A stretch of 64,000 nucleotides of DNA from Lotus japonicus (lineage: Eukaryota > Streptophyta > Magnoliopsida > Fabales > Fabaceae): positions 48,939,096 to 49,003,095 of the forward strand of contig NC_080045.1 of NCBI RefSeq assembly GCF_012489685.1. The letters are read 5' to 3'. The notes under the pieces are model-generated. The model did no database searches and was not told the DNA's origin. It saw only the letters and a list, made by a program, of their open reading frames with translations. Shown here in pieces: positions 1 to 64,000 of this stretch. A program made the translations under genes and the position numbers. Positions within the stretch are counted from its first letter, which is position 1. Each line of letters opens with the position of its first letter.

Positions 1-236
1 CATTAGCATATTAACTTTGGTATACTGATGAAGATGTACTGTTATTTACAATATGAAATATTGATGCACTGATGTGACATAGCCCTACTTGTATTTTACT
101 GTTGCATGGATCATATCTAGTGGTTGTGTTCAGTGACCTTATTGAAGTAACCTTTTGGTCTACATTGTTCTTCAATTTAATTACTGGTGTGCAGAGTGTT
201 TGTTCGTATTTGTGAATTTTTTATGGCCTATCTCAG

Positions 237-2096
237 GATATTACTATGAAGATTATGTCCTTCTCTCAACAAGGAGCACGTGCTATATGCATTCTCTCTG
301 CAACTGGCACAATTTCAAATGTTACACTTCGTCAACCAAGTTCTTCTGGGGGTACTTTAACATATGAGGTGAGTTCAATCTTATGTCATCTGCATGAATA
401 GAAAATGAGTTCATTCATTTGTTTCTTTATGAGATAATATTTAATTATTTATATAACATGCAGTCAATTGGATAATCCATTATATAATCTTCTTTGTTTA
501 TACACAGCCTAGTCTATATTGTATATATGTATTAGTGTTTGGTATCAAATTCTCATTTTTTATTTTAATGTTCCCCAAGGGAAATCCTTATAAACATTAT
601 GGATAGAAAAGCATAGTGTTCATGTTTCCATTCTTTTTTCTTGTCTCAAACACTTAGGAATTTGGACCTCATTTTTTGCTTCAACAACTAATGTCTCTTT
701 ATTAAAACTTTCCTTGCTTTTGGTTGGAATCAGAGATTTGAAACAGCGAATTCACTGACTTCCTCAACAAGATAACTCATCCTTCTTTGTCATCAACTCA
801 CTTAACTTCACAATGAATTGATTTTACACATATGGTCCTTATCGTATAGATCAAATATATTCATTCTTACTAGTTACCAAAAAAAAAATTCATTCACACT
901 TGCTTGCTGCTTTTACAGGGAAGATTTGAGATTCTTTCCTTGTCTGGCTCCTTTATGCCAACCGATAATGGAATTACAAAAAGTAGATCTGGTGGGATGA
1001 GCGTCTCTTTGGCGGGGCCAGATGGTCGAGTAATGGGTGGTGGGCTAGCTGGTCTGCTGATAGCAGCTGGTCCTGTGCAGGTAATCCTCATGCTATAGAA
1101 GAGGATGTTTGATTAAATAAAATCAAGAACCTTATGAAATTTCTAATCTATGGTGTTCTAACCTTTGTATAAGGAAACAATACAATATATGCACATTAGC
1201 ACAAATGCTGGTTGTTCAAATAATAGTAGGCAAAATAGGGGTTATGACTTTAAGCGGGAAGGGGAGGTGTTAATTGTAAATATGCATATAAGTTCATATA
1301 CATTTATATAAAATAGCATAAATAACAAAAAAAACCTTGTGCGATTAATTTTACGATTATGCCATGTTTAAGCCAGAAATCGATTACACATGCAATTTTC
1401 ATTGCTCAGTGCACCATTAATAGCATAATCTCACCATTAATAGAAACACACTCACACACTCTCTTCATGTGGTTAATTTTTGCAAAAGTCAACAACATTT
1501 TTAATAAGTGAGGGGAAATACATTGACTATTTTGAAAATTGACCAATCATAAAGAGTGTGTGAGTGTGTTGGTAGAACTCCTGATGGTTCAAAATATTCC
1601 CATAACCATAACACGGGTTTTAATCTGTTAAGTTTGAAGATTAGATGACAAAACTCTTGGATAGACCATGTGTAATATTAATTCTATATGAACTACCCCA
1701 TGAAAATAAGAATAAAAGCTGAAAAACATTCGATAAAGAACCACATTACATGTATGAAATGAAGTGCTTTTCAGTAGGCGCTCTGCTCACTATCTTGTGC
1801 ATCAGGTTGTTGTGGGGAGTTTTCTTCCTGGCCACCATCTGGAGCATAAAGCCAAGAAGCACAGGGTGGAGCATGTATCAACTATTCCCACCACTACACA
1901 TGCTCCTCATATGTCTAATGAGGAAATAAAAGTAAGTTTTGGTGGATTTAAGCCTATCATGACACCTGCTGCATTTCAAGAAGAGAACAATGCTTCTTTT
2001 AACAACAATGCTCAACACTCTAGGAACTCATCTGCTGATGATAAAGATGATCCTTTACCTGAAAAGGAGTCTAAGATAAACCAATCAAATGCTTAG
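237..2096 (+). CDS. AT-hook motif nuclear-localized (AHL) protein, 3' part
   Basis: AHL proteins are nuclear DNA-binding regulators; the PPC/DUF296 domain drives their oligomerisation. Three exons are visible: 237-368, 919-1080 and 1806-2096, all with GT-AG borders and in a consistent phase (194 codons). The first begins at DITMKIMSFSQQG inside the PPC domain, the second carries GRFEILSLSGSF and the GGGLAGLLIAAGPVQ stretch, and the third begins VVVGSFLPGH and ends in a variable Ser/Asn-rich tail. The AT-hooks and the start of the PPC domain lie upstream of the window, so the gene is 5'-partial; positions 1-236 read as intron. A PPC domain split by introns fits the intron-containing AHL clade rather than the intronless one. 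The family call is secure; the exact paralogue is not. Confidence 0.9.
1445..1570. repeat. Fold-back MITE-like element in AHL intron
   Basis: The 18 bases at 1445-1462 (AACACACTCACACACTCT) are the exact reverse complement of 1553-1570, enclosing about 90 bp. It lies in the intron between the last two visible AHL exons. I see no convincing target duplication, so the superfamily is open. Confidence 0.55.
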
Positions 2097-3354
2097 ACAG
2101 CAGCATCATGCTGAACATGTTCCACTGTGAATTATTTGGTATTCTGCAGAGTCAACCTCATTTGGGCTCACTCACTGATGCTGACATTAACTTATCAACA
2201 CAAACTCTTATGGTCAGATGAGTGTCACACAATGGTTTTGATTCAAAGTTCACTATTTAGTGCTAGATGTTAGTTGGGAAATCTGGTTGTTAGGGTTTCT
2301 ATGTGTCAGTTGATGTATCCCTGTAATGTTTACTCATTGTTGTAGCAGTTAGATGTAGGATATATGTTTGTGCCACTTTTTTTCTCCCTTGATTACATTC
2401 TATATGGATATTGTAAGTGTGAGTGGATGTGAGTGCTTCTGATATGTAACTTAACAGTTTATAATTATTTGTTGTGAAAGAAGAAACTGCATATTAGTCT
2501 CTTAAGCTTAGTTTCTTGTTACTATGACTTTTTGCTATATGTTTATGGTCCTTTGTCAAAAGAAGGGGTGAGAAGATAGTTCAAGGACTAGTTTATTGAA
2601 GATTTTATGTGATGATTATTAAGTTGAAAAATGGTGTCTAGTTTGGGGATGCTATCAATGGTTATTGTTATGTTTTCATTGATGACCTTCACGTTGAAGT
2701 GTTTTCTATCTACTATGGTTTATATATTGCCGTTTCAACTCGTCCAATGCATTGGCTCTTTTGTAAACAATTTTCATGACGACAATTGCAAAGTTATTAG
2801 GAAGTCTTGAGAGACAAGTGAGCAAAATTAAATTAAGTAAACTACCTGCCTGAAAAAGTTAGGTGAATTACAACAATGTTGTTTAGTCTTGCCAATATGT
2901 TGAAGGTAAAAGACTTAGATAATGGAGGAAGATGAAATTACAAGTTGAGAAAATTTCAAATAAAAAGGAGCGATAATTTCAAATAAAATTACAAAATCAT
3001 GTCAATAACTTATTGAGTTTGTAACTATAGTTGGTAACCATGGGTAAAATACACTAAAATAAAAATACACTCGATTCTCCAAGTTTGCTACAAAAGCACT
3101 TAACCCATTTTTATTTAAAAAATATATTTCACTCCACTTGTTAATCACACTTAACTTAAAAAAAAAAAACCACACTCTACCCCTGATTAAGGTTGCCCTA
3201 AGCTCTCAACCTGCAGTATACGTTACATAATTTCCATTGTGCCCTGTTTTGCTTTTAAAAAACATAGAAAAAACGTGAGACCGTGTCATGTTTTGCTTTA
3301 AAAAAATAGAAAAAAATGTGAGAGCAGCTCTAATTTCTCTATTCGATTTTAGAT

Positions 3355-3660
3355 TAGATGTAATTCACTTTAATGCTTAATACATTTGTTATTTATAAAA
3401 AAGTAAAAGTTTTAATTTATAATTTTAAAAATTCATCAACTTGTGATTAATAATTCAAATTGAAATAAAATTTATATTAATTTTAATATATGAGAAACTT
3501 AAAAGTTTTAACATTATTTGTAAATATGAAATATTATTAACTACTAATTAATAAAAAATATTTTTATTGATGTAAAGGTCAAGTCAATTAAAAAAAGGTC
3601 AAGTCAATTAAACTTATTATTATTTTTATTTAAATCTTTTCCTCAAGTTGTGATTGGTAA
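3355..3660 (+). repeat. AT-rich direct repeat, copy 1
   Basis: It shares an ordered series of motifs with 4533-4810: AATACATTTGTTAT, a CATCAA.TTGTGATTAATAA block, TTAATTTTAATATATGAG and TAAAGGTCAAGTCAATTAAA. In this copy the AAGGTCAAGTCAATTAAA motif is itself duplicated (about 3574 and 3595). The copies are diverged, so the duplication is old or the two are independent members of one repeat family. Confidence 0.5.
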
Positions 3661-4532
3661 TTAACATTTAAATTACATTATAATGACTTGACAAGCTATT
3701 GAATTTTTAAATTTAAGATATTGAATTTTTTTACAATTAGTAATTAATATAATGAATAATTTTTATTAATGATTGATTAATAATTTTATTGGTGTGAGTC
3801 AATTTTACTTTTACTTTACTTATTCTTATCATTATTATTCTTATATTTTTTTCAAGCTGTGAATAATAATTAAATTTGCGCCTCCGAGGTGGTCGATGAT
3901 GCTGGGAAATAACGGTTTGGAGGCTGGCTCTTATTAATAATGTGAAGTAGAAGAAGAAGCAGCAAACACAGTCATTCTTCCCCCTTTCTCTTTCAAGTTC
4001 AAGGATCTCTTGAGCCGGTTCTCTTAGATTGATCTTGAAGGAAATCAAGATAATGATGGTGAAGGTTGCATTCAATGTCCATGTGCCATGAGCTTGGAAA
4101 TGGTGGAGACAGTGAAGATTATGCAGAATCTCCTTTTTCATAAACAAGATGTTGAAATTGAAGATCTAGCGGATGCTGTGTATATTTATAATTCTAATTA
4201 GTTACCCCAGAAAAAAAAAAGAATGTATGGTGAATGCACTCAATGTAGCCGGAATTAGCAGTCCAATATTGTTGAAGACGACCAAGAAGAATGAGGCACT
4301 GTGTTTGTTTCTGCTATTGTTTTCTTTTGTGTTTCAAAAAATAAACAATTCAATTTATATAATGATAGCTTTTATTTTTGAATATGAAAAAAATTACAAT
4401 TAGTAATTAATATAAAGAAAAATATAAAAGTTTATCAATAACTAATTAATATTTTTATTAACATATAGGTCAAGTCTGAACCGAAACTAATTAATATTCG
4501 TATTAATGTATAGGTCAAGTGAATTTTTTTGA

Positions 4533-4810
4533 CATTCTAACATTAATACGTAATACATTTGTTATATATGAAAAATAGTAATCATTTTAATTCATTATTT
4601 TTAAATATTCATCAAATTGTGATTAATAACTTAAATTATAGAAAATTAAAATAATTAATTTTAATATATGAGATATTGAAATTTTTTACAATTAGTTATA
4701 AATATAAAAGATTATTAACTAATAATTAATATTTTTATTAATGTAAAGGTCAAGTCAATTAAACTAATTATTATTTTTATTTAAATTTATTCTAAAGATG
4801 TGGTTACTAA
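4533..4810 (+). repeat. AT-rich direct repeat, copy 2
   Basis: This is the second copy of the segment at 3355-3660, in the same orientation and with the same motif order. Further partial copies of TTACAATTAGTAATTAATAT occur near 3732 and 4393, so the family is fragmented across the interval. Confidence 0.5.
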
Positions 4811-5137
4811 TTAAAATTAAAAATATATTAATATTTATTTTTATCTATTTTTATAATATTTTTCTACAAAAAATTTTCATAATTAATGTTATGCTAAATT
4901 AATTTAAATATTTAACAATTTAATATTTTATTATTTAATAACATTTTATATCATTGAGGGCATTTTCCTTTTTTTAATATAAGATGGTTACTTACACTGA
5001 CAGTTGTAAGGTGGAAATCTTTAAATTAATGTACACCAGAAAAATGTTTTGACATCATTCAGCAAAACAGAAAGCCTTGATTCATGATATAAATTCCACA
5101 GGGCTGAATAACAAACAAGTTCATATTACGAGCTTCA

Positions 5138-8100
5138 ATGGGGATAGTGAAACCGATTTTATCACCAGTTCAAACACACAGCAGCCATTGGAACTCTCCA
5201 TCAATCTCCTCCTTCTCAACCAATAAGTCCTTGTCTTTTCCCCAACTCAAGTGCATTCTTCATCCCCCACAATCCACCGTCCACTCCAAACTAGGTAATA
5301 GAATACTACCCCAGAACACTAAATTTTATTGTCTTATATCTCAATTTAGTTTAGAGTTTAAACCATTTATATTCTTGAGCGAGACAACAATGTTCGTGTC
5401 GGTTAGTATCATTACAAATGATATTACTCTTCATATAAAATATTTACCTTCATCACAGTAATTCGAATTCGAGATTTTTATAAAGCAATATTGTAATGTC
5501 ATGATTAAATTTTTTTTTTAAATAAATATGAAAATCAGATTAAATTTAAAGTGATAAGTTTACTGATATTTAACTACAGTGTACTAATTGTATAACAGAA
5601 ACAAAGGACATTATTGTATAACAGATACAACTTTGTTTAGGAGTGTGAGTAATCATTCATTCATTGTTGTGTTGTCACAGTGATATCAGAAGAAGCAATG
5701 CAGAGTAGCACTTCAAAGCTGGTTCGTTTCCCATTGTTGAAGAATGACAATTACACAGCCAGCACCATTCCATGGAGGTTTCCTTCCGATGATCCACACA
5801 TTCCCACTCCGACAGAGTTATCTTGGATTAATCTCCTTCTCAATACCATCCCCTCCTTCAAGTATGTTCTTTTTCTTTCTCAAAACAAAAATGGGGTGTG
5901 CTTCAAATTTCATTATTCGTAGCCTATCTTTATCCTTTTTAAAAAAATGGGGTGTGACTCAAATTTCTGTATCCAATTATAACTCATGAAAAGTTCGATT
6001 TTTTATTCTTAAAAAAGCTTAAACTTCAGCATTAGTAGACTGACTTAGGGCATCATTTCAATTCCTCTGTATTTCATAAAGTAAATTAAAGAGCACAGCG
6101 TAGTTTCTGGTTCTTATATGATTGCAAGGACTATTGTATTAATGTAGCCATTACCTATTATTCGTAGAATTTGGATTAGACCTAACTCTATCGCAAAAGG
6201 TAGATAGTTTGGGGGTGAGGGTTTCTCTACTATTTATAAGGACTATTAGGTCATATCACTGGTTAATGTGACTTCTCTAACACACCCCCTCACGCCGAGA
6301 GCTAGACATTTGGAGTGTGAAATTTGAATGAGTGAACATCTGTGCGCGACCCATATGGGTATTGGGTAGTCTTTAATAAGCAAATCTAGTGTATGTTCTT
6401 ATACCATATTAGAATTCAGATTAGGCTTAATTCTACCCCAAAAGCCTAACCTGAAAGAGTTTTAGTGAAATGTTGTTCTTACATTATTGCAAGGAATATT
6501 ATTTCTACGTTTTTTGCATCAATTTTTAGTTTTTCTTTGATACAGGAAGCGTGCTGAGAGTGATACCTCTGTTCCTGATGCTGCAAATAAAGCAGAAATA
6601 TTTGCTCAAAGGTGGTCTTTTACTATTTCACTCTTCCTTTTTGTCCCATTTCAGAGGTCTTTTTTGCATGAGAAACCTATGCTTTTTAGGCTATGTTTGA
6701 ATACCTCAGCAGTGCAAACAGGACTCTTCTTATGAATTTAAATGAAAGTCTGTTCACTTTGTACTCATTTCGTTTCAAAACACACACTTCTTTAATAATA
6801 ACATGGCAATACTTCTGAAAATTAGAATGGCATATAGTTTCTTATGGATCTCAGACTTGTATTATTCTTTAGCCTCCTCTTTTTGTATTGAGTTATGTAA
6901 TCCATATAATTCAAATTGTTGTTAACTGCAATATTGCATCTTCTGTTGTTGCATTTCCTGTAAACAGGTATGCTAAAATCCTTGAAGATTTCAAGAAAGA
7001 TCCTGCAAGTCAAGGCGGGCCTCCTGATGTCCTTGTATGTTCTCACAAGTCACCACAATCCAATTTCCATCTCCCAAGAACAAAATAATAAAATAAAAAG
7101 ATAACAAATTAAAACACAAAATGTTTGTTACATGTCTAACTAACTATCCCCTTGTGTTTCCCTCTATTTCTCATTTTGTTTGTTTTTTCTTGGTGCTGGG
7201 GGTTGGTTTTAGTTTCTATGCAGACTTCGTGAGCAAGAACTTAGAGAATTGGGATTCATAGACATCTTTAAGAAAGTCAAGGTAAGCTTAACTGTGTACA
7301 ATCTGGTGTTCAGTCTTCTATGTGTTAAATGCTAATACTATTAAGCTAAAATATTGAAGAAAAGCATGTCAATATCTGATTATAGGGGTTGAAGTAATGT
7401 AATATGCATGGAGACTATAGAGAAATTTAACTACATTCTTTTTATAATTCTGTTGGCCAGAGTTCTACTTTTATTAGCCAAAGTTGAAGAAATTTAGCTC
7501 TACTACTTTTCAATTCCAATAAGGGATGGAGTGGTATCATGATTATCATTGAACCATGCAGTTTTATTTTGTCTAAGATTTGTAATTCCTCTATGATTGA
7601 ATACAACAGGAGGAAGAGAATGCAAAGGCCATTGCCCTATTTGAGAGTGTTGTTCGCCTTAATGATGCCATTGAAGATGAAGGAAAGCGGGTTGAAAATC
7701 TAATGAGAGGGATTTTGGCAGGGAACATATTTGATCTTGGTTCTGCCCATGTAGGTTGATTTTCTATATGTAATTTTGTTCACTTCTGGTGTTAATGATG
7801 ATAGCTGACAATCAATTAAATAAATGAACTGAACCTCAGTAAAATAATTCTCACAAACTGAAAATGAGCTAAGTTAAGAAATTAACCGAACTGTATGCAC
7901 AGTTGGTTCAATACTCCACCAACATATAGTGTGGCTTCTTTAGAATATGATGATCATTCACTACCCTCAATTAGCATTTGGTAGTACTCTTATGTAGTTG
8001 ATAGTTGCATTTACCTGATCTCCGATCTATCATCTGTGTGGGAATCATACTTCATATTGAATTTTTGTTGCCAACTTGATGAAGACTGTTTGTTGTTATT

Positions 8101-9600
8101 AGAATTAAGTGCCAAAGTTTGCAGAATTACAACAAGTTCTAGTTTATGGATTATCATTTTCTTCCTTCAATTTCTTAGCTTGCAGAGGTTTTCTCTAAGG
8201 ATGGAATGTCCTTTTCGTCTACTTGTCAAAATCTTATCTCTCGACCATGGGTTATTGATGACCTTGACACTTTCAAAATGAAATGGAGCAAGAATTCCTG
8301 GAGAAAGGCAAGTTTCCATTGCTATAGAAACATACAATATTATGATGCATTTGATGTTTTCTGGCATATCTTGTGCAGCAGTATCATCCTGATCAATTTG
8401 TTTATCATGACAGGTTATCATATTTGTTGATAACTCAGGCGCCGATATCATTTTGGGTATTTTGCCATTTGCGAGGGAGCTTCTTCGCCGTGGGGTTCAG
8501 GTATGGACCAATGTGTTGTATTACTTAGAATTTATTTTGCATGGTAAGGAATTTAGAAGAACTGCAGATTTTGTTAATCTATTTTAAGTACTTTAAAGTA
8601 GAGTAATTGTTACTTGTTTTAGTTGTGATAGTATTTGTCCATTTTAAAGTTTTGTGAAATTGAAGGTTATTTTCATGTGCTTTTCTTATGGATGTCTTGT
8701 TCTTATGAATGTAGGTTGTACTGGCTGCTAATGACTTACCCTCCATAAATGATATAACTTACCCTGAGCTACTTGAAATTATATCAACGGTAAGGAGAGT
8801 TAGGTTTGGCAAATTTTTGCTATGATGACCAAGTTCTTTCCTAACACTGTTATATTAGTTACCAGTTAAAGGATGAAGAAGGAGGTCTCATGGGTGTTAG
8901 CACTTCAAATCTTGTAATTGCCAACTCTGGAAATGGTTTACCTGTAAGAAAATCATCTTAGTACTTCTGGTAGATTTATATATGATGATTACATTACATG
9001 TTTCATTCTTGTTTTGTTCAATGGATTGCAGGGCATTGATCTTAATAAGGTGTCAGAGGAGATTGCTTTCCATGCAAATGATGCAGATCTTGTCATCTTA
9101 GAAGGGATGGTAAGTTCTTCCTTTGACATTATATGCTTTCTGTTTGGTTAGACAAGTTGCATGCTCCTGCAGTTGGGTTGGGAAAGTTGAAAGCTCTAGC
9201 ATATTTGGATAGCTTCTCTTTAACAGAGTCAATTTTGAAACCCGGAAGCTACTCATAGAAGCTTTTCTCGAAAATTGATTTTGGCTTTAGAACCAATTCA
9301 GTGTCCTAAATTGATGCTTCATTAAACACTAACCAATTTCTTTTGACAGGGTCGTGGAATTGAAACAAATCTTTTTGCTGAATTTAAATGTGATTCCCTT
9401 AAGATTGCTATGGTAATGCATTTTTTTAATGTGATTCCCTGAATTTAATTGTGAAAATTTGAATACTGATGATTCTATTCTTACTTCTTTTTCCTTTCTT
9501 GCCATTTGCCCATTTCTTTTTACAGGTGAAGCATCCTGAGGTTGCAGAATTTCTCGGATCCCGTTTATATGACTGTGTGATCAAATACATTGAAGTTTAG
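5138..9600 (+). CDS. DUF89 damage-control phosphatase, At2g17340-like
   Basis: DUF89 proteins are metal-dependent phosphatases that remove damaged or surplus phosphometabolites; this subgroup resembles the C-terminal phosphatase domain of some pantothenate kinases. Thirteen exons give one frame: 5138-5294, 5681-5861, 6546-6611, 6968-7034, 7213-7281, 7610-7750, 8179-8307, 8414-8500, 8715-8789, 8866-8943, 9032-9109, 9350-9412, 9526-9600 (421 codons). Conserved blocks include [20 protein letters not shown], the metal-site segment [28 protein letters not shown], and [11 protein letters not shown] followed by [10 protein letters not shown]. The ATG at 5698 in exon 2 gives a 363-residue protein, the usual length of the family. 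Exon 1 adds 58 residues in frame that look like an organelle transit peptide. The donor of exon 7 is GC (AAG|GCAAGT). Family call very secure; start site uncertain. Confidence 0.93.
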
Positions 9601-12600
9601 AGCTTACAATTAAGGCTGATTCTTTACTCTGCTGATACTACATTTGCAATTTTTAGGTCCAATGGTCCATTATTTCAGCAGCATATCTATTACAATATAA
9701 TAAATTTGAAGAGTGAAATGAGAATAAATTTTGAGTAGTCTTGCAATACTGAATACTTAATATTCTCTCTCATAGTATTTTCTTTTTTGTTACATCTTGG
9801 AATAGAATTCTCTCTCATAGTATATCAGTTCTTTTCTTTTTTTCACTCTCAAAAAATTTAAAAGAAAAATAAAAACTAACCATAAAAAAAGTGACATTGT
9901 TTTAAGTTGTAGCAGGCCTAGTACACACTACCATAAGCCTGAAAAGATTGCCCATTTCTTAAACATTCTAATTGGCCTAGTGTTACTTTCTGGCAATTTT
10001 TTATCATGAGCATCAAATTCTGTTTAGGGTTAAATATGTTTTGACTTTGACTTATATACCTGAATCTGAATCTAAAATTTTCCTGAAAAAGAAATAACTA
10101 CTTTTTATCCTTGAGCAGTTTTGTTTGATTTAAATTAGTCCCTTTTTACCAAAAAATAAAATAAAATTAGCAATTATGATATCACAAAGCATATTTGACA
10201 TATTTTTTACTCAATAATTAGTTCAGGTTATAGTCTTAATCAGATATAAGTGTCTAAACGTAATTTTCACATTAGTTTTAGTTCTTGAAAGTTCTGTCCA
10301 ATCATTTGTGGTCATTCTCCTCCTTCCTCTTCCTCTTCCCCCCTCCTTTCCAGCCACCACCCAATCTCCACCCCTGCCACCTCCCCAACCCCCACCTTCT
10401 CCTCCTCCCCGCCTTGCTTCCCTCTTCTCCCCTTTCTTAGAGAGCCAAGATGAAGACCCCTTTCTTTACGCCACAAGCAACCCAGATTGGATTCTGCGGC
10501 AATGTTTCATTTTCTGCTAAAAACTTATGAGTATACCTCAATAAGTTTTAATGAGCAATCTTTGAAGGATAAGTACTCCTTTTCCTTTAAGCGTAAACAT
10601 TGGCTCCAAAAATTATCTGAAGAACTTTTACACTTCAAAACAGTTGAGAATGAAAGTGTGAGTTTATAGGTTAGAAGATAACTAGTTCAAGAAAATATAA
10701 GAGAACACACCTAGGTACATACCCAATATCTTTGAAGTTTTGCTCAACATTTGGTTTACAAACATATTATTAAACACTACATTAGTGAACACTAGTAACA
10801 CCCACGACACATATAGTTTGTGGTTGTCATGTTTCTGACCGTTACAAATTACAGAATGTATAAAAAAATTAGGTTGTTTGTAGTTAGAAACTGTTATACA
10901 TTGCGAGCGTTGGCAAAAATCCTGTAGACCCACAGTGATTGGTTTATTGTGGGAGTGAAACAAACAAATCTTGGTTTTTATTTTATATAAATAATCAAGA
11001 TTAAAAATCACTAATGAAAATATAAGCATTTTAAAAAGTAATATGTTTATGTTTTGATTTTGACTGTTGTGATCGATAGTATTAAATTATTAATGTCTAC
11101 TTTAATTACTCACTATAAACTATGATTGTCACATTATTCTAATGAAAAAAGAAACACAAAATCATAGTTAAAAGTTAAAACTCCCATGTTCAATCTCATA
11201 AACCAAAGCATATAGGAGAACAATGTCAAAATATGTTGATTGACAAGTGCTTTTGCCCCTAATTTCTTTGTTTCCTGCTGCCCATGATGTCTCCAAACGA
11301 AGATCCTAGAGATACATGCATGCTGAAGTACATGGCAATGGTACCGGATAAGGTACCATGCTTTGCTCATGAATGCGGTATGCTGACCCATAAAAACGTG
11401 TCCCCTCCATGGATACACCCAAAAACCATTCAACAAGAATTTATATGCCCACAACTTGTTCATGCTTCAGTCAATTTTTTATGGTCCAAGCCCCACGTTC
11501 ACACATTCACTAATTTCATTTCAATGTTATTGGATATTCTTTGAATAAGCAAGCCATGAAAAAGTAAATGCAATATTTTGAAATTCAGTTGGATATACAA
11601 AAAAAAAACCAAGGAAATTTATGTTGAACACTTCACATAATTATAAGGATCCACCAATTATTTGCATCATCTTCGATCACCAGCAGAATCAGACAAATGT
11701 GGAGCATTTTGTAATGCAAAGAAATCAGAGACCAGTGGACAGAAAATTAATTCATAGGGTTTCCTCCTTGTTAACAATGTTCATGGTAGGGGGAGCAACT
11801 AGATGTGATCTATATATCTTTGTTTGCTTTCCCTAGTGCAGGAAGAATCAAACAGCACTTAGCTTCTTAATTAAATTACAATCGCCAGCTAACTCTATCT
11901 TATGAAGATCAGTGTTTGGCGTTGTTGGCATGTCTCTAGGGCCAATCAATTCCATCTAATTTGTTTAGATTTCTTTTCTTTAACATATAAACCTAGCTAG
12001 AAAAGTTGGTGTTTGCACGTGCAAAACCGTGGTTTTAAGCGTAGGTGGAAGACTGTGAACATATTATTTTTGTAAATTATGTATGCGCTTAAGAGTTTAT
12101 TTCACTTCTTCGACTAGAATTGGATGATATTAAGTCAGATCTTACTCATCTTCTCTCACTTTTAAGCCTTTCAGATCTTATTTTTCTTTCTTTTATCTAG
12201 ACAATATTCATTTTTTGAAATTATTTTTACATATAATTTCAATACACATATTCAATTTTTTATCTTTTATTTTATTAAATTTCATTATATCAAACATAAT
12301 TTTATTTAACAATAATCTAAACAACTCCACATGTGTATAAATCAATTAATATAATTAGTATTTTCTATAAAAAGAAGAGATACATAATTAGTTTGAGTAT
12401 AAGAGATACTAACTAACTCATACTTGTGTTAACATTGAAAGTGAAAATAAATAAAAATCCAAAAATGTGTTTGTCTCTTTATAATATTATTTATATGTTT
12501 GAATAAACTAAATCGTATACATTAATATATATGTGTCTAGCTTAGTGTAGGAGGTTCAATTTCTATTCGGAGCATTTTTTACATCCTTTTTTTCGAAAAT

Positions 12601-14672
12601 GAAAATTAAATGGTGTAAACAGGACTTGAACCCAGAACTAATGGAAAAATTTATTCATGTGCGCACCGCAGTGTGCTAAGTGGTGTAGGTTATCTGATAA
12701 TATATATTAACTTTACCACTTGGTTATAAGAAAAATATGCATAGTATCTAAATGAAAATAATAAACATGAGGGGGCGGCAACACCGGTGAACTACCCATG
12801 TCCTCCGCCTCTGTTTCATGTTATAGTTCAATCCTTGTCCATCATTGAATTTTCATCTCTCTTCAATACTTAACCCATAACCATAACTCTTTCTATCATC
12901 ATCTTTAATACATCTCACTTGGTCCAAATATTTGATTTTCTTTGTCTGCTTTTTGCAAGCTTATATATTTTTCGTTCTCTGTTTTTTTATTCCAAGATCT
13001 CTATAAAACGCCTTATAAGATTTGTGTTGAGCCAATGATATAAGGTCATCTTTTAGTATTATAGAGTTATTTTATTTTATTAAATATGTCAATGTACGTA
13101 CGTAGTCTCTTTATTGCTGTTTAGTCATAATTTGCATTTTTAGCATTAAGGATTTTTTTATTAATTTTCATCTATTTTACCTGTTTTACTAAAGTGACAT
13201 GATTTCTTGTTTGAGCTCGTTCTCTTTGCATATACATTTTCTTGACAATTCGAATGATCATATTGAAAAACATATTAAAGTTTCAGTCCGATCCAACAGT
13301 GAACGAATTTGCACGAGCCATTTTACGGATGGTCTCAGAATTGACAGCTTGCAGGTCAAGAAATGATGTAGTTTTTGGATGTTGGCCGCTTCTGTGCCAA
13401 GACTAGGCGTATATAGTTGTGCCCATGCTGTGTCAGAAAATTATAAAAAACAGTTTCTGTGATCAAATTCGGTACTTTTGACATCTCAGAGAGCTGGAGA
13501 CACATCTAAAGGCATCTTGGAGGATGCTTAGAGAGGATTTGTGGAGCTCTACTAGAGTTTTCATGTCTTCTTCTTGGTTTATTTTCATGTGTGGTTGAGC
13601 TTTCCTTGTACTAGGGCTGGCGTAATTAACCATTTTCTTTGTTTTAATTCTGTTTCAATTATATATATATATTTTTCTTATTTTTAATGAATCTCTTCTT
13701 TATTATTATTTACATCTGAGTGCACGTGATTGTTTTACTATTTCTAACGCAATTGAGAAAATTGTTTTGAAGTATACCTAAGAAGTGATTGTTGCACTTA
13801 CTCATTTAACATTACATCCGGATGGCGATGAAACGGCCCTAGCTCATCTGACACTGTACTTGAGCCATAAACCATGTTGCTTTAATTTTGGGCTATATGA
13901 TGTAGCATTAACACAAATTTGTCGTGTTGGGTCTACATACTAACAATGTTCGCTAGTATTGCCTTAATTATCAAAAACCTAACACAATCTTCCTCCTTTA
14001 TTTGGGCTCTACGTGCTAAAACTACAATATAGCTGCGATCAATCAACTACTTAAAAAAAAAACTGGATGTGAAGCTACTTACGTATTTCCCAAATAAAAA
14101 GGAATTTGGATTAAACAACTAAAGCATCTTAACTTTCCATCCATCTAAAAGCCAATCTTGTTAAGAAATACTTTTTTATGGGATGTACCAGTATCCAGGA
14201 AGCTCACCTAAGTTCCATTTGGTCAACAGAAATATTGATGAAATCAATTAGTATATATAGTTACTTTGTTTCTGTTTGTCATGGACTAAAGAATCCAAAT
14301 ATGTGTGTCATGACTCATGTGTGCATTTGTCGTCAAATCTCAAATCTCAATTTTTTTTTCATGGAAAATTTATAATTTATTTTTTTCCAGCTAACCTTGT
14401 CTAACAGAAGGAAATCAGCAAACAAGGGAAGAATTTGTGATAGTGTTTTATCATCATTTAAATAATAACTTATTGTACCAAAAATAATGAATATTTTGAA
14501 TACGCCTACCCAAGTTATTGTTTTTTTATGCACATGGAATCGATCAAGCTTTGTTTTCTTGGTATATACATGCATCATCATATATTTTTCTATGTCATGA
14601 CTCATGAGCTTAGTTAGGATGACACTTGTCCAGTTGTCCCACCATGTGTCCAGTGAGATCCCTTGGATTGCT
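9601..14672. other. Long intergenic stretch without a recognisable gene
   Basis: The only short frames seen are uncharacteristic. About 10310-10440 is a pyrimidine-rich low-complexity tract that would read as polyproline. About 13260-13640 is less AT-rich and has the look of an old LTR or other repeat fragment (GGCCGCTTCTGTGCCAAGAC region), but I cannot assign it. I see no RNA gene. Confidence 0.4.
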
Positions 14673-14684
14673 TCTATATATATA
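14673..14684 (+). promoter_or_regulatory. TATA box of the DUF1442 gene
   Basis: CTATATATATAA lies 103 bp upstream of the ATG at 14787. The spacing fits a plant core promoter with a leader of about 70-80 nt. Confidence 0.55.
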
Positions 14685-14786
14685 ACTGCAAGAACCAAAC
14701 CTAAGGCATTCATCACTTGCACCAATCAAAATCCTCTTCTATCCAAAAAAGTCTTCTCTCAAAGTCCTCTTCCATTAAAGTGAATC

Positions 14787-15594
14787 ATGGCTTGCTGGTC
14801 TGCAGAAAATGCCACAAAGGCCTATCTCAACACTTTGAAAATGGTGAGTTATAGCCTGATCAGATCAGCTTATTTTTCGTCAGATTCAATTGCTTGCTTG
14901 CAGCTATTATTGAATGTCTATCTTCAGAATCTTAATGTATATAGTATTTAATTTGTGTTCTTTCTTTCAGGGTCAAAAGGCAAAAGAGCCAAATGTAGCT
15001 GAGTTCATATCAGCACTAGCTGCTGGAAACAATGCACAACTTATGGTTGTGGCATGTGCTTCTGCAGCAGACTCCAACACACTAGCCTTGGTTGCTGCTG
15101 CTCATCAAACTGGTGGAAAAGTCATTTGCATTGTGAGTGGACATGAAGAACTCAATGCCTCCAAAATTGCACTGGGAGTTGCTTCTCATCATGTTCAATT
15201 CATGGTTGGAGAAGCTCAGAAACTGCTTCTATCAGATAAATTTGTAGCAGCAGATTTTTTGGTCATTGACTGTAACCTTGAGAATCATGAAGAGATTCTG
15301 AAAGCAGTTCAAGAGGGTAGTAGGGAGAAAAATGGCACAGTGGTTGTGGGATACAATGCATTTAGCTGCAGAGGATCTTGGTTGTCATCATGTGGATCAA
15401 AAACAAAAACTCAGCTTCTGCCTATAGGAGAAGGGCTTCTGGTAACAAGATTTGGAGTAAGTGACAATAGTCCCAAACATGGTAGCAGAATGGGGAAGAT
15501 GAAGAGCCGTTGGGTTGTTAAAGTGGATAAATGCACAGGGGAGGAACATGTGTTTAGGGTCAGATTTCCTCATGGGAAAGTGATTCAAGCTTAA
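14787..15594 (+). CDS. DUF1442 family protein
   Basis: Two exons, 14787-14843 and 14971-15594, encode 226 residues. The start MACWSAENATKAYLNTLKM and the single early intron are typical of this plant-specific family (At1g62840 and At2g45360 type). The body has the methyltransferase-like alpha/beta pattern of the family: ISALAAGNNAQLMVVACASA near the N terminus, LVAAAHQTGGKVICIV, FLVIDCNLENHEEIL, and a C-terminal basic segment ending in HGKVIQA. The biochemical role of the family is not established to my knowledge, and no signal peptide or membrane segment is visible. A TATA box lies at 14673-14684. The gene looks intact, with standard GT-AG borders. Confidence 0.93.
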
Positions 15595-17186
15595 TCAAAT
15601 TGTTGTTAACTTGTGCACAAACAAGACTAGATTATTAGCCCCATCCAACTTCCTCTCTTGGCAAAAGTGATGGAGTGCTAGATTTTGCTTCTATTGAGAA
15701 TCACTAGGAGTTAGTCTTATTTTTGTAATGTATATAGCAAATTATAAATATATGTTGAATTTATTGGACAGACTTGTTATGCTTTGCAAATGTTTACCAA
15801 TGAACAGAAATTATAGACTCCTGGTCAAATCAAATTGTCACTTTCCTTTTGGCCATAACTGAATGCCTTTCTGAAATTTCTCAAGGGTTCAAGGAATTTG
15901 AAGTCACAAGGGCATGTAAATTTTAGAAATCTCTATTTAGAAGGGTTTTTGCAGGAATTGAAAGGGAAGATTAAAGAAAAGATTGATTATTTCAAAAGAG
16001 TATAAATACTATTTCCAATAGAATAATCAAATTCTAGATCTCTCATCATAGGGGTCCAAAGCCCGGGTAAAGGAAGAGGGTTGTGTTAGGTCTTCTGCAG
16101 CCAACGTAAAACTAGTCAATATCTTTAATATAGATTTGTCAAACTAACGAACACATAAATACATTTTTATTAATATTATTGAGAATCAATTTCAGACCTC
16201 TTCCTCAAATCCAATTCTACCTGAGCACTTGAGCTAGGCCTCTTCCTTACCAGAAAGTAATAGCAGGGGAAAAAGTTCATCTAAGATCACATCAACAAAT
16301 AAGCTGCCAGCTTCTTGTCATAGTTTTCTTCCAAGCCAAGATTTGGTTAATTTATTCTTTCAAATTTATGCAAAAAGAGCATTCTTAGTAACTGTAAAAC
16401 TTCTTCACTCAAATTATTAGATTTGATGTTCTTTTCCACCCTTTTCACTGTTTCCAAAAATCTGTCTATAAACTGAGCCTGGATTATTTAGTTAAACCCA
16501 AAGGCAGACACTAAGACGTGTTTCGCTAACATCCATTTACACTGATGTAAACAAACATTCACAAAGATTTAAAGCTAAAAAATCAACGAAACTCTTCTTA
16601 TAAATTATATTGAAAGTTCGTTCACGCGGCGGTACTCAATTGATATTCAAACCCTCAACAAGTGCATGTGAGTTGTGACCATTGAGCATTCACGTGAAGG
16701 AGATGCAACCAAAACGGTCCCTGTTGTATTATCAGCAATGTTTGTGCAGACAACACGCTGTCCACACAACAAGAGTACCTTAAACTCAGTTGTTTAGTGC
16801 CCACTCTAATTCATTTAAAATCACTTTGGCCAAACTGCTAACAGTTCTAACGTGGGGTTTGTGTGGTTTTGTCTCTGTAAATTGCAACAAAAGCCTTGGT
16901 ATAATGCTGGCTGATTAGTTGGATTGTACCATCAGGTAAGTGTGTCAGAATTCATTAATAACTTGTTTACTTAGAACTTAACAACAGCTATCCATGCCAA
17001 CATGTTTTGGGAATCACTTCCAGCATTAACATGTGTCATGTGAGCTTAACAAGACTTGTCTTCTGATATTGTAACGATTGATTAGTATAACAAGACTTGT
17101 CTTCTAATCAACTTGCAATATAAAATATCAAAATAAAACAAATATTGATGCTATTTATACTTTTATTATTATTTTTAAAAATAATA
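15595..17186. other. Intergenic, nothing recognised
   Basis: I see no open frame of useful length, no RNA gene and no clear repeat in this stretch, which separates the DUF1442 gene from the LINE relic. Confidence 0.4.
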
Positions 17187-17745
17187 GAATTGCTTGGAAG
17201 TTTGAAGGCCCATGGACTGGATGGCTTTAATGATCTCTTCTTCAAGAGCCATTGGGTACAATCAAGGATGGACTTTGTAAGGTACAGTATTTTAGCATTG
17301 GATATTTGAATCCTTAGCTTCTGATATCAATGAAATTCTGGCAACTCTTTGTACCTATGATCTGTGCCCATGAATGTGTTGCTCAATACAGGCCCATTAG
17401 TTGTTGCAACTTTGCCATAAATTAATTTCCAGAATCAAGGTGACTAGACTAAAAGGGTAGATGGGCAAGCTTATATCTCCAATCAAAGTGCATTTGTAGG
17501 GGGAAGACTAATCCAGGACAACATCTTGATTGCTGGGAGGTGTTTCATAGTCTAAAGAATAAGGAAAGGATGTGTAGGAACTATGTTGCTATTAAACTTG
17601 ATATGTGAGCAAGACAATTGATCATGTGGAGTTGGATTTACTTGAGAGGGTACTCCTAGGGCTTATGGTTTTCATAGAAGATGAGTCTCCCTCATTATGA
17701 ATCTGGTTAGAGGTGTGTCCTACTTACAAGCTCAAAATTGATGGA
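17187..17745 (+). pseudogene. LINE reverse-transcriptase relic
   Basis: Frame-disrupted but readable pieces of a plant L1-type reverse transcriptase appear in the right order. KAHGLDGFNDLFFKSHW (about 17202) corresponds to the conserved PGPDGF...FFK.HW block. RPISCCN-like residues follow near 17391, then LISPIQSAFVGGRLIQDNIL (about 17474) and YVAIKLDM (about 17581), and an SLIMNLVRGVSY-like block near 17690. Several stops and shifts mean it is dead. No poly-A tail or target duplication was found, so the ends are approximate. Confidence 0.8.
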
Positions 17746-18476
17746 TTTACATCTAGAAAACTGACCCCACAGATTTTAACTATCAGAATCTAGCATACTT
17801 GGCAAAGCAAGTCTTAAAATGAGGATGATTAAGTCCGGACTCCAACATTTTGAAAGGCTTGGGTTGGGACCAGCAATAATGATTGAAGATGTACCAAAAA
17901 GAAACCTTTAAAGTGAAATTTTTTACTTTGTAAAACTTGTGAGTTAGACCCCACACCTGTGAATGATCATTCCTTCTTTGGTAAAAATAACTCTATAGTG
18001 CAAAAGCTTTCTAGGGAATATGGTAAAGATAGGAAAATTAATGATCCTAATTCAGAGTTGTACAGTACAGTTAGTGGGAAAATTATGTGTATGTTCGGAT
18101 ATTAGTTGATTGCAGCGTTGATAGGTTTTTAACTCATAAGACGATATTCTTTCACTTTTTGTCTTAAAGTGAATGCTAATATCCGTTTGCACCGGTGCCA
18201 ACGGTATCCAAAAATAGCTAAATTCCTTGTACCTTTAAAAATGACATTCAACATAGTAACATGTGATTTGAGGAGAGCAATGCCCCTTTTCTAATCTACA
18301 ACATAACAGGCATTCACATTAAAGCAAGTCCTTGGACAAGGATACAGAACAATCTCATTCCCTAAAAGTTCAGTTCACCACCAAGAGTAGTTAGTACTAA
18401 CTTCTCATCTCATCACCCACTCACCACCACAAAGGCCACTGTGGGGATCAAGGGAGAAGTAATTCAATCATTAAAA
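17746..18476. other. 3' flank of the receptor kinase gene
   Basis: No gene is seen. The right part should contain the 3' UTR and polyadenylation site of the minus-strand receptor kinase gene. Confidence 0.4.
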
Positions 18477-21400
18477 TCAGAGACAGCTACTACAGTTGCC
18501 TAGTTCTTGAACAATGGCTTCCATGGATGGCCTCTCAAAAGGAGAGTCATGGGAGCAAAGCAAAGCTATTTTTACTAGTTTAGCTGCCTCATATTCAAAG
18601 AATCTGCCATGGAGATTCGGGTCAATAAATTCGTTGAACCTGAAGGATTCTGCAGCAAGCCTTATTGAGCTAGTTATCTTCTGCTTCCCTGAAAGAATCT
18701 GGAAAACCAGCACCCCAAAGGCATAAACATCACTTGTCTCGGTAAATCGGCCAGTGTTTGTGTATTCAGGAGCAAGGTAACCTTTTGCTGCACTAGCCTT
18801 AAGTGCAGAGAAGACAATGTCATTAGTGAGAAGCTTGTAGAGACCAGAATCTGCCAGCAATGGATTGTTACGTTGATCAATGAGAACCTTGTCAGCTGAG
18901 ATGTTTTGGTGCACAATAACTGGTTTGTTTACTTTGTATGCATGTAAATATGCCATACCTGATTAAGAAAACAATGTTTTAGTAAAATATAACTTCAAAT
19001 TACATTCAGTAATACAAAGATCAAATGTCTATTACTAGTCACTGCATTGTATATTTTGATATCTTAAAAATTGACGTAGCATGTTTGGATCAGCTTATTT
19101 TTCCTCAGAATCACCTCTGGGACCCAGAAGCTTCTTCCCAGATTGATTTTGAATTTGGAATCAATTGTAAAAGGATTTCCAAACATGCTACTAGTGTCAA
19201 AAGTTATAAGAAAGTGATTTGGTAAAAAGGAAGGATAGAAGGGTAACCTTTAGCAATCCCTTTCACAATAGAAACTCTAGTGGACCATTCAAGGACTTCT
19301 CCATCACCTTCCTCAATATCTAGAAAGCTTGACAGGTTTCCATTAGAAACAAAATCATAAATCAGAAAGCATTCACCTCTTCCCCTTGAACAGCAAAAAC
19401 CTCTCAACCTCACCAAATTATCATTCCTCAGTGAGGTCAAAATGTTCAATCCCTTTAAAAACTCAGCCTCATCAGACTTGCAACTAGTTTTACTAATGCT
19501 CTTCACAGCAACCACAGATCCATCTCTTAAAACCCCTTTGTATGTTGCACTGAAGTTACTCTTGCCCAGCAAATTCAACTCTGAGAAATATTGAGTAGTT
19601 GACTCCACTTCTTCCAAGTGGAACCTGGAACTCTGGAACATATCTTTGCTACCCCCATTGAAACTCAAACTCCTATAATCAGCCAAAGGGTCCCATCCAG
19701 AAGAGTACTCAAGGCTAACCAAAGGAGATCCATTTTTCCTGTATATTCCCTTGGCTTCATCAATACTTGGATGGCTATCAGAGCCATGAAAAGAACTTCC
19801 AAGCTTTTGTTTTCGCCGGCGATATAGCATGAAGGTTAAACCACCAATTGCAGACATTGCAATTATTACCACAAGTACGCCAATAGCAACTGATGTGGCT
19901 TTTTTGGATTTTGATGAATTAAGGCACTGAGTTCCATTGCAAGGTAACTCCACATTTGCAGTTTCTGGGATATCTCTTGTTGATGCTCCATAAGGTTCAG
20001 GTCTTCTTGCATTGACATGTTCTGAACCATTGCAAGTTTTCAAGGATGGAAACCCAACTCCACATAATCCCAGATTGTCTTCATACAAAAATCCAGCATC
20101 TAGTCTCTCAAGAGCTACATTTAACAAAGAAAAAGCAAATAAAAAAACAATCTAGAATGAGCAAAACATATTACTGAGTTCATGTTTGGATACATAGTGG
20201 AAGATAACGGTGAAACTAAAATCACGGTGGACAGATGCAACTTCCCTTAGCTTTTGCAGCTGTGTCCACCATGATTTTGACCGCACCGTGTTTTTCACCG
20301 TATATCCAATCATGCATAAAATTGAAAGAACCAACAAAATTGAATATCTCCAGTAACATTATTATTACCAGAAGGTACATTCCCAGAAAGTGTATTGTTG
20401 TGAACATCCAGAACTTTCAGTGAAGGAGCATCAGCTAGGCTAGTGGGAATGGAACCAAAAAGATTATTAGAGCTCAAATCTACCCTCACCAGCATACCCA
20501 AATCACCCAGACTAGCAGGGATAGCACCAGTTAACTGGTTTGACTGCAAAGCAACAACACTAAGCTTTTCCAAAGCACCAAGCTGTGTAGGTATGCTTCC
20601 TGTTAACTGATTGTAACAAAGCTGCAAAACTGCAAACCAAGTGAAAAGGGGAAAAATAAGAAAGTTGCCAAGTTTGGACCACCAAAAAAGCATTATACCT
20701 GATCAAAGCTGAAAATATCAATAGGTAAGTAAAACTGAATTCAAAAGCAAGATGCAACAATATTTGGGAATAAGTGGAAGAGAGCACATAAAAATGGTAC
20801 AATTAGTAAACACAATGATGGAAACCCAAAACAGAAAATAGAACTGAAGGAATGAAACAGTAATCAGGATTGTTTATTGATGAATTGGAAATCGTTACAG
20901 AGAAGGAAAAAGCCTTTCCTAAACTGACCAGAGCCAAGCTCCTATAGGAAGCTATTGCTTCCTACTCATTACTACACGCTCAATGATTTCAGAATGCCTT
21001 CCCTACCTCTCACTACCTTCCTTATATTATGGAATGGATTACAATCCTACCTCCCCTCTCTCTCGCCAGCTCACCAGCTGTGCTGTTAGTTAGTTACTAC
21101 TCCCTTTGTCCCTTTTGCCCCTTCTAGAGTATACCTTCCACTCTTTGGGCTTCGACCCCACATGGGCTAATGACTCACTTGGGCCAGCTGCTGGATCATA
21201 GTTCCTAATAATGCCGCCGTCTGAACTCACAACCTTGTCCCCAAGGTTGAAGTTTGGGTATAAACTCATGATGGTGAGGGCATCCTCCCAGGTAGCCTCC
21301 TCAGCAGTTTTGCCTTGCCATTTAATTAGTAGCTGCTGAATGGTGTCACCCTGCAACTTCACCAGGCGAGTGGCTAAAACAGTGGCGGGTGTGTCCTTGT

Positions 21401-24400
21401 CATCACACTCGCCCTCCAATTGATCTGGCAAATCTGCTTCTGCAGAGTAGTCCCCAATCGCCTTCTTGAGCAATGACACATGAAACACAGGATGAACTCG
21501 CGATCCTTCTGGTAAACGTAACCTGTAAGCCACCGCACCCACACGAGCCACGATAGGATAAGGCCCATAGTATCGGGCTGCCAGCTTTGCATGAACCCGG
21601 GTTACTACAGATTGTTGACGATGTGCGCGAAGCTTCACAAAGACCCATTCCCCGACAGTAAATGATTTTTCAACCCGCTTAGTGTCAGCTTGTGACTTCA
21701 TTCGACCCTGGGCTCGCAAGAGTTGTGCCTTCAACTGGCGCAGAACCTCATCTCGATCAACCAATTCACGTTGCACTGCGTCAACCCTGGTCTCGCCGAG
21801 TCCCCAACGTGTGATTGCTGGGGGTTTGCGTCCATAAACAACCTCGAACGGGGTCATATGTGTGGCTGAGTGGTAAGATGTATTGAACCAATACTCAGCC
21901 CAATGGATCCAAGTTGCCCACGTTTTAGGTTGATCAGCCGAAAAACAACGCAAATACGTTTCCAAACAGCGATTTACGACTTCCGTTTGTCCATCCGATT
22001 CGGGGTGGTACGCGGAACTCATATTCAACTGTGTGCCCTGCAACCGGAAAAGCTCTTTCCAGAAATGACTCATAAATACTGGGTCCCGGTCGCTCACAAT
22101 GGTTGAGGGAACTCCATGCAAACGTATGACTTCTTTGGCAAACAATTCAGCGATGCTCTTCGCAGTATAGGGGTGCTTCAGCGGAATGAAGTGACAGAAT
22201 TTGGATAGGCGATCCACGACCACTAGCACTGCCTCGTATCCCCTGGATTTAGGTAGGCCAGTTATGAAATCAATCGAGAGATCTTCCCACACCTGATTTG
22301 GGATGGGTAGAGGCTGCAGCAAGCCTGCGGGCGATGAGGCCATGTACTTTTGTCTTTGGCATGTATCACAGCTACGAACAAACTCTTGCACCGTGTTCTT
22401 CATGCCTACCCAATAGATGTTGGCCGCGAGCCGCCGATAGGTGCGGAGAAATCCGGAGTGCCCGCCATGTGGGGTGGCATGAAATTCCTTTAACATCTGT
22501 GGAATTAGAGAGGAAGTATGTGACAAAACCAGCCTCCCTTTGTACAACAGAATCCCCTGCTGTAGACTGAATTCCGGATGAGTTGATGGGTCATTTTGTA
22601 ACTCCATGATCACATGCTTAAGTTTTGCATCCTGCTGAACCTCTGTTGCTATCAACTGGTGATCTTCCCAGCGCGGGTACGTGCACACGGTCCTGATCTC
22701 ACCATATTCCCCAACGCGCGATAGCGCATCTGCTCCCTTATTTAACTTCCCAGGTTTATAAACGATATCAAAGTCATACCCCAATAGCTTCGCGGCCCAA
22801 TTCTGTTGTTCCCCAGTAATAATCTTTTGATGGAGCAACTCTTTAAGACTCTTCTGATCAGTAGACACCAGAAATTTCCGTCCCAATAAGTAAGGACGCC
22901 AATGCTGTATCGCCAAAGCTACTGCCATAAGCTCTTTCTCATAGGCGGACTTAGCGAGGTTCCGTGGTCCTAAGGCCTTGCTATAGTATGCTATGGGTTT
23001 CTTGTCTTGCATCAAAATCGCCCCGAGGCCACACCCTGACGCATCACACTCAATTAGGAATTCTTTCTCAAAATCTGGAAGTGCCAAAACAGGGGCCGTT
23101 GTGAGCTTCCCTTTTAGAGTTTCAAATGCATTTTGTGCTGCAGCTCCCCACTGAAAAGCATCTTTCTTTGTCAAATCTGTGAGTGGCCTTGCTATTTTCC
23201 CATAATCCCGAATAAATTTCCTGTAGTAACCGGTTAATCCAAGAAAACCTCTCACCCCTTTTACATTCTTGGGCACGGGCCAACTCTTGACACTCGCCAC
23301 CTTGCTAGGATCAACCGCCACTCCCTGTGCTGAAATCAGGTGCCCCAAGTATTCCACTGAGTCTTGCGCAAACTGACATTTCTTCTTGTTTGCTGTCAAG
23401 TGTTGCTGTTGGAGGAGTTGTAAGACCTTCTCAAGATGCAATAGGTGCTTTTCCCAATCGCTGCTATACACTAGAATATCATCAAAAAATACAAGCACTC
23501 CCTTCCGGAGCATGGGACGAAAAACTGCGTTCATCAAACTCTGAAACGTCGATGGTGCGTTCATGAGACCGAACGGCATTACGAGGAATTCGTAGTGCCC
23601 TTCATGGGTACGAAATGCCGTTTTATGCACATCCTCTGCCCTTACGCGAACCTGATGATACCCCGACTTGAGATCAAGCTTTGAGAAAAATTTAGCACCA
23701 TTCAACTCATCGAGCAGCTCTTCAATTACAGGAATGGGAAACTTATCAGGGACTGTTACCTTATTGAGTGCGCGGTAATCCACGCACATACGCCATGACT
23801 GGTCCTTCTTCTTGACCAAGAGCACTGGACTGGAGTAAGCGCTTGAGCTATGTCGTATGATGCCGGCTGACAACATCTCCTGAACCTGCCTTTCAATTTC
23901 ATTTTTATGGGTATGGGAATAACGATATGGTCTGACGTTGACTGGTCCCTGCCCTTCCTTTATGTTGATACAATGCTCTTTGCCTCGACTCGGGGGTAGC
24001 CCCTCCTGAGCTTCAAACACACTGTCATACTCTTGCAACAACTTCTGCAAGCTTTCCTGTTGCGCTGCCTCTAGATGCTGACCTTTGGGAACCTCATGCC
24101 GGTGCTCCAAGAGTCCAAACGCTAGCTTGCTGTCAAGGTCAGACCTTCTCAGGATGCTTTGCAACGCCCCCATGGAACTTACGCCAGCACTAAGACCCTG
24201 TAGCCTTACCCACTGTGTGCCGTGCCAGAAACTCATAGTATGCTTTCCCCAATTAGCAATTGTATCTCCCAACGTCTTGAGCCATTCAATTCCTAGCACA
24301 ATATCAGGGCCTCCCAGATCAAACAAATGGGGTGTGCACGAGAACTTGTAATCCCCAATCTCCAGGTCAAGCTCCTTACACTTACCTCTGGTGTGAGTCT

Positions 24401-26853
24401 GGAAACCATCTCCCAACTTGATGGACATCCGTGGAGTGTCTTCCACTTCCCAGCTCATTCGTTGCACAACCTTGTGGTCAACGAAATTATGAGTGGCTCC
24501 GCTGTCGACTAACACGAGCACGGGCACCCCTCGCACTTTTCCTTGTAGCCTCATGGTTTGTGGCGGTTCACCATGGTCGACGAGATTGCACAAACTCATT
24601 ATACTTAGCTCACCATCGACCTCGTCTTCCATCTCGTTCATCTCTACGGCGAGAATGTTCCCATCGCCGGCGTCGTCGTCGCCGTCTTCGACGAGCAGCA
24701 CTCGGAGTTGGCGATCGGGGCATTTGTGCATTGGGTGGAAAGGGCCTCCACATTTGAAGCACTGACCCTTTTGTTTCCGATCCAATAATTCATGATAAGT
24801 GAGATGGGAGAATCCCCTGTCACGTGGACCGGCCCTCCTAGCTTCTGTTGTTGCCTTGGGGTCTCCTTTTGGGCCACCAAAAACTGGTTTATTAGTAGTC
24901 GCGGGCCCATTATCCTTAGCGCCTTTGACCCAGACCCAATCGGTGCTTCCCGGGCGACTCGGCCCCGGGCGATCGCCAGTCCGAAAACCCGCTCCACCAA
25001 TCCTCGAACTACGGTTATAACCCGACCCGGCTTCACCCCTTACTTCCTTCTCCACCGCCCGGGCGATCAAGAGCAATCTTGAGCGGTTCACTCCGCCCAT
25101 CGCCACCAAGCTCCTCGCCTTTCCCCGTATCTCTTCTTTCAGACCATGCAAGAAGTATCCCTGGTATTGCTTCTCAGGTAATTTTGGGATTTGGGCCGTC
25201 AAATATTCGAACTCGGTAATGTACTCCTCCACCGTACCTTTCTGACGCAACTCAGTCAATTGCTCGTACACGTCACCGTCGCCGTGACCGCCATAACGCT
25301 CCAAAAGAGCTTGACGCAACTTCTCCCACGTCAGGGGAGCTTCTGATTCGAACAAAGAGTTGTAAAAATGGATGGTGGGTCCATCCATGCTGAGCTGAGC
25401 GAGGCTCACCTTGACCTCCGGTGAAGTCTCTTGCACACGGAAATACACCTCCGCGCGTGAGATCCAGCCCGCCGGGTCTCTCCCGTCGAAGATCGGCAAC
25501 TCTACCTTCTTTACTGACTGGCGAAACTCCGCCAACGCATCGCCGTGTAGAGGTTGCGTTCGTGGTCCTCCTTCGTTCGCTTCAGGTTGCTCAGGAACCT
25601 CAGCGCTTGAGCTTTCTCCCTTGTCTCGGTTTGCACTTGCATCTTCCCTGTGTGACATTTTTCCTAACGATCGTTCCATCATCGCAATCAACGATGCAGG
25701 AAGATCCTTCATCGCCGTCGTAACAGCTACCAGCGACGTTCGCATCTCAGCGAGCTCGCCTTCAAGAGCATCAAGCTTTGCTTCCATCGAGTTTGTCGTG
25801 TGTTTGGATTTTCTGGGTGGCATTCACTGGTTCCGGCGAATCAATCCGGCAGGTCGGACCAATTTGATGGAAACCCAAAACAGAAAATAGAACTGAAGGA
25901 ATGAAACAGTAATCAGGATTGTTTATTGATGAATTGGAAATCGTTACAGAGAAGGAAAAAGCCTTTCCTAAACTGACCAGAGCCAAGCTCCTATAGGAAG
26001 CTATTGCTTCCTACTCATTACTACACGCTCAATGATTTCAGAATGCCTTCCCTACCTCTCACTACCTTCCTTATATTATGGAATGGATTACAATCCTACC
26101 TCCCCTCTCTCTCGCCAGCTCACCAGCTGTGCTGTTAGTTAGTTACTACTCCCTTTGTCCCTTTTGCCCCTTCTAGAGTATACCTTCCACTCTTTGGGCT
26201 TCGACCCCACATGGGCTAATGACTCACTTGGGCCAGCTGCTGGATCATAGTTCCTAATACACAACCAGGTTCAAATCTTTAGGTGAAACCCATGTCTAAA
26301 ACAGCATTTTAAGTGTACAAGAAGAAAAAAGAAACAAACTTTCAACACAGCAAATTTTGAAGAAACACAAAGACAGTTTAGAATAAAAGTTTCAAACATG
26401 TTCAACAGAATCACAGATTATACCTTGCAAGCTCTCCATTCTGCCAATCTCAGGAGGGATTTCCCCAGAAAGATGATTCACATTCAAATACAAATCACTA
26501 AGCTTAGTCAAGTTTGCAACTTCTCTTGGTATCTCTCCATTCAAAGAGTTATAATGCAAGTAGAGTCCTGTCAAGTGCTTGAGCTCAGCAATGGCTGGTG
26601 AAAGCTTCCCTGGAAGCCCTTTTCCCTGCAAAGAAATATTTGCAACCTGACCCTTCTCATTGCATGCCACTCCTTCAAAAGATCCACCACATGGGTTACT
26701 ATTGATAGTCCAGGAGCGTAGATGATGGCCTTCTGGATCCAAACTAGCTTTCATGTCTATGAGTGCTCTTAGCTCTGCATTCCCATGTACCCATGTTGGA
26801 TTTAAGAGGAAAAACAGGAGAGGGAAGAGAAGAAGTGATGCTGAAAACCCCAT
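18477..26853 (-). CDS. LRR receptor-like kinase, At5g51560 type (likely pseudokinase)
   Basis: Four exons on the minus strand: 26424-26853, 20369-20629, 19248-20114 and 18477-18958. All phases join, giving 679 residues, the length of the Arabidopsis homologue. Order: signal peptide (1 to about 24), LRRNT cap with NPCGG, about five LRRs (for example LTGLYLHYNSLNGEIP), a transmembrane helix at about 305-328 followed by YRRRKQK, then a kinase-like domain. VAVK with its Lys at 435 is present. However, the glycine loop is degenerate (GKSNFSA), HRD reads HQN at about 536-538, and DFG reads DSG at 556-558. Homologues share the missing Asp, so the protein probably signals as a pseudokinase at the plasma membrane. 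Intron 1 (5.8 kb) contains a gypsy retroelement; introns 2 and 3 contain small fold-back elements. The coding sequence itself is intact. Confidence 0.92.
19077..19190. repeat. MITE-like fold-back in RLK intron 3
   Basis: TAGCATGTTTGGA at 19077 is the exact reverse complement of TCCAAACATGCTA ending at 19190, framing 114 bp. The whole element lies inside the intron between the last two exons. The target duplication is not clear. Confidence 0.6.
20181..20314. repeat. MITE-like fold-back in RLK intron 2
   Basis: CATGTTTGGATACAT at 20181 pairs imperfectly with GTATATCCAATCATG ending at 20314. An inner inverted repeat (TCACGGTGGACA against TGTCCACCATGA) nests within it. It lies in the second intron of the receptor kinase gene. 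Confidence 0.5.
20811..20815. repeat. Target-site duplication, left (CACAA)
   Basis: CACAA directly precedes the left LTR of the gypsy element and recurs at 26260-26264 directly after the right LTR. Confidence 0.9.
20816..21210 (-). repeat. 3' LTR of the gypsy element
   Basis: This 395 bp copy is the same as 25865-26259 by eye. It contains the stop codon of the polyprotein ORF (21090-21092), so about 40 C-terminal codons are LTR-encoded. Confidence 0.93.
21090..25823 (-). CDS. Gypsy gag-pol polyprotein
   Basis: One uninterrupted frame of 1577 codons. Gag comes first (about 90-300), then a CCHC zinc knuckle (CFKCGGPFHPMHKC, 355-368). The aspartic protease follows with DSGATHNF at 440, then reverse transcriptase with its FFDD catalytic box at 779-782 and RNase H (ECDASGCGLGA). 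Integrase carries an HHCC zinc finger (CDTCQRQK) and a DDE core with IVSDRDPVF. A chromodomain-like end (LIKWQGKTAEEATWE) is thought to target integration to particular chromatin. All catalytic motifs that I can check are present, so the element may still be autonomous. The last roughly 40 residues are read from the 3' LTR. Confidence 0.95.
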   Translation of the reverse strand: MPPRKSKHTTNSMEAKLDALEGELAEMRTSLVAVTTAMKDLPASLIAMMERSLGKMSHREDASANRDKGESSSAEVPEQPEANEGGPRTQPLHGDALAEFRQSVKKVELPIFDGRDPAGWISRAEVYFRVQETSPEVKVSLAQLSMDGPTIHFYNSLFESEAPLTWEKLRQALLERYGGHGDGDVYEQLTELRQKGTVEEYITEFEYLTAQIPKLPEKQYQGYFLHGLKEEIRGKARSLVAMGGVNRSRLLLIARAVEKEVRGEAGSGYNRSSRIGGAGFRTGDRPGPSRPGSTDWVWVKGAKDNGPATTNKPVFGGPKGDPKATTEARRAGPRDRGFSHLTYHELLDRKQKGQCFKCGGPFHPMHKCPDRQLRVLLVEDGDDDAGDGNILAVEMNEMEDEVDGELSIMSLCNLVDHGEPPQTMRLQGKVRGVPVLVLVDSGATHNFVDHKVVQRMSWEVEDTPRMSIKLGDGFQTHTRGKCKELDLEIGDYKFSCTPHLFDLGGPDIVLGIEWLKTLGDTIANWGKHTMSFWHGTQWVRLQGLSAGVSSMGALQSILRRSDLDSKLAFGLLEHRHEVPKGQHLEAAQQESLQKLLQEYDSVFEAQEGLPPSRGKEHCINIKEGQGPVNVRPYRYSHTHKNEIERQVQEMLSAGIIRHSSSAYSSPVLLVKKKDQSWRMCVDYRALNKVTVPDKFPIPVIEELLDELNGAKFFSKLDLKSGYHQVRVRAEDVHKTAFRTHEGHYEFLVMPFGLMNAPSTFQSLMNAVFRPMLRKGVLVFFDDILVYSSDWEKHLLHLEKVLQLLQQQHLTANKKKCQFAQDSVEYLGHLISAQGVAVDPSKVASVKSWPVPKNVKGVRGFLGLTGYYRKFIRDYGKIARPLTDLTKKDAFQWGAAAQNAFETLKGKLTTAPVLALPDFEKEFLIECDASGCGLGAILMQDKKPIAYYSKALGPRNLAKSAYEKELMAVALAIQHWRPYLLGRKFLVSTDQKSLKELLHQKIITGEQQNWAAKLLGYDFDIVYKPGKLNKGADALSRVGEYGEIRTVCTYPRWEDHQLIATEVQQDAKLKHVIMELQNDPSTHPEFSLQQGILLYKGRLVLSHTSSLIPQMLKEFHATPHGGHSGFLRTYRRLAANIYWVGMKNTVQEFVRSCDTCQRQKYMASSPAGLLQPLPIPNQVWEDLSIDFITGLPKSRGYEAVLVVVDRLSKFCHFIPLKHPYTAKSIAELFAKEVIRLHGVPSTIVSDRDPVFMSHFWKELFRLQGTQLNMSSAYHPESDGQTEVVNRCLETYLRCFSADQPKTWATWIHWAEYWFNTSYHSATHMTPFEVVYGRKPPAITRWGLGETRVDAVQRELVDRDEVLRQLKAQLLRAQGRMKSQADTKRVEKSFTVGEWVFVKLRAHRQQSVVTRVHAKLAARYYGPYPIVARVGAVAYRLRLPEGSRVHPVFHVSLLKKAIGDYSAEADLPDQLEGECDDKDTPATVLATRLVKLQGDTIQQLLIKWQGKTAEEATWEDALTIMSLYPNFNLGDKVVSSDGGIIRNYDPAAGPSESLAHVGSKPKEWKVYSRRGKRDKGSSN
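25865..26259 (-). repeat. 5' LTR of the gypsy element
   Basis: This 395 bp copy matches 20816-21210 by eye and is followed by CACAA (26260-26264). On the minus strand the LTR runs TATTAGGAAC...TTTCCATCA, so it lacks the usual 5' TG. Confidence 0.93.
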
Positions 26854-27970
26854 TTTCAGTTCAGAATGGTTTAGGATTCAAGAGAGATTGGTTTTCACAC
26901 TTGAACTCTAGAGCAACAAGTTGTGGTTTTTGAACTCAAAGCTATGTAACGCTTTGTTTCTCAAGCAAAGAGAGTTTGGTCAATGTTACAAACAAGACAT
27001 GTGTCACAGGTAAGGAAAGTCAGGTACTAAAGGGAACGGGGGAAAACCATAAATGAAAGGCAGTAGCAACTGTTTCATGACATGTTGGACACTTTCAAAA
27101 ACTTAGAGCATCTCCAATGCATAGTTGATATGGTTAGATTTCCCAATAATAATTTTACAATTAATAAGGTTAATTTGAGACGCGCTGCTACTTGAATTTA
27201 AGTCCGGCTTAATTTTATCCTAAAAATTTCAATGACCATGTGAAATATGATTTTATATCACATTTCTCAAGTATGTGGCCCATGTGGCATGACCACGTTA
27301 ATTTAATGAGCTGACATGGCCATGTCACATGGGCCACCGGAGCTCCGGCGTTGACCCACAGCTCCGGAAGGACCAAAACCAAATCTTTGGGCAAAGGTTA
27401 GGGACTAAAACTCACCTTTACTCCGACGAGGGACGAAAACCAAGCATTTAGTAAAGGTTAGAGACCAAAAACTTATTTAAGCCTATAATCAAACAATGAC
27501 TAAAAAATGATTTTAAAGTGTTAGATTGTGAATAGAAACCAGAACTATGGTGGAGAAAGCACTGAAAATTGCTAGAAGAAATGAAAGATGAACAAATTCA
27601 ATAAAAATCGAACCCACAATATGTGTTACTAAAAACAATCCCACATTTTTCTTAACATCACATTCACATCATCCTAGTTCCCTAGTAGTAATTTCATAGT
27701 CCTGCCAAACCAATATAGTAATAACAATGTACGTCTACTACCCACGTGGGTCGTTTGGTAGCAGATTCAAATTCAAATTCAAATTCCCTGTCATTCGGTC
27801 CACAGTAACTACGCCCAAACGTGTCTTCAACTCTGCAAATACCAAAATAAAAAGGAAAATCCCCCCACACTTTAATGAGAACAAAAATAGTTGAACTGAT
27901 CGATACGATGCATGTGATTATTGTTTTAAAACTTTGAACCATTACCATTTTCACAGGACACAAATATCAA
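26854..27970. other. Promoter-side flank of the RLK gene
   Basis: The right-hand flank of the receptor kinase start codon. Beyond the leader (to about 26950) I see no gene. Around 27360-27480 two imperfect copies of a GGGACTAAAA / GGGACGAAAACC motif suggest an old repeat fragment. No RNA gene is seen. Confidence 0.4.
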
Positions 27971-27975
27971 AAATA

Positions 27976-28272
27976 TGTTGGATTTCTATCTCAGAAATCC
28001 ATTGAACACAATTGATTATCACAATCAATGCTAGATTTAGGAACAATCAACACAAGAAAGAAAGAATGAATCTTGAAGTAAACGTAGGAAAGATCAGAAA
28101 CTCTGATTGAATGAAGAAGATGAATATTATTGATACACTGCACTCACACACAGTGAGTGCCTTTTATTCATTACATGAGGATCACAATTAACAACATACA
28201 GACTCTGAAGGACCAACTAATAAACTCTCTAAAAACACAAGGACCTAATCTGAATTACCACTAATTCCAACA
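27976..28272 (-). repeat. 3' LTR of the copia element
   Basis: 297 bp, TGTTGG...CCAACA, preceded by AAATA. The polypurine tract (minus strand AAGGGGGAG) lies immediately upstream at 28273-28281. Confidence 0.93.
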
Positions 28273-28279
28273 CTCCCCC

Positions 28280-31200
28280 TTAATTCAGAATACTCTCAGC
28301 AGATACAATCTTCAGCTTCTTACACAAAGCTGCAAACCTCTCAGGCCTTAATGGCTTTGTAAACATATCTGCAAGCTGGTCCTCAGTTGGACAATGAACC
28401 AACTCTAGTTTTCCTCTTGTGACTTGGTCCCTCAAGAAATGAAAACGAGTCTCTATATGCTTACTTCTTCCATGAGCCACAGGATGCTTGGCAAGATCAA
28501 TAGCTGACTTATTGTCAACCAGCAACTTCATAATTCCAGAAGTTCTCAGTCCAATTTCCTCCATCAATGTGTTAATCCATAGAGCTTGACAAGCACCAAA
28601 TGAAGCTGCAACATACTCAGCTTCACAAGATGAAAGTGCTACTATTGGCTGCTTCTTGGAACACCACGAGATTGGTGCATCACCACACAAAAACACATAG
28701 CCTGTAGTACTTTTCCTATCATCTTTGTCTCCACTCCAGTCACTGTCGACATAACCTGTGACTTCCTTCTTCACATTGTAAGCCTTTCCTGGAAACAACA
28801 CACCATGACTAAGGGTTCCTTTAATGTATCTAAGTATCCTCTTGGCAGCTAGATAATGAGACTCTTTAGGATTCTCCATAAACTTGCTCACAAGTCCCAC
28901 ACCATAGCTAATTTCAGGTCTACTACAACACAGATACCTTAAAGAACCCACTAGTTGCTTGAACAATGTAGAATCAACTGACTTCCCAGTATCTGCCTTA
29001 GTCAGAACAGTACCACACTCCACTGGAGAAGTCACAGCATTACATTCAGCTAGATTAAACCTCCTCAATACCTCAGCCGCATACTTCCTTTGGCTCATGA
29101 AAATTCCTTGCTTAGTCCTGAGAAATTCAATTCCCAAGAAAAATGAAAGCTCTCCCATGTCACTCATTTCAAATTCAGATTCCATCTTCCCCTTAAATTC
29201 AACTATCTCATCTTCACTGCTCCCAGTAACCAAGAGATCATCCACATATAGACACACTATGATCATTCCAGTGTTCTTTGATCTCTTGACATATACACCA
29301 TGCTCAGAGATGCATTTTACAAATCCCAACTGATTCAGAAAACCATCAATCCTCTTGTTCCATGCTCTAGGAGCCTGCTTGAGTCCATACAAAGCTTTAT
29401 ACAACCTATAAACCTTGTGCTCATCACCATTAACCTCAAAGCCAGGAAGTTGTTGGACATATACCTCTTCATCAAGAGGTCAATTGAGAAATGCAGATTT
29501 AACATCGAGCTGATGCAACCTCCAATTCTTAAGACTAGCAGTAGCAACAACCATCCTTACAGTTTCCATTCTGGCCACAGGAGCAAAAACATCAGTGTAG
29601 TCAAGCCCTTCCTTCTGTTGAAAACCCCTTGCTACAAGCCTGGCCTTATACCTAGCTATAGAGCCATCTGACTTTAACTTGGTCTTATAGACCCATTTCA
29701 CAGAGATAGCCTTCTTCCCTTTTGGTAAATCAACAAGACTCCAAGTCTTATTCTTCTCAATAGAACCAAGCTCTTCCTTCATAGCTGAGATCCAATTATC
29801 ATGATGAAAAGCCTCTTCAACACTCACTGGCTCAATCTCAGCATTCAAAGCTAGATGAACCAGATCACCTTCATGTGTAACCTCATTGTCAGGAAATAGC
29901 ACATAGTCATCTAACCTAGCAGGCAAGTGTCTTGATCTTTGAGTCCTCTGAACCACATTACCAGTAGGAAGATTCACAGTTCCTTGTACAACTGATTCGC
30001 CTGATCCTTCATTCACATCTGTTTCAGCATCAGGTAACAACTCAGGAAAATTAAACTGAACTTTTGCACTGGATCCCACTATTTCATCATCAGGCCAATC
30101 CCATGTTGTTTCTTCATCAACAACAACATCTCTACTAATGATTATACCATTTGTCACAGGGTTAAGTAGCCTATAAGCACCTGTAGAGTGATACCCCACT
30201 AGAAGTAGCTTCTCACTCTTGTTATCCAGTTTCTTCCTCCTTTGATCTGGCAAGTGTCTATAACACACAGATCCAAAAACCTTAAAATGTTTCACAATTG
30301 GCTTCAAACCTGTCCAAGCTTCCTCAGGTGTCAAAGACTTCAATCTTTTGGTAGGACACCTGTTGAGAATGTAAGTGGCAGTAGATACAGCTTCACCCCA
30401 CAGTTTCACTGGTAACTTCTTGCTACTCAACATACTTCTCACCATGTTAGCAATAGTTCTATTCCTCCTCTCAGCCACTCCATTATGCTGAGGAGTATAT
30501 GGAGCTATTATTTCATGATAAATTCCAGCTTCTTCACAAAATGCTTTCATCTCCTTTGAAACATACTCACCTCCACCATCTGTTCTCAGGGTTTTTATGC
30601 TTCTACTACTTTGCTTCTCAACTAACATTTTGAACTTCTTAAAAATCTCAAACACTTCTGACTTTCTGGTTAGTAGATAGGTCCACATTTTCCTAGTGTG
30701 ATCATCAATAAAAGACACAAAATATCTATTACCACCTGATGACACAACCTCAAAAGGTCCACACACATCATAATATACTACATCCAATGCATCCTTAGAA
30801 TTCACTGGCATACTCTCATGAAAAACATTTCTAGGCTGCTTGCTCAATAAACAACCTTCACACAACTGACCAGAGACCTTTACCAGTGGAAGACCCTTCA
30901 CCATATCTTCATTATGGAGCTGATTCAAGCCTTTGAAATTCAGATGACCATATCTGAGATGCCAAAGCCTATCCACATTTGAAGTACTTGCTTTCATACA
31001 CTGTGCATCACTAGTGTTAAGATCAACCTGAAAAGTCTTGTTTGTTGCCAATGCTGATCTCAAAATCAACCTATACTTTGGATCAAACACTAACAAATTC
31101 TTCCCTTTAGTCTTCAATGAATAGCCTTTCTCAACCAACTGCCCTAGGCTAATCAAGTTATGTTTCACACTGGGAACATACAACACATCTGTGATAAATG

Positions 31201-32446
31201 CTTGTTTTCCATTCTTCTTTTTGATAAGAATCCTTCCAATACCAGTTGATCTAATAGTGCTATTGTCAGCAAACCTAACACTACTAGATTTCCTCTCATC
31301 CAAGTCAACAAACCACTCTTTGTGACCAGTCATATGAGATGAACAGCCTGAGTCTAAGTACCAGGTGTTCTCATCAAGCATGTGAGAACTAACAGCAGAA
31401 TTTACAACTTCACTACCAATAAGGCTAGGAATTTGAATAAAACTACTACTAGATTCATCATCAGGGACAACAAACAATACCTGCTCACCATCTGATTCAT
31501 CATCTTCATGAGCAGAATAAGCTCGATCATCACCACTTGTCTTGTTACCCTTCTTCTTATTTTTGCATTCATAAGCATAGTGTCCATACTTTTTACATGC
31601 AAAACACTGAACACTCTTCTTGCTTTTTCCTTTCTTGAACTTATCTTTGTCCTGATTCTTTTCCTTGGAATCCCACTTCTTCTTGGATTCACCCTCATCC
31701 TCATGTGAAGACTGCCCAGAATCCTTGTTCTTCCAATTCTTCTCCTTGAAGGTCTTAGAGTTGCTACTCCACTTCTTCTTGCTGGTACCACCATGAGCAT
31801 ACAATGCTTGTTCAGTTTCTCTGTCAGACTCTCTCAGATTCAATCTCATTTCATGAGCCTCCAATGAACCTTGAAGCTCCTCAACCTTCATTGTATCCAA
31901 ATCCTTAGACTCCTCTATAGTAGTAACTATATGATCAAATCTTGTAGTCAAAGATCGAAGAACCTTTTCTACAAGCATTTGATCATTCATAGTCTCTCCA
32001 TTCGTCTTCATTTGGTTTGTCAAGGTCTGAAGTCGAGTGAAAAACTTAGAAATCGTCTCTGATATCTCCATCTTCAGAGCTTCATACTGTCTTCTGAGAG
32101 TCTGCAACTTGACCTTCTTCAATTTTGCCACACCTTCGTAGCTCTTGTTCAGAATATCCCACGCCTCCTTTGACGTTTTCGCCGCTGCAATTTTCTCAAA
32201 ATTTGCAGGGTTAACACACTGATGGATAATGAACAGAGCCCGCATATCTTTCTTCTTCAGCTCCTTATGAGCAGCGCTTTGCTCCGCCGTCGGTTCCGCC
32301 GGTAGAGCATCATACCCAGAAGTCACCATCTCCAGAACATCTTGAAACCCGAAGATGACAAGCATCTGGGTATTCCACCGTTCCCAATCACTCTTGCCGT
32401 CAAGAACCGGCAACGAAGCTGGGAAATTGCCATTCGTTCCAGCCAT
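28280..32446 (-). pseudogene. Copia gag-pol, one in-frame stop
   Basis: The frame starts at ATG 32446 (MAGTNGNF) and covers 1389 codons, broken once by TGA at 29480-29482. Gag carries a CCHC knuckle ([14 protein letters not shown]); the protease box is [13 protein letters not shown]. Integrase has the GHLNFKGL...CEGC zinc finger and a DDE core with [10 protein letters not shown]. Reverse transcriptase has YVDDLLVTG, and RNase H has YVDSDWSGDKDDRKST. The stop falls in the reverse transcriptase just after DVKSAFLN, and the same frame continues on the other side, so this is a point mutation and not a shift. Without readthrough this copy cannot make active reverse transcriptase. Confidence 0.93.
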
Positions 32447-32592
32447 CACCTTAAAAGAAGCGTCCACTTCCACCGGAGCTTCCAACGGAGCAAGCACCTC
32501 CGTTGTGACTGATTCACACTCCGCCGTAGATCGCCGTGCACGGGTGGTGGCTCACGTCGCCGGTCGCCGGATCGTGAAGCTCTTGATACCAC

Positions 32593-32889
32593 TGTTGGAT
32601 TTCTATCTCAGAAATCCCTTGAACGCAATTGATTATCACAATCAATGCTAGATTTAGGAACAATCAACACAAGAAAGAAAGAATGAATCTTGAAGTAAAC
32701 GTAGGAAAGATCAAAAACTCTGATTGAATGAAGAAGATGAATATTATTGATACACTGCACTCACACACAGTGAGTGCCTTTTATTCATTACATGAGGATC
32801 ACAATTAACAACATACAGACTCTGAAGGACCAACTAATAAACTCTCTAAAAACACAAGGACCTAATCTGAATTACCACTAATTCCAACA
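32593..32889 (-). repeat. 5' LTR of the copia element
   Basis: 297 bp partner of 27976-28272, followed by AAATA. The primer-binding site is at about 32580-32591. Confidence 0.93.
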
Positions 32890-32894
32890 AAATA

Positions 32895-34049
32895 CAATTT
32901 GTTTCAACAAGTAACTATCAAATTGGTTGAACCAATTAATTTCCCGGAGAGAATTGGACCCCAAAATCATACACAATTTATTGAGCATGTACATATACAG
33001 ACGACGTTATTCAAGAATTGGGTCCAGAGATTAATAAATGTTGCATATACAGATGTTATCATCAACTTATAATCATCCCTGATTTATTTGATCAGAGTAA
33101 ATTATGGCATGTAACTTACTAGTACATTCTCTTGTAATTCTCTGAAACCACAAGAAGGTGAGAATATTTTAGTCAAAAGTAACATTGATAAAGTTTCTCT
33201 ATGTCATTACCAATATTCTTCATGATTTATATATGATATGGGAAATCCCAACTGGCTCAGCCTTTTTCTTCTTTGTATTTAAGATTATTCATTCTAGAGA
33301 TTGGAGTAATGTCTAGTTAATTGTAATTGTAATTAAACTATGGGAGATTATGTCTCAGTCTCCAGGGCTTGGTTAATTTAAGCTTCAAATTGAGTAATGA
33401 AGGAAATTATCACACTCAACCAGAAAGGACGTTTGACACAGAATTTGAATTATTAAACAGTGCTACTGCTAGCTATACTTTTCAGACCTTGGACTTAATA
33501 TAGCTTGGTCGGTCCCTTCCAAAATAAATCAGCAGTTGTTGCCTGGACAAGAGGCAACCAACAAAAGTGCTACTTTTGATACCCTGGACACAATATTAGT
33601 TTGATTACACTTTTAGTCCTTGTAATTCTGCGAATGCTTATTTTTGGTGCTTATAGTTTCATTTGCTCTGTCTTGGTACTATTAAGATTGAACAAATATG
33701 ATCCAAAAAGTAAATTATTATTCAATAGTTATTAAAAAAAGATGATCTGGATTGGATCACAATTTTTTTATGTGTGTAGAATGTTATGACAATATGTCTC
33801 CCTTTAATTTCCATGTCTAAAATCATGATTTATGTCAGTTTTATTTTCTTAAGTTTTTGGTTAACAATCTAATGTTTGGATTAAATCTGTTCATTTTGAA
33901 AATAGAGTAATTTAATTTGAGCAATTAAAACTATGTCGGTTAAAATCACATATTTTAAAAATTATAGAGATAAAAATGTAATTGGTGTCTCAGAGGGTGC
34001 AAACTGAAATTGGAGAGCCATCTGTTGTTCAATCATCCATATAATGTCT
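32895..34049. other. Intergenic, nothing recognised
   Basis: AT-rich sequence between the copia element and the MITE at 34059. No coding frame, RNA gene or clear repeat was found. Confidence 0.4.
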
Positions 34050-34058
34050 TACTTTTAA

Positions 34059-34275
34059 GGGTTAATCCTCTAATTAGTCCTTGTGGTTGTGTGGCCGTCT
34101 GAAATTAGTCCCTCCCGTAAAATCTAAGTCCTCGTGTTTGGAAAGTGTGTGGAAATTAGTCCCTCCGGCGAGGACCTGCTACACACACTTTTTCAAACAC
34201 GAGGACTTAGATTTTACGGGAGGGACTAATTTCAGACGGCCACACAACCACAGGAACCAATTAGAGGATTAACCC
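34059..34275. mobile_element. Mutator-type MITE with 9-bp target duplication
   Basis: A 217 bp element whose ends form a long inverted repeat of roughly 80 bp with few mismatches (GGGTTAATCCTCTAATTAGT against its complement ending at 34275). A perfect 9-bp duplication TACTTTTAA flanks it at 34050-34058 and 34276-34284. A 9-bp duplication with long terminal repeats is diagnostic of the Mutator superfamily. It has no coding capacity. Confidence 0.9.
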
Positions 34276-34683
34276 TACTTTTAAATACATTAGAAGATGT
34301 ATTCAGGGGTGACCATATGAGCTGGTGAGCGGGTTCACTATAGGTCCATTAAAATATGGGTCGAGTTTGGTTAGCCCACTTTTAGTATATGAGTTGAAAG
34401 TTTTAGTCCAACCCACATTTTTGTGGGCTAACAGATTAACGTGTTAACTCACTTTGTAATGTAGTGGAAAAAGTGATTATATAATAAGCACCACAAATTC
34501 AAATTAAACACTAACAAAAAAATGAATGTGGTTGATCCCTGTGCCATTGTTTCTTGAAACCAATAAATAAATAAGATAAGTCACAACTCATAATTGACCT
34601 TTAAAACAACAAAAGCACGGGCGAAAGTCCAACAATCTCACAATAATAAAGTCTTAGTTCAAAACTTTAATTCTAACATAGTA

Positions 34684-35060
34684 CTCCCTCCGTTCATTTT
34701 TAAGTGTCGTTTTAGCATAAAGCTCTCCAACCAAGATAGTGGATTATTAGAGTTGTTTTTCTCATTCTACCCTCTCACATCCCAATCATAAAGTCATAAA
34801 TCTCTCCAACCAAGATAGTGGATTCTTAGTTTTTTTTCCACTCTCTCATATCATTAAACAACCTACCACTCTCACCCAATCATAGAGTCATAAAGGTATT
34901 CATAATTATTAAGAAAGAATAATTTTATGGAAAATGTGAAGTGGAGTTTTTGAAAAAGTAAGGGTATAATTGACAAAATGGAACCTAAAACATCAAAACG
35001 ACAGTTAAATAGGAACAAAAAAATTATTCTAAAACGACACTTAAAAAGGAACGGAGGGAG
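34684..35060. mobile_element. Stowaway/mariner-like MITE
   Basis: CTCCCTCCGTTC at 34684 pairs with GAACGGAGGGAG ending at 35060; homology continues inward (AAGTGTCGTTTTAG against CTAAAACGACACTT). These are the known CTCCCTCCGT ends of mariner-type MITEs. The left side has TA next to it but the right side has TC, so one TA copy seems mutated. The internal CTCTCCAACCAAGATAGTGG is duplicated. Confidence 0.7.
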
Positions 35061-35718
35061 TCTTGGTCAAAATATTATATTTGCTAAAGGTATTTCGGAT
35101 GTTAAAGACAAGAACAATTTTTAACTATTTTCTTTTTCTTGATTTCTCTTTGCATTAGGTGATATGGACATTTTTACTAAAAGAGTAGAATTTTTCCTCT
35201 TCCAAGAAAAACAAGAAGGTTGAGGTAGAAAATAAGCAAGGGAGAATGATATCTAGAATCAGCAAAATGTCAACAACGACAACGATGGGCGAAGCGATGA
35301 TGGGTGATGCAGAGGCCGGCGAGACAAATGACAATGATGATAGGCTGATCAGGCGGCGGGAAGAACAAAAATGGTGATGGGTGAAGCGCGCCGTAGATCG
35401 AAAAGGTGGAAGGTGAAGCCAGAAAGAAATGAAGACGTGAAGTGAAGAGGAAGAACGTCGAAAGTATATCGGAACCGGTGAAATGAAAGTGGGTTTGAAG
35501 TTGAAAATGAATCCCTAATCTCCTAAGTTTATTTATTTAAGTAAAAAAACATGTGCTAACTCGACTGCCTGGCCTGCCTTGCCTCGCTTAAACTCATAAA
35601 AAAGTGGGTTTCAAATGTGGGTTTAAAGTGAGTTTGTTGGGCTGAATTTCTCAACCCAACCCAACTCTCGTTAAAATAGGCGGGCTAAACGGACTTGACC
35701 AACGGGTCAAGTCCATTT

Positions 35719-36968
35719 TGAAGGTATGAAAAACGGTAGAAAGGGGGGGGGGGTTTGAATAACGTTTTCAAGATAAACTTCACCTTAAAGATTTTAACAA
35801 ATCTTTTCGAGAACTAAGTGCTAAAGATAGGAGATAGAAAAGCACACAAGGATTTTATCCTGTTTCACTTGATAAATCACTCAAGCTACTCCAGTCCACC
35901 CGTTAAGGTGATTTCTTCCTTCTTAGAATGAAGGCAATCCACTAATCAGGTATGTGTTACAACTGCACTTGAAACCTACAAGTGACTAACAATACACTGA
36001 CTTAGCTCACACTAAGATTCACTCTCTTAGTCTTCTCTAGGATCCGATTAACCTTGATCTCCTAAAGGCAAACTATACAACTGTATATGAAGTTCTTGTT
36101 TACAAGGAAAGTGCTTCTAAAAAGCTTATAGTTTTTTTTTTTTTGATAGGCAAATGTTAGTGGTTAGTTGTTAGTAAGTTAGTAGTAAACACAATGAAAT
36201 TCAAGATGAAAGAAAGCTTAGAAGGATTTGAATATTTCTTGCGCGTATGTGAATGCTTCTGGCCGCTTCTTTCAACCTTCAGCCTCTATTAATACTCCAA
36301 GGATTAGGGTTGAACGTTGCATGGGAATGCTACCGTTGGAGGGCAGTTCTGGAAATTCCAGCTTCTGCTGTTGGCTGAGGATGTTAGGTAGGTCGTCAGA
36401 ATAGTACACTTTGCTTTTGTACTCTGGATAGTGACTTGACCTTAACCTCGTAGACTTCTGATCAGAGGAGCGCTTCGTATTGGGACTTGTGAAGCTGATT
36501 GATCAGAGTCAGAAGGAAGCTTGGATCCTCTGACCGTTGTACCTTCTGATCTTCACTTCAGAGGATCAGTACATGGTCTTCAGAGCCAGTTGCTTCTGGA
36601 CTTCAGAGTCTGGATCGTCAGAGTCTTCTACACCATCAGAGCTTCTGAGCCTTCAGAGTCTTTTGGTTGTCAGATCTTCTGGATCATCAAACCTTCAAGT
36701 GCGCTGAGTCCTTATCAGAGCTTGATTTACTTCAGATCTACTGAAGCTTTTCCACTGTTCAGAGTGAACATGGAGAATGCGAAAGCGTTGCTTGGGTCAC
36801 TCTTTATGCACAGTGCTTCTGATTTGTGTGAGATTGAATAGATGTTAGAGCCTGTAAATAGCACACTCAGAAAAACACGTTAGAGTACCACAATTGTTCA
36901 TATCAAAAGGTTAACTTGTAATCATCAAAACATAGAGTTGTACTACTAGATCAAAACTTGATCTTACA
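35719..36968 (-). repeat. 3' LTR of the SIRE element
   Basis: 1250 bp. It is longer than its partner because of a T-rich insertion at about 36132-36184. It is rich in short TCAGAG/CTTCTGG repeats, as other SIRE LTRs in this window are. Confidence 0.93.
36132..36184 (-). mobile_element. Short poly-T insertion in the LTR (retroposon tail)
   Basis: About 53 bp that are absent from the partner LTR. They start with about 13 T, followed by GATAGGCAAATGTTAGTGG. Read on the minus strand this is a CTAACATTTGCCTATC sequence ending in poly-A, as expected for a 5'-truncated LINE or SINE. The surrounding TAG makes the exact borders ambiguous. Confidence 0.55.
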
Positions 36969-37711
36969 ATCTCTCCCTTTTTGATGATGACAAAACTAAG
37001 ATTTTTGATGAACAATTCTTAAACAATAAACTGAATTCACTCAGAGTTTAGGGATATAGAATAAGACTTATCCTGATGTGAATAGTTTATCTTGCTCATT
37101 TTGAATTCAAGTCACTGCTTGATTCTGAGCTTAGCTCCCCCTGAATCTAATACTTGATGAAAACGTTAGTAAAGTCTAGATTCTGAGCTAAATAAAATAA
37201 GAGTTCAGAGTGAAAAACTTATGACATAGATGAAATAGAATTATCAGAGCGCATAAGTATTCAGAGTCAACGGACAAGGTATCAGAGTCTTGGGTATCAG
37301 AGTCAAACTAAAATCACTTCAGAAGAAGTGAAATGTATTCCTTGTATTTGCCCAGTGACACATCTATGGTCATAAAGGTGGAACTCTTAAATTCTCCAAA
37401 AGAAAAATAAATCACACTAACACAGCTTACACATCAAAAACTGGGTTGTACTCCCCCTTTTTGTCATAAGCAAAAAGCTTGGGGTGTGAAAAACTTAGGT
37501 TGAAGTACAAGGTACTCCCCCTTAGAGAAGGTCTAAGTTTCAAAAGAAATAGAAACGATGCATGAATCAGAGTTAGGCGAATTAAAGAGAAGAGTTAATG
37601 CAAAAGAAGAACGTTTACCACCGGCCAAGGGAGTAAAGAGAAGCTTCAGTTACCAAGAACTGAACCTCGAGAAACTGTAGGAGCATTAACTGACAGAGAG
37701 AAAGTGAAGCC

Positions 37712-37719
37712 TATATAAA
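37712..37719 (+). promoter_or_regulatory. TATA box of the SIRE antisense ORF
   Basis: TATATAAA lies 46 bp before the ATG at 37765. With this box the first ATG at 37723 would be too close to the transcription start, which favours the second. Confidence 0.5.
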
Positions 37720-37764
37720 GCGATGGAGAATATGGTAAGCTTCACAACTCGATCAATAAAAAAA

Positions 37765-38157
37765 ATGGCATCAAACATGGTTGCACTAGAAGAGCTCAGA
37801 AGGAAGGCATTCGAGGAGGACTTGTTCCTGAACATAAGGCATCTAGAGGGTACAATGACCATTCCAGAGCTGACGAGGACACTGCTTGAGGAGGACCTTC
37901 GTCCAGAGCTAAAGAACGACTTGAAGGAATTTCTTGCCTTCGTGGAAGACGTTCAAGAACTCAGCCAACTGGAGCTGAGGCTACTGGAAGAAAAGGAAAC
38001 CATAGAAGAGAAGCTCAAGACAACAGAAGAGATTCTGGAGAGAAAAGAGCTAAACGTCAATCTCAACAATATCCAGTATGCGCGGGATCGTCTGGAGAGG
38101 GAGAGGTCTGAGCAGCGCCAAGAGTGCAGAAGAATGAGGAAGGATCCTCCATTCTAG
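37765..38157 (+). CDS. Antisense ORF in the SIRE 3' region, coiled-coil protein
   Basis: It runs opposite to gag-pol, between the 3' LTR and the end of the env-like ORF. The frame is open from 37723 (144 codons); with the TATA box at 37712-37719 the likely start is 37765, giving 130 residues. The protein is very rich in Glu, Lys, Arg and Leu. Residues from about 65 on (for example QLELRLLEEKETIEEKLK) look like one long coiled coil, and the end is basic (RRMRKDPPF). A polyadenylation signal AATAAA follows at 38199-38204. A TATA box, ORF and AATAAA in order suggest a separately transcribed gene. I do not recognise the family. Antisense ORFs are known in Tat/Ogre gypsy elements; whether this one is known in SIRE is unclear to me. 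Confidence 0.65.
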   Translation: MASNMVALEELRRKAFEEDLFLNIRHLEGTMTIPELTRTLLEEDLRPELKNDLKEFLAFVEDVQELSQLELRLLEEKETIEEKLKTTEEILERKELNVNLNNIQYARDRLERERSEQRQECRRMRKDPPF

Positions 38158-38231
38158 ATAAGGGACAACATGTATGATGTAATAACATAAGTGATATGAA
38201 TAAAGAAAAACATTTGCAAGCACAATGTTAG

Positions 38232-38232
<1 letters not shown>

Positions 38233-38271
<39 letters not shown>
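38233..38271. repeat. (TA)n microsatellite
   Basis: About 19 TA units lie between the convergent antisense ORF and the env-like ORF of the SIRE element. Confidence 0.95.
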
Positions 38272-38274
<3 letters not shown>

Positions 38275-38379
38275 ATGATAATCACAAACGAATAAAGCAG
38301 AATAACTAAAGTAACTGAAAGAAAATAAACAGAAGATAACAAAAAAAATTTAGGAGAGAAAAACGAAGAGATCCTAAGA

Positions 38380-41300
38380 CTAGGGTTTATCAGATCGACG
38401 CAGAAGTTCCATCATCATCTGCTTCATGTCCATTAGCATAGACTCATGAGTGTCAAGACGTTGTTCCATGATGTCGAGTCTGGACGAGCTTGACTGTGTA
38501 GAGCGAGAATGAACATTCTGAGCAGCTTGATGAGATGGAAGGGAAGCAGAAGCAACATGAGTGAAAACCACTGGTGCAAGTGCTTGGCATCTAAGGGCTT
38601 CAGCTTCAGCTTCAAGTCTCTCTGCCTCTAATCTTGCTTGTTCAGCTTGAGCTGCTGCTTGACGTGCAGCTTCTTCTGCTTGCTCTTGCTTTCTTCTGGC
38701 CTCTTCAACAGCTTCAAGAAGCTTATGTCTCTGTTGTTGTTCATGAAGAGCCACTCTTCTTGCAAACCTGTGCTTTGCAGCCTCGATCCTCTGATCCCTT
38801 TCTGCAGTCAGATGCTCCATCATAATAGGAACCTGAGCTACTAACCAAGTACTCAGACTATTCCACTCTTCAGCAACAGAATCAGCATTCTCACTCAGGT
38901 CAGTGTGACCTTGCACGTTGCGTAGCATCAAAGAAGCTTCATGATTAAAAACATTGATGCACTCAAAGAGAGAGGTGGGTCTGAGGTAAGTGTAGGGAAC
39001 TATGGAGAGGTTTGGTTCTGGAGAGGTTGGGTGATTGCTACTGTGTGCCTCAGAAACACCTTGAGGAGAGCCAATGTTAGAGTTTTGAACATGTTGTTCA
39101 GAGGCTTCAAGGTGAGGATCAGAGGTTTCAACCAGAGGATGTGGTGATCTAACCGAAGAGTGGTTAGACACAGAGTGTTCTGGTTCTGGTTGAATTGGCT
39201 CTTGATGGATAGGGTCAGGTTGAGCGTGTTGAGCCAAAGGATCTGCCTCATGTAAAGGGTCAGCCAGGATAGGTTCATCTGGGTCAACTAGACGTTCAGG
39301 TCTAGGTCCAGAGTATCTCCTAGGGCTTGGACATGTGAGGTAATACTCTGGGATGGCAGACACTTTTTCTTTTCTGACCTCCATGAGTTTACGAATTGAC
39401 TCAGAGTTATTAGAAGGGGAGGAGTCAACAACATTGGTTGGGAATGATACAGGAGTATAGGCAGTTGAAGAATCTGTATCAGTGGTTCTGGCAGCCAGAC
39501 GTTCTGATGCTCTGGGGACAGAGTGATCAGACGTTCTGGGTTCTTGTTCTGGTTGGACAGGAATTGTGAGGTCAAGTCCAGAGGGTTCAAGAATGATGGG
39601 GTCAGATGTTAAAGGATTGTATTGAATGGTAATGGGTGAGGTTGGATCGGAGGGTCCGGTAGGTTGGTTCTGAAGCATATTCCAAAGAGGTGCTTCGTTT
39701 GGAGAGGGTTGGAAAAATGAAGACCTTGGGGAATTTGGTGGAGATGTGGCTTGGACTGCAGGTTGAGACTCTGGGATAGGAGTGAGTTAGGTGGTTGTGC
39801 GTTTGAGGAGGGTAGAAATGGGAAGTGCATCAATAGAATTTAAATCATCATCAGATTCAATGATAGCAGACTTACTTGTACGCACGGCAGAGCGAGTCAC
39901 TCTGGCAGAAGTCTTCATCCTGATGACTGTAGCAGCAGGCTCCACACGTGTAGGCTTCACCACAATTCTAACCTGTTTCTTCTTCTTCTTGGGAGGAGAA
40001 GGACCATCGTTATTGTCACCATCATCACCATCATCTGGCCTGGTGGTTTCATCATATTTCCTCTTAGGCTGGTCAGCCTTCTTCTTCCTATTCAGAGGGA
40101 CATCAGATTCCTCAGAGGATTCTTCTAAGACCATCTTCCTCTGAACGTTCCTCTTGGGAGGAGAGTCAAACTCTGGAGCTGGTGGCAATCGCCAGAAGAA
40201 TTCATCTAAATCAATTTCAAGGCCTTGTGCTTTTAGATCTTCAACGTAGCACCTGATAGCCTCAGGATTGTCTGCCTGAGTCCACAAAGGATAGTCATTC
40301 AGAGGGACTCTTCTTCTTCTGACTTCATCTGAAGTATCTGTAAGATCAAGTTTTGATCTAGTAGTACAACTCTATGTTTTGATGATTACAAGTTAACCTT
40401 TTGATATGAACAATTGTGGTACTCTAACGTGTTTTTCTGAGTGTGCTATTTGCAGGTTCTGACCTCAACTCAATCTCACACAAATCAGAAGCACTGTGTA
40501 TAAAGAGTGACCCAAGCAACGCTTTCGCATTCACCATGTTCAGTATGAACAGTGGAAAAGCTTCAGAAGTTCTGAAGTTATACAAACTCTGATGTGGACT
40601 CAGTCACTAGAAGCTCTGAAGATCCAGAAGTTCTGATAACCAAGAAACACTGAAGGTTCAGATGTTCTGATGGTGTAGAAGACTCTGAAGATCCAGAAGC
40701 TGAATAGTGGAAACTCTGAAGTCCAGAAGCAAGAAACTCTGAAGGCCATGTTCTTCCCTCTGAGTTCAGAATCAGAAGATACAATGGTCAGAGGATCTGT
40801 GCTTTCCCTCTGACTCTGATCAACCGGCTTCACAAGTTCCAATACGAAGCATTCCCCTGATCAGAAGTCTCCTAGGTTTAAAGGTCGCGTCGCTATCCAA
40901 GTACAAAAGCAACTGTACCTTCCTGACGACCTACCTAACGTTCTCAGCCACAGCAGAAGCTGGATTTTCCAGAACTGCCCTCCAACGGTAGCATTTCCCA
41001 TGCATCGCTCAACCCTAATCCTTGGAGTATATAAAGAGGCTGAAGACTGAAAGAAACGGCTAGAAGCATTCACATACGCAAGACATATTCAAAAATCTTC
41101 TAAGTTTTCTTTCATCTGAAATTCATTGAGTTTACTATTAGCTTTTTAGAAGCAAATCTCTTGTAAACAATTCTTTGATAAACAATTTGTTTAGTTCCTT
41201 TAGGAGATCAAGGTTGATCGGATCCTAGAGAAGACTAAGAGAGTGAATCTTAGTGTGAGCTAAGTCAGTGTAATTGTTAGTCACTTGTAGGTTTCAAGTG

Positions 41301-42495
41301 CAGTTGTAACTCTTACCTGATTAGTGGATTGCCTTCATTCTAAGAAGGAAGAAATCACCTTAACGGGTGGACTGGAGTAGCTTGAGTGATTTATCAAGTG
41401 AACCAGGATAAAATCCTTGTGTGCTTTTCTATCTCTTATCTTTAGCACTTAAGTTCTCGAAAGATTTGTCAGAATCTTTAAGGTGGAAGTTTTATACTGA
41501 AAACGTTATTCAAACCCCCCCTTTCTACCGTTTTTCATACCTTCAGTATCTTCATGATCAGGGTCAATCCTCTTCTTGACCAATCCCATCTTCTTCAAAG
41601 ATGTGGATGTGAAGACATCACTGACAATTGTGGTCAGATCCTCAGTGCAGCCAGCATTGATCAGATCTTCCACAAGTTTACTTTCAATGAAAAGATCTGA
41701 GAGAAGTCTTCCAAAAGGAATGTACTTGATAGCAGACTTGATGGATGCAGTGGTTATGGACTTCCTGATGCATTCTTTCAGGTAAGAGAACAAGAAGAAG
41801 GGAAGACAGATCTTCTTCTTATCCTGAATAAAGAACAACATCGCCTTCTGGCAGAAGTTGATGTAGTCAGGAGAACTGCCCTTAGGCCTTTGGTTGATAC
41901 AGTTGAGCAGAATCTTGTGCCAGATTCTGAGTTTAGGATGAAGATCCATCACCTTGTAATCGGTCTTGCCCGGTTTGTAATTGGTGTAAAGGGCCTTGTT
42001 TGTCTCTTCCTTTGTTCTGGGTTTCAACTTGGATTCAGTCAGGTGAAATCTGTACCCAGTTCCAGTATGTACACCCAGCAGATTCACAATAGATTTCTCT
42101 GTGATGATTATCCTTCTTCCAGCTATGTACGAAACCACCTAATTATCATCACACTCAGCGTGTTTCCAGAATTCCTTGACCAATTTGTCATAAATTGGTC
42201 CTCTGAGCCTGTTGAAGTATTCTTCCCATCCCTGAACTTGAACTTCGGGACGAAGATCATACCCATTTGCAGCAATGTTGTCTAGGTCGAATCTCCATTC
42301 TGCAAGTACTTGGAGTTCTTCCGGTGCATACACGCAGTGAACGGCACAGCCTCGTTCTGCAATCGGAATCATCTGCTCTTGAGCTTGACCTTGATTTCTC
42401 TGAACCTCAGGACCTGCCTGTCCTGTAGCTTGACCAACTACCATTACAGGAAACCTGGTTGCGTCAGCAGCTTCGTTTCTGTTTTGTCTCGCCAT
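38380..42495 (-). pseudogene. SIRE env-like ORF, broken
   Basis: It lies downstream of pol, as SIRE env-like ORFs do. One frame runs from ATG 42495 to a stop at 38380, about 967 codons once the nested LTR is discounted. It is broken in three places: TAG at 42139-42141, a solo LTR at 40339-41545, and TAA at 39787-39789. The first third (WHKILLNCINQRPKG and neighbours) resembles the plant transposon protein domain often found in these ORFs. The middle is basic and acidic low complexity (PPKKKKKQVRIVV). The last part is Pro/Ser-rich and ends in a long Ala/Glu/Gln coiled coil. Frame is kept across all breaks. The role is unproven; env-like is the conventional name. No clear signal peptide or fusion peptide is visible. 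Confidence 0.8.
40339..41545 (+). mobile_element. Inverted solo LTR of the SIRE family inside the env-like ORF
   Basis: 1207 bp, TGTAAGATC...TACCTTCA, in the opposite orientation to the two LTRs of the host element. A perfect 5-bp duplication GTATC flanks it (40334-40338 and 41546-41550). No internal retroelement sequence remains, so this is a solo LTR left by LTR-LTR recombination. It is more diverged from the host LTRs than they are from each other. Confidence 0.93.
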
Positions 42496-42942
42496 TTGAG
42501 CGGTTGAAGGTTTTGGGTAGAAAGGAAGAATGAAGATAAAGACTTGAGAGAGAGAGAGAGAGAGATCATGGGTGAGAGGTTTTGAAAAACTGAAGAGAGA
42601 GAGAGAGAGTAAAACCTTAAGTGTAGGAGATCGTGTGTGTATAGTGGGTTTTTAAAAGTAACCGTTGTTGATCAAAAAGCAGGTTAAAATCAACGGTTAA
42701 AAATTAAAGACATCATAGTAACAGTAAATACACATATCACACGCAGGAGAGAAGCACATCAACACTCATTATGACAGACTGTCACACGGGCACAAGGAAC
42801 TATGCATCAGAGATACTGACACACGTTTACTGTCTCAGCTTCAGAGTCAGCACCAATGGGTACATACACTCTGATAGAGTTACCTTCTGGACTAGACATC
42901 TTCTGATCAAGAAGTATCATAGTCAGAGGTTCTGATCCATCT

Positions 42943-45900
42943 TCATGCTGGACAAAAGTCCATATTCAGATTTTTCATAATGAAATTAAATCTATCCTCT
43001 GCTAAGGGCTTTGTAAAGATATCTGCCCATTGATGGTCAGTATCAACAAACTTTAGAAGAAGTACGCCCTTCTGTACATAATCTCTAATAAAGTGATACT
43101 TTACCTCAATGTGCTTTGCCCTTGAATGCAAGATAGGATTCTTACTCAGTGAAATTGCAGCAGTGTTATCACAATAGATGGGGATATTGCTCTCTAGGAT
43201 TTGATAGTCCTCCAGCTGATGTTTCATCCAGAGCATCTGAGTGCTGCATATTGCTGCTGAGATATATTCTGCCTCTGCAATTGATAGTGCAATGGTTGAT
43301 TGCCTCTTGCTTGCCCATGAGACTAAGTTGCTTCCCAGAAATTGACAATTTCCAGAAGTGCTTTTTCTCTCTGTTCTATCTCCAGCATAATCAGCATCAC
43401 AATAACCTGAAAGCTTATACTCTGATGTTTTCTTATACATCAAGCCAAGGTTAGTGGTACCTTTCAGATACCTTAGGATCCTCTTAACAGCAGTTAAGTG
43501 GGTTTCCCTTGGATCTGATTGGAAACGAGCACATAAATGAACACTAAACAATATATCTGGCCTAGATGCAGTTAAGTATAGAAGTGATCCTATCATACCA
43601 CGATAGAGCTTCTGACAAACTTTACCACTTGCATCTTCTTTCTCCAGAATGCATGTAGGATGCATAGGAGTTTTAGCCACTGTTGAATCCAGCATATTGA
43701 ACTTCTTCATAAGTTCTTTAGTGTACTTGCTCTGATGGATATATGTTCCTTCTGGTGTTTGATCAACTTGTATTCCCAGAAAGTACTTGAGTTCTCCCAT
43801 CATACTCATCTCAAATTCAGCCTGCATCATCTTAGAAAATTCTTTGCATAGAGATTGATTAGCAGAGCCAAATATTATATCATCAACATAGATTTGCACA
43901 ATTAAGATATCATCTTTGTAAGTTTTGCAAAAGAGAGTTGTATCTACTTTACCCCTTACAAACTCATTCTCCAGAATGAATGAGCTGAGTCTCTCATACC
44001 ATGCTCTGGGAGCTTGCTTCAGACCATAGAGTGATTTCTTCAACTTGAACACATGGTTTGGGTTCTTCTCATCCTCAAAACCTGGGGGTTGATGAACGTA
44101 GACTTCCTCTGATATATATCCATTTAGGAAGGCACTCTTAACATCCATCTGATGTAGAATTATGTTGTGATTTACTGAGAAAGAGATCAACAGTCTGATT
44201 GCTTCTAGTCTTGCTACTGGAGCAAATGTTTCAGTGTAGTCTATTCCTTCTTGCTGGCTGTAGCCTTGAGCAACTAGCCTTGCCTTGTTTCTGACTACAT
44301 CTCCTTTCTCATTCAACTTATTTCTGAACACCCATTTTGTTCCAATTACATGGACACTCTCAGGCTTCTTCACTAAGCTCCAAACATCGTTCTTGGAGAA
44401 TTGATTCAATTCTTCTTCCATGGCCAGAATCCAGTCCTTGTCCTGAAGAGCTTCATCAATTGACTTGGGTTCAATTAAGGACACCAACCCTTTCAGACTA
44501 AGCAAGGTCTCTTCAGAGGGTCTGAAGGCTGATCTGGTTCTGACTGGTTCGTCTTTGTTGCCCATAATCAATTCCTTAGGATGAGCTGCAGTGATTCTGC
44601 TCTTCTTCAGAGTTTGTGAATCAGAGGGACCAGCTTCTTCTTCTGGATCATCTTCCTCTGGCTCAGCTTCCTCTGGAGCTTTGCCTTTGTCAGAAACATT
44701 AATGCTTAAATCTGCAAACTTTTCAACTAGCTTTGACTGGTCAGAGTCAAGCTTATCATCAAATCTAACATGAATAGATTCTTCAATAGTCTTAGCATCA
44801 GTATTATAAAATCTAAAACCTTTAGATCTCTCAGAGTAACCGAGTAATAGACATTTAGAAGACTTAGCATCAAATTTATGCAATCTATCCTTAGTATTAA
44901 GAACATAACAAACACAACCAAAAGGATGAAAGTAAGAAATGTTGGGTTTTATGTTCTTCCACAATTCATAGGGAGTCTTATTCAGAATTGGTCTCACAGA
45001 GATTCTGTTCTGAATGTAACATGTTGTATTTACTGCCTCTGCCCAAAAGTGCTTAGCCATGCCAGTTTATTGGAGCATGGTTCTAGCCATCTCCTGAAGA
45101 GTTCTGTTCTTCCTCTCAACAACACCATTTTGTTGAGGAGTTCTGGGACAAGAGAAATCATGTGCAATTCCATAGGAATCAAACAGACTCTCAAACTTGT
45201 CATTCTCAAACTCTCCACCATGGTCACTTCTGACACGCACAATCCTACAAGCCTTCTCGTTTTGCACTTGGGCTATGAAGGTAGAGAACACAGCATGAGA
45301 CTCATCCTTGCGGGTTAGAAACTTTATCCATGTCCAACGGCTATAGTCGTCAACGATGACCATCCCATATCTCTTGCCACCTATAGACTCAGTTTTCACT
45401 GGTCCAAACAGGTCGATATGCAGAAGTTCCAACGGCCTTGAGGTTGAGACAACATTCTTTGCCTTGAAAGGGACTTTAGTGAATTTGCCTTTCTGACATG
45501 CTTCACAAAGAGCGTCTGAAGAGAACTTCAGAGAGGGTAAGCCCCTGACAAGGTTTAGCTTACTCAGCTGAGAAATCTTTCTCATACTGGCATGCCCTAA
45601 CCGTCTATGCCATACCCACTGCTCTTCATTAACAGACAGAAGGCACTTCACATTCTGAGCCTCCAACTCAGATAATCTGATCTTATATATGTTGTTCTTC
45701 CTCTTGCTGTTAAACAGAACAGAGCCATCGATTTGACTTACAGCCCGGCAGGACTTTTGATTAAAGATAACATCATAACCCTTGTCAGCTAATTGACTTA
45801 TAGACAATAAGTTATGAGTTAAGCCGTCTACCAATAGAACATTATCAGTGCATGGACTACTGTCTACACAAATAGTACCAGTACCAACAATTTTACCCTT

Positions 45901-46047
45901 TTCATTTCCTCCAAAGCCAACTTCGCCTCCAGGCTTAAGTTTTAGCTCTTGGAACATACGCCTTTCTCCCGTCATGTGACGCGAGCATCCACTGTCCAGA
46001 TACCATGATTGGTGTTTCAGTGGAGCTATCAAGGATATCTGCAACAT
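42943..46047 (-). pseudogene. SIRE pol, one in-frame stop
   Basis: Protease ([13 protein letters not shown]), integrase (GHASMRKISQL...CEACQKGK and a DDE core with RVRSDHGGEFEN), reverse transcriptase (YVDDIIFGS) and RNase H (YCDADYAGDRTERKSTSG) follow in copia order. TAA at 45067-45069 interrupts the end of the integrase; the frame resumes directly after it. Pol is one nucleotide out of frame with gag, and the two overlap over 45935-46047. The reverse transcriptase and RNase H part (42943-45060) is open for 705 codons. Confidence 0.93.
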
Positions 46048-47842
46048 AGATAATCTTATCCTTAGGTACCCACTTTCTGGGTCCTCTCTTGTTAGTTACC
46101 CCAGAGGTTCTGATCACCTTGGGTTTCTCAACATGATAATGTAAAGGAATTTTTGCATGATATTTAGACATGGAGAAAGATCCCTTTTTGAGAGGGGGTT
46201 TAGCAACTTCAGCAGGTAAAGGATCAGGCAATATGGTACCAGAGGGAACAAAGCATTCATACAAAGATTTTTCTTTAGACGCAGAAGGCTCATTTCTAAT
46301 TGGTTTAGAATAGCCAATGCCATGCATTCCATTTCTGCTTACGCCATAGATCATTGACGCCATTAAGCTTCTATCTACGCTCTTAGCCAGGAATCTTTGA
46401 AAAGACTTTTCATACTTAGATTCATTTCTACAATCAGAGGCATCACAAGCAACTATTTCTTCCAACTTAGCAATCTGGTTCTTAAGCACAGAGTTAGAAT
46501 TGATCAAAGCATGATTATCATTTTTCAAATCAGAAATAATTTTCTCATGTTCAGAAAGAGTCTTTGAAGCAGCAGATAAGTCCTTTTTCAACCTCTTATG
46601 CTTAGACAATAAAGAATTATACTTATCCATAATATCAGACAAAGCATGTTTCAGTTCAGAGGTAGAGAAAGAAGCGAATACCTCATTTTCATCGTCTGAA
46701 TTAGGATCTCCTTCTGATTCTGAGTCAGAGTCAACAGCTTCCTTTGACTCTGCTCCTTTGTCTTTGACAATAGCCATGAGTCCTTGGACTTCACCGTCAG
46801 AGTCAACATCCTCTGACTCTGATTCATCAAATGTCACCATCAGACTCTTCTTCGTCTTGAGGTGCTTCTTTGGCTTCTTGTCCTTCTTCAACTTTGGAAA
46901 ATCACTTTTGTAGTGCCCTGATTCTTTGCACTCAAAGCATGTGACTTCCCTGATTGATGACTTCTTCAGGCCTGAGGACTCATACTTTCCTTTGGCCTTT
47001 CCAGAGCCTCTGTACTTGCTTTGCTTGTGCTTCCAGATGCGGTTGAGTCTCTTAGAGATCAGAGTCAGCTCATCTTCATCAGAATCTTCTGATGCTTCTT
47101 CAGATTCTTCTGCTTCAGCTTGGAGAGCCTTTGACTTCTCAGCCTTAGCCTTTTCAGATTTGGATTTCAAGGCTATAGACTTTTTCCTCAGATCTTGCAT
47201 CTCAGAACGCTTCAGCTCATGGCATTTCAGAATGCTAATGAGTTCTTCTAAACTCATACGCTCGACATCTCTTGTGAGCTCTATTGATGTCACTAAAGGC
47301 ATCCAGCTTTCAGGAAGACTCCTGATGACCCTTATGACATGATCTTTTGTAGTGTAGCTCTTGTTGAGAGGTCGTATTCCAGCTACAAGCAACTGAAATC
47401 TAGAGAACATTTCTTCAATGGACTCATTTGGCTCCATGATGAAGGATTCATACTTTTGGATCAAAGACAATGCCTTTGATTCTTTAACTTTCTTGTTTCC
47501 TTCATGAGACATCTTCAGAGATTCAAAAATGCCTTTTGCAAACTCACGATCTGTAATCTTCTGGTACTCTTCATAAGAAATAACACTTAGAAGAATTGCT
47601 CTTGCTTTGTGATGTTGTGAGTACAACTTCTTTTGATCTGCAGTCATCTCTGACCTTGGGATCTTCTTGCCTTCTTCATCAACTGGACGCTCATAGCCAT
47701 CCACAATAATATCCCAGAGATCTGCATCAAAACCCAGAAAGAAACTTTCGAGTCTATCCTTCCAGTATTCGAACCTTTGACCGTCGAACACAGGAGGCTT
47801 TGCGTTGTATCCATCTTTCTGTGTTTCACTGGTGGTAGCCAT
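45935..47842 (-). CDS. SIRE gag
   Basis: 635 codons from ATG 47842, 58 nt inside the primer site. The N-terminal capsid-like part begins with PPVFDGQRFEYWKDRLESFF and contains the ISYEEYQKITD and KSYTTKDHVIRVIRSLPESW segments of copia gag. Residues 302-315 are the zinc knuckle, but the last metal ligand is Phe in place of Cys (CFECKESGHYKSDF, codon 46898-46900). After it come an acidic region and a coiled coil (HALSDIMDKYNSLLSKHKRL). The frame ends beyond the start of the pol frame, so expression of pol needs a frameshift, or else one copy has suffered an indel. Confidence 0.92.
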   Translation of the reverse strand: MATTSETQKDGYNAKPPVFDGQRFEYWKDRLESFFLGFDADLWDIIVDGYERPVDEEGKKIPRSEMTADQKKLYSQHHKARAILLSVISYEEYQKITDREFAKGIFESLKMSHEGNKKVKESKALSLIQKYESFIMEPNESIEEMFSRFQLLVAGIRPLNKSYTTKDHVIRVIRSLPESWMPLVTSIELTRDVERMSLEELISILKCHELKRSEMQDLRKKSIALKSKSEKAKAEKSKALQAEAEESEEASEDSDEDELTLISKRLNRIWKHKQSKYRGSGKAKGKYESSGLKKSSIREVTCFECKESGHYKSDFPKLKKDKKPKKHLKTKKSLMVTFDESESEDVDSDGEVQGLMAIVKDKGAESKEAVDSDSESEGDPNSDDENEVFASFSTSELKHALSDIMDKYNSLLSKHKRLKKDLSAASKTLSEHEKIISDLKNDNHALINSNSVLKNQIAKLEEIVACDASDCRNESKYEKSFQRFLAKSVDRSLMASMIYGVSRNGMHGIGYSKPIRNEPSASKEKSLYECFVPSGTILPDPLPAEVAKPPLKKGSFSMSKYHAKIPLHYHVEKPKVIRTSGVTNKRGPRKWVPKDKIIYVADILDSSTETPIMVSGQWMLASHDGRKAYVPRAKT

Positions 47843-47914
47843 TGTTTTTCACACCGGCCCGGATCACTGAACACTGTTAGGTGTGGTAATCAGAACTTGC
47901 GCTCTGATACCAAT

Positions 47915-49106
47915 TGAAGGTATGAAAAACGGTAGAAATGGGGGGTTTGAATAACGTTTTCAAGATAAACTTCACCTTAAAGATTTTAACAAATCTTTTC
48001 GAGAACTAAGTGCTAAAGATAGGAGATAGAAAAGCACACAAGGATTTTATCCTGGTTCACTTGATAAATCACTCAAGCTACTCCAGTCCACCCGTTAAGG
48101 TGATTTCTTCCTTCTTAGAATGAAGGCAATCCACTAATCAGGTATGTGTTACAACTGCACTTGAAACCTACAAGTGACTAACAATACACTGACTTAGCTC
48201 ACACTAAGATTCACTCTCTTAGTCTTCTCTAGGATCCGATCAACCTTGATCTCCTAAAGGCAAACTATACAACTGTATATGAAGTTCTTGTTTACAAGGA
48301 AAGTGCTTCTAAAAAGCTTATAGTAAACACAATGAAATTTAAGATGAAAGAAAGCTTAGAAGGATTTGAATATTTCTTGCGCGTATGTGAATGCTTCTGG
48401 CCGCTTCTTTCAACCTTCAGCCTCTATTAATACTCCAAGGATTAGGGTTGAACGTTGCATGGGAATGCTACCGTTGGAGGGCAGTTCTGGAAATTCCAGC
48501 TTCTGCTGTTGGCTGAGGATGTTAGGTAGGTCGTCAGAATAGTACACTTTGCTTTTGTACTTTGGATAGTGACTTGACCTTAACCTCGTAGACTTCTGAT
48601 CAGAGGAGCGCTTCGTATTGGGACTTGTGAAGCTGATTGATCAGAGTCAGAAGGAAGCTTGGATCCTCTGACCGTTGTACCTTCTGATCTTCACTTCAGA
48701 GGATCAGTACATGGTCTTCAGAGCCAGTTGCTTCTGGACTTCAGAGTCTGGATCGTCAGAGTCTTCTACACCATCAGAGCTTCTGAGCCTTCAGAGTCTT
48801 TTGGTTGTCAGATCTTCTGGATCATCAGACCTTCAAGTGCGCTGAGTCCTTATCAGAGCTTGATTTACTTCAGATCTTCTGAAGCTTTTCCACTGTTCAG
48901 AGTGAACATGGAGAATGCGAAAGCGTTGCTTGGGTCACTCTTTATGCACAGTGCTTCTGATTTGTGTGAGATTGAATAGAGGTCAGAGCCTGTAAATAGC
49001 ACACTCAGAAAAACACGTTAGAGTACCACAATTGTTCATATCAAAAGGTTAACTTGTAATCATCAAAACATAGAGTTGTACTACTAGATCAAAACTTGAT
49101 CTTACA
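47915..49106 (-). repeat. 5' LTR of the SIRE element
   Basis: 1192 bp, followed by CATTT. It is the partner of 35719-36968 and lacks the T-rich insertion. Both copies contain the same 106-codon open frame on the + strand (48659-48979 here), which is probably chance. Confidence 0.93.
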
Positions 49107-50023
49107 CATTTTACCACCCTAGATGTACTCATAAACCCTTTTTCCCATTTTTTTTTTTATCATGCTCAGGCATTTCTTACAAGAATAATATGCCATGTAT
49201 CACTTTTTAGCTCACTTCCCGTTACAGGGAAGGAGATAGCTAGAAACTATTCAGCTTTCAATGTTTAGAATTTTTTATGTAATTAATTTTGGTGATAATT
49301 TTATATGAGTAGTTTTTTAATGCCGGATAAAAGAAAAGTTGATTCAAACATATTATCACTCTTAAAAGTGAAACATTATATAATTAACAACTATTTGAGA
49401 TCAGCTTTATTTGATTGGAAGCTGAATAATGAATAGTATTCTCAACTTCACTTGAAATTTTGAGGGTTTGGTATCCATTTGGTTATGTAAACCTACTTAG
49501 GTAGTACTATAATAAAGTCTATTTATCATTGATTTGAAACGCTTGCTTTATATTGAGGTAACTAGGCAAAAAAATCATTCCCCACCCAAAACCAATATGT
49601 CAATTTGTCATTTCTATTTGGTAGGATATATTAAAGCAAACCCGACCAACATGAGAAGGAAGGAGAGAAAACATACAAGTTAATTATGATAGGTACTGGT
49701 ATCAACACTACTAAAAAAACGCGAATTGCCGATGGATTTTAGCGACGGATAGCGATGGAATCAGCGACGGATCGACGTTTTGAAAATAAATATTCAATTT
49801 TTAAAATTTAGCGACGGATTGTTTCCCTCGCTGTTTTTCCGTCGCTAATTCCCTCGCTAATTTCATTTTATTATTTTATATTGCAAATTAGTGACAGTTT
49901 TGTACCGTCGCTGATTACCTCCCGTCGCTAATTCCCTCGGTAAAGTTTGTAAGAAGTTAGTGACAGAATAATAACATAATTTCTGTCGCTAAATATATTA
50001 TTTTTAAAAATAAATTGTTTTCT

Positions 50024-50080
50024 CCAGGTTTCGAACCTGGGTCTTGCTTGTCAAAGGGAATGACTTAGCCATTTGAACTA
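50024..50080 (-). pseudogene. tRNA-like sequence in the CACTA-like element
   Basis: On the minus strand it has an A-box-like TGGCTAAGTCATTCCC and a perfect TpsiC arm (CCAGGTTCGAAACCTGG) with an intact B box. The acceptor stem is missing, so it is tRNA-derived and not a functional tRNA gene. Confidence 0.55.
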
Positions 50081-50360
50081 CTTGATATTTTGTCTGTTAT
50101 ACTTTGAAATAAATATATTTGACTTGATAAAGACTAATAGGTTAAAAGACACTTTATCAATCCTCATTCTCGCTAGCACAGGTTAAAAGACACTTTACCA
50201 TTTCCAAACACTGAAACCTCTCGACTGAAAGACTGAAACCACCGTTCCTCACGCTCGCTAGCTCCACCGTTGTCGTTCCCTTTCACCATAACCACCGTTC
50301 CTCACGCTCGCTAGATCCTCCGCCGGAGTCAGTGCTCGAATCCACAATATGCGGTGGTGA

Positions 50361-50456
50361 ATGGGTTTCCCTTCGCGTGTCCGCCGCCTTCTTCTCCGCC
50401 GCTCGTCGCTCGTAAACCGTCATCCTCCATCGCCAGAGCTTAAGGAGCAACAAAAG
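50361..50456 (+). pseudogene. 5' exon-like fragment with a presequence
   Basis: ATG followed by 32 codons rich in Arg, Leu and Ser (RVRRLLLRRSSLVNRH) and ending exactly at AAG|GTATGA, a good donor site. This looks like the first exon of a gene for an organelle-targeted protein. No downstream exon was recognised. Upstream, ACCACCGTTCCTCACGCTCG occurs twice (about 50230 and 50288). I cannot name the source gene. Confidence 0.4.
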
Positions 50457-51342
50457 GTATGATCGATTTTTTAGGGTTCTTCACTTTAGTTTCTACTGAG
50501 TACTAGAGAGTGATAGGGTTTCTAAGGGTTTTTATTTGGGTGCTGATTTTATGTGAAAATTACTCTCTATTACCTGGAACAAGCACTCCTTGCGTAAGTC
50601 TTCACTTTCAAGATTATTTTTAGCTGCATAATCTATCCAGAAGTTATAAATCACATAGATCTTCAATCTTACAGCAACTTGGGTAATCTTTTATGGTTAA
50701 CAAATTATGTATGACTTGGTTTCAGAAAAATTATGTATAGAAGTTAACAAATGGTATTGCTATACAAGGTTAAAAAAGAAGCATGATATGATCATTAAAT
50801 CAAGATAGCTTGCTTAGTTGCATGAACAGAACCAACATAAAGAATAATGCTCTTCTTATCTTGCCATTATGATTCAAGAGCATGCCATTCTGAACCTTTC
50901 TAGAACCTTATGTGCTATGAAACAACGGCTCAGTTTCAAGGGACAAATCAAAATTGAATTACTTCAGTTAACTCTTTTTAATTCTAAGATACTTGTCAAA
51001 AACTAGAAACAGTTAAACAGAATGGGCAAAGTCACTGGACTGGTGGAAATCTAGAAGTATATATATTTTTGTTCTGCACGTTGCCAAGCTAGGTATTTCG
51101 AGTTATGTCAAACCAAACAAATTATTGAAGACATCTGCAAGTTACAAGAGAAGTCTTATTTGAGTGTGTCATTGCTATTTTTCACTTCAACCACATTTCT
51201 CATCAATCAGCATAACCTCCTATGCAATTCATCTCTTCCAGAATTTCATCACCGTCTGCGATTTCCAGATTCATAAGCCCTTGAATCGAACCTAAAGTGC
51301 CTCAAGATTTCCCTTTTTTCCCCTCTCATCTAGATTCTAACC

Positions 51343-51440
51343 ATTCATCGCTTCAATCGCATCTCTCATAGCCTGCTCCGATGCAAACGTCACAAATCCA
51401 AATCCCCTCGACCTTCCAGTCTCACGATCATTGATTTCAT
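51343..51440 (-). pseudogene. RRM fragment of a glycine-rich RNA-binding protein
   Basis: On the minus strand the frame reads [20 protein letters not shown] and on through [11 protein letters not shown], the RNP1 half of the RRM in GRP7/GRP8-like proteins. It is followed by a stop where the family has Gln. It begins near the position of the known intron in these genes and has no Gly-rich tail. It is a captured or decayed fragment. Confidence 0.8.
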
Positions 51441-51572
51441 CAGGTATGAACTCTCTAATTATGACAGCAGCAAGGAGCTTTTGGGCTTCTGAGAATTAGG
51501 GTTTACTCTCTAATTATACCTTCTACTATACAGTGAAGATATTTCAAATTATGCAACTGTTTAGTATATTCT

Positions 51573-53502
51573 AGTTAGCTCCAAGGAAGTTATCAAAGGC
51601 ATCCAACTTTCAGGAAGGCCTCTCAGAATTCTCATGACATGATCAGCTGTTGTGTAGCTCTTGTTGAGAGGTCTTATTCCAGCAATAATCAACTGGAATA
51701 TGGAAAACATATCCTCAATGGATTCGTCAGGTTCCATTTGGAAGGATTCATACTGCTTGATCAGAGACAACGCCCTTGTCTCTTTCACCTTTTTGTTTCC
51801 TTCATGTGTCATCTTTAAGGAATCAATGATACACTTAGCGGAATCTCGATCAGTAATTTTCTCATATTCTTCATATGAAATGGCACTTTGCAGTATAGCT
51901 CTTGATCTGTGATGATCACTGAACTCCTTCTTTTGATCTTCACTCATCTTCTCCCTTGGGATCTTTACACCATGTTCATCAATAGGAGGGGTGTAGCCAT
52001 CAACAACAAAATCCCAAAGATCAGGATCAAAGCCAAGAAAGAAGCTTTCGATTCTGTCTTTTCAGAAATCAAATCTCTGACCATCAAAGATAGGTGGTCT
52101 TGCACTGTATTGATATTTGCTTGTAGTAGTGGTGGAATCCATGAGTTTTTCACACTGGCCCGGATCTACTGAACACTGTTAAGTGTGGTAATCAGAACTT
52201 GCGCTCTGATACCAATTGAAGGTGTGAAAAACGACTAGAGGGGGGGGGGTTGAATAGAGTTTTGAATATAAAAACTTTCCCCTTAAGATTTTAGCAAATC
52301 TTTTCGGTTTATCTGAGATAGATGGTGCAGCGGATAAAGATAGAGAGAAGAGAGAAGCACACAAGTATTTTATCCTGGTTCACTTGATAAATCCCTCAAG
52401 CTAATCCAGTCCACCCGTTAAGGTGATTTCTTCCTTCTTAGAATGAAGGCAATCCACTAATCAGATAATTGTTACAACTGCACTTGAAACCTACAAGTGA
52501 CTAACAATACACTGACTTAGCTCACACTAAGATTCACTCTCTTAGTCTTCTCTAGGATCCGATCAACCTTGATCTCCTAAAGGAATCACCACTAAGATTC
52601 ACTCTCTTAGTCTTCTTAAGGATACTGACCTACCCGGTCCCTTAAGGAAAATCAAACAACTGTTTGAGGTTGGTGTTTACAAAGGTTTGCTTCTAAATAA
52701 GCTGAGTGTAAACTAAATAAGAACAGATGAAGAAAGTAGAGGCTTGAATCTTTTCTTGTATTGCAGCTCTTGGTTTCTCTCTCCACAATCTTTCTTCTTT
52801 TCTTCAGCCTTAAATAGTCCAAGGTGCAAAGGATATTTCTGTTGAGAGAATGTGACCGTTGGAGGGCATTTCTGGAACTTCCAGAACCTGCTGTGGCTGA
52901 ACTTTGGTAAGTAGGCTTGTCGGAATAGTACACTGCTCTTGTACTTCTTGATAGTGACATTTGCCTGTAACCATTAGCTTCTGATCTGACGACGCTTCAT
53001 GTTGAAACTTGTGAAGCTTGGTGATCAGAGTCAGAGGGAAGCTTGGATCCTCTGACCTTCGTAACTTCAGAGCTTCTGGACCTTCAGTGCCTCTGGACAT
53101 TCAGAGCCTCTGGTCCTTCAGAGCTTCTGGTCTTCAGATCTTCTGATCCTCAGAACTTCTGATCCTCAGAACTTCTGATCCTCAGATCTTCTGATCATCA
53201 GATCTTCTGATCTTCAGCTCTTCTGATCTTCAGAACTTCTGATCCTCAGAACTTCTGATCCTCAGATCTTCTGATCATCAGATCTTCTGATCTTCAGCTC
53301 TTCTGATCTTCAGAACTTCTGATCCTCAGATCTTCTGATCCTCAGATCTTCTGATGAATTTATCTTCTGGTGTCAGAATCAGAACCTGTTTGTCAAAACA
53401 CTTAAGACAAACGTTAGAGTACCATAGTTGTTCATTCACAAATAAATACTTGTTATCATCAAAACATAGAGTTGTACCACATGACCAAATCTTGATCTTA
53501 CA
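51573..53502 (-). mobile_element. Truncated SIRE-type element (5' LTR plus gag fragment)
   Basis: A related but distinct family member. The 5' LTR is 52217-53502 (1286 bp), the primer site TGGTATCAGAGCGC lies next to it at 52201-52214, and gag starts with ATG near 52142. Gag has TGA in place of the Trp codon after RFDF (near 52066), and the frame stays open from there until similarity stops at about 51573. Pol and the other LTR are gone. The LTR carries a long CTTCTGATC repeat array that the other copies lack. Confidence 0.88.
53094..53357. repeat. Minisatellite in the SIRE LTR
   Basis: About 15-bp units of the type TTCTGATCNTCAGNN, repeated nearly without interruption. A higher-order block of about 80 bp (from CTTCAGAACTTCTGATCCTC) is present at least twice. 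The array lengthens this LTR compared with its relatives. Confidence 0.85.
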
Positions 53503-53505
53503 CCC

Positions 53506-53914
53506 TGTAGAGTGATTTAAATCTTTGTAAGATTTTGGAGAAGTCCTGAACAATACTTATAGGAGGAGTCCTGTATAATACTTGGAGAAGTCCGTGATAA
53601 TACTTGGAGAAGTCCTGTCGAATACTTGTATTGGAGAAGTCCTTGAAACTTGCTAGTGAAAATCTTGGTGGTGGCCAAGTACTGGACGTAGCCCAATCGT
53701 TTAGGGTGAACCAATATAAATCTCTGTTTGCTGATCGTTCTGCCTTACTTGCTTATATTTCCGCTGCACTGAACAATTTACTAAAAGTCATACTTAAAAC
53801 GTTTTCTTGAAAGAACTAATAATCATTTCATAAAACAAAGTTTTTAAAATGTAAATTTCAAGTACACAATTCAAATCCCCTCTTTCTTGTGTTACTTATT
53901 TGCATCTCAACAAG
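53506..53914 (+). repeat. Copia LTR remnant with tandem repeats
   Basis: Imperfect repeats of about 25 bp (TTGGAGAAGTCCTG.AATAC, about 53533-53645) come first. Then follows the stretch GGCCAAGTACTGGACGTAG and GGTGAACCAATATAAATCTC, which is typical of the promoter part of plant copia LTRs. It ends near ATCTCAACA. No partner LTR or internal region is seen here. Confidence 0.5.
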
Positions 53915-54425
53915 ATACTTTTTGTTGAAACTACTTCAACAAAAAGTGTCTCGAGATTTGTTATTTTTCTGATTTCATACTTTCTAACGGGTATCTAAAT
54001 GAGCTCTAAATACTAAGTACGTGCATTCCTTTCCCTAACCATCTTTAAATTACTTCCCATTAATGTAAGAAAATAGAGATCACATATGCATGTATAATTG
54101 CAAGTTGTTGAGCAAAACTTGTCGCCATTGCTACTCTACAACATTGTCGCCTCCTCCACTCCACACCACAACTGGTTGGACTAAGCCGGTCAAATCACCT
54201 AGGAGTTGTTGATTGAGGAGAAAACAATGAAAATCCAGATGAGAGCTTTTTCCAGCGGGGTGAAGAGAAGTGGCAGGGGCCGAGCATCGTCACCAAGCCC
54301 AAGAGGGTCCCAGCGAAGATACTCTGATGCCTAAGTTAGTGGCCCATGAGGGTCCCACCTACGACCATATCAAATCTAATACCAACTAACATTTTACTAT
54401 TGGGCACCAAAATTAGAAATCATCC
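53915..54425. other. Spacer left of the MULE
   Basis: No gene. A perfect 12-bp inverted repeat (CTTTTTGTTGAA, spacer ACTAC) lies near 53925-53953. The rest shows nothing recognisable. Confidence 0.4.
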
Positions 54426-54434
54426 CAATCCTTG
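54426..54434. repeat. MULE target-site duplication, left (CAATCCTTG)
   Basis: A perfect 9-bp direct repeat with 62737-62745, immediately outside the terminal inverted repeats. Confidence 0.92.
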
Positions 54435-54476
54435 GGGAGTTGGGTTTGGGGCCCCCCCTATGGGGCTCCCCGCCCC
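54435..54476 (+). repeat. MULE left terminal inverted repeat
   Basis: It pairs with 62695-62736. The first 19 bases match exactly, as does CCCCTATGGGGCT further in. Confidence 0.88.
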
Positions 54477-54514
54477 ACTTAAAGTGGGGAAATTACTGGA
54501 ACGCCCCCCTTTAA

Positions 54515-55026
54515 TAGAATACGGAAGCAACATTTCCGTATTCAATACGGAAGTCTTATATCCGTATTATATTAGTATGTAAACCGGCAAGGGTTTATTC
54601 AAACCCATTTCAAACTTCATTCCGTATTTTGCCAAACTCTTCTCCCATCTTCAACCTTCGATCTCTGTCGCTCCCCTTGCTTGAACCGTGTACTTGAAAG
54701 GTTCCATCATCTCCATCAAAGCTCTTCACAACCCCATTCTCAGAATTGAAACCTAGAGGTAAGGATTTTTGGATTTTCCCCATTTAACTTGAAATTATGT
54801 TAATCATTGAACCCTAGGGTAGTCGATTGTTGCTTGTGTAGAGGTATTGTTGGCTGAAATGTCTTGAATGTGGTTTGGGTTTAGGGCCGATAGCTCATTG
54901 TCGTTAATGGCGTTTCTGGGTAAATACGGATCACAGGTTTCCGTATTGAATATGGAAAATGGTTTTCCGTATTCAGTATGGAACATGGTTTTCCGTATTG
55001 AATACGGAAAAACGTTTTCCGTATTC
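54515..55026. repeat. MULE left subterminal ACGGAA/TTCCGT repeats
   Basis: Two clusters (54515-54570 and 54920-55026) hold about eight arms of the palindromic unit AATACGGAA...TTCCGTATT with 5-10 bp spacers. The same unit fills the right end at 62095-62225 and 62570-62665. Confidence 0.85.
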
Positions 55027-55295
55027 ATCTCAGAACCAAACCCAACACTTATAATTGATTCTGGGTTCAGAATCAATTATAGAAGGTTTCCAAAGCATTT
55101 GTGAGTAGTTTCTAGATGCCATAATTGATTATTAGGAAAATAAAAGTAGATCCAAGCATGCATAATCCACAGAAGATCCGATTATCATCTATGTACTTAT
55201 AAAATTCTAGGAATTTTCCATTTGCTTGCATCATGTTTCTGTCTATGGCTGAAATGGTATATATAGTGAATGTTTGCTCTGAATATATAGTGAGA

Positions 55296-57562
55296 ATGAA
55301 GAACAGAAAGAGGTCTCATGCTTCTAGTGAGGATGTCGGGGCTACTGAGGATAGACACCGGCGGTTACATGCTTCTAGCCGGCGCGGCGATCATGCTGCA
55401 ACCTCTCAGGCGGTGGAGGCTTCAGCTCCAGTTGTTTCTCCGCCGTCTCCCATGATTGAGGTTCCTCTGGTTGATTATCCGCCGTCTCCCACGGTTGAGA
55501 TACCTACAGTTGTTTCTCCGCCCTCTCCCATGGTTGAGTCCTCAGGCGAGGAGTCCTCAGGCGAGGAGTCTTCCGGCGAGAAGTCATCAGGCGAGGCCTC
55601 ATCCGGCATGGGAGGATCTGACGAGGATAGTATTCCTCCGCCTACTGTTGATGCTGATGTCCTGCCGCCAGAGCAGGGGGAGCAGGGGGCACAGGGTGGC
55701 GAGGAGGACCTGATCCAGAGGTTGCCGCCGTTTCCGGGGGGGCCTGTTGAGCTATCGCTCCTCACCCATTATGCTGATCACAAGGCTCCCTGGGCGTGGC
55801 ATGCACTCCTACGCACAAACGAGCGGTATGTGGACCGTCGACAGTTGAAGGTGGCCACAGCTGGGGGGAAGGTTTGGAACCTTGCTTGTGATGGTGATTC
55901 AGACAGTCACAGGCGGGTTCGAGAGTTGATTGAGCAGACGGGTCTTCATCAGCTACCCTATTGCAGCTACCCGGTGACAGATGCAGGCCTTATTTTGGCC
56001 CTTGTGGAGCGATGGCATGAGGAGACTAGTAGCTTCCACATGCCGTTCGGGGAGATGACTATCACCTTGGACGACGTGTCGGCTCTTCTCCATCTCCCCA
56101 TGGGGTCGAGGTTCTATACGCCTGGGAGGGGGGAGAGGGACGAGTGTGCAGCGCTCTGTGCTCAGTTGATGGGAGGATCTGTTGGTATTTATGAGGCTGA
56201 GTTTGATACGAATAGGTCCCAGACTATTCGCTTTGGGGTCTTGCAGACCCGGTATGAGGCTGCGTTGGCGGGTATGTCTTAATTATTATTGTATTGTCTT
56301 TGTATCTATTATTATTGTATTGTTATAAACTATTAACTTAATTCACTTCATTGTAGAGCACCGATATGAGGACGCTGCACGGATTTGGCTGGTGAACCAG
56401 CTAGGCGCCACGCTCTTTGTTAGCAAGAGCGGAGGCTACCATACGACCGTCTATTGGATAGGGATGTTGGAGGATCTTGGTCGAGTGTGCGAGTACGCGT
56501 GGGGCGCGATTGCGCTCGCTACGCTATACGACCAGCTTAGTCGAGCGTCCAGGAGGGGGACGGCCCAGATGGGAGGTTTTAGCTCGCTCCTGCTAGGATG
56601 GGTCTACGAGTACCTTTCTGACCGCGTCATTATCCGTAGGGCGGATCCGGAGTACTCGCAGGACCAGCCTAGGGCGCGGCGGTGGGCTATGTCCCGGGTC
56701 GGGCATGCAGGCCTTGATGAGAGGCGAGTCATGCTCGATGAGCTGACGGTGGATGACGTTATATGGACCTCATTTGAGGACCATCGGGCTCATCAACCAC
56801 GGGATCCGAGGGCCATGTATTCTGGCTACATCCGGTCGCCATTTGGCCGTGTTGTTCGACGGCATCTACCAGAGAGGGTTCTGCGCCAGTTTGGCTTCAT
56901 ACAGGATGTCCCTCAACACCCCTCTGAGATCCAGACGTCTGGGTCCCTTGCTGAGACCGCAGATGCTGCCTTTGCTGAGTTTGCGCCGCACCTCCGCCCT
57001 CAGGGGATCCCCGCTACATATCCGGGAGAGGCTGTGGAGGATTACATGAGGTGGTACAGCGCTGTGTCCCATCGGTTCATCATCCCTGATGATAGGAGGG
57101 AGGAGTTCAGTGCAGTGGTAAGTTTGAATTTTATTTTCCATTCAATTGTGATTTTTTGTTCATGATATTTTATTTGTATCTAATGTATCTACATTATTTT
57201 TGCAGACTGTTATGCGTCGGGCCGTGGACTTGTTGGAGCAGTCACTCGAGGTGCCAGATGCTCCTGCAGAGGGCACGCATTCCCGATCCCTCACTGAGAG
57301 GGCGCTGGATCTTATTAGATCCAATGCCTTCATTGGTACCCAGGGGGTAGCCTTTGCTGCTGTCCGAGGAGCTAGAGCTGCAGGAGGCAGAGGTCGTGGA
57401 GACAGAGCGCGTGGAGGCAGAGGCCGTGGAGGCAGAGCCCGTGGAGAGGGTGCTCCTGCAGAGGGTGCTCCTGTAGAGGGTGCGCGTGGAGGCAGAGGCC
57501 GTGGAGGCAGAGCCCGTGGACCTAGAGGTCGTAGAGGGGCCGGTAGGGGTCGGGGCGAGTGA
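55296..57562 (+). CDS. Plant mobile domain (PMD) protein with RG-rich tail
   Basis: PMD proteins of the MAIN/MAIL1 family act in heterochromatin silencing and genome stability in Arabidopsis, and related copies are carried by transposons. Exons: 55296-56271, 56357-57117 and 57206-57562, all GT-AG, giving 697 residues from ATG 55296 (the frame is open back to 55233). Residues 1-150 are disordered, with EESSGEESSGE-type repeats. The PMD follows: LLTHYADHKAPWAWHALLR, then FHMPFGEMTITLDDVSALLHLPM and HRYEDAARIWLVNQLGATLF. The tail of the last exon is a run of GRGRGG/RARGG repeats, an RGG-like RNA-binding type of sequence. I find no frameshift or premature stop. Family call secure; the tail's function is inference. 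Confidence 0.92.
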
Positions 57563-57805
57563 TTGACTGTATATTTGTATATTTTTTTTGTATTTTTATA
57601 TTATGACATGTGACTCTTTGTATTAGGACTCTCTTTATATTAATCATGCTTTCTATTTTCACTCATTATATGCCGACTCTTGTATTGAAAAAAACCCGTA
57701 TAACTACACCGTAAATAATCAAAGGCAGGATAAGTAACATAAATAATTCATGGCAAACAGTTTAAAGGGTACACGAAATTATTCAGAAGCAACACGAAAA
57801 CAAAA

Positions 57806-58545
57806 TTAATCCTCAGTGATATCGATGAAGTCGTGGGGTCCGCTATCCTGTGGAAATACTTTGACTATGTTGGGCAACGTTATATTCAGATAACGAACAG
57901 ATTTACTCGGTGCAAACACAGCAACCTGCAAGTAAATTGCAAATTTAAAAGATTAATGCGTACTTGTTCAAAGGAAGCAAGATTAATGTTTAAGGTAATA
58001 GACCTTTTGGAGAACAAGAACAGATCCAACAGTTATGACATTCCTAAATTCCCCGTCAGTGAAGGCCTTGCGATGGACGCTAGCGTCAACGGTGCCCGTA
58101 GGGTCCTAAATCAATGCAATCGTGAGAGAAAATGAGACAACAAATTGACGGTTAAAGAAGCTGGACAAAAGCGAGCAAATACCTTGAGGGTAACTTTGGC
58201 ATCTCCGAAACCATTGGGAGTGCATGATTTAATAACAGCAACAACACTCTCTACTCTCTCAACATTCGTTGTGATTGTGCCCAGCGGAGTGGCAGATTCC
58301 ACCAATTGCAGGGCTGTAAGCCAAGCATTTGAATTGAAATCAGGATCGGTTTCGGTTGATCTGTCTTCGAGCGCACGCCTCACAAATTCTTGGGTCGGAA
58401 TGAGTAGTGTGTTAGGGTTGGATCTACGCCCATACATGGCAGCCTGGACGGCGCCAGCTGGCCCATGAATGAGAGGACGAGAGCTGCTAGAAGTGCTGCC
58501 TTGACGTTTGCAACGGCGGACTAATGCATCCCAGTCTTGTTCCAT
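57806..58545 (-). CDS. HROB/MCM8IP-like OB-fold protein carried by the MULE
   Basis: HROB loads the MCM8-MCM9 helicase during homologous recombination. Exons on the minus strand are 58183-58545, 58004-58105 and 57806-57925, giving 194 residues with correct phases and GT-AG borders. The start MEQDWDALVRRC is followed by GPAGAVQAAM and LIPTQEFVRRALED, short motifs found in plant HROB homologues, then NSNAWLTALQLV. The OB-fold comprises VVAVIKSCTPNGFGDAKVTL, KDPTGTVDASVHRKAF, VGSVLVLQKVAVFAPS and YLNITLPNIVKVF. These match the C-terminal domain of animal HROB block by block. Full-length HROB proteins are much longer, so this is a domain-only version. It ends 243 bp from the PMD stop and is convergent with that gene. 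Confidence 0.85.
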
Positions 58546-58727
58546 TGTTTTTTTTTATCTTCGAAAGCAAGACATGAAGAAAAGGATGAAGAAGAATAAA
58601 GAACCCAGAGAGATTTATAGCAGAATGGTCAAAAGATTTATGGTGTTTGGTGGATAATACAAGTGTGGTTGGGGTTGGTTGGTGGTAGATAGTAATGTCA
58701 GGTTTCAAGTTCGTCATTTAGTGGATG

Positions 58728-58855
58728 AAAATGACAAGACTCTGATGATGGGGTGGTTGGAAATGACAGGACTCTGATGATGGGGTGGTTGGAAATGACA
58801 GGACTCTGATGATGGGGTGGATGAAAATGACAGGACTCTGATGACAGAGTGGTTG
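58728..58855. repeat. 32-bp minisatellite upstream of the HROB-like gene
   Basis: Four copies of AAATGACAGGACTCTGATGA plus about 12 bp, with the last copy most diverged. It lies about 180 bp upstream of the HROB-like start codon. Confidence 0.88.
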
Positions 58856-59023
58856 TCTATGTTAATTATCCCTGATGCTGATTCAAAATAATAAGGCCCA
58901 TCAATATAAAAATGACCATCAAATTAATATTATTAAAAGCAACAAATGAACATCATAAAGGCAAGGCCCATCAGATTAATATTACAGAGCGTTTACAAAT
59001 GAATATCACACAAAAGTGTGGTG

Positions 59024-62000
59024 TCAATCTGAGGTGATGTCTACATAGCTTTGGTGAATAAGAGGAACACCAAAAGTAACAAGCCAAGCTTCGTATTCTG
59101 ATGTGAATCTTCCTAAACGTGTACCATATGGGGCGCACCAGCTTACTGATGTAGGATCAACATACCGTTCCCACTGGAGAGCAATTGGCGGCATAGAATG
59201 TCCAGGAGTTAGATGGAGCTACATTATAGAGAATAACAATAAAATTAGATAACTTGCAAATACAACAAATCAATTCACCAATTGGATATTAGTGTACTCA
59301 ATCAAAAAATACCTGTACAAAGTGATTAATCACATGACCAACAACTATAACAGGATGTACATCCGGTGGACCTTCTCCTCTTAGTGGAAGGTATGACCAA
59401 CAACCCGTAGAGGAGATGGATATGAAAACCACTTGGAACCTGGTTGCTACAAGGTATCCCATCTCTGGCAGTTGCATCCATTTATCCTCGGTAGCCGGAT
59501 CACCAGGAGGAAGAGTGAGTCGGGAATGTAAGGCATTAACCACATGTCTGGACCACATTTCATCATACAACCCTCTGTGTCGTTCAAGTTCTTCTAACAA
59601 CGCTGCCCTAACCCATGACCAACTTTCCTCACCTGATGGTAGTCCGAGTAATGCAGCAACGACTCTATAGCCACAGTTACCATCATCCTCAACATTCTGA
59701 ACTGTTTGTATATATGGGTGGAAAAAGGCTGGAAAATGACCCATGAAATAGCTTGTATCAGACTTCTTCACACGCTTCTTCTTCTTTGGTGGTTGTGAAA
59801 CCTTCTTTGCCTCTCTGATCTCCCTATCAACATGTTCAAAACCTGAAAGATCACGAGTCAAGGATCCTATTGCTTTATTCTTAGGTGGTATTTTCTCATT
59901 CGCCTTAAGAGTGCGCTTGGACCTTATCTTAACCGCAGGAGTACAAAGTGAACTGCTTTCAGGACAATAGATCGCTTGAAGCTTCCTCCTTACCATACTC
60001 TGCCCTCCAGTATCCAAAGAACTGAAATAATGTGTCAATGCCTCAACTTCTGGTTGCATATCTCCATGGTTCATGCCGCAAATATGGTTGCTGGTAGTAT
60101 CTGCAACAGGTTCAGGTACATGCTCCCAACTCAGTCTCTTCCAGAATGGATGAATTGACTCATATGGAATTCTTTCATAACCTGCAAGTTCACAAAAGTG
60201 TCACTTTCAATAACAAATAAAATTAATTGACAAGAGAGTGGTTGACCGGTGACCTGCAAGTTCACAACCGCAAGGTAGTCCATGAGTCTCTCTCAACAAG
60301 CAATCGCATCCGCCGTAGGACTTCATTCTTATATGTTCATCGTCGATGAGCTGCAGGCATTTGTTTGACACAAATCCTCTAATATTTGTGTAAAATGGGA
60401 ACATGAAAATGTGATCAATTCTGTGAATACTGCGCTCAAACGATGCTAATATTTCAGTATGTCGATTACATGTCAAACTATGCGACGCATCCCATGAAGT
60501 GGCCAGGTCACCCTTGCAATCCCGTAACATCTTCTTCAAACTGGCATGTGCACCCTCAGCCCTGCAAACAACAAATAGATATCTTATTAACAACAATCTA
60601 TCAAATGAACAAACAACGCATAAATTAAGCTCATGTAATTTTTTTACCTGTTACTTGTTGTTGTTCCAAAGTGCATCACATGATTTGTCCATGCCTTGGC
60701 GAATTTCTCCTTGTTAACCAACCATGTAGTAGAACAATAGGAGGTAAAGTTGCTGTATTTTGCCTTGCACATATTAAACAATTGCATCCATTTCACTTCA
60801 AATTCTTCAACTGTTGCAGCATCCACCACCTCTGCCCACTTCATCATAACCAACTCAGCAAAATCATCTGTGCCAACATAGAGTTTGCACTTTGCCAAAA
60901 CACACTTGTTGATGTGCCACAAGCATAATAAATGTGTAGTGTTAGGAAGGCTTTGCTTAGCAGCACTCAATAAGGCAAGATCCCTGTCAGTAACAATCAC
61001 CTTAGGCAACATGGCTTGATCAGCTAATAGAGACTTCATACACTCCAGTGCCCAAACGTAGTCATCTGTGCCCTCATTAACAATGTAGCAAAAGGCTATG
61101 GAGTATGTCTTATCTGTGGAAGTCAGTCCAACAATCTCAAGCAAGGGAATTGCATATTTGTTTGTCTTGTATGTGCAATCCATAATCACTACATATGGAA
61201 ATGTGTTGAACAGTTTGATAGCATTTGGATGAGCCCAAAATACATCCCTAATGACTTCCGATCCAGGCTCATGTCTTTCAAAGTGGACATACTTGTCACC
61301 GTCCAACTTCTTCAACAAGTGTTGCATTTCTGTCAATCCCCCGCGGAGGGATTTTCTTAACCTCTTGCAAACACCATAAATCTGAGATATGGTAGTCAAG
61401 TTTGAAGGATTGTTTTCCTTCAAAGTCAACAACATCTTTCTCGGTGGAACCCAACTCCTTGTCATTTTTCCCACTTGCTCCTTCTCTCCGGGTTTTAGAC
61501 GACCAACAAAATTGTGCCCAAGTAGTGACCTAGCTGGTTCATGGTTGTGTATACCTTCCATCACCTTTAGCCGCCAATCTCTATCTATGCCATTTTTCCT
61601 AGGTCGTCCTTTTAGTCTAAAAGGACAACCTGTCTTTTGTGATCTCGTCCCTTCAACAAGGTCAGGGTCTCTATAAGGAACATATTTACCATGCTTCTCG
61701 CACCCCAACATGACATAAGCTTTTCTGCTTCCATTCCCACCATAATCTGACTTTGTGATCAACGTAACATATCCATTTTCAATCGCAATTCCATGAACCC
61801 AATTGATAAGATCATCACGGGTAGGGAAAATCTGTTATAATAATAAGAATTGATTACAAGGGTGATCAAGACATAATAAGAATTGATATATTACACTCTC
61901 AAAACAATGCAAAAATATGTTCAAAGAATACCTGATCAGTTGCAAATAAATGCGAGACATCTATACTTATACACGGGGGCACAAATGCTGGTGGTGGCAC

Positions 62001-62084
62001 CTCTGTAGTGGCCTCTTCAGGTTGACCATTGTGAAATCCAGCTTCAATCAATTGTGACTCACCAAAGAAAAATGAATCTGTCAT
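59024..62084 (-). CDS. MULE transposase fused to an OTU cysteine protease domain
   Basis: Exons on the minus strand are 61932-62084, 60648-61831, 60254-60561, 59313-60181 and 59024-59218, giving 902 residues with consistent phases. Order: a FAR1-like DNA-binding region (about 52-165), then the MULE DDE domain with VVIMDCTYKTNKY (Asp 269), VTDRD (333-335) and LCLWHINKC. A SWIM zinc finger follows (CDCLLRETHGLPCGC, 531-545), a basic segment that may be a nuclear signal (PPKKKKRVKK), and an OTU domain at about 705-850. The OTU domain has the catalytic DGNC box (Cys 718) and a VINHFVQ block holding the His (835). OTU enzymes remove ubiquitin. The start at 62084 was chosen as the first ATG before PTRDDLINWV. 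Transposase call is secure; the OTU call is strong. Confidence 0.92.
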
Positions 62085-62094
62085 CCCTGGAAGA

Positions 62095-62665
62095 GAATAC
62101 GGAAAGTTACATTCCATACTCAATACGGAAATATACTTTCCATACCGAATACGGATTGTTACTTTCCATACTGAATACGGAAAGTACCTTTCCATATTCA
62201 ATACGGAAGATAACAATCCGTATTATATCACGACTCAGAATTCAAAAACCCATCCTTCTAACTACTTAAACTACTTAATCTAACTACTTAAACTACTTAA
62301 TCTAACTACTTCCACTACTTAATCCTACAAAATAACAACAAATAAACACATAGACTTACCTCTACTACAACACTTGTTGTAGTGGTGGAGAGCTTGGGAA
62401 ATGAAGGAGTGGATGGTGGTGGAGAGCTTGGGAATGAAAGTGAGGTAGGAGAGGGTGAGAGAGAGGGTGGTCTGGAGGCATTGAGGAGGTTCAGGGGGGC
62501 TGGTGAGGGGTTGGTGAAGGTTGGTGAGGGAGGAGTAATGGTGGAAAAAGGGGGAATCCTGTCAGAGTTAAATACGGAAAATACCTTTCCGTAGTCATCA
62601 AAATATAATACGGAAAGTACCTTTCCGTATTCAGTTAAATTGAATACGGAAAGTACCTTTCCGTA
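62095..62665. repeat. MULE right subterminal ACGGAA/TTCCGT repeats
   Basis: Clusters at 62095-62225 and 62570-62665 of the palindrome AATACGGAAA..TTTCCGTATT. The first cluster lies directly in front of the transposase start codon, where it could act in both binding and expression. In between (62230-62345) is a CTACTTAAACTACTTAATCT tandem repeat. Confidence 0.85.
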
Positions 62666-62694
62666 GGGCACTTTTGGGTTTAAAAAAAAAGGGT

Positions 62695-62736
62695 GGGGCG
62701 CGCAGCCCCATAGGGGAGGCCCCAAACCCAACTCCC
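62695..62736 (-). repeat. MULE right terminal inverted repeat
   Basis: Complement of 54435-54476 with a few mismatches, followed by CAATCCTTG at 62737-62745. Confidence 0.88.
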
Positions 62737-62864
62737 CAATCCTTGCACTCGGATAAGAGATAAATTAAATAGCTCAATTTGTCTTCCAATTTTATTTTTT
62801 AAAAAAAACTCCAACTATTTAAAAAGAAAAGGGGAAAAGTGGATAAGGGAGAAAGGAAACAGAA

Positions 62865-63954
62865 ATGGGCGTTGCGACACTATCATCATCTTCTTCATGT
62901 TGGATGGTGGCGCCATGGATTTCAAAGACAAAACCACACACCACTCTCAAATTCAACTGCTCGCAAGCCTCGCCGCCACTTCCACACTCTTCTTCTTCTT
63001 CTGCGCAGAAAGACGACCTCCAACCTCTCTTACAGGCACCTTCTTCTTCCCTCTTCCTCCATTCCCAATTCGTATTCACTGCTTTCTCACTCACACCCAT
63101 GTATCTTCTCTTTTGCAGATTCTTCCCTCTGATTTGCATCACAATCTCCTCAATCAAGCAAATCGCCCTCAACTTCTAGAGGTCAATTTCCAATCATCTC
63201 TTCCAATTATGAAGTTAAACACCAATCTTATATTATACCCAATTTCGTTATTTTAGGTTATTTTGGATTTGGGTCGTTACCCAGAAGCTCGTTACCTAGG
63301 AAAACTTGGTAGCCAGTATCTAAGGAACACTGAGGTAATCATAATTTCTTAAAAATTAGACCTTTTTATTACTACTTTCATTTTCAAATTTTTCAAGGAA
63401 GATGGAAGTTAGTAATTAAAAAGATTAAATTTTTGGTCTACTTTAACCAAGAGGGGTAGCTCAGTTGGCAACGTAGGCTGAGTGTGTGGGAAGAGCTTTG
63501 GGGTTCGATCCCCACACAATACACACTGGGGGGATGATGAGCCTTAACTGTGACTAAATCCCGAATCTGACAGCATCCAAAGGGTGTCCGGTACCGGATA
63601 TTTATACCAAAAATAAAATGGTCTACTTTTTTGATTCATAATGGTAATTAAATTTGCAAAATTTTGGAAAAGATTTGTATTGGAGGGAATTTTTTGTGTG
63701 GTTTGATGTGTTGAGGAATGTGTGTGTAGCTAGGTAACGGTGAAAGAGTTGGAACATGCTCAACAAGCTGTTGGTGAGTTTGGGAGGGACAATAGAGCTG
63801 GCATTGAGGGTACGTTGCATCGGATATCCGCGATAAGGAGTAGGAATGGTGCCATTGTTGGGTTGACGTGTCGGGTTGGGAGGGCGGTCAGCGGCCACAT
63901 TGACATGGTTTATGATCTGCTTCAATATGGGAAGAACATTTTATTTGTTGGAAG
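62865..63954 (+). CDS. Plastid ycf45/SPD1-like AAA ATPase, 5' part
   Basis: Homologues of the algal plastid ycf45 ATPase are nuclear-encoded in land plants and plastid-targeted; Arabidopsis SPD1 is needed for seedling plastid development. Exons seen are 62865-63035, 63119-63181, 63257-63334 and 63734-63954 (177 codons), and the gene runs off the window. The first exon is a Ser-rich transit peptide ending QKDDLQPLLQ. ILPSDLHHNLL and VILDLGRYPEARYLG follow, then AVGEFGRDNRAGIEGTLHRI and VGLTCRVGRAVSGHIDMVYD. The last exon stops at FVGR, just before the Walker A loop. The first intron appears to use a GC donor (CAG|GCACCT); a GT alternative exists at 63072. A TATA-like TATTTAAA is at 62815-62822. 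Confidence 0.88.
63445..63618 (+). mobile_element. tRNA-derived SINE in SPD1-like intron 3
   Basis: 174 bp with an A box (GGGGTAGCTCAGTTGGC), a B box (GGGTTCGATCCCC) and an A-rich end (CCAAAAATAAAA). A perfect 11-bp duplication TGGTCTACTTT flanks it at 63434-63444 and 63619-63629. It is in the sense orientation within the third intron. Confidence 0.9.
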
Positions 63955-64000
63955 GTATAGCAGCAGCACCCTATTCATAGCTTGTTCCATTGTTGTATTT

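Follow-up and report, generated by a model that had tools for sequence, protein, structure and literature searches.

An intact 8.3-kb MULE of Lotus japonicus occupies positions 54435 to 62736 of the window (the whole 64,000-nucleotide stretch of DNA that was analyzed). Besides its terminal inverted repeats (TIRs) and the flanking target-site duplication (TSD), it contains a PMD gene, an HROB-like gene, and a gene for a transposase with an OTU-like tail (Table 1). The assignment to the MULE class is supported by the transposase domain PF10551, the TIRs, and the perfect 9-bp TSD, which lies within the class range of 8 to 11 bp. The borders had been described as unambiguous in the original prediction, and this was confirmed by the 41/44 identity of the TIRs together with the TSD. 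The 19-bp outer terminus occurred twice in the window at up to 3 mismatches versus 0.03 times expected in shuffles, and the AATACGG/CCGTATT motif of the subterminal arrays had zero occurrences in the middle of the element and zero in the remaining 55,698 bp of the window.

Table 1. Positions of the features of the element in the window
Feature	Position	Strand	Basis or remark
Left TSD CAATCCTTG	54426..54434		flank comparison
Left TIR	54435..54478	+	41/44 identical to right
Left subterminal AATACGG/CCGTATT array	54517..55027		11 in first 700 bp
PMD gene, exon 1	55296..56271	+	reading frame and Pfam
PMD gene, exon 2	56357..57117	+	reading frame and Pfam
PMD gene, exon 3, RG-rich tail at end	57206..57562	+	reading frame and Pfam
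HROB-like gene, exon 3, terminus FIDITED*	57806..57925	-	reading frame
HROB-like gene, exon 2 (OB-fold)	58004..58105	-	reading frame and Pfam
HROB-like gene, exon 1 (N-terminal part, OB-fold start)	58183..58545	-	reading frame and Pfam
Transposase, exon 5, terminus YVDITSD*	59024..59218	-	reading frame
Transposase, exon 4, OTU-like domain (DGNC ... NHF)	59313..60181	-	motif and profile matches
Transposase, exon 3 (SWIM-type cysteine region)	60254..60561	-	reading frame
Transposase, exon 2 (MULE RNase H-like domain)	60648..61831	-	reading frame and Pfam
Transposase, exon 1	61932..62084	-	reading frame
Right subterminal AATACGG/CCGTATT array	62095..62665		10 in last 700 bp
Right TIR	62693..62736	-	41/44 identical to left
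Right TSD CAATCCTTG	62737..62745		identical to left 9 bp

The three genes and their products

The exon borders of all three genes were placed by eye from the sequence alone. The introns are GT-AG and no internal stop is present in any CDS, in agreement with the predicted three open genes with correct splicing. The PMD protein (697 aa, 3 exons) matched PF10536 in Pfam (E 9.5e-49) and is encoded by a separate gene on the strand opposite to the transposase, with no fusion between the two. That PMD-bearing MULEs were already known is borne out by the literature (PMC5418596). The PMD-MULEs described there likewise unite a MULE transposase with a plant mobile domain, and the host-derived gene was proposed to be of help to the element; their PMD-C is described as fused to the transposase (grasses and Amborella), whereas the Lotus PMD gene is separate and convergent, and HROB is additional.

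The transposase (902 aa, 5 exons) has a complete reading frame and matched the MULE family PF10551 (E 8.2e-24). The cysteine region encoded by its third exon is one that we take to be SWIM-type. For the tail, no OTU family was matched in Pfam by the window's own transposase protein, and Peptidase_C65 Otubain was matched below threshold by 4 of 6 subfamily sequences (best E, 0.11). A profile of the OTU-like region gave 19 matches at E ≤ 10 among PDB sequences, the best of which (E 0.0049) was a designed protein. Sixteen of the 19 (E 0.03 to 1.1) are presumably OTU domains and were aligned on the DGNC motif where an alignment was shown; two of them are labeled OTUD5, one is labeled ubiquitin thioesterase, and the others are viral polymerase or replicase entries. 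The DGNC motif was invariant in all six subfamily rows and NH[FY] was present in five, the sixth row (L031) having ended at its stop, beyond which NHW can be read. The fold model of this region had a pLDDT of 33. On this weak evidence the tail is predicted to be of the OTU type. The deubiquitinase-like tail is not peculiar to this element: DGxCx[FYL]R was found in 67 of the 121 transposase homologues examined, and proteins of Trifolium subterraneum and Sesbania are already annotated as OTU. A search of the open-licence literature yielded no report of a MULE with OTU, one match on tomato microRNAs aside. ULP1 was matched by none of the three element proteins (Pfam, E up to 0.1).

The HROB-like protein (194 aa, 3 exons) matched PF15072 with 102.3 bits against a Pfam cut-off of 30.8 (E 1.4e-29). 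The model of a Lotus relative, P0001, which is 88% identical to the window HROB (pLDDT 71; blocks 91-180 all >80), matched OB-fold structures at E 8e-5 to 3e-4 with a query TM of 0.29 to 0.42; some of these structures are assumed by us to be OB-folds. A plant HROB profile compared with PDB sequences matched histone H3 in all of the best 60 of 136 matches at E ≤ 1 (best E, 0.015). Like host HROB/MCM8IP (C17orf53), the element's protein has the PF15072 OB-fold and its upstream region. At about 194 aa, it differs from the plant host protein in its transposase-like terminal tail, and the transposon (TE) copies aligned lack both the acidic N-terminal stretch and the host C-terminal half with its tail (...WTEEQLDELLAFD).

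The end of HROB resembles that of the transposase (FIDITED and YVDITSD, respectively), and subfamilies from either side of the tree of TE HROBs have this tail. In form, the terminal motif is reminiscent of a SUMO-interaction motif. The tail motif was counted in 19 of 42 cases, a figure that is descriptive only because the motif was formulated after the tails had been seen. Had the two genes been significantly similar in DNA at their 3' ends, this would have shown that the tail had been copied; the similarity was not significant, the best match (E 0.095; L029) being in register with the stop codon.

Copies of the element and linkage of the genes

The best 40 of 482 left-end candidates were 97 to 100% identical, and all 40 scored HROB exon 1 DNA matches had 98 to 100% identity; both sets include the copy in the window. 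Among 20 further copies that were read, 16 had 9-bp flanking repeats (at least 8/9 matching), each of them different, and five were of full length, four of which were free of stops throughout the aligned codons of all three genes. With an open transposase and near-identical copies, the element is a candidate for movement by its own enzyme. The original prediction had proposed a search for the same three genes in other copies, and in the Lotus genome all three were found in six divergent loci (52 to 92% protein identity), although in one of these (L030) only about half of the transposase was found.

The best 150 of 554 PF15072 candidates in the Lotus genome were scored, and all 150 exceeded the Pfam cut-off; a match above this cut-off was found in 0 of 14 control genomes. 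No stop was present in 131 of the 150 listed exon 1 rows (hand count). A HROB match was located 0.7 to 3.0 kb away in 81 of the 149 listed PMD rows, and in 81/81 it was convergent and downstream. This count rose from 65 to 73 to 81 of 149 as HROB lists were added, while 0.3 PMD-HROB pairs were obtained on average by random placement with a similar list (210 loci). A one-off capture, which the original prediction had named as its refutation, was rejected on the basis of the near-identical copies, the six divergent three-gene loci, and the convergent HROB in these 81 PMD rows.

A group of 35 PMD rows, 20 of which share one score, had no listed HROB neighbor in 34 cases. At the one locus of this group that was read (L036), PMD and transposase were present and exactly HROB was deleted. 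Since a PMD group apparently without HROB has been amplified, HROB was deduced not to be needed in cis. The proposal of a complete module held in that a MULE with PMD, HROB, and transposase-OTU exists, but not in the implied necessity of HROB.

Origin of HROB and selection acting on it

The HROB sequences of the transposons formed one clade (100/99). Its sister was the host gene of Lotus (97/93), and Sesbania followed with support that was not strong (86/77). Intron positions are common to the TE HROB and the Lotus host gene. Either side of the TE clade contains sequences with a MEQD start and a DITED/DITEE tail end, neither of which the host gene has. These data indicate a single capture from the Lotus host gene, introns included, probably after the Sesbania split. 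An ancient HROB as part of the MULE and several captures were both rejected, on the grounds that the TE copies in the tree group together next to the host gene of Lotus and that the tail and MEQD start are shared. The synonymous distances give no clean date, and recombination or uneven rates are possible, as the TE-host dS was 0.38 to 0.82 and the TE-TE dS was up to 0.98. The dS of the three genes differed within one element pair, so that exchange between families is possible. The combination of genes had been thought undescribed. This stands for HROB, as no transposon-borne HROB was found among the papers listed from the open-licence literature, but not for its companions, a PMD-MULE having been published and OTU tails already named. 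The new item is thus HROB, PMD and OTU-like tails in MULEs being already known.

The omega values show purifying selection on HROB between subfamilies. They ranged from 0.23 to 0.60, and of 20 subfamily pairs, 18 had an upper 95% bound of less than 1 (19 of 20 for the OB-fold part); they were obtained by NG86 only, exon by exon, and the 20 pairs share branches. Three of the pairs gave 0.5 to 0.6, two of them with an upper bound above 1, and the first 95 residues were less constrained (omega up to 0.73). The original prediction had asked for a comparison of copies, and among close copies of the element itself (7 copies versus the window, pooled), no such constraint on HROB was seen. Here the HROB differences were few (8.0 versus 2.0; pN/pS, 1.28) and had no synonymous bias, and the pN/pS was 0.54 for PMD, 0.58 for the transposase core, and 1.49 for the OTU-like region, the constraint on the last being the weakest.

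The within-family HROB differences would suit a Pack-MULE-like passenger that was picked up by chance, spread by hitchhiking, and has no role for the element, as would the thriving of the group seemingly without HROB and the commonplace capture of host genes by MULEs. This reading is weakened by the omega values between subfamilies, and the mostly stop-free exon 1 rows and the occurrence of the transposase-like tail in subfamilies from either side of the tree also speak against it; it is considered distinctly unlikely. Pack-MULEs share with the Lotus element the carriage of host gene sequence; they are without transposase and mostly carry fragments, whereas the Lotus element has its own transposase and an open, selected HROB (PMC13317346, PMC6446971).

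Possible role of HROB at the excision gap

We tentatively favor, at somewhat under an even chance, the interpretation that this intact MULE uses its captured and selected HROB to steer host MCM8-9 to recopy the element into the excision gap. The HROB protein would be made and would still bind MCM8-9; its retained parts are the OB-fold and the upstream region, which in human HROB contact MCM9 and MCM8, respectively (PMC11055865). It would then promote multi-kilobase repair synthesis, with the sister or homologue as the template for restoring the 8.3-kb element. In humans, HROB/MCM8IP is required chiefly for gene conversion involving 1.3 to 3.4 kb of new synthesis (PMC7290032). The tail common to HROB and transposase could bring both to one site, silencing or protein turnover may be counteracted by PMD and OTU, and long-tract gap repair at the excision site would turn cut-and-paste into net copying. 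The more specific form, in which HROB with its transposase tail is delivered to the gap, switches on MCM8-9, and has every cut repaired by recopying of the element, is rather doubtful. Several observations run counter to an HROB mechanism, namely, the amplification of the seemingly HROB-less group, the lack of synonymous bias of HROB among the close copies of the element, the three subfamily pairs with omega of 0.5 to 0.6, the weaker constraint on the first 95 residues, the host parts missing from TE HROB, and the unequal dS of the three genes.

On the supporting side, internal deletions were present in 14 of the 20 copies read, with 19 junctions. Microhomology of at least 2 bp was found at 11 of the 19 (versus 26.5% simulated; p 0.004) and of at least 3 bp at 8 (p 0.014), the chance level being taken from a simulation handled by an identical BLAST procedure. 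The excess at these 19 junctions was not significant for 4 or 5 bp. DNA transposons without HROB also commonly show internal deletions, which counts against the HROB mechanism. Maize MuDR has, to our knowledge, no HROB, PMD, or OTU. It likewise combines a transposase gene and an accessory gene (mudrA and mudrB), mudrB encoding a protein of unknown function (PMC6446971), and interruption of homology-directed repair has been given as the origin of its deletion derivatives (PMC10288884, citing others).

Without its C-terminal half, the element's HROB might instead be a decoy that competes with host HROB for MCM8-9 or another partner, diverting excision-gap repair or damage signaling from homologous recombination. 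The aligned TE copies fit this in missing the host tail and the N-terminal acidic motif while keeping the parts that contact MCM. However, the two mapped MCM contacts involve the upstream region and OB-fold, so a loss elsewhere predicts no inhibition by itself, and blocking repair would seem to be of little gain to a family that gains copies by repair. We regard a decoy as clearly improbable.

More doubtful still, and in our estimation a long shot, is that HROB, together with PMD and OTU, targets chromatin or silencing and not repair, like VANC in VANDAL, the subterminal arrays serving as the address. The arrays do vary between families, with ATTTACCG in L034 and AATACGG in L016, L022, L032, L036, and the window, but they may simply be transposase sites. 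MAIN/MAIL1 (PMD) function in silencing and an anti-silencing use by MULEs was proposed (PMC5418596), and VANDAL provides a precedent, while the excerpted HROB literature gives no chromatin role. VANDAL/Kaonashi (KIU) MULEs are likewise multigene, with an accessory protein and a captured domain of the ubiquitin-like-protease type, but they are non-TIR with ULP1 and VANC (PMC13317346). The Lotus element instead combines TIRs with an OTU-like tail and HROB, and its proteins gave no match to ULP1.

The copy gain of cut-and-paste transposons is usually credited to luck with host gap repair. A selected long-tract-repair gene together with a seemingly natural HROB-minus group would provide a direct test of the control of copy gain by the element. 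The approximately 200 HROB loci of one genome, in several diverged subfamilies, also represent an evolutionary experiment on the protein parts that matter to the element. We know of no earlier transposon encoding a factor that makes cut-and-paste transposition replicative; if the proposed recopying is true, this HROB would be the first.

Element structure and the window's own family

The Mutator-like element (MULE) had been predicted to have unambiguous borders and three open genes, and both points were borne out. The terminal inverted repeats are identical at 41/44 positions, the flanking 9-bp duplication is perfect, and the frames assigned to PMD (PF10536), HROB (PF15072) and MULE transposase (PF10551) contain no internal stop across GT-AG introns, with Pfam scores far above the cut-offs. 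AATACGG/CCGTATT occurs in 21 copies in the element ends and is absent from its middle and from the remainder of the window. The motif is family-specific, its place being taken by ATTTACCG/CGGTAAAT in L034, a locus fetched for comparison. An open frame with a serine-rich start (MGVATLSSSSS...) begins 120 bp past the right flank, and three long frames elsewhere in the window were labeled by eye as resembling plant LTR-retrotransposon polyproteins.

Features of the window and of other genomic loci
Feature	Location	Strand	Size	Flanking repeat
MULE	54435-62736		8302 bp	CAATCCTTG
PMD gene	in 54435-62736	+	697 aa
HROB-like gene	in 54435-62736	-	194 aa
Transposase gene	in 54435-62736	-	902 aa
Subterminal arrays	54517-55027, 62095-62665
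HROB N-terminal part	58183-58545
ATG of frame with serine-rich start	62865
Retrotransposon-like frames	21093-25823, 28283-32551, 42946-47848
Element without HROB	L036:282-7391 (C1:3.334-3.341 Mb)		7110 bp	CCTTTTCTC
Inverted-repeat pair enclosing a MULE copy	L032:262-9056		8.8 kb	ATATATATA
Host HROB gene	C4:83.446-83.448 Mb

The element had been described as carrying a deubiquitinase-like domain. For the transposase tail, the DGNC/NH(F/Y) motif and weak profile matches give a weak OTU label; no OTU family reached threshold in profile comparison. The best match in a PDB-sequence profile search was a designed protein, and the predicted fold model was of low confidence (pLDDT 33). Public protein names indicate that such tails are already known or widespread in MULE transposases. 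MULE transposases of the present type (P0051 and relatives) appear in public annotation as 'PKS-NRPS hybrid synthetase cheA-like', apparently a misnomer.

The window's family is young and large. In the genome (553.7 Mb, 65 contigs), the best 40 of 482 candidates for the left 205 bp, the window's own included, were all 97-100% identical, as were the best 40 of 262 for HROB exon-1 DNA (98-100%). The 20 best-scoring among the 39 other left-end copies were read, one (L027) being traceable for about 2.3 kb only. Flanking 9-bp repeats matching at 8 or more positions were present in 16, all different in sequence; 14 copies carried 19 internal deletions in total, and five were full length. In these five, the aligned codons of HROB and transposase were stop-free throughout and those of PMD in four.

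Linkage and constraint across subfamilies

PMD, HROB and transposase travel together beyond the window's own family. A one-off capture, with PMD or HROB absent from every other copy, would have counted against the original prediction. Seven further loci were chosen to represent separate identity groups among the HROB and PMD matches, and the six chosen for HROB (L029, L030, L031, L032, L034 and L035) all contained the three genes. Compared with the window across aligned exons, these six were 52-86% identical in PMD, 66-90% in HROB and 52-92% in transposase, and five had the window's gene order. HROB was stop-free in all six, while one or two transposase stops each were found in L031, L032 and L035 and three PMD stops in L035. 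L032 and L034 have perfect 9-bp duplications of their own; none was found within the fetched stretch for the other four. In L030 all three genes share one strand, about the C-terminal half only of the transposase was found, and its 186-aa open frame recurs in other match-list rows.

Genome-wide, at least 81 of the 149 listed PMD rows had an HROB match within 4.5 kb, a lower bound from the matches listed, and in all 81 it lay downstream on the opposite strand at 0.7-3.0 kb; when a similar list of loci was placed at random, such neighbors numbered 0.3 on average. The best 150 of 554 Lotus candidates for the Pfam HROB model all exceeded the cut-off, which was passed in none of 14 control genomes. 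Two merged HROB match lists comprised at least 213 distinct loci, one being the host gene.

The original prediction had also proposed comparing dN/dS between copies. Pairwise NG86 estimates with codon bootstrap were used for subfamily pairs, which share branches and are not independent; L031 and L034, whose HROB proteins are identical, were treated as one subfamily and excluded as a pair from the HROB comparison. HROB omega was 0.23-0.60 over 20 pairs, and in 18 of them its 95% interval lay wholly below 1 at the upper end (19/20 for the OB-fold part). The upper bound was likewise below 1 in 21/21 pairs for PMD, 20/21 for the transposase core and 13/21 for the OTU-like region. Within the window's family (seven copies pooled), PMD, the transposase core and the OTU-like region had pN/pS values of 0.54, 0.58 and 1.49, respectively; the HROB value of 1.28 came from 8.0 non-synonymous and 2.0 synonymous changes, too few to help. 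By these values, constraint on HROB between subfamilies is about equal in strength to that on the transposase, the OTU-like region being looser.

Origin of the transposon-borne HROB and its tail

The host has one apparently complete HROB gene; of the loci listed as matching the clover protein, it alone matched the C-terminal half. In a 33-row tree, the transposon-borne HROBs formed one clade (100/99), sister to Lotus host HROB (97/93); Sesbania branched next (86/77), and the remaining legumes fell outside. The transposon-borne gene retains the first two host introns (VTLK|DPTG, LLLQK|VAVF); intron 3 is retained in L029 and apparently in L030, and is missing from the window, L031, L032, L034 and L035. 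The simplest explanation of the tree and introns is that genomic DNA was captured once, within the Lotus lineage. The captured copies lack the host N-terminal WEGLDIDDSD stretch and C-terminal half. A Lotus gene model, P0032, fuses putative transposase exon 1 directly to HROB exons 2-3, possibly a chimeric transcript or deletion derivative. Artemisia has short HROB-like proteins in several copies, and Tanacetum a protein that combines a GRF zinc finger with HROB (P0034, P0035, P0040, P0042, P0046); these hint at a second multiplication of HROB, in Asteraceae. Weak histone H3 matches of the plant HROB profile (best E 0.015), in the helical part preceding the OB-fold, may be chance.

The transposon-borne HROBs end in FIDITED, FIDITEE, FIDITKD or FTDITED, and the transposases in YVDITSD, YVDITTD, FIDLGED or LTDITED; the L035 transposase tail was unreadable, and the L030 HROB tail was taken from near-identical P0006 (SFTNITED). 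The ends of transposase homologues in soybean, Vigna, Malus and Erythranthe include THYVDLNED, SYVDLGDS, VVDLEDD and CIDLADD, others being quite different. The last transposase exon aligned in 60 of 121 proteins, 42 of them with 40 or fewer residues left; a strict motif, written after the tails were seen, was terminal in 19 of the 42, against 0.12% at random cut points. The tail is thus a recurrent feature of the transposase family, and the captured HROB came to carry a like one, by copying or convergence, between which a DNA comparison did not discriminate. We take it to resemble a SUMO-interaction motif.

Possible role of HROB

In the excerpted text of PMC7290032, human HROB/MCM8IP is needed, via MCM8-9, chiefly for gene conversion with 1.3-3.4 kb of new DNA; in that of PMC11055865, the OB-fold contacts MCM9 and the preceding disordered stretch MCM8. 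The transposon-borne copies retain just the OB-fold and the region before it. MuDR deletion derivatives have been ascribed to interrupted homology-directed repair (cited in an excerpt of PMC10288884). Among the 19 deletion junctions in the copies read, microhomology of at least 2 bp was present at 11 (p 0.004) and of at least 3 bp at 8 (p 0.014), a modest excess that lost significance at the 4- and 5-bp thresholds. On these grounds we read HROB as a gap-repair helper that, if expressed, would raise the odds of regaining the complete 8.3 kb once the element has been cut out.

MULEs with PMD are already known (excerpt of PMC5418596); the likeness is PMD inside a MULE, and the present element additionally carries HROB. 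Transposon-borne HROB was not found in the open-licence literature searched, nor was OB-fold in the main text of a 2026 capture review. We file the element as a multi-gene MULE whose new feature is a captured, selected host recombination factor, PMD and OTU-like tails being known or widespread.

The L036 element is 79-80% identical to the window in PMD and, in transposase-OTU, 86-94% over the main exons and 75-88% over the end exons. Its gap (window-element positions 3308-4457) takes out HROB and spares all other coding sequence. It was the sole member read from its 35-row PMD group, in which 34 rows have no listed HROB neighbor, 20 of them sharing one identical score. This element and these rows argue against an essential role: HROB is not required in cis, and it may help in trans. 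L036 offers a natural control for the HROB-bearing elements.
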